This document shows, one piece after another, positions 1 through 47,308 of a stretch of 47,308 bases of DNA. Source of the stretch: an uncultured Bacteroidota bacterium. Its GTDB lineage: Bacteria > Bacteroidota > Bacteroidia > Bacteroidales > P3. The notes beneath the pieces were generated by a model. That model was not told the origin of the DNA. It was given only the letters and a program-made list of their open reading frames with translations, and ran no database searches. How positions within the stretch are numbered: the stretch's first letter is position 1; each line of letters begins with the position of its first letter. The stretch is taken from positions 1 through 47,308 of the forward strand of contig CADAQX010000024.1 of assembly GCA_902790215.1 (NCBI GenBank). The letters run 5' to 3'. The position numbers were made by a program, and so were the translations under genes.

Positions 1-250
1 ACGACGCTACATCGAACCCTGAAGGCGCACAGAGGTACGTTGGGGACAAATATACGACACTATCGGTATGCTGACGAAAGTTGGCGTAATTCTTCACAGG
101 ATAAACAGTAAATTACGCGCGAAGCGGCAGAAAGCAAAGTAAGAGGTAAAAGATAAGAACCAGGATTGTATGCCACAGTTCCTGGCTCTTAGTTCTTACC
201 TCTAAACATGTGCGGGTCAATCTGCTAAACCCTAATGACCGATTTGGGTT
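1..250 (+). repeat. Interspersed ~250-bp element, copy A
   Basis: Matches the reverse complement of 18594-18862 at roughly 85% by eye. Shared blocks include GTTGGGGACAAATATACGAC and TGCGGGTCAATCTG. It contains an imperfect long hairpin (arms 142-165 and 180-203, 20 of 24 positions complementary) around TTGTATGCCACAG. Its right end is the recurring motif CCTAATGACCGATTTGGG (231-248). The left end coincides with the window edge, so the full extent is unknown. No open frame on either strand looks like a gene. It ends against the stop codon of lptB. Confidence 0.85.
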
Positions 251-1040
251 AATCTCGTACACTGACACTTCCCGTGCTTTCGTCTGGTTCACCGTTGAGG
301 GCGCGGGTGGTGGCGCGGCGGAGCTCGAAGTCGCGGCCGAGGTATTTCTCGCGCACGTCGGGGTCGGCGGCCATCTCCTCGGGTGTGCCGTGATGGAGGA
401 CGGTGCCTTCGTAGAGGAGGTAGGCGCGGTCGGTGATGCTGAGGGTTTCGTGGACGTTGTGGTCGGTGATGAGGATGCCGATGTTGCGGTCTTTGAGGTG
501 GGCGACGATGTCCTGGATGTCCTGCACGGCAATGGGATCGACGCCCGCAAAGGGCTCGTCAAGCAGCAGAAACTTGGGGTCGTTGGCCAAGGCGCGCGCT
601 ATCTCGGTGCGGCGCCGCTCGCCGCCGGAGAGCTGGATGCCTTTGCTGCGGCGTATCTTCTCAAGACCGAATTCTGCAATGAGGGACTCGAGTTTCTCTT
701 GCCGTCCGGCGTTGTCGAGGTCTTTGCGGAATTCGAGGATGGAGAGGATGTTGTCTTCGACGGTCATGTGGCGGAAGACGGAGGCTTCCTGCGCCAGATA
801 GCCTACGCCGAGCTGTGCGCGGCGGTACATGGGCATTTTGGTGATTTCCATGTCGTCGAGGAACACTTTGCCCGAATAGGGCTTGATGATGCCCACTATC
901 ATGTAGAAGGTGGTGGTTTTGCCGGCACCGTTGGGACCGAGAAGTCCAACGATTTCGCCTTGGCTGACGCTGACGCTCACCTCTTTCACTACGGTGCGCG
1001 AGCGGTATATTTTGACTACGTTTTCGGTGCGGAGCTGCAT
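249..1040 (-). CDS. lptB: LPS export ABC transporter ATP-binding protein LptB
   Basis: 263 residues, the cytoplasmic ATPase expected to power extraction of LPS from the inner membrane with LptFG. Visible motifs are Walker [10 protein letters not shown], the Q-loop in [12 protein letters not shown] (typical of LptB), signature LSGGERRR, Walker [13 protein letters not shown] and the switch His in [10 protein letters not shown]. The frame stays open 47 codons further upstream, but that extension runs into kdsD and is low-complexity. The ATG at 1040, just before [16 protein letters not shown], matches the family N-terminus. It lies 70 bp downstream of kdsD on the same strand, so both LPS genes are probably co-transcribed. 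The C-terminus runs some 20 residues past the usual end ([14 protein letters not shown]). Confidence 0.95.
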
Positions 1041-1042
1041 GT

Positions 1043-1084
1043 GTTGATTTGTTAGTTGTTGATACGTTGATATGTTGATATGAT
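1043..1084. repeat. GTTGATA-type low-complexity filler
   Basis: The lptB-kdsD spacer is built of GTTGATACGTTGATATG-like units. The same wording recurs at 4381-4392, at 13953-13970, and in shuffled form inside the lipoprotein gene at 32764-32892. Confidence 0.6.
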
Positions 1085-1110
1085 GCGGGTTGTTAAACGT
1101 ATAAACGATT

Positions 1111-2091
1111 TTATATGATTCCTTCGCGGAGGATGTCGTGGAGGTGGAGCACGCCGAGGTAGAACCCGTTGCCATCGACAACGATGAGCTGGGTGATGCT
1201 GTGTGTGCGCATGAGGTGCAGGGCGTTGACGGCGTATTCGCTGTCGGCTATGCACTTGGGGTTGCGGGTCATGATGTCGGCGGCAGTGAGGGTGTCGAAA
1301 GAGGTATTGGCCTTTATCATGCGGCGCAGGTCGCCGTCGGTGACGATGCCTTGTACGGCGAGACCGCCTTCAGTCGGTGTGGCCACTACGGCGCAGCCCA
1401 GTCGGCGCGACGTCATCTCGAGGATGGTTTCCCGCACGGGGGTGTCGGGCGAAACGAGGGGGCGTTCGTTCTGCAGGTAGAGGTCGCCCACGCGCATATA
1501 GAGCTGTTTGCCCAGTGCGCCGCCGGGATGGAAACGGGCGAAGTCGCGTGCGGTGAAACCGCGGCAGGCCATGAGTGCCACGGCGAGGGCATCGCCCATG
1601 ACCAGCTGCGCGGTGGTGCTGCTGGTGGGGGCCAGGTTGTTGGGGCAGGCCTCGTGGGGAACGGTGACATCCAGCACGACATCGGCCTCGCGGGCAAGGA
1701 AGGAGTCGGTGTTGCCGACGATGGCGATGAGTTTGTTGCCGAAGTTCTTGACTAGTGGGATAAGCACCTTGATTTCGGGGGTGTTGCCGCTCTTGGAGAT
1801 GCAGATGACCACATCGCCGGGCTGTATCATGCCGAGGTCGCCGTGGATAGCGTCGGCGGCGTGCATGAAGAGGGCAGGCGTGCCCGTGCTGTTGAGGGTG
1901 GAGACAATTTTTGTGGCGATGTTGGCACTCTTCCCGATGCCAGTAATTATGACGCGTCCAGAGGTGCAAAAAATAGTTTCCACGGCCTCGGAAAAGCTGT
2001 TGTCAATGTGTCCGGCGAGACTTTCAACAGCTTTTTTTTCTTCTGCAATTACTTCTATTGCAATATTCTGTAGTTCTTGTGGAGTTTTCAA
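1111..2091 (-). CDS. kdsD: D-arabinose-5-phosphate isomerase (KdsD/KpsF family)
   Basis: 326 residues. The family interconverts ribulose-5-phosphate and arabinose-5-phosphate, the first step of Kdo synthesis for LPS, in the cytoplasm. The N-terminal SIS domain shows GIGKSA (51-56), SKSGNT (99-104), PTSST (155-159) and [11 protein letters not shown] (187-197, with the conserved His188). Two CBS domains follow (about 211-270 and 277-326), the usual architecture and length. Kdo synthesis next to LPS export (lptB) fits a shared envelope operon. It diverges from recQ across a 73-bp T-rich spacer holding both promoters. A capsule-specific KpsF role cannot be excluded, but no capsule genes adjoin it. 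Confidence 0.94.
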
Positions 2092-2103
2092 TGTCGTTTT
2101 TTT

Positions 2104-2134
2104 TTTGCTAATTCAAGAAAAAATGCTATCTTTG
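2104..2134 (+). promoter_or_regulatory. Bacteroidetes-type promoter of recQ
   Basis: TTTG at 2104-2107, a 19-bp spacer and TATCTTTG at 2127-2134 match the -33/-7 consensus TTTG-N19-TAnnTTTG exactly. The recQ start codon follows 30 bp downstream. Confidence 0.8.
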
Positions 2135-2139
2135 AATTG

Positions 2140-2147
2140 CAAAAGTA
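2140..2147 (-). promoter_or_regulatory. -7 box of the kdsD promoter
   Basis: TACTTTTG read on the minus strand matches TAnnTTTG, about 50 bp upstream of the kdsD start. I see no good -33 TTTG. It lies only 5 bp from the recQ -7 box, so the two promoters overlap. Confidence 0.5.
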
Positions 2148-2164
2148 CATCTTTTTTTTGAATT

Positions 2165-4375
2165 ATGACGGATTTGCAGTCACATTTAAAGGAGATTTTC
2201 GGCTTTGACCATTTCAAAGGCGACCAAGAGGCTATCATTGACAGTGTCTTGCAAGGGCACGACACGTTTGTGATTATGCCCACGGGTGGCGGCAAGTCTC
2301 TTTGCTACCAGCTGCCCGCCATGATATGCGACGGTACCGCCATCGTGGTTTCACCCTTGATTGCGCTGATGAAAAACCAGGTGGATGCGGTGCGCTATAC
2401 TGCCGGACGGGAATGCGTGGCGCATTTCCTCAACTCCTCGTTGTCGAAGGTGCAGACGCGCGAAGTGAAGGACGATTTGCTGAAGGGAGGCACTAAATTA
2501 TTATATGTAGCGCCTGAGACATTGTCGAAGGAGGAGACGGTGGAGTTTCTCAAGCAGTTGCCCATCTCGTTTTTCGCTATCGACGAGGCACACTGCATCT
2601 CGGAGTGGGGGCACGACTTCCGCCCAGAGTACCGCCGACTGCGTGCTGCTGTGGATGCCATCAACGCCAAGGTGCCCATCCTGGCATTGACCGCCTCGGC
2701 CACTCCCAAGGTGCAGCAGGACATTATCAAGAACCTGCGCATGGAGCAGGCACGCTTGTTTATCTCCTCGTTCAACCGCCCCAATCTATATTATGAAGTA
2801 AGACCCAAGCCCGCCGAGACCATCGAGCTGCACAAGGAGATTGTGAAGTTTGTGAAGCAGAACGAGGGCAAGAGCGGCATCATCTATTGCCTCACCCGCA
2901 AAAAGGTGGAAGACTTAGCCGAGTTGCTGCAGCTCAACGGCATCAAGGCTTTGCCCTACCACGCTGGACTGGACAACAAGGTGCGCACCGAGAACCAGGA
3001 CAAGTTCCTGATGGAAGAGGTGGACGTCATTGTGGCCACTATCGCTTTCGGCATGGGCATAGACAAGCCCGACGTGCGCTTTGTTATCCACCACGACATT
3101 CCCAAGAGCCTGGAGGGCTACTATCAGGAGACCGGTCGTGCCGGCCGTGATGGAGGAGAGGGACAGTGCATTGCCTTCTACTCCGAACAGGATGTGGAGA
3201 AACTCTACAAGTTCTTTACCGACAAGAATATCACCGAGCAGGAGTTGGCCAACCAGTTGGTGCAGGAAGTGGTGAGCTATGCCGAGTCGTCGGTATGCCG
3301 CCGCCTGAATCTGCTGCGCTACTTCGGTGAAGACTACAACGAACCCAATTGCGGCTGCTGCGACAACTGCCTGCACCCCAAACCGCAGGTGCCAGCCCGC
3401 GAGGAGATGCAATATGCCCTCGAGACAATCCTTGCCACCAAGCAGGCTTTCAAGGCCCGCGACATTATCGACGTGATGCTGGGCAAGAAGAACAGCAACA
3501 CCAAGATTTACCACCAGGACCAGCTGGAGCAGTGGGGGCAGGGCACCGACCACGATGCGCTTTTCTGGAAAGCCGTGCTGCGTCAGGCGGTGTTTGAGAA
3601 ACTCGTCACCAAAGAGATAGAGATGTATGGGGTGCTCAAGCTCACCCCTGCGGGGCACAAATTCATCAAGAAACCCTACGATATTTCCGTGGCGTGCGAC
3701 CACGACTATAGCAACACCACCACAGAAGAGTTCGAGACCCCGCCGCCCATGACGGCATCCGTGGCGGGCGACGAAGTGCTTTACGCACAGCTGCGCAGTC
3801 TCCTCCGCGCCATTGCCCAGCACAAGAAACTCCCCCTGCATGTCATCTTCGAGGACCGCTCGCTGGCTGATATGACTATCCAGTATCCCTGCACCGTCGA
3901 GGAACTGAGCCGCTGTGTGGGCGTGGGTATCGCCAAGGCACAGAAGTACGGTCCACCATTCGTCGACCTCATCAAGAACTATGTCGAGGAGAACGACATC
4001 ACCCGTCCGCAGGACATAGTCGTGCACTCTGCTGCTCGCCGCTCGGAGAACAAGATCTACATCATCCAGGCTATTGACCGCCGCAAATCGCTCGACGACA
4101 TCGCCCGCGGCAAAGGGCTCACCCTCGATGAGCTGCTGGCCGAAATGGAGCGTATCATCTCCTCCGGTACCAAGCTCAACATCGACTACTACATCGATGA
4201 GAACATTGAGGCCGAGCACCAGGAGGTGTTGCTTGACTACTGGCGCGAGTCAGAGAATGTCAACATGGAGGATGCCCTTAAAGAAGCCTATGAGGAATTT
4301 GAGGACGACGAGGACTACACCCACGAGGAGATACGCCTCATGCGCATCAAGTTCCTCGCCGATTATGGACACTAA
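2165..4375 (+). CDS. recQ: ATP-dependent DNA helicase RecQ
   Basis: 736 residues, a 3'-5' superfamily 2 helicase of recombination and replication-fork repair. Walker A MPTGGGKSLCYQL (38-50), DEAH box AIDEAHCISEWGHDFRPEY (DEAH 140-143), motif VI QETGRAGRDG and the RecQ zinc cysteines in CRRLNLLRYFGE...NCGCCDNC are all present. An HRDC domain (YAQLRSLLRAIAQ through FVDLIKNY) and a C-terminal helix-turn-helix segment (SLDDIARGKGLTLDELL) complete the long RecQ form common in Bacteroidetes. The tail is acidic. It has its own promoter, divergent from kdsD. Confidence 0.97.
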   Translation: MTDLQSHLKEIFGFDHFKGDQEAIIDSVLQGHDTFVIMPTGGGKSLCYQLPAMICDGTAIVVSPLIALMKNQVDAVRYTAGRECVAHFLNSSLSKVQTREVKDDLLKGGTKLLYVAPETLSKEETVEFLKQLPISFFAIDEAHCISEWGHDFRPEYRRLRAAVDAINAKVPILALTASATPKVQQDIIKNLRMEQARLFISSFNRPNLYYEVRPKPAETIELHKEIVKFVKQNEGKSGIIYCLTRKKVEDLAELLQLNGIKALPYHAGLDNKVRTENQDKFLMEEVDVIVATIAFGMGIDKPDVRFVIHHDIPKSLEGYYQETGRAGRDGGEGQCIAFYSEQDVEKLYKFFTDKNITEQELANQLVQEVVSYAESSVCRRLNLLRYFGEDYNEPNCGCCDNCLHPKPQVPAREEMQYALETILATKQAFKARDIIDVMLGKKNSNTKIYHQDQLEQWGQGTDHDALFWKAVLRQAVFEKLVTKEIEMYGVLKLTPAGHKFIKKPYDISVACDHDYSNTTTEEFETPPPMTASVAGDEVLYAQLRSLLRAIAQHKKLPLHVIFEDRSLADMTIQYPCTVEELSRCVGVGIAKAQKYGPPFVDLIKNYVEENDITRPQDIVVHSAARRSENKIYIIQAIDRRKSLDDIARGKGLTLDELLAEMERIISSGTKLNIDYYIDENIEAEHQEVLLDYWRESENVNMEDALKEAYEEFEDDEDYTHEEIRLMRIKFLADYGH

Positions 4376-4380
4376 ATTAA

Positions 4381-4476
4381 ATTGTTGATATGTTTTAGGG
4401 ATTCAAAGTTTTAGGGTTTTATGGATTCCCTCCATCCCTAAGACCCTTGAACCCTTAAACTCTTAAACCCTCAAAA
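4381..4476. repeat. TTTTAGGG-type filler with inverted halves
   Basis: The recQ-thioesterase gap consists of TTTTAGGG units followed by their approximate complement (CCCTAAGACCCTTGAACCC), so it could fold into an imperfect hairpin. The same unit forms the minisatellite at 31575-31707. Confidence 0.55.
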
Positions 4477-4477
4477 A

Positions 4478-4876
4478 ATGATATCACCCGGAATAAAAAA
4501 CCAGCTGCGGCAGACCGTCACCGACCAGATGACTGCCGACCGCGTGGGAAGCGGTCTGGCACAAGTATTTGCCACCCCCATGATGATTGCCCTCATGGAA
4601 CAGACCTGCGCCGAGAGTGTCGCCCCGCTGCTCCCCGAAGGCCAAAGCACCGTGGGCACACACATCAACGTGTCCCACTGCTCCGCAACCCCCATCGGTA
4701 TGGAAGTGTGGTGCGACAGCGAACTGATAGAGGTGGATCGGCGTCGCCTGCTCTTTAGCGTCAAAGCCTATGACTCCTGCGGCCTCATCGGTGAGGGTCA
4801 GCATGAACGGTTCATCATCGACAACGCCAAGTTCCAAGCCAACACAGAGAACAAGGCGAAGCAATCACCCCGATGA
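4478..4876 (+). CDS. Hot-dog fold thioesterase, FlK-like
   Basis: 132 residues resembling the fluoroacetyl-CoA thioesterase-like group of hot-dog acyl-CoA thioesterases. The sequence runs VFATPMMIALMEQTC, a likely central helix, then VGTHINVSHCSATPIGMEV, as in that group. The usual length and a soluble composition suggest a cytoplasmic enzyme. The substrate cannot be deduced; in non-fluoroacetate organisms these proteins are generic thioesterases. The stop overlaps the start of the next gene by 4 nt (ATGA), indicating translational coupling to the membrane phosphotransferase. The last 15 residues are Asn/Lys-rich and probably disordered. Confidence 0.8.
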   Translation: MISPGIKNQLRQTVTDQMTADRVGSGLAQVFATPMMIALMEQTCAESVAPLLPEGQSTVGTHINVSHCSATPIGMEVWCDSELIEVDRRRLLFSVKAYDSCGLIGEGQHERFIIDNAKFQANTENKAKQSPR

Positions 4877-7344
4877 CACCCTCCACGCACCTCAGAGACA
4901 CTCTCTTCAAACGCAAACCCGACAATCAGACCTTTCATATGCCGGGCCGCCCCGATTTACCCGGATGCCACACTTCCCCCAAACAAAATCTCTTATCATC
5001 CCTGCCCCCTTACTTGGCCATCGTCGGCATATACATGCTTGCCATGGTAATTCTCAAAGCAGTGGAACTTTCCACAATGGGTACGGATGCCGTCAGCGGT
5101 CAGATTTGGGTCAATGCCTTGGTGTATAACTTAATCGTTGTTTCGTGGGAAGCCCTGATTATTGGAATCCTATTCTTCTTGATACGACTGTTCTCTGAAC
5201 GTGCGGCTATTGTGACAACAGCGGTGCTGTATGCAGTATTGCTTTTGTCGGAGGTAGGTCTTTCCCTCTATGTGGCACACAACGGGTTCCTGTTAGGCTG
5301 CGAGCTGATGGCACGCCCGCTCAGCGAAACCGTCTTGGCGATAAAAGGAGCCATGGGAGTGGTTCTACCCATTGTGATAGTGGTGGTTGTGACAGGAGGA
5401 CTTATAGTCCTCTCCCTGTGGCGGGCCAATCATCCCTCGCGTGCCGTGTGGGCGGTGGCGGCAGTGGTCGGGCTGTTGATAGTGCTCTCGCTCATATTCA
5501 AGATGTCGCATTTGGTAGAGGACAGATATCGTCAATATATCCTCAACAAAACCCTGTATCTGGTCGAAGACTGCCGCGTGTATGTCCACCAGTCTCGTCT
5601 CAATCAGGAAAACGGCGACGCAATTGAATACAACGGGCAGTATATCTCCGAACTCCTTGCTACCCATCCCGAATGGGGCACCCCCATTGACCCGCTTTAC
5701 CCCTTGGAACGCACCACGCCAGCCGATACCTTCCTTACCCCCTACTTCCATACCAGTGCCACCCCGCCCAATATCGTCATCATCCTTGTCGAATCGTTGG
5801 GCGACGAGATAATGGAGTCGCATGCCATGCCCTTTGTAGATTCGCTGGCTGCTACAGGCCTCTATTGGCGCAACTGCCTCTCCACCACCACGCGCAGCTA
5901 CGGTGCCGTACCTGCCATCATCGGCTCGGCAGGCGGTCCCCGAAGCTTCCAGTTCGGTGTCATGCCCGACCACAACAGCCTTTTCTCTCTCTTGAAATCG
6001 GCGGGCTACAACACCCGCGCCTATTATGCGGGCGACTTCCATTTCGACTGCATCTACGAGTACCTCACAGCCCAGCGCATTGACTACCTTTCCCCCATTT
6101 TTGAAGACTTTACCGCCTCCCCTTCCCGCAACACCGACAACTGGTGGGGCTACCACGACGACACACTCTTTGCCCGGACATTCCAAGACTTGAAAGCTTT
6201 CTCCCGTCAAGCTCATGCTGCCCCTCATCTTTCGCTGGTCACTACTATGACAATGCACGAAACGCTGCGCTTGCAGGACAAAGATTTGCAAAAAGAATAT
6301 GAACATCGCGCTGCCCGCCTGGTTCTTCCCCCTTCGTGCGAAAGGCTGGCAGAAATCCTTCCTGCATGCCTTTTCACCGACGACTGTCTGAGACGTTTCA
6401 TAAACAGCTATCGCAGCCTACCTGGATACGAAAACACTCTCTTTGTCATTACCGGCGACCACGCCTCAGGCCGCAAGACAGGCGACAACCTCTCCGCGCA
6501 TCATGTTCCACTCATACTCTGGTCCCCTCTTATCCACTGCCCTGCCGTCTTCTCACACACAGTCACCCACAATGACATCGCCCCTGCGCTCTACAGCCTC
6601 CTCACCACTTACTACGGGTTGCCAGCCCATTCCACTGTCCATTGGTTGGGCGACGGACTCGGCCCCTCGCCGAAGACGCTTGTTGTGGTGAATTACATCC
6701 ACATGATTCAGAATATTGTCTTCCACAACTATTATTATCAGCCTGCCAACAGTTTCCTGTCCGAAGAATTCTACACCATTGCTCCCGACCTGACCCTGCA
6801 CCCTTGCGCCGACACCGCTGCACTCCGCACCTGTCAGCGACAAATGGAACTGTTGCGCTACCTCTATTCCTACACCTATCTGACCAACCATCTTACTGCA
6901 CATCCTGTCAACAATCTCCAATACACCACAGCAAACATCTATCTCTCCGATAACAATATCCTGAGTATCACACCCGACGACGAGTCCTCCTATCGGGAAC
7001 AGACCGTTCTTCCCCTCACACAGCTGCGAGCCAGTCAAGGATTCAGCACAGTGCGTGTGACAGTCGAAGCCGATGCCACTGTGGATGGCGACATGAGTAT
7101 GGAACAATTCCATAGCCTAGGCTTCATCTTCTCGGGCGACAACGAAAACGTGTACGACGAACCCCTCTATCGCAACTACTCCAAAGGAAGGCATGTGAGC
7201 GTCACCAAAGAGTTCCCCCTCAGCGCCACAAAAGTCAACACGCTGAAGATAACCCTGCATCCTCCCAGTTCCGCAAAAGACTGGCTTCCCGGAAGCAGTA
7301 CCACCCTTTCAAACGTCAAAATCACTGTTGAGTATGGAAAATGA
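4873..7344 (+). CDS. Membrane sulfatase / LTA synthase-like phosphotransferase
   Basis: 823 residues. About five transmembrane helices (roughly 45-66, 80-106, 111-134, 160-183, 191-211) precede an extracytoplasmic alkaline-phosphatase-fold domain. NIVIILVESLGDEIM (metal ligand Glu307), the Thr-rich nucleophile site CLSTTTRSYGAVPAI (335-349) and the metal motif FVITGDHASGRKTG identify the LtaS/sulfatase superfamily. In Gram-negatives such proteins usually add phosphoethanolamine or phosphoglycerol to glycans or lipid A; which applies here is unknown. After the enzymatic domain comes an unrecognised ~200-residue C-terminal part with a beta-rich end (from about 700). It is translationally coupled to the upstream thioesterase. 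Confidence 0.85.
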   Translation: MTPSTHLRDTLFKRKPDNQTFHMPGRPDLPGCHTSPKQNLLSSLPPYLAIVGIYMLAMVILKAVELSTMGTDAVSGQIWVNALVYNLIVVSWEALIIGILFFLIRLFSERAAIVTTAVLYAVLLLSEVGLSLYVAHNGFLLGCELMARPLSETVLAIKGAMGVVLPIVIVVVVTGGLIVLSLWRANHPSRAVWAVAAVVGLLIVLSLIFKMSHLVEDRYRQYILNKTLYLVEDCRVYVHQSRLNQENGDAIEYNGQYISELLATHPEWGTPIDPLYPLERTTPADTFLTPYFHTSATPPNIVIILVESLGDEIMESHAMPFVDSLAATGLYWRNCLSTTTRSYGAVPAIIGSAGGPRSFQFGVMPDHNSLFSLLKSAGYNTRAYYAGDFHFDCIYEYLTAQRIDYLSPIFEDFTASPSRNTDNWWGYHDDTLFARTFQDLKAFSRQAHAAPHLSLVTTMTMHETLRLQDKDLQKEYEHRAARLVLPPSCERLAEILPACLFTDDCLRRFINSYRSLPGYENTLFVITGDHASGRKTGDNLSAHHVPLILWSPLIHCPAVFSHTVTHNDIAPALYSLLTTYYGLPAHSTVHWLGDGLGPSPKTLVVVNYIHMIQNIVFHNYYYQPANSFLSEEFYTIAPDLTLHPCADTAALRTCQRQMELLRYLYSYTYLTNHLTAHPVNNLQYTTANIYLSDNNILSITPDDESSYREQTVLPLTQLRASQGFSTVRVTVEADATVDGDMSMEQFHSLGFIFSGDNENVYDEPLYRNYSKGRHVSVTKEFPLSATKVNTLKITLHPPSSAKDWLPGSSTTLSNVKITVEYGK

Positions 7345-7401
7345 AGTGGATGATATGTTGCGATCCGTTAAACGTATCAACGAATAACAAACCCTTGTCA
7401 T

Positions 7402-10400
7402 ATGAGCAGAACCCTATTTCCCTTGATAGCATCGATACTACTGCTGTACGGTTGCGCCACCGTAAAGCCTCCGGCACCATATGGCCCCTGCCCGACACCT
7501 GCTCAGCTCCGCTGGCAGCGCATGGAGACCAACATGTTCTGCCACTTTGGCCCCAACACCTTCTCCGGCCTTGAGTGGGGCGAGGGTACCGAGCCCGAAG
7601 ACATCTTCAATCCCACCGCCCTCGACTGCCGCCAATGGGCGGCCACAGCCAAAGCAGCCGGCATGAAAGGTGTCATTCTCACCGCCAAACACCACGACGG
7701 TTTCTGTCTGTGGCCCAATCCTGCCAGCACCCATACTGTCGCCCACAGCCAGTGGCGCAACGGTCAGGGCGATGTACTGCGCGACCTCTCCCAAGCCTGC
7801 CGTGAGGCGGGTGTCAAGATGGGCGTTTACATCTCCCCATGGGACCGCAACGCCCCCGACTACGGCACACCCGCCTATAACGAGACATTCCGCAAAACCC
7901 TGCATCATGCACTCAGCAACTACGGCGACATCTTCGAGCAGTGGTTTGACGGAGCCAACGGTGAAGGCCCGTCCGGGCGCAAACAGCAATATGATTGGCC
8001 ACTCTTCAATGCCACCGTTGCCAAGCTCCAGCCCCAGGCTGTCATCTTCAGCGACGTGGGACCTGGATGCCATTGGATGGGAAACGAACAGGGTGTGAAC
8101 GGTGAGACCTGTTGGTCGCGCCTTGACACTGCAGGATATACACCGGGAGCCGGTTCGCCTTCGCTTGAAATACTCAATCATGGACAGCCCGACGGGACTG
8201 CTTGGATTCCTGCTGAGACCGATGTCTCCATCCGTCCGGGCTGGTTCTATCATGCCAACGAGCAGCCCAAGGGTCTGCAGGAGCTGCTGAGCATCTACTA
8301 CACCAGCGTGGGACGCAACTCCTTGCTTCTGCTCAACGTGCCGCCCGACACACGGGGACTGATACCCCGTGCCGACTCGCTGCGGTTGGTGGAATTCCGT
8401 TCCGCCCTCGACAGCATCTTCTGCCAAGACTTTGCAGCCAAAGCCATAGTCACCGCCTCCCACACACGTGGCCGGGATTACGCTGCCGCCAATGTGATTG
8501 ATACAAATTACCACACCTACTGGGCTGTCCACGACAGCTGCATCACCCCGACGCTCACCCTCGCCTTTGACCACCCCGTTACCTTCAACCGCGTCATGTT
8601 GCAGGAGTATATCCCCCTCGGCCAGCGGGTAGAGGCTTTCCGAGTCGAAACCTACAGCGACAGAGATGGCTGGCAAACACTTATCCACGCAACCACCATA
8701 GGCTATAAACGCATACTCCTCACCCCCCGCTGTACCGCGCGCACTGTTCGCATTGTGTTCGAGAATGCCCGGGCATGCCCCGTCATCAACCGGGTAGGGC
8801 TGTTCCTTGATAATATTTACAAAGAGAATGCAATAAAGTCTTTGAAGGATACCCTCGTTGTCACAGACTTTGGTGCCCAAGGAGATAGGCTGACACTCAA
8901 CACCCGTTGCCTACAGGCAGCAATCGACAGTGCCTCGCAACGCTACAACCGCACTGGGGCTTTCCAAACGCTGCTCTTCCCCGTAGGACAGTATGTGACG
9001 GGGAGCCTCTATCTCAAAAGCGGAGTGACCCTCCACCTCGACAGCGGTGCTGTCCTCCTCGGCTCGCTCAACCCCTTCGACTACGTCAAAGACCCCTATT
9101 GCCGCTGGACAGCCCTCCTCTTTGCCGTGCGCCAGCATGACATAGGAATTACCGGTCGCGGCACTATCGACTGCCGAGGCTGGGAAGTGGCCAACAACAC
9201 CGTCAGCCTCATCCATGCCGGTATCATCCAAGACCCTCTCAAATACGACCGTCCCAACGAGACAAACCGACCTGAAAACATCCACTTCCGCGAGTGCGAC
9301 AATGTCACCGTGCGCGGCATCACCCTGCGCAACCCCGCCAGCTGGAACCAGCAGTACGACCAGTGCCGCCATGTGCTGATAGAAGACCAGACAGTGGATA
9401 GCAAGAGCTATTGGAACAACGACGGAGTGGATATCGTGGACTGTAGCGATGTGGTAATACGCAACTGCACCGTTGATGCTGCCGATGACGCCTACTGCTT
9501 CAAGAGCCACAGCAAAGACGGCATCTCCGAGAACATCCTTGTGGAGAGCTGCACAGCCCGCAGCAGTGCCAACGGCATCAAGTTCGGCACGGTCACACGT
9601 GGTGTCTTCCGCCATTTCCGTTTCCGCAACATCCTCATACATGACACCTACCGCAGTGCCTTCACGGTTGCCAGTGTAGATGGGGCAGTCATAGAAGACG
9701 TAGTTGTTGACAGTCTCCGCAGCATCCACACGGGCAACCCCTTCTTCCTGCGCCTGGCTCCGCGCAACAGCAATCCCGCACAAGAGGCCGTCCTCCGCGA
9801 CATACTGATAAAAAATCTCTATGCCGAGGTGCCATACGAAAAACCCGATGCAGGCTACCGTTATGAAGGCCCCGTGGAAGACCAACCCCGCAATATCTCG
9901 CCTGCCGTCATCTCCGGCACCCCGGGCATGCGCATACAGAATGTGACCATACAGAATGCCGAGCTCGTCTTCCCCGGCCGTGCCGACACTGCCTACGCCT
10001 ACCGTGGCATCATGCCCGACCAACTTGCCGCCATCCCCGAATGGGAACGCCGCTACCCCGAATTCTCCATGTGGAAAGAACTCCCCGCCTGGGGGTTATA
10101 CTTGCGACACGCCGACAGCATAACACTAGACAATGTCACCCTTCGTGTGCAGGACGAAGACTACCGCCCGGCCATTGTGGCCGACGATGTCAACGGCCTC
10201 AACCTCCGTCGCACCGTGATTAAAGAAAACAAACGTCAGCCGGCCACCGTCCAACTCGTTGCCAACAACGTGACAGGACTGCAGAAACATCACACATCCG
10301 TCGCCACCCGCCGGCAGAAAGGCACGCACGACAACCTCTCGGGCATCGATGCCTCCCACACCACCTCCGACCTCATCACCAAGCTTGACAACACCACCCC

Positions 10401-10719
10401 GTGCAGTGAGGGAACCACTCTCTACAAAGCCTCGCGCTTTGGCTGCAAAAGCGATGGCGTCACCCTCAACACCTCATCTATCCAGCGCGCCTTAGATTAC
10501 ATTGCCGATCAGGGCGGCGGCACGCTTGTCTTCGAAGTGGGACGCTACCTCACCGGCAGTCTGCACCTGCCTCCGAATGTGAACATCCAGCTCAACGAGG
10601 GTGCCATCCTAGTCGGCTCGTCCAATCCCTACGACTATGACTTTGACGACGAAGGCCGACCCCTCCTCATCCATCCCGACAGCTCCCGCGTGTGCGGCTT
10701 GGGACACATAGAGCGTTAG
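7402..10719 (+). CDS. Lipoprotein fusion: GH29 fucosidase + discoidin-like + GH28-like beta-helix
   Basis: 1105 residues with a lipoprotein signal (lipobox LLYGC, Cys18). Residues 35-340 are a GH29 alpha-L-fucosidase, with AKHHDGF (95-101) and nucleophile Asp183 in EQWFDGANGEG. Residues 348-470 resemble an F5/8C (CBM32-like) module. Residues 484-915 are a pectin-lyase-like beta-helix of the GH28 type, with NNDGVDI (672-678) and DAADDAYCF. The usual GHG motif is replaced by SANGIKFGT and no clear RIK is seen, so polygalacturonase activity is doubtful. Residues 1007-1105 repeat the N-terminal cap of the beta-helix and stop where the catalytic coils should begin. The likely role is surface or periplasmic attack on fucose- and uronate-containing plant or host glycans. 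No SusCD pair is nearby. Confidence 0.87.
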   Translation: MSRTLFPLIASILLLYGCATVKPPAPYGPCPTPAQLRWQRMETNMFCHFGPNTFSGLEWGEGTEPEDIFNPTALDCRQWAATAKAAGMKGVILTAKHHDGFCLWPNPASTHTVAHSQWRNGQGDVLRDLSQACREAGVKMGVYISPWDRNAPDYGTPAYNETFRKTLHHALSNYGDIFEQWFDGANGEGPSGRKQQYDWPLFNATVAKLQPQAVIFSDVGPGCHWMGNEQGVNGETCWSRLDTAGYTPGAGSPSLEILNHGQPDGTAWIPAETDVSIRPGWFYHANEQPKGLQELLSIYYTSVGRNSLLLLNVPPDTRGLIPRADSLRLVEFRSALDSIFCQDFAAKAIVTASHTRGRDYAAANVIDTNYHTYWAVHDSCITPTLTLAFDHPVTFNRVMLQEYIPLGQRVEAFRVETYSDRDGWQTLIHATTIGYKRILLTPRCTARTVRIVFENARACPVINRVGLFLDNIYKENAIKSLKDTLVVTDFGAQGDRLTLNTRCLQAAIDSASQRYNRTGAFQTLLFPVGQYVTGSLYLKSGVTLHLDSGAVLLGSLNPFDYVKDPYCRWTALLFAVRQHDIGITGRGTIDCRGWEVANNTVSLIHAGIIQDPLKYDRPNETNRPENIHFRECDNVTVRGITLRNPASWNQQYDQCRHVLIEDQTVDSKSYWNNDGVDIVDCSDVVIRNCTVDAADDAYCFKSHSKDGISENILVESCTARSSANGIKFGTVTRGVFRHFRFRNILIHDTYRSAFTVASVDGAVIEDVVVDSLRSIHTGNPFFLRLAPRNSNPAQEAVLRDILIKNLYAEVPYEKPDAGYRYEGPVEDQPRNISPAVISGTPGMRIQNVTIQNAELVFPGRADTAYAYRGIMPDQLAAIPEWERRYPEFSMWKELPAWGLYLRHADSITLDNVTLRVQDEDYRPAIVADDVNGLNLRRTVIKENKRQPATVQLVANNVTGLQKHHTSVATRRQKGTHDNLSGIDASHTTSDLITKLDNTTPCSEGTTLYKASRFGCKSDGVTLNTSSIQRALDYIADQGGGTLVFEVGRYLTGSLHLPPNVNIQLNEGAILVGSSNPYDYDFDDEGRPLLIHPDSSRVCGLGHIER

Positions 10720-10721
10720 TT

Positions 10722-10738
10722 TCCCTGGAGTTCAGGGA
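10722..10738. terminator. Short hairpin between convergent genes
   Basis: TCCCTG-GAGTT-CAGGGA forms a 6-bp stem in the 33-bp gap between the converging glycosidase and DUF2079 genes. There is no T-tract on either side, so terminator function is uncertain. Confidence 0.3.
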
Positions 10739-10752
10739 GATTAATGAACAGG

Positions 10753-12192
10753 CTATTCGGGACCAAACAGAAATACTTTGCCGTCGGTCTCGACAAGGTG
10801 GTATCCTGCCGTGTCGGGGGTGATGTCTTGCTGGGTGAGCAACAGGTATCGGGGATTGTGGCACAGCCCTGTGGGGTAGAGATAGATGGAGTCGCGCAGA
10901 GCCAGATGGGGGGAGAAGCATTGCGAGGTGCAGACAGAGGCGTCGGCGGGGATGCGGTTCAGCAATTGCCGGGCATAGCGGCGGTCAAAATCGCGCTGCC
11001 GGTAGTGATCCCCGTGGAAAAGGCGCACATTCTCGTGCTGCACCCATGCCTTGGCGCCGGTGCAGGTGTAGATGGTCACGCCGAGGCACAGCAGGGGCAT
11101 GGCGATAGCCACGGCCGCACGTACCCGCGGCCACTGAATGCGTGAAACGGCGGCGAAGACACCGCACACCACCACGGGGGCAAACTCGACGCTGTATTGG
11201 CTGCCTACGCCCCATAGGGCTATGTCGGAGGACAACATTTTCTGCGCCACCAAGGGCACGACCATGAGCAGCCAGTTGGGCTTGAGGCAGAGAAACAGCC
11301 CTCCGGAAAGGAGCAGGCAAAGATAGAACTCGCCTTTCAACCCGTCGCCACGGGAGGAGGTGCGGAAGTTGATGAAGAGGTTGCGGAGGGTTTCGACAGG
11401 GTGGGTGAATATCCATTGGGCAACGGCGCCGAAACTGTCGCCCATGTGGTTGTATCGGCTTATGAATAGGTTCTTCCCGGAATTGAGTGAGGGCATCGCC
11501 ACCATGGTGACGAGGAGGAGGTAGGCCACGCAGAACGCCATGCCTCCCGCCAGCCACAGGCGTGCCTTGCGGTCGCGGCGGTAGTCCCACATCAGGGCCG
11601 CGAGGACGAAAAGGAGCCACAGCGGCATGTTCTCCTTGGCTATGCACACCATGACCACCGCAAGGGCATAGAGACCGTAGTGCCCACGTCGGAGCCAGTA
11701 GAAAAGCCACGGCACCCACATGGCCGCCACAACGTTGGAGTGGTAGTCGAACCCGAGGGCGTCCCACACACCGAAGAAGAGCAGGAAGGCAATCATGGCC
11801 GCGAGGGCAAAGGCATTCGTGCCACCGGCATGTCCCGCTTTCCTTTCACTCCCGCATGCATCGACAAATCTATATACCCCCAAGGCTCCGAACAGGACGG
11901 CTGCTATCTGCACAACCAGCAGTGTGCCGCTGCCGAACATCCACAGCAGGGGGGAGAAGAGGATAAGGTAGAGGTCGAAATGGTCGGAGAGGATGTTGCG
12001 GGGAGCTTCCATGAAAAAGGAGCAGTCGTCAAAGCGAAGATGGCTGTAGGCGTACATGTAGTGGGTGTATAGCCCCAGGTCGAGGCCGTAGGTGCGGAAC
12101 ATGGCGTGGTTGACAAGCGAAAGCAGTGCGTAGGCCACGGCGGCAACGCCCAGGATATGCCATGGGGTGAGTTTGAAATGCGGGGTGGTCAT
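10753..12192 (-). CDS. DUF2079 multi-pass membrane protein
   Basis: 479 residues from the ATG at 12192. A longer open frame extends 140 codons upstream, but that part is the antisense-like, Arg/His-rich shadow of the ATPase gene. The family hallmark near the N-terminus is visible (FRTYGLDLGLYTHYMYAYSH, 30-49). About ten hydrophobic segments follow, and then a soluble C-terminal tail. DUF2079 proteins resemble GT-C glycosyltransferases, but no activity is established. The start codon overlaps the ATPase stop by 4 nt (ATGA), so it is the third gene of the permease-ATPase operon, an unusual partner for a metal-chelate importer. Confidence 0.85.
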   Translation of the reverse strand: MTTPHFKLTPWHILGVAAVAYALLSLVNHAMFRTYGLDLGLYTHYMYAYSHLRFDDCSFFMEAPRNILSDHFDLYLILFSPLLWMFGSGTLLVVQIAAVLFGALGVYRFVDACGSERKAGHAGGTNAFALAAMIAFLLFFGVWDALGFDYHSNVVAAMWVPWLFYWLRRGHYGLYALAVVMVCIAKENMPLWLLFVLAALMWDYRRDRKARLWLAGGMAFCVAYLLLVTMVAMPSLNSGKNLFISRYNHMGDSFGAVAQWIFTHPVETLRNLFINFRTSSRGDGLKGEFYLCLLLSGGLFLCLKPNWLLMVVPLVAQKMLSSDIALWGVGSQYSVEFAPVVVCGVFAAVSRIQWPRVRAAVAIAMPLLCLGVTIYTCTGAKAWVQHENVRLFHGDHYRQRDFDRRYARQLLNRIPADASVCTSQCFSPHLALRDSIYLYPTGLCHNPRYLLLTQQDITPDTAGYHLVETDGKVFLFGPE

Positions 12193-12971
12193 GGCGTGGC
12201 TTTCTGGGGTTCGAGACGCAGCACGGTGGCTTCGCCGTCGATGGTGATGGGGTTGGCCTGGATGTTGAAGACGGTGCGGATGTTGTCGGTGGTGAGTCCT
12301 TGGGGAGTGGCACCCTGGTAGCGGATGCCGCCCTGGTGCAGCAGTACCAGTTGCGGGCAGTAGCGCAGAGCCATGTTCAGGTCGTGGATGACGATGAGGA
12401 TGGTCTTCTGCTCCTCGCGGTTGACGGTGCGAAGCAGTTCCAGTATCTCGAACTGGTGGGCGATGTCGAGGTTCGAGACCGGCTCGTCGAGCAGCATGAC
12501 GGGGGTTTGCTGTGCCAGGGCACGCGCCAGCATGACGCGCTGCAGCTCGCCGCCGCTCATCTGGTTGGGTTTGGCAAGGCGCAGATGCCATGTGTTGGTC
12601 TGCTTCATGCACTGTTCCACGATGTCCCAGTCGCGCTGCGACTCGTTTTGCAGCCGCCGCTGGTAGGGGTTGCGCCCCATGAGGACGGTCTCGAAAGCGG
12701 AGAACTCGAAGTCGGTCTGTGGATATTGCCTGACGTAGGCCAAGCGGCGTGCCAGTTGTATGGCGCTGTATTGTTTCACGCTCTTCCCCTCCACGGTCAC
12801 TTCACCCGAGTGCGGCGACAGGAGTCCGGCCACAAGGCGCAGCAGGGTGGTCTTGCCGCATCCGTTGGCACCCATGATTGCATACATGCCCCCAGTGTCG
12901 AAGCGGACGGAGACGTTGTGCAGCACCTCTTTGTCGGTATAGCCGTATGTGACATTCTTCAACTCAATCAT
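12189..12971 (-). CDS. ABC transporter ATP-binding protein, FecE/BtuD type
   Basis: 260 residues, the cytoplasmic ATPase of a type II (iron-siderophore, heme or cobalamin) importer. Walker A GANGCGKTT, Q-loop VRQYPQT, signature MSGGELQRV, Walker B VMLLDEPVSNLD and the switch His in IVIHDLN are intact. The gene starts 3 bp after the permease stop and ends overlapping the DUF2079 start. No periplasmic binding protein or TonB receptor is encoded in the window, so the substrate cannot be assigned. Confidence 0.93.
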   Translation of the reverse strand: MIELKNVTYGYTDKEVLHNVSVRFDTGGMYAIMGANGCGKTTLLRLVAGLLSPHSGEVTVEGKSVKQYSAIQLARRLAYVRQYPQTDFEFSAFETVLMGRNPYQRRLQNESQRDWDIVEQCMKQTNTWHLRLAKPNQMSGGELQRVMLARALAQQTPVMLLDEPVSNLDIAHQFEILELLRTVNREEQKTILIVIHDLNMALRYCPQLVLLHQGGIRYQGATPQGLTTDNIRTVFNIQANPITIDGEATVLRLEPQKATP

Positions 12972-12974
12972 GCC

Positions 12975-13946
12975 TCAGTAGCGTTTCTTGTTTTTGTAAA
13001 GCAGGTAGATGAACAGGGGTGCTCCCGCCAGTGCCGTGAGGCTGCCCACGGGCAGTTCGGCGGGCATGAGGAGGGTGCGGGCCAACGTGTCGCACAGCAG
13101 CATGAAAAGGCCTCCGGCAAAGATGGCGCAGGGCACTATTCTGCGGTTGTCAGGACCGAGGACGAGACGGAGGCAGTGGGGCACCACAAGCCCCACAAAG
13201 CCTATCACACCGCAGGTGGCAACGCAGAAGGCTACCATCAAAGTGGTGGAGAGCAGTAGCACCCGCTTCACCCGCTCCACCTCCACGCCGAGGCTGCGGG
13301 CTGTCTCGCTTCCAGCGAGGAGCAGGTTGAGGTCGCGGGCATAATACAGCACGATACCGATGCCTACGGCCACTACGGGAGCCACGATGGCCACCTCGGT
13401 CCATGAGGCCGAGGCAAAGCTGCCCATGGTCCAGAAGATGATGCTGTCCATCTTGTCCTGCCGCAGCACCATGATGAACGAGATGATGGCCGACATGAGG
13501 AAGGTGATGCACACGCCCGTGAGCAGCAGGGTGGTGGTGTGCATGCGGTTGCCGATGGAGGCAATGCGGTAGATGACCACGATGGTGAGCAGTCCCGTCA
13601 CTAAGGCGCAGGCTCCCACGCCCAGCATGTAGGCTTCAAGCCCTAGCAGGATGGCCACGGCGGCGCCCACCGAGGCGCCAGAGGAGATACCCAGCACGTA
13701 GGGGTCGGTCAAAGGGTTGCGGAAGACAGACTGGTAGGCTGCGCCGCATACCGAGAGGGCTGCACCCACCAGCACCGACAGCACGATGCGCGGAGCGCGG
13801 AGGTTCCAGAATATCGACGACTGCCACATCTCATCCCATCCGAAATGCACCACGCCCAGCATGGAACATCCCAGCATGGCTGCCGCCAGTGCTGCGGCCA
13901 GCAGGAGCAGCCAAACGGTGGGAAAGGAGGAGTGAGACTTGGGCAT
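12975..13946 (-). CDS. FecCD/BtuC-family ABC transporter permease
   Basis: 323 residues with about nine or ten transmembrane helices. Family signatures are NLRAPRIVLSVLVGAALSVCGAAYQ, split here as NLRAPRI and GAAYQSVFRNPLTDPYVLGI. The coupling region GFVGLVVPHCLRL and the end LPVGSLTALAGAPLFIYLL also match. It would form the inner-membrane channel for an iron-siderophore, heme or vitamin B12 importer together with the adjacent ATPase. It follows dapB by 41 bp of repeat filler, so co-transcription with dapB is plausible but not demonstrated. Confidence 0.94.
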   Translation of the reverse strand: MPKSHSSFPTVWLLLLAAALAAAMLGCSMLGVVHFGWDEMWQSSIFWNLRAPRIVLSVLVGAALSVCGAAYQSVFRNPLTDPYVLGISSGASVGAAVAILLGLEAYMLGVGACALVTGLLTIVVIYRIASIGNRMHTTTLLLTGVCITFLMSAIISFIMVLRQDKMDSIIFWTMGSFASASWTEVAIVAPVVAVGIGIVLYYARDLNLLLAGSETARSLGVEVERVKRVLLLSTTLMVAFCVATCGVIGFVGLVVPHCLRLVLGPDNRRIVPCAIFAGGLFMLLCDTLARTLLMPAELPVGSLTALAGAPLFIYLLYKNKKRY

Positions 13947-13949
13947 TGG

Positions 13950-14003
13950 TTTCTGTTGATACGTTGATAAGTTTCAACTTTCAAATCTCAACTTTCAACT
14001 TTT
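13950..14003. repeat. GTTGATA / TCAACTTTCAA filler
   Basis: The spacer combines a GTTGATACGTTGATAAG stretch with TTTCAACTTTCAAATCTCAAC repeats that run into the last codons of dapB. Both wordings recur elsewhere in the window. Confidence 0.5.
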
Positions 14004-14719
14004 AGCAGGTCTTTCATTGTAAAGTAGCCGTGCTTGTCCTCGAGGTATTCGGCGGCGAGAACGGCTCCCAGGGCGAGTCCTTTGCGGCTCTTGGCGGCAT
14101 GGCGCAGGGTGATAGTGTCGATGTCGCTGTCGTACACCACTTCGTGGATTCCCGCCACCTCGCCTTCGCGCACGGCGGTGATGGGGATGATGCCTTTGCC
14201 TATGCGGGTCCCTTTCTTCATGAGCCGCCAGTCGTCCTTGCGGTCCAGCTCTTCGATAATGTCCTTGGCCAGCGTGATGGCGGTGCCGCTGGGGGCGTCG
14301 AGCTTGTGGATGTGGTGGGTCTCGGCGATGCTCACGCTGTATTCGTCGTGGCTGTCCATGAGTTGTGCCAGTCGGCGGTTCAGCTCAAACATGATGTTCA
14401 TGCCTATGCTGAAATTCGAGGCCACAAAGAGAGCCTGGCCGCGCTGCTGGCAGTCGTGCACCACAGCGTCCAGGTGGTCGTACCACCCAGTGGTGCCCAC
14501 CACCACGGGCATGTCCATGTCGAAACAGCGCATGATGTTGCTCAGCACCGTAGCCGGAGTGGAGAACTCAACAGCCATGTCGCACTCGCGAATATCGTCG
14601 AGTTTCGCCATCCAGTCATCCTCGTCGTCGATGGTCACACCCACCGAGTGACCGCGTTCCTTGGCAACAGCCTCAATGGCCTTGCCCATCTTGCCATATC
14701 CTAAAAGAGCTAATTTCAT
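13988..14719 (-). CDS. dapB: 4-hydroxy-tetrahydrodipicolinate reductase
   Basis: 243 residues. It reduces hydroxytetrahydrodipicolinate in the diaminopimelate/lysine pathway that feeds peptidoglycan. The Rossmann motif LLGYGKMG is at the N-terminus, followed by VVGTTGWYDHL, the catalytic ETHHIHKLDAPSGTA segment and a C-terminal IHEVVYDSDIDTITLRHAA. The longer open frame (73 more codons) reads through the upstream tRNA gene and is rejected. The ATG at 14719 gives the family start MKLALLGYG. A terminator lies between the tRNA and this gene, and a separate TATTTTTG box sits 29 bp upstream of the start. Confidence 0.96.
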   Translation of the reverse strand: MKLALLGYGKMGKAIEAVAKERGHSVGVTIDDEDDWMAKLDDIRECDMAVEFSTPATVLSNIMRCFDMDMPVVVGTTGWYDHLDAVVHDCQQRGQALFVASNFSIGMNIMFELNRRLAQLMDSHDEYSVSIAETHHIHKLDAPSGTAITLAKDIIEELDRKDDWRLMKKGTRIGKGIIPITAVREGEVAGIHEVVYDSDIDTITLRHAAKSRKGLALGAVLAAEYLEDKHGYFTMKDLLKVES

Positions 14720-14747
14720 CGATTCAAAAGTTGTTTTTATTAAAATG

Positions 14748-14781
14748 CAAAAATACAAAAAAAAAACAATATAGCGACAAA
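14748..14781 (-). promoter_or_regulatory. Promoter of dapB
   Basis: TATTTTTG (14748-14755, minus) matches the -7 box TAnnTTTG. A TTTG on the minus strand at 14778-14781 gives a 22-bp spacing, longer than the usual 19. Confidence 0.5.
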
Positions 14782-14783
14782 AC

Positions 14784-14813
14784 AAAAAAAGGGGTGCCTC
14801 TTGCGGCACCCCC
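14784..14813 (-). terminator. Rho-independent terminator after tRNA-Ala(CGC)
   Basis: An 8-bp perfect stem GGGGTGCC/GGCACCCC (14791-14798 and 14805-14812) is followed on the minus strand by seven T (14784-14790). It separates the tRNA transcript from dapB. Confidence 0.9.
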
Positions 14814-14820
14814 GTTGCGG

Positions 14821-14893
14821 TGGAGTATACGGGAGTCGAACCCGTTACCTTTTGATTGCGAACCAAATGCTCTACCAAATGAGCTAATACCCC
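14821..14893 (-). tRNA. tRNA-Ala (anticodon CGC)
   Basis: 73 nt fold into a full cloverleaf: acceptor GGGGTAT/ATACTCC, D-stem GCTC/GAGC, anticodon stem TTTGG/TCAAA with loop TTCGCAA (anticodon CGC, codon GCG), and T-stem ACGGG/CCCGT with loop TTCGACT. The G3:U70 wobble, the alanine identity element, is present. The genome encodes CCG rather than CCA after the discriminator A73. Confidence 0.96.
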
Positions 14894-15066
14894 ATGTAAT
14901 ACTATAAAGATGTTTGTTGGTTTAATTTGACAATACAATACATACCCTTCTTCAAAGTACTCTTTCTTAATTGGGTTGCAAAAATACGCAATTTATTCGA
15001 ATTGCATACATTTTATTTCCAAACCTTGTGCAGTGTCTTTTGGGACAGCTGCTATAAGTCAGCAGT

Positions 15067-15858
15067 TTACATTTGCAACTTGCTATCAAAAAAATCTTTG
15101 AAAAGCAGTATTCTATTTCCTGCATTACCTGCAAAAAGCAGGTGCTGGTAGTCTTTTTGCTTGTCGTGGAGATTGGTCTCTGCCATCTTCTTATCAAGGG
15201 CTGCCTTCAATTCTTTTGGTGTGCTGATGCCGCACCTCTTAACAAGGAAATCGTAGTCGGGTTCTGCCTGTTGCCACAAGAAAATGGTGTCGTAGAAGTC
15301 TCGACCTTTTGCACGTGCCAACAGGGCAGAGAGTTTCATCGAAAGCATCACACTTTTGGAGGGCACACTGACTGTAAACAAGAAGCCGTTGCGATTGACT
15401 ATGGTTGTTTCCGGCACGTAGGACACCCCTTGGTCCTGGGCTTCAATCTTCATCAGAAAACGTTCCTCTCGATGTCCTGTTAAGTTCATTTCGAATAGCA
15501 AGCTGGGGAAATAGATATTCCGGCGAAAAGCGGTGAGCCGTGCGTTCTCTTTGTCTCGCACTTCCGCTGTCAATCCGTTGCTACGCAGATAGTCAATCAA
15601 ATCATCAGTCATTTGCATGAACTCGTCATACGACAGGTTTTTGCAATCAAAATCCAAGTCTTCGGAGAAGCGGTCGATGCCGTGGACCAGCCTCAAACAA
15701 GTGCCGCCGATGAATACAAGCTTGGGTGCATAGTGAGTTTGAGACAGATGCTCCAGGGCAAGCAACTCGACATACTCTTTCAGGATATGCTTGTGGAAAG
15801 AGGAGCTCTCGGCAATTGGCTTGGGGTAATACGGTAGTAGCTGTCTAATGTCAATCAT
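15067..15858 (-). CDS. AbiEii-family nucleotidyltransferase toxin (type IV TA)
   Basis: 263 residues. The nucleotidyltransferase core shows LVFIGGTCLRLVHGIDRFSE followed by DLDFD, the conserved metal-binding region of the AbiEii/DUF1814 family. The family acts as the toxin of AbiE-type abortive infection systems, where related toxins modify tRNA 3' ends. It overlaps the antitoxin gene by 8 bp in the normal order (antitoxin first). The gene is less GC-rich than its neighbours, consistent with acquisition. The system lies between two tRNA-Ala genes. Which tRNA or nucleotide is targeted is not predictable. Confidence 0.9.
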   Translation of the reverse strand: MIDIRQLLPYYPKPIAESSSFHKHILKEYVELLALEHLSQTHYAPKLVFIGGTCLRLVHGIDRFSEDLDFDCKNLSYDEFMQMTDDLIDYLRSNGLTAEVRDKENARLTAFRRNIYFPSLLFEMNLTGHREERFLMKIEAQDQGVSYVPETTIVNRNGFLFTVSVPSKSVMLSMKLSALLARAKGRDFYDTIFLWQQAEPDYDFLVKRCGISTPKELKAALDKKMAETNLHDKQKDYQHLLFAGNAGNRILLFKDFFDSKLQM

Positions 15859-16471
15859 TGTCGTAAGTGTTTAGAAGTAATTCAACTCGGTTTATCAGGG
15901 TCTTTTTGGCTGTCTGTTTTGCATAGGCCATTATTTTTTCTTTGTCAAGTTCCTCCTGCATCCACCATGTGTCAAACCTCAAATCGAGCATTGCGTCGGC
16001 AGTGTTATATTGTGGGTATAGGTAAAGCAAATCTATGATGGCTTTCTCCGGTTCAGCGACAAGATAGCTGCCACCCCTTCTGACGGGTTCCTGCTTGTAG
16101 CCAAAGAACAATTCAGGCTTGATTGTCTGGTAGTTGAATTGGCCGAAGGGATTACTGTAGGAGGTAGTGCGGTTAGTGGTGACGCAGGTGATTTGTGTCA
16201 CAACTTCGGGGATGATTCCATAGATAGACAAGGCTGTGTGTAGGCTGATATAGGAAGGTGTGTATATCTTCCCGGCTATGAAACGAGCCATATCCGGTTC
16301 ATTTTGTAACTCATTGAATGCATACCAATCCTGCCTTAGCTTGACAAGATATCCCCTTTTCACCCACCGTGAAAGACTGCTGCTATCGAGGTCGCTCTTC
16401 CATGCTCGCAGCTGATAGATGCTAAAGCATCCCAAGCCCAACCATTGTTCCCTAAATTGCAAATAGTTCAT
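15851..16471 (-). CDS. AbiEi-family antitoxin (type IV TA)
   Basis: 206 residues. The N-terminal winged-helix region (GLGCFSIYQLRAWKSD through LSRWVKRGYLVKLRQDWY) and the central YISLHTALSIYGIIPE segment match AbiEi-type transcriptional antitoxins. Members of this family typically bind inverted repeats in their own promoter and repress the operon. It overlaps the toxin by 8 bp. The promoter lies immediately upstream (16495-16524), but I see no obvious perfect operator palindrome there. Confidence 0.87.
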   Translation of the reverse strand: MNYLQFREQWLGLGCFSIYQLRAWKSDLDSSSLSRWVKRGYLVKLRQDWYAFNELQNEPDMARFIAGKIYTPSYISLHTALSIYGIIPEVVTQITCVTTNRTTSYSNPFGQFNYQTIKPELFFGYKQEPVRRGGSYLVAEPEKAIIDLLYLYPQYNTADAMLDLRFDTWWMQEELDKEKIMAYAKQTAKKTLINRVELLLNTYDND

Positions 16472-16494
16472 TTTATTTTATTCAAAAGAAATTG

Positions 16495-16524
16495 CAAAAA
16501 TACAAATTTTCTTGAAAATAACAA
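16495..16524 (-). promoter_or_regulatory. Promoter of the AbiE operon
   Basis: Minus-strand TTG (16522-16524), a 19-bp spacer and TATTTTTG (16495-16502) fit the Bacteroidetes promoter. The start codon is 24 bp downstream of the -7 box. Confidence 0.7.
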
Positions 16525-16534
16525 GATATTTTTG

Positions 16535-16592
16535 TGAAACGAAAAAGGAAGAGAAAAAGAATGAATAAGGAAATAATAAATGACGACGCATC
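16535..16592 (+). repeat. Diverged copy of the GAAACGG purine-rich repeat
   Basis: Aligns at about 70% by eye with 18906-18962 and the reverse complement of 37753-37804. It starts TGAAACGAAAAAGGAAGAG and ends in the same ATAAATGACGACGC. Confidence 0.5.
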
Positions 16593-16653
16593 AACGACTG
16601 ATGATACTCGTCAAACCTTAGTTAATGATATTCACTGAACTACAGAGGAGTGA

Positions 16654-16684
16654 TAAAATAGAAAAGAGGTTCGTTGGAACCTCT
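16654..16684 (-). terminator. Rho-independent terminator after tRNA-Ala(GGC)
   Basis: Perfect 8-bp stem AGAGGTTC/GAACCTCT (16665-16672 and 16677-16684, loop GTTG), followed on the minus strand by TTTTCTATTTTA. Confidence 0.85.
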
Positions 16685-16688
16685 TTGG

Positions 16689-16762
16689 TGGAGTATATCG
16701 GAGTCGAACCGATGACCTTTTGACTGCCAGTCAAACGCTCTAGCCACCTGAGCTAATACCCC
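16689..16762 (-). tRNA. tRNA-Ala (anticodon GGC)
   Basis: 74-nt cloverleaf with acceptor GGGGTAT/ATACTCC, G3:U70, anticodon stem TTTGA/TCAAA with loop CTGGCAG (anticodon GGC, codons GCC/GCU), and T-stem ATCGG/CCGAT. Acceptor stem and discriminator are identical to the tRNA-Ala(CGC) gene 1.8 kb away. CCA is not encoded. Confidence 0.97.
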
Positions 16763-17136
16763 ATTCTTTTCTGTAAAGCGGTTGCAAAAGTACAACTTTT
16801 TTTTAAACTGACCAAATTTTTTTTATTCTTCACTGTGTTTCAGTGTAATAATTATGCATTATAGCCCCAAAATACTCCTTTATAGTATGTGATTATAGGT
16901 GTTTTTTCACTACTTTGGCTTATCTTTCAGTGATGTAAGTATAATGTGCTATGAGATAGTGTGTTGTATAATAATTCTCTTCTGCAGGTGAGACACGCGA
17001 TTGGCTTATGCAATCTTCCAGGAAGAACTGCAGAAGGACTGATGCAGTGGACGGATTTGGAACAACTCTACATTGGTACTAATCTGAAAAATATAAGTAT
17101 CTTTGCATACTGAAACAACTGGGCAATATAATTGAC
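16763..17136. other. 374-bp AT-rich intergenic region
   Basis: No gene is recognised. Around 16983-17038 a 9-bp inverted pair (CTTCTGCAG/CTGCAGAAG) encloses GATTG/CAATC. One frame there stays open to a TGA near 17113, suggesting a short gene remnant without recognisable homology. The far end holds the promoter of the downstream mannosyltransferase. Confidence 0.5.
17073..17105 (+). promoter_or_regulatory. Promoter of the PIG-V-like gene
   Basis: TATCTTTG at 17098-17105 is a perfect TAnnTTTG -7 box, 31 bp before the start codon. The nearest TTG (17073-17075) is 22 bp upstream, slightly long. Confidence 0.55.
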
Positions 17137-18585
17137 ATGGTAATGAAAAATTCAGTAATACAAAGAATTAGTAAGAGTTCTGGTGCTATCGTTTTGGCAC
17201 TTGTTGCTTCCCTTGCGGTATGGCTGGGAGCCGTAGTACTCTGCTTTGCCACACTGCAGAATGAATCGGCATACAGTCTGGTGAGTGGTTCGGTCAAGAC
17301 CTACGAAGTTACCTTTAATGAGGATGACAAAAAAGAGGTATTCTTTGTGGAACGTCCTTTCAACAAGGTTGATAATAAAAGTCTTCTGCATTGGGATGCC
17401 GAACTGTATCATCTTATTGCGCAACACCTTTACGACCCGGAATACACGTGGGCAGGCTATTTTGCTTTCTTTCCTCTCTTCCCTCTGCTTTGGCGCGTCT
17501 CGCATCTTTCGCCCATAGGTATCTGTATGCTCAATGTTGTTTTGTTTGCCGTCGGGCTTTTGTTGCTGCTGAAGCTTTTTCAAGAGAAATACCACTGGAC
17601 GACACGTCACCTGATGACAATCTGCATGCTGCTGTTCTGCATGCCCTTTATGGTCATTTTCTTGATTCCCTATAGCGAATCCCTTTTCTTTGTCTGCATA
17701 GCCTTGGGTTTTTATGGGCTGATAAAGAAGCGTTATTGGCTCTACTTCATAGGTTTCGCGTTGGGATGCATGACCCGTGCCGCTGGCAACATCCTTTTGG
17801 TGGCGTGGGTGATAGCCGATGTGCTTGCAGCGCTGCACACCCGCCAGCCGTTCAAGCTCTTTCTGCGCAGCCTTGTCCTGCATATAGCACCCGTCGTGAC
17901 AGGCGTGGCGGCAGTGGTGCTGTTTCAACATTTCAGGGGTGCCGAGCATTGGTTTGAATTTGTCATAGCACAAAAAAATTGGGGCAAGGAGCTTTCGCTG
18001 CCTACATGGCCATTGACCGACTGGAGTATTGAGGGCAAATGCGTCACACAACCTCTCCTGTTCACCCTTTTTGTTCCGGCTCTGGCGTGGTTGGCCGCAT
18101 CATTGGTCAAGGGCATCCGAATCCGGATGGGAAAGGCAGATAATTGTCAGGATGCAGCAGTGTCATCTTCTTCCTGTACGTGGAGTCTTGTGCGCACCCT
18201 TTCCATTCTTTTTCTGGTGGGGAACATCGTGCTTGCGCTGTTTACGCAGAAAGGCTGCATGTTCTCGCAAGCCCGGCTGCTGACGTGCACGCCGTTCTTT
18301 TTCTTTTTGATGATTGATATCTACCACAATGACAGCGTGGGGATTTGGCGATGGGTGGTGGCGGTTTTTATGGTGGTGGCGGCCATCTTGTGCGGCAATA
18401 TGATTTTCCGGCTTAATTATTTGGGCTGCGCCCTGACGCTGATGCTGATGGTGCTTGTATTCTTTGGACGCAGGATGAACCGTCGCCTGCGCCGCACGTT
18501 GCTTTGCTTGACGCTGGCTCTCAACATCTTTTGGACAGCCTATCTCTTCAACTGTTTCCTTTCCGATGGTTGGGTTTTCACTTGA
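17137..18585 (+). CDS. PIG-V/GT-C-like mannosyltransferase
   Basis: 482 residues, a polytopic inner-membrane protein with about ten hydrophobic segments. After the first helix, a 60-residue loop ends in LLHWDAELYHLIAQHLYDP and GYFAFFPLFPLLWRV. The WDA/WDG motif plus AFFPLFP is the signature of PIG-V-type GT-C glycosyltransferases, which use polyprenyl-phosphate sugars on the periplasmic side. The acceptor in bacteria is generally unknown. The second M (17143) is an equally possible start. It is monocistronic: its own promoter lies upstream and the inverted repeat element begins 8 bp past its stop. Confidence 0.82.
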   Translation: MVMKNSVIQRISKSSGAIVLALVASLAVWLGAVVLCFATLQNESAYSLVSGSVKTYEVTFNEDDKKEVFFVERPFNKVDNKSLLHWDAELYHLIAQHLYDPEYTWAGYFAFFPLFPLLWRVSHLSPIGICMLNVVLFAVGLLLLLKLFQEKYHWTTRHLMTICMLLFCMPFMVIFLIPYSESLFFVCIALGFYGLIKKRYWLYFIGFALGCMTRAAGNILLVAWVIADVLAALHTRQPFKLFLRSLVLHIAPVVTGVAAVVLFQHFRGAEHWFEFVIAQKNWGKELSLPTWPLTDWSIEGKCVTQPLLFTLFVPALAWLAASLVKGIRIRMGKADNCQDAAVSSSSCTWSLVRTLSILFLVGNIVLALFTQKGCMFSQARLLTCTPFFFFLMIDIYHNDSVGIWRWVVAVFMVVAAILCGNMIFRLNYLGCALTLMLMVLVFFGRRMNRRLRRTLLCLTLALNIFWTAYLFNCFLSDGWVFT

Positions 18586-18593
18586 TAAACCGT

Positions 18594-18862
18594 ATCGGTC
18601 ATTAGGATTTATTTCAGATTAGTATTAGTGTCGGGCAGATTGACCCGCACGAGTTTAGAGGTAAGAACTAAGCGCCAGGAACTGTGGCATACAATCCTAA
18701 TTCTTACCTCTTACCCCTTACTTTGCTTTCTGCCGCCTCGCGCGTAAGTTACTTTTTATTCTGTGAGGGATTACGCCAACTTTCGTCAGTGTTCCGATAG
18801 TGTCGTATATTTGTCCCCAACGTTCCTCTGAGTGCTTTCAAGGCCCGGTGTTGCGTCGTTCT
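18594..18862 (-). repeat. Interspersed ~250-bp element, copy B (inverted)
   Basis: Reverse-complement counterpart of 1-250, roughly 85% identical by eye. The internal hairpin is shorter here because the right arm has lost about 7 nt (18656-18718). The ACGACGC end lies at 18855-18862 and the CCTAATGACCGAT end at 18594-18606, abutting the mannosyltransferase stop codon. Confidence 0.85.
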
Positions 18863-18885
18863 TTATCATATTGTTTTTCGATATG

Positions 18886-18962
18886 TTTCCCTCATTTTTC
18901 CCCTTGTGAAACGGAAAAAGAGTGGAAAACGATCGAATAACGATCGAATAAATGACGACGCT
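18886..18962 (+). repeat. Purine-rich ~75-bp repeat, copy 1
   Basis: Matches the reverse complement of 37746-37823 with only a few mismatches. Landmarks are TTTCCCTCATTTTTCCC, GAAACGGAAAAAGAGTGG, a doubled CGATCGAATAA and AATGACGAC. Confidence 0.85.
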
Positions 18963-19106
18963 TGATGGTTTCTACATACTGGGTAGGTCCTATTAAGAGC
19001 GAGTGTTCCTCTGTGGCGAAGGGATAAACTTCCACGGCCACGTCATATCAAGTGGAAATCAGGGATGAAACAGACATTAAAAAAAAGAGATTAATTGAAA
19101 AGTCGG

Positions 19107-19128
19107 CCTAATGACCGATTTGGGTTTA
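19107..19128 (+). repeat. CCTAATGACCGATTTGGG motif
   Basis: Full match to the recurring motif, including the flanking GTCGG upstream that is shared with the copy at 37925-37951. Confidence 0.8.
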
Positions 19129-19149
19129 ATCAGCGAGAAACGCAATGGC

Positions 19150-19188
19150 AAAAAAAGCCCCGCAGAGTGACCATACCCTGCGAGGCTT
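19150..19188 (-). terminator. Terminator of the FISUMP lipoprotein gene
   Basis: 11-bp stem with one G-U pair (19155-19165 with 19178-19188), followed on the minus strand by a T-tract (19150-19156). It lies 21 bp past the stop codon. Confidence 0.9.
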
Positions 19189-19208
19189 AATGTATGAAGA
19201 AATAAGTG

Positions 19209-20750
19209 TTAGTTAGCGTCTTGAACTAAGCGGACTGCACGACCAGTATGGCGTCCACCACTTCTATTGGCGCTTGGTGTTGCCGATGCAAATCCCATGT
19301 AATAAGCATTGGTATTGCTGGCGCTGGTTGCTGTCCAGTAGTTTCCGTTAGCACCAGTGCTTGCGAGGGTTGTGCCATTTCGATTACCTGCAGCAGGCAG
19401 GAACACAGCACCATTTGTTTCCATCTGATTCCATTGGCTAAGGGAGAGTCGGTTGGCATTCACACTACCCCTTGCTGCAAAAGGAATGGTTGATATGGTT
19501 GTCCAATTATCAGGAAGCAATACTAAACCCTGAACTGTGGTTGAAGCATCAATTGTAATAGTTGCCATTCCCCACAAATTTGTAGCATTGGTACGTCCAC
19601 TCAATAGATAGGTCCATTCTCCATCTGTCAACGTTCTCCAAGGCGTACTTGCTGCACCGGGATTGATGGCGGTACCCCAATCCCAGAAACTGCCGGAATA
19701 ATCGTCATTTGTAGTTGATGTTGACATGCCGAAATCAGTAGCTTCGGTACTCCAACCAAACAAATCCCAAGAGTTTGAACTATATGTACCTAAGAAATCA
19801 TATTGATGAGCTGCAAATCTCCAATGGCCATTGATGCACTGAAGATTTCCGCTTGAAAACAATACTTGTGTATTTGCAGAGACAGAAAACGGATACGCAA
19901 TGTAACTCTCCAAGGGAAGTGTAATAGTTGTGATTTTACCACGTTCTACAAGTATTGAATTAGTAGCTCTCTTGGTTAATGTTCGTTCATCATTGGTTGT
20001 AATTGTTATTTCAAACTGGGAATAGTTTCCTGCGGGAATGTAGATATAGAAAGATTTTTGGTTGTGGATACTCTGCGGAGTATTGCAAACCAGTGTGACA
20101 GTATTTCCACCATTTCCACTATATTCGAGGGAAGGAATAGCATTACTATAACCATGGTTAGATGTGCCAGGTGCGGTAGATACATTAAAGTCGCCATAGA
20201 TTGGTGAATCAGTAGTGATGGCAACGCTTGTCACACTCACGCCGGGGTCTGAAAGATTGAGTTTTACTAGTCCACACACATTATAAAAGCCGACAAGAGC
20301 TGACGACATTACTGAAGAGTTGACGAAAGCATATTGAGGTATGTCTTTGGCACTATTTGCTACATATTTCTGAGTGGCGGGAAGTGTTACAACATTTTTT
20401 GTATTCCAGTAGCGGGCAGGGAATCCTATTGCATAAGGTCCATTGAGGATAGGTGCGTTCCCTGTACGAGCATAAATGAATTCACTATTTTGACTGCCCC
20501 CTGTTTTTGTTTTATAAAGATAGCCTTGAGAATTATCAGAACCCCATAACCTCACAGAGTCATTGACATCCCAGTGCATGCTTAACCCTGATAAATAGCT
20601 CTTGGGATTAGTATTATCAGTGTTGTCGTTTTCGGAGGAGGCATAGAAATGCGTCAATCTCTCCCCATTATTGTTTTCTTCCTTTTTGCAGGACGATATG
20701 CTGAGTGCAAATACTGCTACTACAGCAAGTAATAACTTGTATTTTTTCAT
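19209..20750 (-). CDS. FISUMP/fimbrillin-like surface lipoprotein
   Basis: 513 residues with a lipoprotein signal (LSISSC, Cys21) followed by KKEENNN, the type often seen on exported Bacteroidetes lipoproteins. Residues ~35-280 resemble a fimbrillin-like (FimB/Mfa-like) beta domain. The C-terminal ~200 residues show the FISUMP layout: FSVSANTQVLFSSGNLQC, WDLFGWSTEATDFG, TDGEWTYLLSGR, FLPAAGNRNG, YWTATSAS and the closing GRAVRLVQD. FISUMP domains are related to lectin-like/formylglycine-generating folds and are thought to be adhesive. It is the second gene after the 72-residue peptide (23-bp gap), and a strong terminator follows. Confidence 0.85.
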   Translation of the reverse strand: MKKYKLLLAVVAVFALSISSCKKEENNNGERLTHFYASSENDNTDNTNPKSYLSGLSMHWDVNDSVRLWGSDNSQGYLYKTKTGGSQNSEFIYARTGNAPILNGPYAIGFPARYWNTKNVVTLPATQKYVANSAKDIPQYAFVNSSVMSSALVGFYNVCGLVKLNLSDPGVSVTSVAITTDSPIYGDFNVSTAPGTSNHGYSNAIPSLEYSGNGGNTVTLVCNTPQSIHNQKSFYIYIPAGNYSQFEITITTNDERTLTKRATNSILVERGKITTITLPLESYIAYPFSVSANTQVLFSSGNLQCINGHWRFAAHQYDFLGTYSSNSWDLFGWSTEATDFGMSTSTTNDDYSGSFWDWGTAINPGAASTPWRTLTDGEWTYLLSGRTNATNLWGMATITIDASTTVQGLVLLPDNWTTISTIPFAARGSVNANRLSLSQWNQMETNGAVFLPAAGNRNGTTLASTGANGNYWTATSASNTNAYYMGFASATPSANRSGGRHTGRAVRLVQDAN

Positions 20751-20773
20751 TTCGATATTTTTTTGTTAGTTAA

Positions 20774-20992
20774 TCAAGTAAACATAGCTCCACCATAGGA
20801 GTTGCCATTGCTAAATCCCTCTGCCTGGCCGCCAGGTGTTGGTCCAGAAATTGTAGATGAAGTAGGATTATAATTATAGGAATTACCATAGGTAAATCCT
20901 TCAAGCGACCCATTAAATCCTCGTTCTACGCGGCATTCAAGCAGGTCTACTAAGGGTGGTTGATACCTTTTTTTGTTTTTTACTTTTACCAT
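20774..20992 (-). CDS. 72-residue peptide with EGF-x-x-GNSY repeats, unknown function
   Basis: Basic N-terminus (MVKVKNKKRYQPP), then VDLLECRVERGF, then a Gly/Ser/Asn/Tyr-rich tail carrying two copies of EGF-x-x-GNSY (EGFTYGNSY and EGFSNGNSYGG). There is no signal peptide or transmembrane helix. Short proteins with a P-x-V-x-VERGF-like core and a Gly/Ser tail are common unannotated genes in Bacteroidales. The leader-core layout is reminiscent of peptide precursors, but no maturation enzyme is encoded in the window. It directly precedes the FISUMP lipoprotein gene and lies 57 bp after the terminator of the structured RNA. Confidence 0.7.
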   Translation of the reverse strand: MVKVKNKKRYQPPLVDLLECRVERGFNGSLEGFTYGNSYNYNPTSSTISGPTPGGQAEGFSNGNSYGGAMFT

Positions 20993-21048
20993 ATTTTCAT
21001 TGATTTAGTTATTATTGATGTTACTTTCTTCTTTTTTGATAGGGGCAT

Positions 21049-21083
21049 AAAAAAAACCGCGAACTTTTTGTTGAAGCTCGAGG
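21049..21083 (-). terminator. Intrinsic terminator of the structured RNA
   Basis: 10-bp stem with one mismatch (21057-21066 with 21074-21083), loop of 7, then eight T on the minus strand (21049-21056). Confidence 0.85.
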
Positions 21084-21190
21084 TTTCTGGACGTACCTAT
21101 CTACCAAACAAGAAAGCTCGCGATAAACGCGAGCGATCCGCATTCTTGCTAGTAGATAGTCAAATTTGTCCAGAATTTGAGCTTCGCAAT
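21049..21190 (-). ncRNA. Rod-shaped structured RNA with intrinsic terminator
   Basis: Nested perfect helices run along one axis: 21073-21079 with 21179-21185 (7 bp), 21086-21092 with 21168-21174 (7), 21097-21104 with 21152-21159 (8), 21109-21114 with 21143-21148 (6), and 21116-21122 with 21128-21134 (7, loop 5 nt). The 3' side of the outer helix overlaps the left arm of a terminator, so the two are mutually exclusive. The size, rod shape with internal loops and intrinsic terminator recall the Bacteroidales-1 RNA, a proposed 6S-like RNA, but I cannot verify this. The alternative is an attenuating leader of the 72-residue-peptide/FISUMP operon. The 5' end is not defined. Confidence 0.72.
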
Positions 21191-21293
21191 AATTAGCAAA
21201 ATCGCTTTTTTATGTCGTTATTTTATAATGATAATATTTTATCCGTTTGATTGTACGTGTTTTATATTTTGTTGCACTATTGCTATTTGTTGG

Positions 21294-21301
21294 CAAATAT
21301 A
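21294..21301 (-). promoter_or_regulatory. Possible -7 box upstream of the structured RNA
   Basis: TATATTTG on the minus strand fits TAnnTTTG. The nearest TTG (21318-21320) is only 16 bp away, so support is partial. Transcription from here would give an RNA of about 240 nt ending at the terminator. Confidence 0.35.
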
Positions 21302-21320
21302 CACATTATTTTTTATTCAA

Positions 21321-21716
21321 TCATTTTATTAAAGAAATTATCTTTTCAACGAGAGTCTCTACCTGTGGAAAGAATCGTCTTACGTCATCCTCTGTTGCAT
21401 CGATGAAGTCGTCGTAGTCGCTGCCTTGTCTAAACGCGAATACTTTTCCAAACAGATGTCCGTCTTCCTTGGACAGTACTCCTGTCTTGACATAGCACTG
21501 GTTAATCAATGATATGACTCCTTTGTGTGTACCCACTGTATGGGAGTCGTTGATAAGCAGAGCTATTGCCGCATAGTAAAGCGCATAGTACATCCTGTTG
21601 GCAATAGTACCCCATACTTCCATGGGCATTATTCTCTTTATTTCAGCTATGACTGTACGGGCTTTCTCTATCCTGTAGGCGACTATCGCCTTGCGTTCTT
21701 CTTCCGATAGGCTCAT
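21321..21716 (-). CDS. HEPN-domain protein (partner of MNT nucleotidyltransferase)
   Basis: 131 residues, all-helical. NRMYYALYYAAIALLINDSH and the C-terminal FAFRQGSDYDDFIDATEDDV match HEPN proteins that pair with minimal nucleotidyltransferases. Active HEPN toxins are ribonucleases with an R-x(4-6)-H motif. After FAFRQGSDYDDF I see no His in the right place, so nuclease activity is uncertain. It overlaps the MNT gene by 4 nt (ATGA). Confidence 0.87.
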   Translation of the reverse strand: MSLSEEERKAIVAYRIEKARTVIAEIKRIMPMEVWGTIANRMYYALYYAAIALLINDSHTVGTHKGVISLINQCYVKTGVLSKEDGHLFGKVFAFRQGSDYDDFIDATEDDVRRFFPQVETLVEKIISLIK

Positions 21717-22033
21717 AATTGTATTCCTTCTTCTCTAACGTTATACTTGAACAGTGAGGGTGGAGCAGAGTTCCACTGGTCTATTGTGTAAACTCGTGCG
21801 TTAATCTCTTCGCCTATGTCGAATCCTTTGTCCCATAAGTCGCACGCAATCTCGTAACGCTCATGATGCGGCATAGGCGGTTTGTTGAGCAGGATGACGA
21901 CATCCCAGTCCGAGTCGTCGCGGGCATCGCCTCGCGCCCGTGACCCGTACAGGATTATCTGTGCATCGGGTTCAACGGCTCGGACTGTGTTGCGTATCAA
22001 ATCCAATACTTCGTCTCTGCTCAGCTTTTTCAT
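21713..22033 (-). CDS. Minimal nucleotidyltransferase (MNT) antitoxin-type protein
   Basis: 106 residues. GSRARGDARDDSDWD is an exact GS-x(10)-D-x-D nucleotidyltransferase motif, followed by VVILLNKP. In HEPN-MNT modules (type VII toxin-antitoxin) the MNT enzyme AMPylates and silences the HEPN toxin. It starts 15 bp after the DPP11-like gene on the same strand, so it could be read from the peptidase promoter. No separate promoter is visible. Confidence 0.9.
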   Translation of the reverse strand: MKKLSRDEVLDLIRNTVRAVEPDAQIILYGSRARGDARDDSDWDVVILLNKPPMPHHERYEIACDLWDKGFDIGEEINARVYTIDQWNSAPPSLFKYNVREEGIQL

Positions 22034-22048
22034 TGTATTGAGAATGGG

Positions 22049-24187
22049 TTATTGCACGATGGTCATCTCGTCGATGAGGTGTGTGGCACCGGCGAATTTG
22101 TCGATGATGAAGAGGCAGTAGCGGATGTCGAGGCTGATGTTGCGGCAGTAGTCGGGGTCGAAGAGGAGGTCGCTCATGGTGCCTTCCCAGCAGCGGTCGA
22201 AGTTGATGCCTATGAGTTGTCCGTCGGCATTGAGCACTGGGCTGCCGCTGTTGCCGCCGGTGGTGTGGTTGGTGGCAATGAAGCCCACGGGCATCTCACC
22301 ATTGGCGTTGGCGTAGCGGCCGTAGTCGCGGTTGTTGTAAAGCTCTTTGAGTTTGGGTTCCACCACGTAGTCGTAGATGTCGGGGTTCTCTTTCTCCATG
22401 ATGCCCTCGAGGGTGCTGTAGGGTTTGTAATAGACAGCGTCCTTGGGTTGGAAGCCCTGCACATGGCCGTAGGCCACACGGAGGGTGAGATTGGCATCGG
22501 GGAAGAAGTTGCTGTCGGGGTATTGCTGCATCATGCCGCGGACGTAGGTGCGCATGAGACGGTTGATCTCGCGGCGGGAGAGGTCGTAGGAGACTTCGTT
22601 GTCGCCGTTGTAGCAGTAGGTGTAGGCTATGTTGAAGAGGTCTGTGGCGGGGTCGGCATTGCTGAGGACTTTCATCCAGTCTTTGGCCTTGTATTTCTTG
22701 AGGAACTTGTCGTACTTCGCCTTGTTGTTGAGCATTGATTTGTCGTAGATGTTTTCGAGCATCTTCTGCACACCGGCCTCGTCCTTGCCTTTCTTGTCGA
22801 GGTAGGGTGCGTAACCGGCACGCCACATGTACATGAATGTCTCGATGAAGATGGCACGGTCGACGGGCGAGTGGAGGTCGAAGTCGGCAAAGTAGGTCTC
22901 GTTGGCAGCAAGGAGCTTGTCGCATTCCACGCGGGCCAGGCTGTCGTCGGTGGTTGTTTGGGTGGCCATTTTCCACAGTTTGTAGGCGCGGTTCATGAAA
23001 TCGGAGGCCATGACGGCTTCGTTGAAGTAGGTCCACTGCAGCTCGATGGGGCGCAGTTTCTCATAGGCACGTCCCATATCGCGGAGCACGTTTTTGTACT
23101 CAGGGCGTTTGTCGGCCCAGGCCTGGAACGTGGCTTCCTGTGCTTTCTTCTGTTCCACGCCTTTGAGACGCTGTATGCCGAGGGTTTCGCCCTGCCATTT
23201 CTTCCAGCCGTTGGCAATGCTGGCCACCTTGGAGGCGTATTTGAGGCGCTGGGCGGGAGACTGGTTCATGGCGGCGTTGTAGTGTTTGAGGCGGATGTCG
23301 CGCAGGGCGATGCGGATGGGGTTCTCTTCGATTGCCTGCAGCTCCATCTGGTCGTGGGTGACATAGCGCTGGGTGGTGCCGGGGTAGCCGAAGACGAAGG
23401 TGAAGTCGCCCTCGTCAACGCCCTTGAGCGAGATGTCGAGGTGCTTGAGGGGTTTGTAGGGCACATTGGTCTTGGAGTAGGGGGCGGGTTTGCCGTCTTT
23501 GCCGACATAGACACGGAACATGGAGAAGTCGCCTGTGTGGCGCGGCCACATCCAGTTGTCGGTGTCGCCGCCGAACTTGCCTATGTTGCTGGGGGGTGCA
23601 CCCACAAGGCGCACGTCGGTGAACACCTCGTTGATGTACATGAAGTATTGGTTGCCGTAGTAGAAGGGCTTGATGATGGCTTTGTAGTGGGTGCCGGCCA
23701 CGGATTCGACACAAAGGATGTCGATGTTCTGCTTGACGATGCGCTCACGCTCGGCCTCGGAGGTTTTCTCGTCCACGCCGCGGAGTACCTGGCGTGTGAC
23801 GTCTTCCATGCGCACGAGGCGTGTTGCTGTCAATCCCTTGCAGGGAATCTCCTGGCTGCGGTTCATAGCCCAGAAGCCGTTGGTGAGGTAGTCGTGTTCC
23901 ACGGTGCTGTTGCTGGTGATGTAGTAGTAGCCACAGTGGTGGTTGGTAAGGAACAGGCCTTGGTCGGAGACGAACTCGCCTGTGCAGCCTTGGTTGAAGA
24001 GGATGACGGCATCCTTCAGGCAGGCATGGTTGATGTCGTAGATGTCCTGCGCGGTGATGTGCATGCCGGCTTTCTGCATGGCGGCCTGGTTTTTGCCCAA
24101 AAGCATGGGAATCCACATGCCTTCATCTGCCACAGCGAAAGGCAGCAGGAGGGCAATCATTGTGAAAAGAGAAAAGACTTTCTTCAT
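22049..24187 (-). CDS. S46 dipeptidyl-peptidase, DPP11-like (Asp/Glu-specific)
   Basis: 712 residues with a signal peptide cleaved near FAVA-DEGMW, predicted periplasmic. The S46 serine peptidase signatures are visible: LTNHHCGY (His84 likely catalytic), DNWMWPRHTGDFSMFR (the Asp lies in 208-220) and TTGGNSGSPV (Ser647). The residue 18 positions after the serine is Arg665, in INFDRCWEG. In this family an Arg there (Arg673 in Porphyromonas gingivalis DPP11) selects acidic P1 residues, while DPP7 has Gly. Such enzymes provide dipeptides for amino-acid fermentation. A second peptidase gene is immediately upstream. Confidence 0.94.
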   Translation of the reverse strand: MKKVFSLFTMIALLLPFAVADEGMWIPMLLGKNQAAMQKAGMHITAQDIYDINHACLKDAVILFNQGCTGEFVSDQGLFLTNHHCGYYYITSNSTVEHDYLTNGFWAMNRSQEIPCKGLTATRLVRMEDVTRQVLRGVDEKTSEAERERIVKQNIDILCVESVAGTHYKAIIKPFYYGNQYFMYINEVFTDVRLVGAPPSNIGKFGGDTDNWMWPRHTGDFSMFRVYVGKDGKPAPYSKTNVPYKPLKHLDISLKGVDEGDFTFVFGYPGTTQRYVTHDQMELQAIEENPIRIALRDIRLKHYNAAMNQSPAQRLKYASKVASIANGWKKWQGETLGIQRLKGVEQKKAQEATFQAWADKRPEYKNVLRDMGRAYEKLRPIELQWTYFNEAVMASDFMNRAYKLWKMATQTTTDDSLARVECDKLLAANETYFADFDLHSPVDRAIFIETFMYMWRAGYAPYLDKKGKDEAGVQKMLENIYDKSMLNNKAKYDKFLKKYKAKDWMKVLSNADPATDLFNIAYTYCYNGDNEVSYDLSRREINRLMRTYVRGMMQQYPDSNFFPDANLTLRVAYGHVQGFQPKDAVYYKPYSTLEGIMEKENPDIYDYVVEPKLKELYNNRDYGRYANANGEMPVGFIATNHTTGGNSGSPVLNADGQLIGINFDRCWEGTMSDLLFDPDYCRNISLDIRYCLFIIDKFAGATHLIDEMTIVQ

Positions 24188-24189
24188 GG

Positions 24190-24273
24190 GGTTTATAGTT
24201 TTTATTGTTTTTCTGAATTTTCTGATTATTCTGAATATTCCGATTATTCCGAATTACGCTGAATTATCTGAGC
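24190..24273. repeat. TTCTGATTA-type low-complexity spacer
   Basis: Degenerate tandem TTCTGAATTTTCTGATTATT/ATTCCGA units fill the whole gap between the two peptidase genes. Confidence 0.5.
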
Positions 24274-26331
24274 TTATTTTAATTCTTCAAGGGCTTGGGC
24301 GGCTGCTGCGAGGAGGGGTTTGGTGGACACCTCGCTGCCTACGGCGTGGCGCATCCAGTGCTGCGGGGTGAGACGGCCGGCGGGGTAGATGCGCTGTATC
24401 TCGTCAGCGATGTTCTTTCCCTTGAGCTGCTGCTCCAGCTGGAACTGGATGATATGTCCATAGGGATAGTTGGGCAGGTAGAGGGGCGAGTCGATCATGT
24501 GGCTGTAGATGGCCAGGATGGTGGAGTTCTCCTCGCCGAGGAGGGGGGCGTAGTATTTGTTCCACACCTCTTGGGCGATGGCGATTACCTGCTCCTTGAG
24601 CTGCTGCACGGTGGCATCGGGGTGGTCGTAGAGCCAGCGCCAGCTGTACATGTCCACGAGCGACACACCCATGATTTCATAGCAGCCCCAGAAGATGTCG
24701 AGGGTCTCCATGGCCTCCTTGTCGGGGTTGCTGTCCTTGTAGCCGAGCAGCTGCAGGTCGCGAGACTGGAACACGAAGGCCAGTGCCTCGGTGAAGGCGG
24801 TGTTGGGCACCCCTTTCATGATGTAGTTGTCCACGTCGTGGAGGGTGATGGTCTGCTCCACATTGTGGCCGAACTCGTGCACGGCGATGTTATAGCCTTT
24901 GTAATCCATGCCCTGCTCGCCGATGCGGGTGCGCAGGCGGGCATTGTCGGAGCGCATATTGCTCTCCCAGGCGTGTCCGGCACCGCGCGAGGGATCGACG
25001 GTGACGTGCGAGCAGATGAAGGCGGTCTTTTCAGCCGAGAAGCCCAGCTGCCGCAGGATGGAGGGCATGCCCTTGGTGGCAAAGGCCTCTTTGTCGGGGT
25101 AGAGCCGCTGTGTCTTCGCCGTGAGCTCGTCCTCGTTGAGGGTGCTGCGGCTCTTGAAACCGTCGTACCAGATGTCGAAAGGTTCCAGCTTGCGCCCAAG
25201 GCGTTTCTCGATGCACTTGGCCACCTGTGCCACCTCTGGGGAGCCGAGGAAAGAGGTGAAAAGGCTCTCTATCTCGTCGTAGCTCACCTCCATGTCCTGC
25301 TCAAAGGCACGGGCAATGGCGGTGGGGTAGCGGGGGTTGAAAATGTCAACCTGCTGCATGGCGTGGAAGTTGTCGAGGAAGAACCGGTAGCGGGTGTCGG
25401 GCTCGGACTCTGTCTTGACCTCTTTGCCCTGTTGCATCACTGTGTTGGCATAGGGGTTCCATTCATACTGGTCGTTGTTGATAACGCATTGGGGGATGCT
25501 CTGGTCAATGATGCGGCGCATCACTTGGTAAATTATGCGCTGCTTGGCCAGGCCGCTGTCGCCCTCGTTGTAGTGGGTCTTGAGCTCGTCGCGCAGACCC
25601 CAGTGGGTGATGAGTGCCATATCGGGGAAGAGACGGTTGCCGTGGTCGTCAATCAGGTGACCCATCATGATGTTGTAGTTGGAGATGTAGTTGTCGGCAG
25701 CAGCCAGCTGGTTAGCCAAGAGTTGGTTGCACTCGGCAGGCACACGCGACGTGAACAGGTCGCCCAGCCGGGCATAGGCCCACTGCTTGCGGCTCCACTG
25801 TGCTCCGAGACTGTCTTTCTCGGCCAGGGTGTAGAAGGGGAAGTTGAGCACCACGGCGAAGGCAATCTTCTGCTGGAACATGTCGTCGTCGAAATGTGCT
25901 GCAGGGTCATAGCCGCCAAAGAGCTCCTCCAGTGCCGTGGGTTCGGGACCCGTCACGTGCAGGGGCAGTTTCAGGTCAACGCTCATCTTGTTAAAACAGC
26001 CCCACAGGCTTTCGAGGTTGGCCTGCAAAGTGGCGGCCATGCGGTCGAGAGCTGCGCTGTCGGCCAGGAAGAATTGCTCGCAGAAACGCTTGAACTCCTC
26101 CGGTGTGCCATCCTCCGAGGTCCAGAGGGCGGCCACTTGCGGCACACTGCGCTGTGCACGCTCAAGCACGGCATCGCCGTGCAGCCGGCCGAGGTTGGCA
26201 ACCACTTCGTTTACCGTAGGTTCATCTATGTTGCTCATAGTGTTGTCAGTGTTTTTCTTGCCGCACGAGGCAAAGGCCAAAACCATCCCCGCCAGCAATA
26301 ACCATTTAGTGTAAAATGTGAAATGTGACAT
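24274..26331 (-). CDS. Lipoprotein zinc metallopeptidase (gluzincin, HEXXH...E)
   Basis: 685 residues from the ATG at 26331. The open frame runs 12 codons further, but the lipoprotein signal starts here (lipobox FASC, Cys23). The zinc site is VHEFGHNVEQ (His485 to His489), with a probable third ligand Glu515 in TEALAFVFQSRD, 26 residues after the second His. This HEXXH-E layout belongs to clan MA(E), with similarity in style to M2/M3/M32 peptidases. M49 dipeptidyl-peptidase III is unlikely because it needs HEXXXH. Together with the DPP11-like enzyme it suggests envelope peptide breakdown. The -7 box is 26 bp upstream. Confidence 0.82.
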   Translation of the reverse strand: MSHFTFYTKWLLLAGMVLAFASCGKKNTDNTMSNIDEPTVNEVVANLGRLHGDAVLERAQRSVPQVAALWTSEDGTPEEFKRFCEQFFLADSAALDRMAATLQANLESLWGCFNKMSVDLKLPLHVTGPEPTALEELFGGYDPAAHFDDDMFQQKIAFAVVLNFPFYTLAEKDSLGAQWSRKQWAYARLGDLFTSRVPAECNQLLANQLAAADNYISNYNIMMGHLIDDHGNRLFPDMALITHWGLRDELKTHYNEGDSGLAKQRIIYQVMRRIIDQSIPQCVINNDQYEWNPYANTVMQQGKEVKTESEPDTRYRFFLDNFHAMQQVDIFNPRYPTAIARAFEQDMEVSYDEIESLFTSFLGSPEVAQVAKCIEKRLGRKLEPFDIWYDGFKSRSTLNEDELTAKTQRLYPDKEAFATKGMPSILRQLGFSAEKTAFICSHVTVDPSRGAGHAWESNMRSDNARLRTRIGEQGMDYKGYNIAVHEFGHNVEQTITLHDVDNYIMKGVPNTAFTEALAFVFQSRDLQLLGYKDSNPDKEAMETLDIFWGCYEIMGVSLVDMYSWRWLYDHPDATVQQLKEQVIAIAQEVWNKYYAPLLGEENSTILAIYSHMIDSPLYLPNYPYGHIIQFQLEQQLKGKNIADEIQRIYPAGRLTPQHWMRHAVGSEVSTKPLLAAAAQALEELK

Positions 26332-26356
26332 GCGAAAACTGTTATTTTTGAAAATG

Positions 26357-26364
26357 CAAAGATA
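26357..26364 (-). promoter_or_regulatory. -7 box of the zinc peptidase gene
   Basis: TATCTTTG on the minus strand, a perfect TAnnTTTG. No TTTG at the expected 19-bp distance. Confidence 0.5.
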
Positions 26365-26449
26365 CATAAAAAAATCGAGAGTTGAGAGATGAAAGTGGAA
26401 AAAATCCGTCTTTCATCTTTCAACTCCCTGTTTTCAGTCTTCTACCGGG

Positions 26450-28234
26450 CTATTCTATCCAGCCGAGAATGTCGCCTTTCTTGACAAACTGGCCCTGCTT
26501 CACGCAGGTGTCTATCAAGCGGCCGCCTTTGTTCATATATACGTTGACAAGGGCGTAGTTGGCCTGGATGATGCAGAACACATCGCCTTTCTGGTATTCC
26601 CGTCCGGGAGCCGGAGGCACCGAGCGGTTGAAGTCGAGCTCCCACAGCAGCTGTCCGTCCTCGCTGGCCACCACGGGCATCTCGTTGGCGTGTTTCTCGT
26701 TGATGTAGTTGGGGGTCAGCATCACGGTGGAGCCGTTGGTGGTAGCGGTAGCCTTGGTGCTGGCAATGCCCTTCTCGGCACGCAGCTGAGCCACCTCTTT
26801 CTCGAAACGCTCTTTGGCAATGCCCGACTTGTAGTCGCGGTACTGGCGGTCGTGCATGGCCAGCTCGAAGAGCTCTTCGTCGTCCTCGCCGCGGTCCCAG
26901 CCGTTCTGCTCCATCTCCTTGATGTATTCGGGAAGGGCATCGGGATAGGCGTCCTGCGGGTTGCCGTCGTAGAATTCCAGGTGGTTCTTCTTGGCCAGCT
27001 CGATGATTTCGGGAGCCAGAGGGCCGGGCAGTTTGCCGGCACGTCCCAGAATCATGTTCCAGCTGTCCTTGTCAATCTGATTGAAACGGGGCTTGCCCTG
27101 GGCCAGAGCCATGATGTTCATCAGGGCAATGTTCTTGGTGTACTGGCTGAAGGGGGTCACCAGCGGGGGATAGCCCAGCATAGGCCAGATATAAGCCACC
27201 TCTTGGAAGAGCTGGATGGTCAGTTCGTCGAAGGTCACCTCGGGTTTGCCGTTTTTCTTCAGGGCCATGTTGATGGCGCTGTGCACACCCTTCAGGTCGC
27301 TCATCATGCTGCCCATCATGCCGCCCGGCAGGCCGCAGCCCACCAGCATGGAGGTGCAGATACGGTTGGCGGGGTTCACATATAGGCCCAGGAAGTCGTC
27401 GAGGAACGACTGCGTCAGGGCGCGTGCCTCCATATAGGCGCTCATGTTGATGTCCTTCACCAGGAAGCCGTCCTCCTTGAGCATGGCCTGCACACCGATG
27501 ATGCCGGGATGCACCATACCCCAGGCCAGGGGCTCCATAGCCGTGTCAATCACATCGGCGCCGGCGCGTGCCACCTCGAGGATGGAGGCCATGGCGAAAC
27601 CAGGGCCGGAATGGCCGTGGTACTGCACGATGATATGGGGATACTTCTTCTTGATTTCATACACCAGCTTGCCCAGCATCGTGGGACGGCCGATGCCGGC
27701 CATGTCCTTCAGGGCAATCTCGTCGGCGCCGAATTCCACCAGCTTATCTACTATGCCCATGTAGTACTCCACAGTGTGGATGGGGGAGTAGGTGATGCTG
27801 AGGGCGGCCTGGCTGATCATGCCGGCCTCCTTGGCGTACTTGACGGAAAGTTCAAGGTTGCGCACGTCGTTCAGTCCGCAGAACGAGCGCATGATGTCCA
27901 CACCCTGTGCCTTCTTCACCTTGGGCATCAGCTGGCGCACGTCCTTGGGCACGCCATACATGCGGAGGCCGTTCAACGCACGCTCCAGCATGTGGGTTTG
28001 GATGCCGGCCTTGTTGAACTCTTTGGTCCAGGCACGGACAGACTTGTTGGGGTTCTCGCCATACATGAGGTTCACCTGCTCAAAGGCACCTCCGTTGGTC
28101 TCGATACGGTCGAAGCAACCCATTTTCACGATAGCCGGTGCCACCTGCACTAATTGATCCATGCGGGGCTGGTATTTGCCCGACGACTGCCACATATCGC
28201 GGTACACCAAGCTAAATTTTATTTCTCTTGCCAT
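26450..28234 (-). CDS. Carboxyltransferase, oxaloacetate decarboxylase alpha / pyruvate carboxylase B type, lacking biotin Lys
   Basis: 594 residues. The HMGL-like TIM barrel shows SLVYRDMWQS (metal Asp), ADEIALKDMAGIG (the Lys normally carboxylated) and VQYHGHSGPGF (metal HxH). The conserved carboxyltransferase region LPGGMMGSM follows. The last ~75 residues fold like a biotinyl carrier domain, but the biotinylation motif AMKM is replaced by QANYA (557-561). Tyr560 sits exactly 35 residues from the C-terminus, where the biotin lysine should be. The enzyme therefore cannot be biotinylated at the usual site and would need a separate carrier or another role. No beta/gamma subunit or biotin carboxylase is in the window. 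Confidence 0.88.
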   Translation of the reverse strand: MAREIKFSLVYRDMWQSSGKYQPRMDQLVQVAPAIVKMGCFDRIETNGGAFEQVNLMYGENPNKSVRAWTKEFNKAGIQTHMLERALNGLRMYGVPKDVRQLMPKVKKAQGVDIMRSFCGLNDVRNLELSVKYAKEAGMISQAALSITYSPIHTVEYYMGIVDKLVEFGADEIALKDMAGIGRPTMLGKLVYEIKKKYPHIIVQYHGHSGPGFAMASILEVARAGADVIDTAMEPLAWGMVHPGIIGVQAMLKEDGFLVKDINMSAYMEARALTQSFLDDFLGLYVNPANRICTSMLVGCGLPGGMMGSMMSDLKGVHSAINMALKKNGKPEVTFDELTIQLFQEVAYIWPMLGYPPLVTPFSQYTKNIALMNIMALAQGKPRFNQIDKDSWNMILGRAGKLPGPLAPEIIELAKKNHLEFYDGNPQDAYPDALPEYIKEMEQNGWDRGEDDEELFELAMHDRQYRDYKSGIAKERFEKEVAQLRAEKGIASTKATATTNGSTVMLTPNYINEKHANEMPVVASEDGQLLWELDFNRSVPPAPGREYQKGDVFCIIQANYALVNVYMNKGGRLIDTCVKQGQFVKKGDILGWIE

Positions 28235-28313
28235 TTATGACACTCCTTTTGTTTGTTATAATGATGTGTTTAATAATTTATTAAAGCGAAAAGAACCTTT
28301 TCCCTCCAATCTG

Positions 28314-28321
28314 CAAATTTA
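28314..28321 (-). promoter_or_regulatory. Possible -7 box of the carboxyltransferase gene
   Basis: TAAATTTG on the minus strand fits TAnnTTTG, 80 bp upstream of the start. No matching -33. Confidence 0.35.
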
Positions 28322-28449
28322 CAAACTATTTGTGAGTTAAATAAATATTTAAGATAAGTTTAACGTTTGCCGACAAGGTCTTTCAGGAATTACACTGGCA
28401 GGACAGAGAGGTGTCGGCAGTTCGTATTCTGCAATTCCATTTTTCTTTG

Positions 28450-28457
28450 TACCTTTG
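28450..28457 (+). promoter_or_regulatory. -7 box of the PrsW-like gene
   Basis: TACCTTTG matches TAnnTTTG, 17 bp before the start codon. It shows that the upstream part of the open frame is not translated. Confidence 0.55.
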
Positions 28458-28474
28458 CAGTTAGAAACAAACAT

Positions 28475-29239
28475 ATGCAGTTTATGAACATCTATCTGAT
28501 AATCATTGCAGTGCTGCCGGTATTCGTGCTAGCTTTCGTCGTCTACAGGCAGGACAAGTACGAAAAGGAACCTCTCGGCCAGTTGGTGAAGGCTTTTTTC
28601 TTCGGTGCCCTGGCCATCATTCCTGCCGCCATGATGGAGCGTTTCCTGGTGTGGTTCACGCCGCCGTTTCCGGTTGTGAGCGGGGCGTACACGGGTTTCG
28701 TGGTGGCAGGATGCAGTGAGGAGCTGTGCAAGCTGCTGATGTTGATGCTGGCGGTGTGGAAAAGCCGCGAGTTCGACGAGTATATGGACGGCATTGTCTA
28801 TGCCAGTTTTGTGGCGCTGGGCTTTGCCTGTTTCGAGAACATATCCTATGTGTTTGGGCAGGAAGCCTTTGCCGATGCGCTGGTGACAGGTTCTGTGCGT
28901 GCGGTGTTGTCGGTGCCCGGACATTTCCTCTTCGGTGTGATGATGGGCTACTACTTTGCCCTGGCCAAGTTCGACCCCGAGCGGCGTCGGCACTATTTGT
29001 GGCGGGCATTCTTTATACCGATGCTCATGCACGGCACCTTCGACTCTCTGCTGATGATTCCCGAGAGCATGCCTGCGGGGGCTGGTGTGGTGTCGTCTGT
29101 TCTGTTTCTGCTACTGCTGTGGTTCGACATCCGCATGTGGAAATGGGGTGTGCGCCGCATCCGTCACCTACAGGAGCTGACCAAGCAGCAGAATGTGGAC
29201 CGCAGCCACCCCTTTGCTGGCTTCACGTGGGACTTTTGA
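28475..29239 (+). CDS. prsW: PrsW-family intramembrane metalloprotease
   Basis: 254 residues with about seven or eight transmembrane helices. The conserved PrsW/CAAX-like motifs are present: KYEKEPLGQL near the N-terminus, GCSEELCKLLML (the EE pair), FVALGFACFENISYVFG, PGHFLFGVMMGYY and IPMLMHGTFDSLL. The Glu and His residues are predicted zinc or catalytic ligands. Characterised PrsW proteins cleave anti-sigma factors in the membrane, which is relevant given two ECF sigma/membrane-partner pairs in this window, but no link is shown. The ATG at 28475 is chosen because the open frame further up overlaps the promoter. Met4 is an alternative. Confidence 0.88.
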   Translation: MQFMNIYLIIIAVLPVFVLAFVVYRQDKYEKEPLGQLVKAFFFGALAIIPAAMMERFLVWFTPPFPVVSGAYTGFVVAGCSEELCKLLMLMLAVWKSREFDEYMDGIVYASFVALGFACFENISYVFGQEAFADALVTGSVRAVLSVPGHFLFGVMMGYYFALAKFDPERRRHYLWRAFFIPMLMHGTFDSLLMIPESMPAGAGVVSSVLFLLLLWFDIRMWKWGVRRIRHLQELTKQQNVDRSHPFAGFTWDF

Positions 29240-29241
29240 GT

Positions 29242-30081
29242 TTACCAGTCCTGCACATGGCGGGCTCCGCTGAAGGCCTTGAAACGGATGCCCACTGACA
29301 CGGTCACCAGGGTGGGGTTGAGGCTGAAATAGTCTATCCGGTTTGTGTTGCGGTTCTCCCGCATCTCGCCGTAGATGCTGTAGCGTGTTATTTCCTCCTG
29401 CTCCCATGACAGCGGAGCCCTGCCCAGCACACTGAAACTGGCGCCCACGCTCACCATTTTCTTTATCAGTATGCCGACACCCAGGCGGTAGGCAAACGTC
29501 GTGGCTGTATTGTAGCGGCAAATCTTCACATTGTTGTAGTCGGCAAATTCCTGCCCGTCCACCGCTGTCCAGTTGCCGTCGGTAAAGGCCAGTGTCCAGT
29601 CGCTTATTGTGCGGTGGTTGATGCCGGCCAGGGCCTCGCCGTAAAGGTCGAAGAGGACTGTCAGCGGGTAGCAGTAGCGCACTCCGGCCATAACAGGTAT
29701 GTTGCGGTAGCGCGGCAGAGTCATCTCGTACTGGCTGCACTGGCTGTAGCGCAGGGTGCGGGTCTGCTCGTAGTAGTCCTGCACATCGCGGCTCATGCCG
29801 CTCTGCATAAAGTCGCCGGTCAGCACTGCCTCCAGATTGGTGTGGAAGGGCATGGCGTAGCTCAGCTCTATCCCGGCAGCCCATCCGCGGCCGGCACCGG
29901 CTTTGTGCTGGTGTCCCTGGGCCAGCATCCACTCGTGGTCGCTCATGCGCGAGTCGGCATAGAAGCCTTGCGGCAGGGTGATGCCGCCGTGCGCATTGAC
30001 ATATATCTGGGCGGCTGCCTGGTTGCAGCCTCCTGCTGTGAGCAGCAGGACAAAGAGGGCGAGAGGAGTGTGTCTTTTCAT
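29242..30081 (-). CDS. Outer-membrane beta-barrel protein, PorT-like
   Basis: 279 residues. The signal peptide ends either at a lipobox-like TAGGC (Cys19) or at AAAQ (25). The remainder shows alternating hydrophobic/aromatic strands typical of an 8- to 10-stranded outer-membrane barrel: RGWAAGIELSYAMPF, NIPVMAGVRYCYPL, AYRLGVGILIKK, NPTLVTVSVGIRFKAF. Function is unknown; membership of the broad PorT/outer-membrane-barrel group is inferred from the pattern only. It converges with the PrsW gene (2-bp gap) and lies 12 bp downstream of the flippase gene, probably in its operon. Confidence 0.7.
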   Translation of the reverse strand: MKRHTPLALFVLLLTAGGCNQAAAQIYVNAHGGITLPQGFYADSRMSDHEWMLAQGHQHKAGAGRGWAAGIELSYAMPFHTNLEAVLTGDFMQSGMSRDVQDYYEQTRTLRYSQCSQYEMTLPRYRNIPVMAGVRYCYPLTVLFDLYGEALAGINHRTISDWTLAFTDGNWTAVDGQEFADYNNVKICRYNTATTFAYRLGVGILIKKMVSVGASFSVLGRAPLSWEQEEITRYSIYGEMRENRNTNRIDYFSLNPTLVTVSVGIRFKAFSGARHVQDW

Positions 30082-30093
30082 TGTGTCGGGTAT

Positions 30094-31560
30094 TTATTCG
30101 TTTGAGACTATTTGCAGGATGTTTTTCACGTCGATAAGGCGCAGCGGCAATGCCACAGCCAGTCCGACGGCGCCTCCTGCCGCGAGTGCGGCCCACCACG
30201 GCATGGCGGGCAGCAGCCACATCGCTGCCGTCACCACGGCGGCAAACAGCAGCAGCCGGAGCAGATAGCCTTTGGCGGGGCGGAGGTGCAGCATCCCCAC
30301 TGCCACGACAATCTGGGCTATGGCCATAAAGCCCTGGGCTGTCACTGCCGCCCATGCCGAGCCCACGGCCCCGAGGCGGGGTATCAGCACCAGGTTGACT
30401 GCTATGTTGACTGCCAGCGCGACGGCGGCCAGCAGGTTGAGTTGGCGCAGCTTGCCCGCAGCGGTGAGGAGTGTGCCGAATACATATGTCATCGAGATAG
30501 GCACGATGCCCCACACCAGTATGCTGAAGACGGGTATGTAGTCGGCCACCACGGTGGAAGGCTGGCGGTGGTAGAGCAGCTGCATGAAGAGCTCGCTGTG
30601 CGACGAGAACAGCGCTGCCGCCGTCACGGAGAACACGGTCATCAGCCCCGTCACCATGCGGGTGGTGGCGCCGAGCTGAGCATCGTTTTCGGCGGTCATG
30701 CGCGAGAACACTGGCAGCAGTGGCACCGACACCAGATAGGCCACCATGGTCAGTGCATCCAGCAACCGGAAAGCCCCGGCATAGATGCCCGCCTGATAGG
30801 TGCCGAGAGGGTGCAGCCAGGAGAGCAGCAGCGGGTCGATGCGGTTGTATGAGGCCATGAGCAGCACCAGCAGGGCGAAGGGGAAGCTTTTGCGCAAAAT
30901 GACGATGGCAAAGGCCTTCTTCACCCGTAGCGACCGCAACGAGAAGCGGGCGTTGTGTTCCCGCCGTATGCGCAGGATGAGCACGACGAGGGCTGTGGCT
31001 GCGGTCACGGTGTAGGCGGCGGTCTGCGCAAGGGCGAACCATTCCACGGTGATGCCCCGTCGGGGTCCCCACAGCATCATGGAGCAGATGGCTATCATCA
31101 CCACCCGGTCAAGGATGCTGATGACGCTGTCCCACTTGAACAGCATCAAGCCCTCGAAGTTGCTGCGCAGGAAGAGAATCAGGGAGTTGAGGAACTGGTT
31201 GAAAGTGAGTATGGCCAACAGTGCGAACTGGCGCGATGAGTAGCCCGCTGCAAGGCCTACCGTAAAGGTGACCACCCCGTAGAGCAGCACCAGCAGCAGC
31301 TTCATGCCGAGGATGCCGGGCAGGTGCTTGTCTATCAATACCGGGTGTCGGGCGATGTTGCGGGTGTTGAAGTTGGTTACGCCCAGGTCCAGCAGGATGT
31401 TGAAGATATAGGCAAGGTTGAATATGGTAAAGTAGAACCCGTACTCCACGGTGCCCACGGCATTCTGCACCCCTGTCTCAATGCCCAGAATCCAGAAGGG
31501 CTTGATGAGCAGGTTGAGCAGCAGAATCCAGAAGAGGCCGGAGAGGAGTTTCTTTTGCAT
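30094..31560 (-). CDS. Polysaccharide flippase (MATE/Wzx superfamily)
   Basis: 488 residues with 12 to 14 transmembrane helices. The N-terminus KPFWILGIETGVQNAVGTVEYGFYF and the central PFALLVLLMASYNRIDPLLLSW match lipid-linked oligosaccharide or polysaccharide exporters. It would translocate a polyprenyl-linked glycan across the inner membrane. No glycosyltransferase cluster adjoins it, so the cargo is unknown; lone flippases of this type are common in Bacteroidales. A minisatellite separates it from the upstream lipoprotein gene, which is on the same strand. Confidence 0.88.
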   Translation of the reverse strand: MQKKLLSGLFWILLLNLLIKPFWILGIETGVQNAVGTVEYGFYFTIFNLAYIFNILLDLGVTNFNTRNIARHPVLIDKHLPGILGMKLLLVLLYGVVTFTVGLAAGYSSRQFALLAILTFNQFLNSLILFLRSNFEGLMLFKWDSVISILDRVVMIAICSMMLWGPRRGITVEWFALAQTAAYTVTAATALVVLILRIRREHNARFSLRSLRVKKAFAIVILRKSFPFALLVLLMASYNRIDPLLLSWLHPLGTYQAGIYAGAFRLLDALTMVAYLVSVPLLPVFSRMTAENDAQLGATTRMVTGLMTVFSVTAAALFSSHSELFMQLLYHRQPSTVVADYIPVFSILVWGIVPISMTYVFGTLLTAAGKLRQLNLLAAVALAVNIAVNLVLIPRLGAVGSAWAAVTAQGFMAIAQIVVAVGMLHLRPAKGYLLRLLLFAAVVTAAMWLLPAMPWWAALAAGGAVGLAVALPLRLIDVKNILQIVSNE

Positions 31561-31574
31561 GGGGTAGGGGGAGG

Positions 31575-31707
31575 AAGGGTTTAGGGTTTGAAGGTTTTAG
31601 GGTTGAAGGGTTTTAGGGGAGGAAGGTTTTAGGGTTTGAAGGTTTTAGGGTTTGAAGGTTTTAGGGTTGAAGGGTTTTAGGGGAGGAAGGTTTTAGGGTT
31701 TTAGGGT
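31575..31707. repeat. 16-bp minisatellite with GTTTTAGGG core
   Basis: About nine units of seven variable bases (TTGAAGG, GAGGAAG or TTTGAAG) plus GTTTTAGGG. A longer-order repeat of about 64 bp is visible, as the GAGGAAG variant returns every fourth unit. It fills the gap between the Big_5 lipoprotein and the flippase. Units also occur at 4393-4475. Confidence 0.9.
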
Positions 31708-31716
31708 TAAAGGGGG

Positions 31717-33627
31717 TTAGTGGTTGCTGCCTATGTTCCATTTCTCCTCCATGTCCCAGTTCTCGCGCAGCTCGAGGGTCTTCTCGAAGAAGAGGACAGC
31801 CTCGGGCTGCCGATGCTGCCAGTAGTTGCCGGGGGTCCATTTCCCGTCTCTGTTGCTGTCCACGATGGCGCGGATGCCATGCTTGCCCCCCTTCAGGTGG
31901 AGGAAAGAAATCTTGCCTGGCCGGGTCACCACCTGTTCACGCACCATGTCGCCCTTCTCGTTGGTGAGCTGAACAATCAGCGGGGTGTGGAACACGGAGT
32001 CCTCTCCGCTCTCAAGGGTGATGAAGATATTGCCGTACGACTCTGTCTTGGTAAACTCAGTGGTGAACGAGACCGAATCGCTCCTGTTCTGGTAGATGTC
32101 GTAGAACAGGCCCTCCGGCACGGTGAACTGGTATTTCTCGCCCGCTTTCCCGGCAAAGACAAGGTACGCCTTGATCCCTACGGCCGGGGCAAAAGAGGGG
32201 TCGTGCAGCAGGCGGATGCCGCAGCGCGATAGCGAGCTGTCCGACATAACCATCACCCGCACGGCGGTGTCGAGGGCTGCGGTGTCACGCCACGCTTCGC
32301 ACACACCCTCCACCGGGTTCTCAAAGGCCAGCCACAGGGTGTCGTAGTAGGGGTGAGAGGGAGCCACCTTGCTCTGCATGATGCGTGGCTTTGCGGGTGG
32401 CAGCGATTTCCTGCCGGGCATGGGCTTGCTGGCAGCTTTCTCCTTGTATCGCAGCCGCAGGGTGTCGTGCAAACCTGTGGCATCTTTCAGCTCTAAGACG
32501 ATAGAGTCACAGCCTTTGGCGGCAATCCACACCTTCAGCGTGTCGCCTTTGCTGCCCGTTTGGTGATACAGATGCACAGCGGGGGCGGTGCTGTCTGCCG
32601 GAAGATGCCGCAGGCTGTAGCCGTGCGACAACGGTGTCTGGGTGACAATCTCAATTTTTCCCTTGCCGGTAAAGTCGCTCTTGGTTATCCGTTGCATCTC
32701 CTTCTTCTCCTGCGACATGAGCAGGGCGAGCTGGGTAATGTCCGGAATAGTCGTTGATGAGTCGATCTGTTGAGGGGTTTTGAGAGAGTCGGATAAACCT
32801 ATCAATGAATCAACAGTGTCGTGCGTTGATCTGTCGATATGTTGAGATGTTTTGAGAGAGTCGGATAAACCCGACGTGTCAACAGTGTCGCGTGTGGTGG
32901 TGTCGCGTGGAGGGGGCATCTTCTCGGCCAGCACCATACTGTCGAGAAATGCCACAGCCTCGTCGCCGTTCAGCCGCAGGTTCTTGTCGCTGTCCTCCAA
33001 CGCCAGGAGCAGATAGCGACCCTCGCGCAGGTGGTTCAAGGCAAAGTTACCCTCCTTGTCGCACCGCGTGACATACATCGGCTGCACCTTGGCAACGATG
33101 CTGTCGCCCACACTGTCCGACTGCTGGCTCTCGGACCAGGCTATCACCGTCACCGGCTCGGTGCGGGGCTTGCGGGAAAAAGCGTCCGCCACCGTGCCCC
33201 GCAGCGTCATGCTGTCGATGCTGCTGCCTGTGGAAAAGACATACTCATACGACGGCAGCGCGTTGCCCTCGTTAAAGTCAACGATGGCCTCTTTGAACTG
33301 GAACAGATAGGTGGTGTTCGCCCGCAGGGTGTCTCTCAGCTTCACCACAATGCCGCGCCCCTTGGTCTTGTATTCGGGCTTCTGCTTCATGGGCGGCGAC
33401 ACCAGGATGTTGTTGTCGGCATCCTTCACCTTCACATATTCGTCGAAATGGATGACAAACTCCTTGGCATCGAAAAGTAGTGTGCCGCTTTCCGGCTCGG
33501 TGCCCGTCACCACCGGCGGGGTCTCGTCCTTCGGACCGCCCGACGGATAGCCCTGCTTGGCGCAAGCCGCCGCCAGCAAGGCCGCCGCCACCGCAAGCAA
33601 GATAAACAATCTCCTTATAGTCAGCAT
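31717..33627 (-). CDS. Big_5 (Ig-like) domain lipoprotein
   Basis: 636 residues with lipoprotein signal (lipobox AAAC, Cys22) followed by AKQGYPSGGPKDETPPVV, the start typical of a conserved Bacteroidetes lipoprotein with an N-terminal bacterial Ig-like (Big_5) domain (about 35-135). A carboxypeptidase-regulatory-like segment (DSMTLRGTVADAF through LREGRYLLLALED) follows, then a variable linker and a C-terminal beta region ending in DSNRDGKWTPGNYW. The linker (about 245-295) holds two near-identical ~21-residue blocks with GLSDSLKT. The function is unknown, but the protein is conserved enough to suggest an envelope housekeeping role. A perfect promoter lies upstream. Confidence 0.82.
   Translation of the reverse strand: MLTIRRLFILLAVAAALLAAACAKQGYPSGGPKDETPPVVTGTEPESGTLLFDAKEFVIHFDEYVKVKDADNNILVSPPMKQKPEYKTKGRGIVVKLRDTLRANTTYLFQFKEAIVDFNEGNALPSYEYVFSTGSSIDSMTLRGTVADAFSRKPRTEPVTVIAWSESQQSDSVGDSIVAKVQPMYVTRCDKEGNFALNHLREGRYLLLALEDSDKNLRLNGDEAVAFLDSMVLAEKMPPPRDTTTRDTVDTSGLSDSLKTSQHIDRSTHDTVDSLIGLSDSLKTPQQIDSSTTIPDITQLALLMSQEKKEMQRITKSDFTGKGKIEIVTQTPLSHGYSLRHLPADSTAPAVHLYHQTGSKGDTLKVWIAAKGCDSIVLELKDATGLHDTLRLRYKEKAASKPMPGRKSLPPAKPRIMQSKVAPSHPYYDTLWLAFENPVEGVCEAWRDTAALDTAVRVMVMSDSSLSRCGIRLLHDPSFAPAVGIKAYLVFAGKAGEKYQFTVPEGLFYDIYQNRSDSVSFTTEFTKTESYGNIFITLESGEDSVFHTPLIVQLTNEKGDMVREQVVTRPGKISFLHLKGGKHGIRAIVDSNRDGKWTPGNYWQHRQPEAVLFFEKTLELRENWDMEEKWNIGSNH
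32764..32892 (-). repeat. In-gene tandem duplication in the Big_5 lipoprotein
   Basis: Two units (32764-32823 and 32828-32892) share TTTTGAGAGAGTCGGATAAA and CAACAGTGTCG. They carry GTTGATCTG/GATATGTTG wording like the intergenic GTTGATA filler. Each encodes a block with GLSDSLKT(S/P)Q(H/Q)ID. Confidence 0.75.
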
Positions 33628-33660
33628 AAAAAACGATTATCAGCAATAAAAATCAAAATA

Positions 33661-33691
33661 CAAAGATAAGAAATAAAAAGAAACCAACAAA
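33661..33691 (-). promoter_or_regulatory. Promoter of the Big_5 lipoprotein gene
   Basis: Minus-strand TTTG (33688-33691), 19-bp spacer, TATCTTTG (33661-33668): an exact consensus, 34 bp upstream of the start codon. Confidence 0.8.
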
Positions 33692-33840
33692 GCCGGTCGG
33701 CAAATAAAAAAACATAAAATCCCCTCGCACAGCCGGTCAGCCCGTCGCTCCCCTATTTTTTTTTCAATTAAAACACACAGAGCATCAGTCCTTTGCAAAA
33801 TAAAATAAAAAAAATTTCATATCCTTTGTCACAAAATGGC

Positions 33841-33848
33841 TATTTTTG
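33841..33848 (+). promoter_or_regulatory. -7 box of sigma cassette 1
   Basis: TATTTTTG matches TAnnTTTG. It lies inside the first codons of the longest open frame (start at 33836) and so argues for the downstream ATG at 33896. Confidence 0.5.
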
Positions 33849-33895
33849 CATCTAACTATATAGGAAAAGGGAAAAAAGGCAAAAGACAAAACGAC

Positions 33896-34411
33896 ATGGG
33901 CACCATCCGTCGCGAAGAGATAGAGTTCAGTAGAATGCTCGACAGTGTCAAGGGCATTATACTAAAGGTATGCCATGCATTCTCCGGACGGGAGAGAACC
34001 GAGACCGAGGACCTCTACCAAGAGATTGTGGCCGACCTGTGGCAAGGGCAGCACACCTTCAGGGGGGAAAGCGACGTGAAAACCTGGGTCTATAAAGTGG
34101 CCGTCAACAGAGCCCTGATGCGCCGACGGCAGCAACACGACAGCGACATCGTCTTAGTGCCAATCGACGGCAAACTCGCCGACCGGCTGGCCGACGAGCC
34201 GGAGGACAAACAGATAAAGCTCCTCTACGAACTGATAGAACGCCTCACCGACGAAGAGAAAACCATCATCTTTCTCTACATCGACAGGCTCAAGACCAGC
34301 CAGATAGCTTTAGCCACAGGCAAGAGCGAAAGTGCCGTGAGACAGATTATAAGCCGAACAAAAATAAAACTTAGAATGCTATATGAAAAAGAAAAAGAAA
34401 ATGACAGATGA
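33896..34411 (+). CDS. ECF sigma-70 factor, cassette 1
   Basis: 171 residues. The region-2 helix shows ETEDLYQEIVADLWQG and TFRGESDVKTWVYKVAVNRALMRRR. The region-4 helix-turn-helix is LTDEEKTIIFLYIDRLKTSQIALATGKSESAVRQIISRTK, given here as DRLKTSQIALATGKSESAV. The ATG at 33896 is preferred over 33836 because of the -7 box between them and because it gives nearly the same length as the paralogue at 45631 (172 residues). The two N-termini align over EFSRML and EFEEML. The gene overlaps the membrane-partner gene by 29 nt. It presumably directs RNA polymerase to envelope-stress or autoregulated promoters; targets are unknown. Confidence 0.92.
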   Translation: MGTIRREEIEFSRMLDSVKGIILKVCHAFSGRERTETEDLYQEIVADLWQGQHTFRGESDVKTWVYKVAVNRALMRRRQQHDSDIVLVPIDGKLADRLADEPEDKQIKLLYELIERLTDEEKTIIFLYIDRLKTSQIALATGKSESAVRQIISRTKIKLRMLYEKEKENDR

Positions 34412-35066
34412 GTGCAAAGACAATGAGAGGTTGAAAATTGAAACACATACCCCGGTCTTCGACCACCCCTCTCAAGAGGGGATGCCTGACGAAAGTGACA
34501 ACTCTCAATTCTCAACTCTCAACTCTCAATTCTTGGACGACCCCGACCCCGCCGACGAGGAGGTGGATGCCTTCTTTGCCGAACTGCAGGCCGCGTGGGA
34601 CGCCCATTCGCGCCGTATTGATGAGTTCGTCGCCCGCAACAGGGAGAATCTCGACCAGTACAACCATCAGATTGTTCAGGCCATACAGCGGCGCCACCGG
34701 GCAAGGCGCATCAAGACGGCCGCGCTCCTCCTGTCCGTTCCCGTCGCCATGTTTTTCATCTATGTCTATTGCTACCCGTTTCTGCGCACCTTCTACTCTT
34801 TGATTCTTGCCGCCGTTGCCGCCTATTCCTTCTTCGGGCACGAAAGAGAGGGGAATCCCTATTACCAATACCCCGTTCTCAGTTTACCGCTCGTAAGCGC
34901 GTGCCGCTCCCGTGTTGTGGGATGCGTAGCCCTCGCACTAATCGCCTCCACAGTCTGCTTCCCTGCCGCCGACGGCAACAACATATCTGCCCTCGACAGA
35001 AGTACCCGCACAACCGTGGTGGCAGACATCGGCGCCGTTTTAAATAATACACCCCCCATGTCATGA
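34383..35066 (+). CDS. Membrane partner of the sigma factor (anti-sigma candidate), cassette 1
   Basis: 227 residues. The cytoplasmic N-terminal part contains VDAFFAELQAAWDAHSRRID (62-81), strikingly like DDAFFAELQSIWDSHSRRVE in cassette 2. Two or three transmembrane segments follow (about 112-132, 138-150 and 175-195), then a short extracytoplasmic tail. Position and topology suggest an anti-sigma factor, but no ZAS/RskA-type domain is recognisable. Residues ~18-51 are encoded by the filler repeat (LKIE...NSQFSTLNSQF) and are absent from the paralogue. The stop overlaps the next start (ATGA). Confidence 0.75.
   Translation: MKKKKKMTDECKDNERLKIETHTPVFDHPSQEGMPDESDNSQFSTLNSQFLDDPDPADEEVDAFFAELQAAWDAHSRRIDEFVARNRENLDQYNHQIVQAIQRRHRARRIKTAALLLSVPVAMFFIYVYCYPFLRTFYSLILAAVAAYSFFGHEREGNPYYQYPVLSLPLVSACRSRVVGCVALALIASTVCFPAADGNNISALDRSTRTTVVADIGAVLNNTPPMS
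34431..34534 (+). repeat. GAAAATT/CTCAATT filler inside the cassette 1 membrane gene
   Basis: 5' arm TTGAAAATTGAAA (34431-34443), a centre with a CCCCTC-TCAA-GAGGGG hairpin, and a 3' arm of CTCAATT/CTCAACT 7-mers (34500-34534). Translated in frame. Confidence 0.8.
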
Positions 35067-35392
35067 AAAACAAGCGTCCGTTATTCGTAGTGTTGCTGTG
35101 CCTGCTTCTTGCCGGCGGGGTAGTCCTTGCCCTGCTCCCGCGCTGCCCCATGCCGTGGCAGTGCAGCAAGCTATACTGGCAGTATCGGGGGCAGGAAGGT
35201 ATCGAAGCCTCCTATGTGCGCGACTACCCCGTCGACGACACCACCTTCGTCGATGTCACCCTCCTCCACGCCACCACCGACTCCGCCTGGGTAAGCCTGT
35301 GCCACGAGTTTGTCCCCTACGAATTCGCCGACAGCAGCGATTACATCAACAAGCTCATTCACGATACCTACACACAAACAACAATACACTAA
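35063..35392 (+). CDS. Small exported protein of cassette 1
   Basis: 109 residues: one N-terminal hydrophobic segment (PLFVVLLCLLLAGGVVLALL), acting as signal or membrane anchor, and a ~80-residue extracytoplasmic part including VDVTLLHATTDSAWVSLCHEF. That last segment is matched by LDVTVILAKDSATFVWLMKEF in the broken gene of cassette 2, which is the only relative I can see. It is coupled by ATGA to the membrane-partner gene and lies 4 bp before the lipopeptide gene. Function unknown; it could sense or modulate the sigma/anti-sigma pair. Confidence 0.75.
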   Translation: MKNKRPLFVVLLCLLLAGGVVLALLPRCPMPWQCSKLYWQYRGQEGIEASYVRDYPVDDTTFVDVTLLHATTDSAWVSLCHEFVPYEFADSSDYINKLIHDTYTQTTIH

Positions 35393-35396
35393 TACC

Positions 35397-35498
35397 ATGA
35401 AAAGAATTCTTATTCCGGCGACACTCCTCGCCATGCTTTCGCTGACCACCGTCAGCTGCCAGAAAGAAAACCTCACCGAGCCCCCGGCTTCCGCATAA
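35397..35498 (+). CDS. 33-residue lipopeptide of cassette 1
   Basis: A complete lipoprotein signal (MKRILIPATLLAMLSLTTVSC, Cys21) is followed by only 12 residues, QKENLTEPPASA. The translation start is positioned 4 bp after the preceding stop. The paralogue at 47119 has the same length and almost the same mature peptide. If lipidated, the product would be a 13-residue acylated peptide. It may be a genuine short lipopeptide or the frozen stump of a larger SCQKEN-type lipoprotein; conservation in both cassettes favours some retention. Confidence 0.65.
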   Translation: MKRILIPATLLAMLSLTTVSCQKENLTEPPASA

Positions 35499-35586
35499 TC
35501 AATACACAGAGACCCCCAAAAATCAACACACCCGACAACCAAAAAAGGAGACACAATGCATGACAAAACAGCAAGCCCCGCACTCG
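35448..35586 (+). repeat. 139-bp direct repeat, copy 1
   Basis: Identical to 47170-47308 except for five substitutions, with no gaps. Similarity starts abruptly at the lipobox codons of the lipopeptide gene and extends through the stop into noncoding DNA. Copy 2 is cut by the window end, so the repeat may be longer. Confidence 0.95.
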
Positions 35587-35618
35587 CCAGAACGGTACGC
35601 CGGAGTGTAGGGGCATAA
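35556..35618 (+). CDS. Possible 20-residue ORF within the 139-bp repeat
   Basis: ATG preceded by AAAAAAGGAGACACA, then MHDKTASPALARTVRRSVGA and a stop. The start and first ten codons are unchanged in copy 2 at 47278, but the AGGAG there has become TGGAA. Too short to judge; conservation may only reflect recent duplication. Confidence 0.2.
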   Translation: MHDKTASPALARTVRRSVGA

Positions 35619-35678
35619 AAAAAGATGCCGCCGCAGGGGAGGGAAACCTTTCCACAACCCTCTCCCTGCCGCGCGGCA
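35617..35678 (-). terminator. GC-rich hairpin followed by T-tract on the minus strand
   Basis: Arms 35626-35643 and 35658-35678 pair with small gaps. On the minus strand the stem is followed by TCTTTTTTT. A minus -7 box TATTTTTG lies at 35808-35815, so a ~190-nt minus-strand RNA is conceivable, with no gene to explain it. Confidence 0.45.
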
Positions 35679-35837
35679 CCCAAGGCATAAAGCAGTCGCT
35701 TCATACTGCAAAAAAATAACAGCAGACGACTGGCTTTATTGTGCGGCACAAGGAAAAAATCTGCACCCTGCCGCACAGCACCCATGCAGAGCAATTACAA
35801 GAAACAACAAAAATAACAATTAAAAACACATTCAGTC

Positions 35838-37523
35838 ATGAAAAGCATACTTTTAAAAGCACTGATTGCCGCAGTGGCCGTGCTGGCCTGCCACACCGCC
35901 ACCGCGCAGATCACCGACACCATATACAACAGGTACCCGCGCTACCACTACACCGAATGGTACGACACCACGCCCGAATTCTACGACACCTGTCGCGATT
36001 TCCCGCCCCGGATGCTGATGTCGGTGGAAAATCAGTATACAACGTGGACTACCGCCAAGGAGCATTTCAGCCACGATACAATCGCCGTGAAGGGCATCGC
36101 CGTCATGGTGAGTATGAACCGGGGTCCCAATGTGGACCCTTACCTCGTGGCACAAGGCACCACACGACTGCCGGAATACGCCATGCTTGGCCATTACAAC
36201 CTCGACAGCAACACCATGACCATCATCAGCGACTCGCTGCGGTGGGACACCAACGACCCCAAAATCATGAGGGTGGAGCTGTGCTACCAGCAGGAATGCT
36301 GCATCCACGACTGCTACGTCTATGAGGCCTACTTCACCAAAGCCCCCGTGCTGGTCGACTCCTCGTTCTTCATCGTTGCCACCACCAACAGCAATGTGGA
36401 GGTGCGCCCCAACCCCGCACGGGTGCTTCGTCCCTATAAGCCCACTATCTATGTCGGGGTCACCGCGGAGTCTAGGCCGCCTGACTTCGGACCAGCCCAT
36501 ATGCGGGAACTCACATATGTCGAGGTGACACCGGGTAATTTCGTGTGGTCGCTCCACAGTGACCCAGACCTACCCTTCGGTGTTTACTTCGGGGGATTCT
36601 TCCCCATAGTCGACTACTACAACCTTGAGGCCCGACCGGAGGACTCCTGCGTCCACATGGGCACCGTCACCGGCTCAGGCAGATACACCGACAATGTCGC
36701 CCGCCGCATCACCGCCGTGCCTGCCCCCCGCTACCGTTTCCTCCAATGGAACGACGGCAACACCGAAAATCCCCGCACCGTCTACCTCACGCAGGACACC
36801 CTCTTCACCGCCGCCTTCACCATCGCACTGCCCTGCCGCGCCGACGCCCTGACAGAGGACTCCACCCGCGGCATCGCCACAGGCAGCGGCAACTACTCCC
36901 AGGGCGACACCGTCACCTTCACCGCAATCCCCAATACCGGCTACGCATTCCTCAACTGGAGCGACGGCAGCACCGACAACCCCTACCGCTTCATCATCAC
37001 CCGCGACACCGCCGTCACCGCCATCTTCCGCAACCTCGCCTCCTACCGTGTCAATGCCACATCCAGCAACCACTCATGGGGCTTCGTCACCGGCGGCGGA
37101 ACCTACTGGGAGATGGACACCGCCACCCTCTCGGCCACTCCCCGCGAAGGCTACAGTTTCCTCCACTGGAATGACGGCGACACCGTCAACCCGCGCACCA
37201 TCATCGTCACGCAGGACACCGCCTTCACCGCCCACTTCGCCTCACCCCAGGGCATCGCCGCCCCCGACGCAAAGGCACCCATCTTCACCCTCACCCCCAA
37301 CCCCGCCCGCAACAGCGTAACGGTAACCATCAACCCTCAACTCCCAATTCTCAACTCCCAACTCTCAATGACCCTCACCGACGCCACAGGCCGCGAACTC
37401 CTCAACACCAAAGTCTCAACGCTCAACTTCCAACTTCCACTTTCCCAATACCCCGCCGGCACCTACTTCCTCACCCTCCGCACCCCCGACGCCTCCTCCA
37501 CCCAGCGCCTGGTAATCAAGTAA
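35838..37523 (+). CDS. Type IX secretion cargo protein with InlB-type repeats
   Basis: 561 residues. Signal peptide ends at ATAQ (24). Residues ~25-270 are an unrecognised Tyr/Asp-rich domain. Three InlB B-type (beta-grasp) repeats follow (about 280-335, 345-398 and 404-465), each with F-L-x-W-(N/S)-D-G-x-T-x-N-P-(R/Y) and T-(Q/R)-D-T-x-(F/V)-T-A. The end (about 478-561) is a type IX sorting domain: LTPNPARNSVTV, DATGRELLNT, YPAGTYFLTL, QRLVIK. The protein should be exported by the Por system and anchored at or released from the surface. CTCAATT filler is translated inside the sorting domain (NPQLPILNSQLSM, VSTLNFQLP). Confidence 0.85.
   Translation: MKSILLKALIAAVAVLACHTATAQITDTIYNRYPRYHYTEWYDTTPEFYDTCRDFPPRMLMSVENQYTTWTTAKEHFSHDTIAVKGIAVMVSMNRGPNVDPYLVAQGTTRLPEYAMLGHYNLDSNTMTIISDSLRWDTNDPKIMRVELCYQQECCIHDCYVYEAYFTKAPVLVDSSFFIVATTNSNVEVRPNPARVLRPYKPTIYVGVTAESRPPDFGPAHMRELTYVEVTPGNFVWSLHSDPDLPFGVYFGGFFPIVDYYNLEARPEDSCVHMGTVTGSGRYTDNVARRITAVPAPRYRFLQWNDGNTENPRTVYLTQDTLFTAAFTIALPCRADALTEDSTRGIATGSGNYSQGDTVTFTAIPNTGYAFLNWSDGSTDNPYRFIITRDTAVTAIFRNLASYRVNATSSNHSWGFVTGGGTYWEMDTATLSATPREGYSFLHWNDGDTVNPRTIIVTQDTAFTAHFASPQGIAAPDAKAPIFTLTPNPARNSVTVTINPQLPILNSQLSMTLTDATGRELLNTKVSTLNFQLPLSQYPAGTYFLTLRTPDASSTQRLVIK
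37331..37446 (+). repeat. CTCAATT/CTCAACT filler inside the sorting domain
   Basis: Two runs (37331-37370 and 37411-37446) of TCAACTCCCAATTCTCAAC-type units, translated as NPQLPILNSQLSM and VSTLNFQLP. More of the same filler follows the stop codon (37524-37562). Confidence 0.65.
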
Positions 37524-37637
37524 ATTGAAAAGTGAAAGGTGAAAATTGAAAGGTGAAAAGTAGGCGGGATTATTCAAGGAATCCTCTACCCCCTGAAATG
37601 GGCATTTATGATACTCATTATTGAATATTAAACCCAA

Positions 37638-37685
37638 ATTGCCGTGAATGCGCCACGAATTAATGGTCATTCACGGCAATTCGTG
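37638..37685. repeat. Interlocking inverted repeats (A-B-A'-B')
   Basis: A = ATTGCCGTGAATG (37638-37650) pairs perfectly with 37668-37680. B = CACGAATT (37654-37661) pairs perfectly with 37678-37685. The two helices interleave and share 3 nt, as in a pseudoknot or a two-state switch. Confidence 0.8.
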
Positions 37686-37745
37686 TTTTAACCGTTAGTG
37701 TTTCATACCTAATTGCCACTTGACACAATCAAGCAATCACTCAAG

Positions 37746-37823
37746 GGTCGTCATTTATTCGCTCGTTATTCGATCGTTTTCCACTCTTTTTCCGTTTCAG
37801 AAAGGGAAAAATGAGGGAAACAC
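37746..37823 (-). repeat. Purine-rich ~75-bp repeat, copy 2 (inverted)
   Basis: Reverse complement of 18886-18962 with a few mismatches. The reverse-strand reading begins TTTCCCTCATTTTTCCC and ends AATGACGAC. Confidence 0.85.
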
Positions 37824-37924
37824 ATTGGAAATCGACAGGATTTTGATGCGCCAAGGACTAACACAATAACACGTTAACACATTCACACATTCATTCAAAA
37901 ACACAAATAATCATTAATTGACCA

Positions 37925-37946
37925 TAAACCCAAATCGGTCATTAGG
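37925..37946 (-). repeat. CCTAATGACCGATTTGGG motif
   Basis: Minus-strand full match, flanked on its 5' side by the same GTCGG as the 19107 copy. Confidence 0.8.
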
Positions 37947-38172
37947 CCGACATTTATATCCTTTCTCGCTTTTTCAGGTCTCTTTATGCCATATCAGCAT
38001 TTCTTCCGGCATCTTGTCCACATCCCTGTCTCGCCGTAGCCCGCTACGCCTTAACTTCGTTGGCGTTGCTATGGCTCGGCAGAGCAAGCAAGCTTCCTCT
38101 GCTCTCGCTTTACGCAACGTTCGCCAGCGATATGGCCAATCTGCTCGAAACAAATACTAATCTGGCATAAAT

Positions 38173-38190
38173 CCCAATGACCGATTTGGG
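38173..38190 (+). repeat. CCTAATGACCGATTTGGG motif variant
   Basis: CCCAATGACCGATTTGGG, one substitution, which makes the outer arms CCCAA/TTGGG perfectly complementary. Confidence 0.75.
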
Positions 38191-38250
38191 ATAAATTAAT
38201 GAATAATTAACGGAAATTTTGCGTTAATGTGTCAAGGTGTGTTCTATTAA

Positions 38251-38300
38251 AGGTAGTTCTATTAATTGCAAGTAATTACAAGTAATTAATAGAACTACCT
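38251..38300. repeat. 17-bp perfect palindrome
   Basis: AGGTAGTTCTATTAATT (38251-38267) and its exact complement (38284-38300) enclose 16 nt containing AAGTAATTACAAGT. A further half GTTCTATTAA precedes it. No T-tract follows on the plus strand. Confidence 0.85.
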
Positions 38301-38322
38301 CAGATACTAATCCGGCATAGTC

Positions 38323-38340
38323 CCTAATGACCGATTTGAG
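38323..38340 (+). repeat. CCTAATGACCGATTTGGG motif variant
   Basis: CCTAATGACCGATTTGAG, one change, followed by TTGAGAGTTGG filler. Confidence 0.7.
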
Positions 38341-38462
38341 TTGAGAGTTGGCTGGCGCACCGCATGTCAACTATTCTTCACCATTCACAATTAACCCTTC
38401 ACCATTTTGGGTTAATTTTTAATTTTTAAATTTTTATTTTTATATATGTCGCAGATTATTCT

Positions 38463-38470
38463 TATTTTTG
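38463..38470 (+). promoter_or_regulatory. -7 box of holB
   Basis: TATTTTTG matches TAnnTTTG, 20 bp before the start codon. No TTTG at the expected -33 position. Confidence 0.5.
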
Positions 38471-38490
38471 TAGATTAATTTGAGCCTATT

Positions 38491-39543
38491 ATGCAGTTTA
38501 AAGATATTGAGGGTCAGCAGGTTCTTGCCAACAGGCTGACAGAAATAATCGATGCGGGACGCATCAGCCACGCCCAGTTATTCCTCGGCCCGACGGCCAG
38601 CGGCAGTCTGGCGCTGGCTGTTGCCTACGCCCAATATCTCTGCTGCGAGCATCGGCAGCATTACCCGGAGGGGTCGCCTTTGCGGGCCGACAGCTGCGGC
38701 GAATGCCCCAGCTGCCGCAAGTTTTCCCAGCTGATGCACAGCGACCTGCATCTGGTGTTCCCCACCACGACCACTGCCACGGTGACGAGCAAGCCCTGCG
38801 CGGAGGATTTCTACGAGGAGTTCCGCGCCTTTGTGGCCGACACCAATGGCGTGGGCACGGAGGACGAGTGGTTTTCGCGCCTGGGGGTGGAGAACAAGCA
38901 GGGCATGATTCGCGAGCGCGATGCCGACAATATCATCCGGGCGCTGGGCATGAAGTCGTATGAGGGTGGCTACAAGGTTGTGGTGGTGTGGATGGCGGAG
39001 CGCATGAACCTTGTGACGGCGAACACCCTGCTGAAGACCCTCGAGGAGCCGGCGGAGAAGACGCTGCTGCTGCTGGTGGCCGAGAGCCGCGACCGGCTGC
39101 TGCCCACCATCATGTCGAGGGTGCAGCAGGTGGTGGTGCCCAACCGGGGGACTGGCCTGTCGGAGGAGCGGAGGGAGGCTTTTGCCGCGCTCTTTGTGTC
39201 GTGGATGAGGCTGCTTTTCAAGCTGAACATGCAGCCCCTTTCGGCCTGGGTGGACCAGGCGGCGGGCATGGGTCGCGAAACCCAGAAGCTTTTCCTGCAG
39301 TATGTGCTTGAGGCATTGCGCGCCTGTTTCCTGCAGACGGCTGCGGGCTACAGCCTGGAAAGCGAGTTGCAGTTTGGCGACGCCAAGTTCGACACGGCGT
39401 TCCCCGCCAGAATCAAGCCCGCCAACATCGAGCAGATGAACGAGGCGGTGAACGAGGCCCTGTATGCCATAGAGCGCAACGCCAACGCCAAGATCACTTT
39501 TATGCAGCTCTCGTTCAAGATGAGCCGCTGTTTGAAAAAGTAA
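38491..39543 (+). CDS. holB: DNA polymerase III delta' subunit
   Basis: 350 residues, a clamp-loader subunit. The AAA+ fold is present with a degenerate P-loop (LGPTASGSLALA, 32-43, no Lys), normal for delta', which does not hydrolyse ATP. Zinc-module cysteines are at 51/52, 69, 72 and 75 (CGECPSC). The conserved ANTLLKTLEEPAEKTLLLLV and TIMSRVQQV (SRV in place of the usual SRC sensor motif) follow. It heads the run holB-ricT-gldH-PBP1A, an order I recognise as common in Bacteroidales. Confidence 0.93.
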   Translation: MQFKDIEGQQVLANRLTEIIDAGRISHAQLFLGPTASGSLALAVAYAQYLCCEHRQHYPEGSPLRADSCGECPSCRKFSQLMHSDLHLVFPTTTTATVTSKPCAEDFYEEFRAFVADTNGVGTEDEWFSRLGVENKQGMIRERDADNIIRALGMKSYEGGYKVVVVWMAERMNLVTANTLLKTLEEPAEKTLLLLVAESRDRLLPTIMSRVQQVVVPNRGTGLSEERREAFAALFVSWMRLLFKLNMQPLSAWVDQAAGMGRETQKLFLQYVLEALRACFLQTAAGYSLESELQFGDAKFDTAFPARIKPANIEQMNEAVNEALYAIERNANAKITFMQLSFKMSRCLKK

Positions 39544-39583
39544 GAACCAAGAGTCAAGAATTAAGAAGTATCATTAGAATACC

Positions 39584-41203
39584 ATGGAAGAAAAGAAATA
39601 CCCGGTGTCCGGGCAGACTATTGAAGACAAAGAGCAGAGAGTTAACCCGCAGGCGGCAGCTCCCGCTGAGCAACCGGCCGGCAACGCCGATGTGGACGAC
39701 GATGCCGCCACGGCCGAGGAGATGGAGGCCTTTATCCGTGACCGCCGCGAGAAGGAGAAACGCTCCAAGATAAAAGATGACGATGCCGACGAAGTGGATA
39801 TCTTCGGCGAGTATATGGCGCCGGAGAATTCGATAGACCCCTATCTGGAGCCCGACCCCACGCTGCCGTGGGTGAAATACGAGGAGAGCGTTTTCCTCTC
39901 GCGCGGGTGCAGACGGTGCCCCGAGTCGTATGTGCCGGTGAAGGAGTCGGAGACGCGCAGCTGCAGCAAGGTGACTTCGTGCAACTGGATGCGCGGCATC
40001 CGCCAGCCCGGCATCAAGCCTTTCGACTGCGTGGAGGTGCGCTTTAAGAACAACCGCAAGGACTTCTACCGCCTGCCCGACGGGCTGGAGGTGACCGAGG
40101 GCGACGTGGTGGCCGTGGAGGGTTCGCCGGGACACGACATCGGCATTGTGAGCCTGACGGGCGAGGTGTGCCGCATCCAGATGAAGAAACGCCGTGTGAA
40201 CCCGGAGGACGAGAATGTCCGCAAATTGTTCCGCCGTGCCAAGAGCACCGACCTGGAACGCTGGGTGGCCAGCCTGAAGAACGAGAACGAGGCCTTGCTC
40301 AAGACCCGCCGCATTGCCCAGGACCTGAACCTGGAGATGAAGGTGAACGATGTGGAGTACCAGGGCGACAACGCCAAGGCCATCTTTTACTATACCGCCG
40401 ACGACCGGGTGGACTTCCGCACGTTGATTAAGGTGCTGGCCGAGGAGTTCCACGTGCGCATCGAGATGAAGCAGATAGGCGTGCGCCAGGAGGCCGGCAA
40501 GGTGGGCGGCCTGGGCACCTGCGGCCGCGAGCTGTGCTGCAGCACCTGGCTGACCAATTTCAAGTCGGTGACCACCAGCGCCGCCAAGACACAGCAGATT
40601 CTGCCCAACCCGCAGAAGCTGGCCGGGCAGTGCGGCAAGCTGAAGTGCTGCCTCAACTTTGAGTGCGAGGTGTATGCCGACGCTTTGAAGAAGTTCCCGC
40701 CCGCCAATATCTCCATCCGCTTTAAGAAGGGGCTGGCCATGTATAAGAAGACCGATGTGTTCCGCGGCATCATGTGGTATGCCTATGAGAACGAGAGTGA
40801 CCTCTACGCCATCCCGGCCGAGAGCGTGAAGCAGCTGATAGAGATGAACCGCCATCAGGAGTATCCCGAGCGGCTGGAAGACTATCAGGTGGAACTGATG
40901 TCGACGGCGGCACTGGCACAGGAGACCGACAACGCCGAGTTCGAGCGTGAACTGCGCCGCATGTCGGACGACATGGCCGAGGCCGACACCCCGACGGGCA
41001 AGGAACAGCGCAGCGACGACCGCCACAACCGTGCCGGCGACAAGCGGCAGAACAACCGCCAGCGCAACGGGGAGCGCAGCGGCAAGCCCCGCCACAACCA
41101 GAACGACCCCGCCCGCAGCGACACCTCGCCGCGTCCGCGCAGCAGCCAGGCCGGCAACCGCCACCCTGCCCGCCGCAATCTCGGCAAGGACCGCCGCGAC
41201 TGA
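39584..41203 (+). CDS. ricT: RicT/PSP1-domain protein
   Basis: 539 residues. The PSP1 core spans about 95-400: EVRFKNNRKDFYRLP, YYTADDRVDFRTLIKVLAEEF, RIEMKQIGVRQEAGKVGGLG, CGRELCCSTW and QCGKLKCCLNFEC. The Cys pairs are those that bind iron-sulfur clusters in the Bacillus RicAFT complex, where RicT helps RNA processing; the Bacteroidetes role is not established. The acidic N-terminal (1-65) and Arg/Asn/Gly-rich C-terminal (470-539) tails look disordered and extend the protein well beyond the Bacillus length. It is 40 bp downstream of holB. Confidence 0.92.
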   Translation: MEEKKYPVSGQTIEDKEQRVNPQAAAPAEQPAGNADVDDDAATAEEMEAFIRDRREKEKRSKIKDDDADEVDIFGEYMAPENSIDPYLEPDPTLPWVKYEESVFLSRGCRRCPESYVPVKESETRSCSKVTSCNWMRGIRQPGIKPFDCVEVRFKNNRKDFYRLPDGLEVTEGDVVAVEGSPGHDIGIVSLTGEVCRIQMKKRRVNPEDENVRKLFRRAKSTDLERWVASLKNENEALLKTRRIAQDLNLEMKVNDVEYQGDNAKAIFYYTADDRVDFRTLIKVLAEEFHVRIEMKQIGVRQEAGKVGGLGTCGRELCCSTWLTNFKSVTTSAAKTQQILPNPQKLAGQCGKLKCCLNFECEVYADALKKFPPANISIRFKKGLAMYKKTDVFRGIMWYAYENESDLYAIPAESVKQLIEMNRHQEYPERLEDYQVELMSTAALAQETDNAEFERELRRMSDDMAEADTPTGKEQRSDDRHNRAGDKRQNNRQRNGERSGKPRHNQNDPARSDTSPRPRSSQAGNRHPARRNLGKDRRD

Positions 41204-41246
41204 TGCAACCTATCCGTATCTATCAACCCTATCCATTCTATCGCCA

Positions 41247-41726
41247 ATGAAAAGACAATACAGAACATTCGCCCTGCTGCCCCTGCTGTTCCTGCTCCTG
41301 CAGGGATGCGACAAGCAGGTATATTTCACCGATGAGCGCGACGTGGACGAGACCGGCTGGAACATGGCCGATGCAGCGGTGTTTGATGTTGATGTGGACG
41401 ATACCCTCCAGGTGTTCGACTTCTTCATCGATGTGCGCAACAGCGTCCATTTCCAGAAGGCCAATGTCTTTTTCTTCATCAACACCACCTTCCCCGACGG
41501 CAGCGTGGCCTACGACACCCTGGAGTGTCCGCTGGCCGATGTCGAGGGGCACTGGTATGGCCGCCGCACAGGCCGCTATGTGGACAGCCGCTTTGTCTTC
41601 CGCCGCCATGTGATATTCCCGCGCACGGGTCTGTACCGCTTCGAGATTCTCCATGGCATGCGCGACACCAATGTGGCGGGGCTGAAAAGCGTGGGGCTGC
41701 GCATAGAACGTTTCGGGACAAATTAA
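41247..41726 (+). CDS. gldH: Gliding-motility-type lipoprotein GldH
   Basis: 159 residues from the ATG at 41247, which begins a lipoprotein signal (LLLQGC, Cys21). The longer frame upstream overlaps ricT and is rejected. The body matches the GldH family: VYFTDERDVDETGWNMADAAVF, FDFFIDVRNSVHFQKANVFFFI, FPDGSVAYDTLECPLAD, FPRTGLYRFEILHGMR. GldH is needed for gliding in Flavobacterium but is kept in non-motile Bacteroidales, so a general envelope role is likely. The final A of its TAA stop is the first base of the inverted-repeat element that follows. Confidence 0.93.
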   Translation: MKRQYRTFALLPLLFLLLQGCDKQVYFTDERDVDETGWNMADAAVFDVDVDDTLQVFDFFIDVRNSVHFQKANVFFFINTTFPDGSVAYDTLECPLADVEGHWYGRRTGRYVDSRFVFRRHVIFPRTGLYRFEILHGMRDTNVAGLKSVGLRIERFGTN

Positions 41727-41890
41727 GAAGCTGTTTAAAATTTAATTCAATGATTTTCTTAAAGAACCTGAACGGCATATTTTCCACCTTTCCTCAGTCA
41801 CAATGGCCCCCCATTGCTCCATCGGAAAGGCGAAAAATCTGCTCGTCCATGTCCATAATAAAATTTATCAATCAAATTTAAACAGCTTCT
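41726..41890. mobile_element. MITE-like element with 14-bp terminal inverted repeats
   Basis: Perfect inverted ends AGAAGCTGTTTAAA (41726-41739) and its complement (41877-41890), extending imperfectly a further ~8 bp (ATTTAATT/TTTGATT), bound a 165-bp AT-rich segment without a gene. Size and structure suit a non-autonomous transposable element. Target-site duplication is unclear. It sits between gldH and the PBP1A gene. Confidence 0.7.
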
Positions 41891-41905
41891 AAAAACAGAA
41901 AAACT

Positions 41906-44158
41906 ATGGCAAAGAAAAAAAACAAGAACAACAGCGACACCATCCGCACTGCCTGGAAGATATTCGCAGGAGTGTGGGCCTTTATATTCCTGTTCTTTAT
42001 CCTGCTGTCGTTGGGATGGCTGGGATTCATGCCCTCCTTCGAGGAGCTGGAGAACCCCCAGAGCAACCAGGCCACCGAGGTTATCTCCGCCGACGGCGAG
42101 ATATTGGGCTTTATCGGCATAGAGAACCGCTCCAATGTCACCTACGACGAGCTGTCGCCCAATCTGGTCAATGCCCTTATCGCCACCGAGGATGTGCGTT
42201 TCTACAAGCACTCCGGCATCGACCCGCGCAGCCTGTTCCGTGTCTTCTTCAAGACCCTTATCGGACGCCACAGCAGCAGCGGCGGCGGCAGTACCATCAC
42301 GCAGCAGCTGGCCAAGAACCTCTTCCCCCGCGAACATAAGGGCGCTATAGGCACGGTGTTTTCGAAGTTCAAGGAGTGGGTGGTGGCCGTGAAGCTGGAA
42401 CACAACTACTCCAAGCAGGAGATTATTGCCATGTACTTCAACACCGTTGACTTCGGCAGCAACTCCTTCGGCATCAAGACCGCCGCCAAGACTTTCTTTG
42501 ACAAGACGCCCACCGACCTCACAGTCAACGAGGCGGCTATGCTGGTGGGCCTGCTGAAGGCTCCCACAGCCTACAGCCCCGTGCTGCATCCCGAGGCCGC
42601 CCTCAACCGCCGCAACACCGTGCTGTCGCAGATGCACCGCTACAACTACCTCAGCGACGAGGACTATGAGAAATACAAGGAGGAGAAAATCGACGTGTCG
42701 CATTACAGTCCCCAGAGCCACAACGACGGCCTGGCCACCTATCTGCGCGAGTACATACGCACCTTTATGAAAGACTGGTGCAAGCACCACCGCAACAGCG
42801 ACGGCGAGCACTACGACGTGCACAAGGACGGTCTGCGTATCTACACCACCATCGACTCGCGCATGCAGCGCTATGCCGAGGCCGCCGTGCGCGAGCACAT
42901 GAGCAAGGAGGTGCAGCCCCAGTTCAACCGCGAGCTGAAAGCCCGCGGCGGCAACCCCTTCTGCGACATCAGCCCCGAGCAGCAGGAGAAGATACTGGTG
43001 CAGGCCATGAAGGGCAGCGACCGCTACTACCAGCTGCACAAGGTGCAGGGCAAGAGCGAGAAGGAGTGCCGCAAGATTTTTAAGGAGAAAGTCAAGATGC
43101 GCGTCTTCTCGTGGAAAGGCAATATCGACACCACCATGTCGCCCTGGGACTCGCTGCTCTACTACAAGAAGTTCCTCAACGTGGGCATGATGTCCGTAGA
43201 ACCCGGCACGGGCTATGTCAAGGCCTACGTGGGCGGCATCAACTACCGCTACTTCAAATACGACAACGTCATGAGCCACCGCCAGGTGGGTTCGACGTTC
43301 AAACCCTTTGTCTATACCATGGCGCTGCAGGACCTGGGCATGTACCCCTGCACCGAGGTGCCCAACTCGGAGGTCTGCTTCGAGGTGTGGGGCCAGCCGG
43401 ACTGGTGCCCCAAGAACTCCTCGCACGAGCGCGAGAACCAGATGGTCACCCTCAAATGGGCCTTGGCGCACTCCATCAACTGGGTGTCGGCCTACCTGAT
43501 GAAACAGGGCTCCCCCGAGCAGGTGATAGCCATTGCCCGCAAGATGGGTGTGGCCAGCGAGATTGACGCCGTCCCCGCCATCTGTGTGGGTACTCCCGAG
43601 ATTACCGTCTATGAGATGGCAGGCGCCATGGCCACCTTCGCCAACAAAGGCGAATATGTCGAGCCTATCTTCATCACCCGCATCGAAGACAAGAAAGGCA
43701 CCGTGCTCGACCGCTTCACCCCCGACCGCCACGAGGCCATCAGCGAGCGCACGGCCTACATGATGATAGAACTCATGAAGGGAGTGGTGCAGAGCGGTAC
43801 AGGTGTCCGTCTCAACTATAAGTATCATCTCAATGAGTTCACCAACTTTATTGCGGGCAAGACGGGTACTACCCAGAACAACTCTGACTGCTGGTTTGTG
43901 GGCATCACACCCAAGCTGGCCACCGCCATCTGGACCGGCGGCGAGGTGCGCAGCATCCACTTCCGCAACATGACCTTCGGACAAGGTGCCGCACAAGCTC
44001 TGCCCATCTTTGGCTACTATATGCGCAGCATCTATACCGACAAGTCGCTCAAGTTCCCGCGCGGCGACTTCGACCGTCCCAATGTGCCCCTTGATGTAGA
44101 GCTCGACTGCTCGCGCTTCCGTCAGGAAGTGGCCGAGGAAGACCCCTACGACTTCTAA
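41906..44158 (+). CDS. mrcA: Class A penicillin-binding protein 1A
   Basis: 750 residues, bifunctional peptidoglycan synthase of the inner membrane. One transmembrane helix (about 19-40). The glycosyltransferase (GT51) domain has ATEDVRFYKHSGID (catalytic Glu95) and GGGSTITQQLAKNLF (127-141). The transpeptidase domain has STFKPF (active-site Ser about 463), SIN (about 523) and KTGTT (about 652). No large C-terminal extension. An ~80-residue segment between the domains (about 330-420, KEVQPQFNRELKARGG onward) is typical of Bacteroidetes. The MITE-like element precedes it and the hairpin array begins right after its stop. Confidence 0.95.
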   Translation: MAKKKNKNNSDTIRTAWKIFAGVWAFIFLFFILLSLGWLGFMPSFEELENPQSNQATEVISADGEILGFIGIENRSNVTYDELSPNLVNALIATEDVRFYKHSGIDPRSLFRVFFKTLIGRHSSSGGGSTITQQLAKNLFPREHKGAIGTVFSKFKEWVVAVKLEHNYSKQEIIAMYFNTVDFGSNSFGIKTAAKTFFDKTPTDLTVNEAAMLVGLLKAPTAYSPVLHPEAALNRRNTVLSQMHRYNYLSDEDYEKYKEEKIDVSHYSPQSHNDGLATYLREYIRTFMKDWCKHHRNSDGEHYDVHKDGLRIYTTIDSRMQRYAEAAVREHMSKEVQPQFNRELKARGGNPFCDISPEQQEKILVQAMKGSDRYYQLHKVQGKSEKECRKIFKEKVKMRVFSWKGNIDTTMSPWDSLLYYKKFLNVGMMSVEPGTGYVKAYVGGINYRYFKYDNVMSHRQVGSTFKPFVYTMALQDLGMYPCTEVPNSEVCFEVWGQPDWCPKNSSHERENQMVTLKWALAHSINWVSAYLMKQGSPEQVIAIARKMGVASEIDAVPAICVGTPEITVYEMAGAMATFANKGEYVEPIFITRIEDKKGTVLDRFTPDRHEAISERTAYMMIELMKGVVQSGTGVRLNYKYHLNEFTNFIAGKTGTTQNNSDCWFVGITPKLATAIWTGGEVRSIHFRNMTFGQGAAQALPIFGYYMRSIYTDKSLKFPRGDFDRPNVPLDVELDCSRFRQEVAEEDPYDF

Positions 44159-44370
44159 GGAGTACGAGCACCTTGCTCGTAACATTTAAGGAGAACGAGC
44201 ACCTTGCTCGTAACATCTAAGGAGTACGAGCATCTTGCTCGTAACATTTAGGGAACACGAGCACCATGCTCGTAACATTTAAGGAACACGAGCACCTTGC
44301 TCGTAACTTTAGGGAACACGAGCACCTTGCTCGTAACATTTAAAGAGAACGAGCATCTTGCTCGTAAAAT
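44159..44370. repeat. Seven tandem 31-bp hairpin repeats
   Basis: Seven units at 44164, 44195, 44226, 44257, 44288, 44318 and 44349, each ACGAGCA-(CCT, TCT or CCA)-TGCTCGT (a perfect 7-bp stem with 3-nt loop) plus a ~14-bp AT-rich linker (AACATTTAAGGAG). They fill the whole gap between PBP1A and rlmN. Differences between units fall mainly in the loop and linker, while all stems are intact. Confidence 0.95.
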
Positions 44371-44386
44371 CTGTAACAATAACATA

Positions 44387-45481
44387 ATGACAAAGGTGAA
44401 TCTCTTCGGCATGACCCTTGCAGAACTCGAAGGCCTCTGCGCCTCCGAGGGCATGCCCCGCTTTGCCGCCAAGCAGATGGCCGACTGGCTCTATGCCAAG
44501 CATGTCGACAGCATCGACGGGATGACCAACCTCTCGCTGAAAGCCCGCGCGCGGCTGAACGAGACAGCCTGCATAGGCCGTCAGGCTCCCATCAACTGCC
44601 AGGTGTCGCGCGATGGTACAAAGAAGTACCTCTTTGAAATTGAAAATTCAAAATTGAAAATTGAAAATAATGCTGACGCCGGCAATAACTCTCAATTCTC
44701 AATTCTCAATTCTCAATTAACCAAGTACGTTGAGGCAGTATATATCCCCGACGGCGACCGTGCCACCCTCTGCATCTCCTGCCAGGCAGGCTGCCGGATG
44801 GGGTGCCGTTTCTGTGTCACCGGCCAGCAGGGGTTTCATGGCAGTCTCTCCGCCGCCGACATCCTCAACCAGATTTTCTCCATCCCCGAGTTCGACCGGC
44901 TCACCAATATCGTCTATATGGGCATGGGTGAGCCGATGGATAATCTTGATGCTGTGCTGCGCAGTACTGAGGTGCTCACCGCCCCCTGGGGGTTGGGCTG
45001 GAGCCCCAAGCGCATCACCGTCTCCACCGTGGGCATCATCCCGGGATTGGAGCGATTCCTCAACGAAAGCCAGTGCCATGTGGCTGTGAGTTTGCACAAC
45101 CCCTTTGCCGCCGAGCGGCAGGACGTCATGCCCATGCAGCGGGCCTATCCCATAGCCGATGTCATAGCGCTGCTGCGCCGATACGACTGGAGCGGCCAGC
45201 GGCGCATATCGTTTGAGTATATCATGTTCCGCGGCCTCAACGACGACACCCGTCATGCTGCCGAGCTGGTGCGCCTGCTCAAGGGGCTCTACTGCCGGGT
45301 CAACCTCATCCGCTTCCATGCCTCGCCCCAAACGCCCTACAAAACCTCCTCGCCCCAGACCATCGACACCTTCCGCGACTATCTCAATGCCCACGGCGTC
45401 ACCTGCACCCTCCGCGCCTCGCGCGGCGAAGACATCATGGCCGCCTGCGGCCTCCTCGCCGGACAGAAGAAAAACGGGTGA
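44387..45481 (+). CDS. rlmN: 23S rRNA/tRNA adenine-C2 methyltransferase RlmN
   Basis: 364 residues from the ATG at 44387; the open frame begins earlier inside the hairpin array and is rejected. This radical-SAM enzyme methylates A2503 of 23S rRNA and A37 of some tRNAs. The cluster motif CRMGCRFC (136-143), RATLCISCQAGC, YMGMGEPMDN, SLHNPF, EYIMFRGLND, and the catalytic Cys in MAACGLL near the C-terminus are intact. Between KYLFE and VEAVYIPDGDRATLC an insert of about 25-28 residues (roughly 86-113) is encoded by filler repeats and has no counterpart in normal RlmN. All active-site parts remain, so the protein is probably functional. Confidence 0.95.
   Translation: MTKVNLFGMTLAELEGLCASEGMPRFAAKQMADWLYAKHVDSIDGMTNLSLKARARLNETACIGRQAPINCQVSRDGTKKYLFEIENSKLKIENNADAGNNSQFSILNSQLTKYVEAVYIPDGDRATLCISCQAGCRMGCRFCVTGQQGFHGSLSAADILNQIFSIPEFDRLTNIVYMGMGEPMDNLDAVLRSTEVLTAPWGLGWSPKRITVSTVGIIPGLERFLNESQCHVAVSLHNPFAAERQDVMPMQRAYPIADVIALLRRYDWSGQRRISFEYIMFRGLNDDTRHAAELVRLLKGLYCRVNLIRFHASPQTPYKTSSPQTIDTFRDYLNAHGVTCTLRASRGEDIMAACGLLAGQKKNG
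44635..44720 (+). repeat. GAAAATT/CTCAATT filler inside rlmN
   Basis: 5' arm of GAAAATT units (44635-44668), a 19-nt unique centre, and a 3' arm of CTCAATT 7-mers (44688-44720). The arms are approximate complements. Translated in frame as LKIENN...NSQFSILNSQL. Confidence 0.85.
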
Positions 45482-45630
45482 AAGTGCTGATTCCCCACCT
45501 CACCCTACTCCTCTCGTTTCCTCCCATCCTCCTTACAGCCAACGCTATAGCGCGAAGGGCGAAAAAATATTTTTCAACACGCGTTACTTTTTTGCCTTTT
45601 TTACGTCTAATATAGAAAAAGTTTTCGAAC

Positions 45631-46149
45631 TTGGCTTCGGACAGACATATCAAAGAAAAGGAATTCGAGGAGATGCTCCGCAACATGGACAGCATCATCT
45701 ACCGGATATGCTTTGCCTTCACCAACCGGCAGCCCGACAATGTTGACGACCTCTACCAGGAGATAACGTGTAAGCTCTGGAAAGGCTGGCTCGGCTATCG
45801 GGGAGAGTGCGACCTCAGGACGTGGGTTTACCGCATAGCCTACAACACCGCCGTGGACGACTACCGCGCACGGCACGCCACCGACAGCCAACGCTTTGTG
45901 CCGTTCGATGACGACCTGAGCGACAACCTGACCGATGAAGTCCACGAGGAACAAGTGGATACCCTCTACCGGCTCATCGACCGGCTCTCCGACAAAGACA
46001 AAGAGATTGTCTTCCTCTACCTCGACCAAGTGCCGGAAAAAGAGATTGCCCGCGTCATTGGCAAAAGTGTGCCCGCAGTGAAACAGTCCATCTATCGTAT
46101 AAAAAACAAATTAAAGAAACAATATGAAAAAGAGAGAAACAAAAGGTGA
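45631..46149 (+). CDS. ECF sigma-70 factor, cassette 2
   Basis: 172 residues if the TTG at 45631 is the start, supported by alignment with cassette 1 (EFEEML with EFSRML, same distance from the end). The next ATG (45673) would cut region 2. Region 2 shows NVDDLYQEITCKLWKGW and GECDLRTWVYRIAYNTAVDDYR. Region 4 shows DKEIVFLYLDQVPEKEIARV and SVPAVKQSIYRIKNKLKK. It is clearly paralogous to 33896-34411. It overlaps the membrane-partner gene by 26 nt, as in cassette 1. A weak TACTTTTTTG sits about 35 bp upstream. Confidence 0.9.
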   Translation: MASDRHIKEKEFEEMLRNMDSIIYRICFAFTNRQPDNVDDLYQEITCKLWKGWLGYRGECDLRTWVYRIAYNTAVDDYRARHATDSQRFVPFDDDLSDNLTDEVHEEQVDTLYRLIDRLSDKDKEIVFLYLDQVPEKEIARVIGKSVPAVKQSIYRIKNKLKKQYEKERNKR

Positions 46150-46717
46150 CGACGCTTTCTTCGCCGAGTTACAAAGCATCTGGGACAGTCACTCCCGGCG
46201 GGTGGAGAAGATAGTGCGCGAGTCTGAAAGCCGCCGGCCGCTCAACTATCGCTATGCCGAGAGCTGCCAGCAGCCCTCACCGCCCGTTCCTCCCCTCGTT
46301 GCAGCACGCCGCATGGTGGGAGTGCGGCTTGCCGCTGTCATTGCCCTTCTTCTGGTCGTGGCAGGCTTCCTTCTACTCTTCAGGGGCAGCCCTGCCCCCC
46401 ACGACACCCTGCAGGCCGGCCTCCCCGAGCCATCCCTCCCCGTCGCTACGCCTCCGGCGGCAGCTCCCGTAGCCGTGCCCCATGCCGTCCCCCGCCACGT
46501 CACCGTGGCAAAAGCCGGGACAGATGCCCGCACCCCCCTGCCCCCCACCGGCGACACCCCGCTGTCCCAACCCGCCGCACCCGCCGACTCCCTGTGCCAG
46601 CCCTGCACTACCATCTCCTTCGACAACGTTCAATACACCGCACTCTACTGCAACAACGAAACCTGCGACACCCAACACTACCTCTACCAAGCATTCGTCG
46701 CCCTCAACCTGGCATAA
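46124..46717 (+). CDS. Membrane partner of the sigma factor (anti-sigma candidate), cassette 2
   Basis: 197 residues. N-terminal DDAFFAELQSIWDSHSRRVE matches cassette 1. One transmembrane helix (about 66-88, VRLAAVIALLLVVAGFLLLF), then a Pro/Ala-rich extracytoplasmic stretch (about 90-160) and a Cys-containing end (CQPCTTISFDNVQYTALYCNNETC). The short cytoplasmic part, single helix and periplasmic domain fit an anti-sigma factor, though no named domain is visible. The N-terminal segment is the only part shared with cassette 1, so it is the likely sigma-binding element. Confidence 0.75.
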   Translation: MKKRETKGDDAFFAELQSIWDSHSRRVEKIVRESESRRPLNYRYAESCQQPSPPVPPLVAARRMVGVRLAAVIALLLVVAGFLLLFRGSPAPHDTLQAGLPEPSLPVATPPAAAPVAVPHAVPRHVTVAKAGTDARTPLPPTGDTPLSQPAAPADSLCQPCTTISFDNVQYTALYCNNETCDTQHYLYQAFVALNLA

Positions 46718-46769
46718 CCCCAACCAGCAACCAAACCCGATAATTCCGAACCCTAAAAACCCCATCATC

Positions 46770-47122
46770 ATGAACAAAGCCGTACTCCTCACCCTGCTCT
46801 CATCCTCGACGTCACCGTCATCTTGGCCAAAGACTCCGCCACCTTTGTTTGGCTGATGAAAGAATTCTTTTTTACCCAAACATATACTAAAGCCGTATCT
46901 GACAATGCACTTGATAATAAAAACCTTGCATCATTCACGTTAATATCAAAAAAACACCCCTTTAACAAAGTATTCTACGACAAAGTGGATGAATGCGATT
47001 TTGTATTGGCATCAACATACTACAAACGAATTAACATATATCACACCCGGAATAAACAACAAATAAAACCATTGATAAAGCTCGCAACTAAAACAATAAC
47101 CCCAAAACTCAATAACAAATGA
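46770..47122 (+). pseudogene. Broken counterpart of the small exported protein, cassette 2
   Basis: Starts with a signal-like MNKAVLLTLL in one frame. Within 12 codons the homologous continuation (LDVTVILAKDSATFVWLMKEF, from about 46802) is in another frame, and about 45 residues present in cassette 1 are missing between the two parts. The second frame then runs to the TGA at 47120, which overlaps the lipopeptide start. A TTG at 46823 could still start a 99-residue cytoplasmic product. The downstream part is noticeably AT-rich compared with its neighbours. Confidence 0.65.
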
Positions 47123-47220
47123 AGAAAGTACTAATCACGGTCGCATTATTTGCCCTCCTCGGCACCGTCACCGTCAGCTGCCAGAAAGAAAACCTCGCCG
47201 AGCCCCCGGCTTCCGCATAA
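47119..47220 (+). CDS. 33-residue lipopeptide of cassette 2
   Basis: MKKVLITVALFALLGTVTVSC (Cys21) followed by QKENLAEPPASA. Same length as the cassette 1 peptide, with one difference in the mature part. The signal halves differ at most positions in DNA, whereas from the lipobox onward the DNA is almost identical, showing a sharp recombination boundary. Coupled by ATGA to the broken upstream gene. Confidence 0.65.
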   Translation: MKKVLITVALFALLGTVTVSCQKENLAEPPASA

Positions 47221-47308
47221 TCAATACACAGAGACCCCCAAAAAACAACACACCCGACAACCCAAAATGGAAACACAATGCATGACAAAACAGCAAGCCC
47301 CGCACTCG
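47170..47308 (+). repeat. 139-bp direct repeat, copy 2 (runs off the window)
   Basis: 134 of 139 bases equal 35448-35586, without gaps, right up to the last base of the window. Confidence 0.95.

Follow-up and report, generated by a model that had tools for sequence, protein, structure and literature searches.

Pairs of an ECF sigma factor and a membrane anti-sigma factor are known from Bacteroides and Phocaeicola, where the available portions of two reports describe EcfO and the dual membrane-spanning Das/Dma pairs (PMC9308784, PMC13088901). Sigma factors have also been tied to type IX secretion: excerpts of one paper describe the SM6 promoters of Flavobacterium psychrophilum as ECF-type and connected with this secretion, with an ECF/anti-sigma pair among the targets (PMC9723704), and excerpts of two others make the same connection for PorXY-SigP of P. 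gingivalis (PMC4800418, PMC7712824). Here we describe two loci in a window that comprises an entire contig of 47,308 nt (assembly GCA_902790215.1; genome of 2.98 Mb). We consider it likely, as the best explanation of the whole, that they are partly decayed copies of a genus-wide envelope-signalling cassette that controls exported proteins. The portions of the literature searched gave no description of a cassette of such composition.

Organization of the Two Loci

The two loci are homologous, with a similarity that exceeds chance, and their upstream parts contain the following features.

33828..33855, + strand: ECF-type promoter GTCAC-N16-CATCTAA before the locus 1 sigma gene (exact match to GTHAC-N10-TTTTT-N-CRWCTAA)
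33896..34411, + strand: ECF sigma factor of locus 1, 171 aa (Pfam Sigma70_r2 3.3e-10, Sigma70_r4_2 3.6e-9; NCBIfam sigma70-ECF 1.8e-19)
34383..35066, + strand: gene 2 of locus 1, membrane protein of 227 aa and presumed anti-sigma factor, with hydrophobic segments beginning near residues 112 and 178 (hydropathy)
34572..34616, + strand: conserved FFAELQAAWDAHSRR segment of locus 1 gene 2 (strict-motif count)
35063..35392, + strand: gene 3 of locus 1, shortened copy of a membrane-anchored exported family, 109 aa (profile positions 1-89 only)
45583..45610, + strand: ECF-type promoter of locus 2, GTTAC-N16-CGTCTAA (pattern match)
45631..46149, + strand: ECF sigma factor of locus 2, 172 aa, TTG start (Pfam/NCBIfam profiles and likeness to sigma 1)
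46124..46717, + strand: gene 2 of locus 2, membrane protein of 197 aa and presumed anti-sigma factor, with a single hydrophobic segment beginning near residue 67 (hydropathy)
46157..46201, + strand: conserved FFAELQSIWDSHSRR segment of locus 2 gene 2 (strict-motif count)
46770..47122, + strand: gene 3 remnant of locus 2, lacking a match to the first 60 or so profile positions (start out of frame with the C-terminal part)

The conserved order runs from the sigma gene through a membrane partner with an FFAELQ-type segment to two exported proteins and then an exported cargo, often type IX-secreted. Locus 2 ends at 47308, with its cargo beyond the contig, because the window is the whole contig. 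The repeated signalling-type cassette of ECF sigma factor, membrane partner and exported proteins that had been proposed from the sequence is supported. The sigma lengths of 171 and 172 residues were confirmed, as were the overlaps between genes 1 and 2 of 29 nt (locus 1) and 26 nt (locus 2) with starts at 34383 and 46124; an alternative in-frame ATG at 34401 in locus 1 would give an overlap of 11 nt instead. Both proteins have Sigma-70 regions 2 and 4 and a length within about 160–190 aa, as ECF factors do, and the two share 45% identity (E = 4.7e-42).

The synteny survey was a search with gene 4 alone in a genome set that represents the genus solely by metagenome-assembled genomes, and it yielded 41 loci, five being seeds. 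Gene 3 lies upstream of gene 4 in 40 of them and a sigma gene was detected upstream by profile in 36; a divergent sigma factor is visible in L183, and in the remaining four loci just 137–1534 bp precede gene 4. Both gene 3 copies match the family profile, and neither is complete: the locus 1 copy covers positions 1–89 of about 155, and at locus 2 the frame of the ATG at 46770 stops at 46856, while the homologous part lies in another frame (46799–47077) and matches positions 61–151 only. A relative of gene 3 has an AlphaFold model with a mean pLDDT of 85.8. Nothing above cut-off or significant was found for this family in Pfam, or in NCBIfam for the window gene 3 alone, and the fold search of gene 3 and gene 4 models against the PDB returned nothing at E ≤ 0.001. 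A kinship of gene 3 with protein G, and of gene 4 with Protein L, was rejected, the PDB sequence matches having E-values of 0.085 or worse.

Promoter Element and Membrane Partner

Upstream of both sigma genes, where a conserved promoter element had been suggested as a thing to look for, a common one is present. The pattern was drawn from upstream regions and afterwards counted on the same regions: an initial strict form fitted 7 of 66 and was then widened, and the pattern is missing in 29 of the 66. The housekeeping TAnnTTTG was discarded as the common promoter, being present in just 19 of these regions. Within the window, three matches at ≤2 mismatches compare with 0.02 expected, and across the 2.98-Mb genome GTHAC-N10-TTTTT-N-CRWCTAA has seven exact matches and none with one mismatch, against one control match. 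These genomic sites precede four sigma genes and a secreted InlB-repeat protein (contig C30), and in tandem they also precede a type IX-secreted protein of 1734 aa with a T9SS sorting domain (contig C26). Congeneric genomes gave 64 exact matches in 33 of 119, again against a single control match.

The FFAELQxxWDxHSRR motif noted in the original prediction occurs in both gene 2 products, at residues 64–78 (locus 1) and 12–26 (locus 2). Of 67 distinct gene 2 candidates, 29 carry its strict form, where shuffles average 0.145, and it co-occurs with the promoter (27/9/2/27 of 65 pairs, Fisher 1.6e-8); owing to kinship among the rows and some nearly duplicate loci, these values overstate the significance. 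The other 38 candidates lack it, some candidates being wrong picks. Gene 2 has the layout of the second member of a sigma/anti-sigma pair, lying directly downstream of the sigma gene and combining, by hydropathy only, an N-terminal soluble part with a membrane segment. In the account favoured here, gene 2 would hold the sigma factor, probably through an N-terminal FFAELQ-type helix.

The 33-Codon Lipoprotein Frames

Downstream of gene 3, each locus carries a short lipoprotein ORF, whose acylated 13-mer had been proposed as the last product of the module.

35397..35498, + strand: 33-codon lipoprotein ORF of locus 1, putative stump of an approximately 137-aa gene 4 (alignment to longer relatives)
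47119..47220, + strand: 33-codon lipoprotein ORF of locus 2, second putative gene 4 stump (alignment to longer relatives)
35447..35586, + strand: DNA repeat common to both loci, 96%, covering the point where the lipoprotein ORF ends and the leader starts (repeat comparison)

Among the 41 loci having gene 4, its ORF is 125–160 aa long in 34, and in most homologous loci a confidently folded domain of about 100 residues follows the lipobox. The locus 1 33-mer was aligned with 16 longer relatives; over 33 residues, it and the N-terminal end of the L147 gene 4 product share 66.7% identity (tblastn E = 1e-9). The junction that ends the 33-mer, searched at ≤3 mismatches, is found in the source genome only, out of 120, and in 0 of the 119 other congeneric genomes; the short ORF is not kept as such across homologous loci. 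From these alignments, the 33-residue lipopeptide is most likely a broken N-terminal stump of the approximately 137-residue gene 4 lipoprotein. Positions 35447–35586 and 47169–47308 form a 140-bp repeat with 96% identity that runs from inside the lipobox past the stop codon into non-coding DNA. Both stumps end inside this repeat, and their equal length is therefore one shared event; the identical length that had been noted stands at 33 codons each, but the two lengths are not independent. The gene 4 family has nothing above cut-off or significant in Pfam or NCBIfam. In L147, gene 4 is itself frameshifted further downstream.

A Structured Segment Before the Cargo Gene

Between the stump and the next gene lies a segment that we read, as the best interpretation of its sequence, as a new conserved leader RNA with a putative regulatory function.

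35499..35837, + strand: structured leader from gene 4 stump to cargo, locus 1 (-91.1 kcal/mol, z -5.28)
35661..35790, + strand: leader RNA core, separated from the cargo start codon by 48 nt (model R1, E 2.9e-40 for a sequence used in its training)
35838..37523, + strand: cargo, secreted, InlB-type repeats and T9SS sorting domain, 561 aa (PF18998 9.5e-28, PF18962 7.2e-8)
47221..47308, + strand: start of the second leader copy, locus 2, cut by the contig end (repeat and partial-copy comparison)

The leader is found almost exclusively in one genus, with 78 matches to the model in 41 of 119 congeneric genomes and a match in 1 of 246 other genomes of the order. On the same strand, an ORF starts 29–137 nt (median 48 nt) after the leader in 27 of 28 evaluable copies, and all 27 ORFs are exported-like, compared with 333 of 3000 random positions; on the antisense side, a start codon is in place at 4 of 30. 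In the model-fitted alignment, both partners are changed in 17 of 23 pairs, giving 90 cells of this kind where shuffles give 24.3, a contrast overstated by kinship among rows and nearly duplicate loci; the signal is weak in an unfitted 7-row alignment, with both-side changes in 2 of 28 pairs and an unfavourable covariation term of +1.05. Of the 41 seeded loci, only 6 have the leader within about 420 bp after gene 4. Partial copies are present on contigs C30, C32 and C39 of the source genome, the C30 copy folding weakly (z -1.15).

The cargo at 35838–37523 has a C-terminal sorting domain above cut-off (PF18962/TIGR04183), as type IX substrates do. By a profile built partly from the loci it was scored on, such a domain lies downstream in 21 of 32 loci having at least 3 kb of sequence and is lacking in 11; across the whole source genome it has 82 matches.

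Discussion

Three readings compete with parts of this account. The 33-mers could be functional small lipoproteins that, once matured to an acylated 13-mer, serve the module as its output or signal, given that both retain an intact signal peptide and lipobox, that one position differs between the copies in the mature 13 residues, and that further short gene 4 forms exist (L167, 41 aa; L197, 43 aa; L192, 63 aa). Those other short forms have different ends, however, and the L192 tail resembles, by eye, the end of the cargo gene in L161/L162; the DNA identity of the two copies is equally strong in the non-coding part, the exported cargo stands downstream of the supposed last product, and both the folded domain of most homologous loci and the confinement of the junction to the source genome argue against it. 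We regard the acylated 13-mer as unlikely to be the product, a tempting false lead now corrected in favour of a gene 4 stump.

Gene 2, for its part, might not be an anti-sigma factor and might have another role in the envelope, the sigma factor being controlled otherwise, for instance through its own expression. Neither copy has a known anti-sigma domain (zinc-binding, FecR or other) above cut-off in Pfam or NCBIfam, and the predicted hydrophobic segments vary from one to four across the loci compared. Against this, the frame that begins beside the sigma gene, the one place inspected, has a predicted membrane segment in the loci compared; the sole exception is cut by a contig end. The N-terminal segment of gene 2 is conserved and varies with the class of promoter before the sigma gene. 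We think this alternative improbable. Somewhat less improbable, though still unlikely, is a reading of the structured segment at the DNA level, either as a mobile or palindromic element or as a site at which recombination exchanges the cargo. Contigs C24 and C32 terminate within leader copies and C13 within a near-copy of locus 1 gene 3, on C39 a 496-aa gene separates the leader from the next secreted-type gene, and one cargo gene is common to two relatives, of which one has an extra lipoprotein gene after the leader. The orientation and spacing before start codons, the compensatory changes in pairs, and the position of 4 of the 78 copies 113–437 nt downstream of the promoter motif speak instead for a leader RNA.

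With gene 2 as anti-sigma factor and the segment as leader, the membrane protein would hold the ECF sigma factor, probably via the FFAELQ-type helix, until a signal from beyond the inner membrane, in whose sensing the exported gene 3 and gene 4 products probably take part, frees it. From GTHAC-N16-CRWCTAA promoters, the freed sigma factor would then transcribe the operon that encodes it together with a small number of unlinked genes, and the output would be an exported protein, here the InlB-repeat protein with its T9SS sorting domain, whose mRNA would carry the conserved structured leader shortly before the start codon. A deletion ending beside the leader, common to both loci, probably left the gene 4 stumps. 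More tentatively, and with some doubt on our part, the loci may belong to a modular surface-display regulon, in which a conserved front end (ECF sigma factor, anti-sigma factor and two sensor-like exported proteins of new families) serves exchangeable cargo, the new leader RNA gates cargo translation on envelope or export state, and promoter and leader mark the same regulon, unlinked cargo genes included. Envelope signalling may be tied to surface-exported proteins in a gut and rumen genus, and the analysis yields a testable promoter, a short candidate regulon, two unnamed exported protein families and the leader RNA.

FecI/FecR-type signalling is not indicated: gene 2 has no FecR match in Pfam or NCBIfam, and at locus 1 gene 2 is followed by gene 3, the gene 4 stump and the T9SS-type cargo, with no TonB-dependent transducer. 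The NCBIfam model sigma_PG0214 / GFO_1088 ranks with the better ECF models for each of the sigma factors, at 55.8 and 62.2 bits, though both scores fall far under its curated cut-off of 130 bits. Like the Rfam Bacteroidales-1 and similar structured RNA candidates, which the available part of PMC2864571 describes as restricted to Bacteroidales, the leader has a narrow distribution; it reached the cut-off (gathering threshold) of no family in Rfam 15. As in the EcfO and Das/Dma systems, so far as the consulted portions of PMC9308784 and PMC13088901 describe them, an ECF sigma gene of Bacteroidales is followed by one for a membrane anti-sigma factor, with regulation of its own operon and a role in the envelope. 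Dma proteins are described there as large proteins in which a long tether leads to a C-terminal beta-barrel, whereas gene 2 encodes 197–227 aa, matches no barrel family in Pfam or NCBIfam, and is followed by two exported partners. SM6 and PorXY-SigP, in the excerpts of PMC9723704, PMC4800418 and PMC7712824, reportedly control secretion-machinery genes, whereas the targets predicted here are the exported cargo.

The 33-residue peptides are remnants of a longer lipoprotein gene

The genome from which the window derives (2.98 Mb, 40 contigs, 96.85% complete) contributes it as the complete contig C24 (47,308 bp). In the window sequence, the gene order, lengths, overlaps and FFAELQ motif of both loci matched the original prediction, which described a duplicated ECF sigma cassette ending in a functional 33-residue lipopeptide with an acylated 13-mer as its product:

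33896-34411, 34383-35066, 35063-35392: locus 1 sigma gene, gene 2 (presumed membrane anti-sigma factor), gene 3 (exported)
35397-35498, 35838-37523: locus 1 33-codon ORF (gene 4 position), cargo gene
45631-46149, 46124-46717, 46770-47122, 47119-47220: locus 2 sigma gene, gene 2, gene 3 remnant, 33-codon ORF

The two lipopeptides are indeed equally long, but they are not independent, since both end in a 140-bp repeat of 96% identity that starts inside the lipobox and runs past the stop codon into non-coding DNA. At the equivalent position, a paralogous cassette of the same genome (contig C39) encodes a 135-aa lipoprotein; longer gene 4 relatives, of 159 and 273 aa, occur in its C9 and C6 cassettes, respectively, and homologues of ~137 aa in many same-genus loci. 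Scanning named genomes with five lipoproteins as seeds gave 41 loci, seeds included, of which 34 carried a gene 4 ORF of 125–160 aa and the remaining seven ORFs of 41, 43, 63, 78, 81, 107 and 282 aa. The 33-mer junction, with up to 3 mismatches allowed, was absent outside our genome among the 120 genomes searched (our own included). From these lengths and the restriction of the junction to a single genome, we concluded that the 33-residue lipopeptide is a stump of a longer gene 4 and unlikely to be a product in itself.

Among the off-length forms, the gene 4 tail at one locus (L192) resembles by eye the end of the cargo gene in L161/L162, and at another (L194, 6001-6849) gene 4 is a fused, longer protein (282 aa), in which the domain joined to the lipoprotein leader is presumably of the formylglycine-generating-enzyme type. 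On the basis of these forms, gene 4 seems to have repeatedly decayed or recombined directly after the lipobox. With the window's locus left out, the distance from the end of the gene 4 match to the core of the downstream leader RNA was 131–205 bp in 20 cases (including two pairs that each represent one locus fetched twice), 260–416 bp in 3 and 1.5–1.9 kb in 2; in locus 1, the core lies 172 bp past the end of the stump's match. The stump may have arisen by a deletion within gene 4 that left the leader intact, and the identity of the two stumps would reflect copying from locus to locus.

A conserved cassette of sigma factor, gene 2, gene 3 and gene 4

Gene 3 lay upstream of gene 4 in 40 of the 41 seeded loci and a sigma gene in 36, with a divergent sigma gene in the L183 ORF list; the other four had 137–1,534 bp of sequence ahead of gene 4. 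The sigma genes of both window loci are of the ECF type, and relatives of sigma 1 (E ≤ 1e-20) were found in 42/59 congeneric genomes, our own counted in. Relatives retrieved with gene 4 were Bacteroidales MAGs from rumen and gut; beyond the genus, gene 4 relatives (E ≤ 1e-8) occurred in 2/246 other genomes of the order. The strict gene 2 motif was present in 29/67 distinct candidates vs 0.145 in shuffles, a count that is too low because the automatic gene 2 pick was wrong at some loci (e.g., L057, L008, L065).

AlphaFold predicted folded domains for gene 3 (mean pLDDT 85.8) and gene 4 (83.4, with the first ~38 residues poor). Pfam searches with members of both alignments gave no convincing family match, NCBIfam matched none of the gene 4 members, and a PDB fold search with both models returned nothing at E ≤ 0.001. 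Gene 3 of locus 2 is divided over two frames, its first ~60 profile positions being without a match. A further cassette, cut by the end of contig C13 (L057, 1-1544), has a gene 3 closely resembling that of locus 1, and repeats of this family seem to break the assembly.

A shared promoter motif

GTYAC-N16-CRTCTAA was found upstream of the sigma genes of both loci. A widened pattern, derived from the very regions then counted, matched 37/66 upstream regions vs a shuffle mean of 0.06. The tight form, GTHAC-N10-TTTTT-N-CRWCTAA, had seven exact matches in our genome and none with one mismatch (control, 1 match). Four of these lie ahead of sigma 1 and the three paralogues closest to it; one precedes a secreted InlB-repeat protein on C30, whose gene is cut by the contig edge before any sorting domain could be seen, and two in tandem (L205 9346-9479, C26) precede a fibronectin-type protein of 1,734 aa that carries a T9SS sorting domain. 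Across 119 congeneric genomes, the tight form gave 64 matches in 33 genomes vs 1 control match, and in the first 59 genomes 26 of 49 matches lay ≤400 nt ahead of a listed relative of sigma 1. A motif-positive gene 2 partner accompanied 27/36 promoter-positive sigma genes vs 2/29 promoter-negative ones, the rows being related.

A candidate structured leader RNA precedes exported-like genes

The 339 nt between stump and cargo in locus 1 had a folding z of -5.28; copies scored -4.79 (G036), -3.77 (G056), -5.01 (C39) and just -1.15 (C30), the last beginning where we would put the transcription start for the promoter site on C30. A covariance model built on the core (130 nt) gave 78 matches in 41/119 congeneric genomes (own included); elsewhere in the order, 246 genomes yielded a single marginal hit (E 9.1e-4). 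For 43 selected matches (39 distinct) in an alignment fitted to the model, 17/23 pairs changed on both sides, and cells of this kind numbered 90 vs 24.3 in shuffles and far fewer in slid controls; 12/17 pairs did so in the structure that RNAalifold itself predicted from these 43 rows, and just 2/28 in an unfitted 7-row alignment.

Placement was assessed at 30 best-per-genome loci, 28 of which had sufficient downstream sequence. In 27 of these 28, an ORF started 29–137 nt (median 48) after the leader, and a simple hydropathy criterion classed the N-terminus of all 27 as exported-like; random positions gave 1,205/3,000 and 333/3,000, respectively, and the antisense side of the leader 4/30 and 0. 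Since gene 4 lay upstream in 15/30 of these loci (window counted), the promoter motif 113–437 nt ahead in 4/78 copies and a listed sigma 1 relative ≤3 kb ahead in 11/78, the leader marks cassette cargo and other exported genes alike. It followed gene 4 within about 420 bp in 6/41 seeded loci, and is therefore not obligatory for the cassette.

Within the sequence retrieved downstream, a same-strand T9SS sorting domain was encoded in 21/32 seeded loci with ≥3 kb of such sequence and in 2/9 with less; the profile that detected it was derived from the cargo of locus 1, a further two proteins of our genome and eight proteins encoded at seeded loci. From the 82 such domains in our whole genome, we estimate a chance expectation of about 0.08 per 6 kb of single strand. 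Some loci lacking this cargo type had lipoprotein-like ORFs. At L186 (5901-8037), a leader copy precedes each of two small peptides (86 and 90 aa) that we read as double-glycine-leader-like, which suggests that peptides may also serve as cargo.

Other repeats and genes in the window

A dispersed CTCAATTCTCAACTCTCAA-type repeat lies at 34486-34531 and 44673-44718, with weaker copies at 37311-37449; in frame within gene 2 of locus 1 and within a gene that we take to be rlmN-like (44297-45481), it encodes extra NSQFSTLNSQ-type peptides. The latter gene is preceded by a 31-bp repeat array (TAAGGAGTACGAGCACCTTGCTCGTAACATT, 44125-44372). A region of lower GC (14821-16762), flanked by two tRNA genes, holds two ORFs (15067-15858 and 15851-16471), presumably an AbiEii/AbiEi-like toxin-antitoxin pair.

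A model of the cassette

Upon the established families, synteny, promoter motif, leader placement and truncation, we propose a model in which gene 2 would hold the sigma factor back and the products of genes 3 and 4 would signal the state of the envelope. Once freed, the sigma factor would transcribe its own operon and the exported cargo, the translation of which may be adjusted by the leader.
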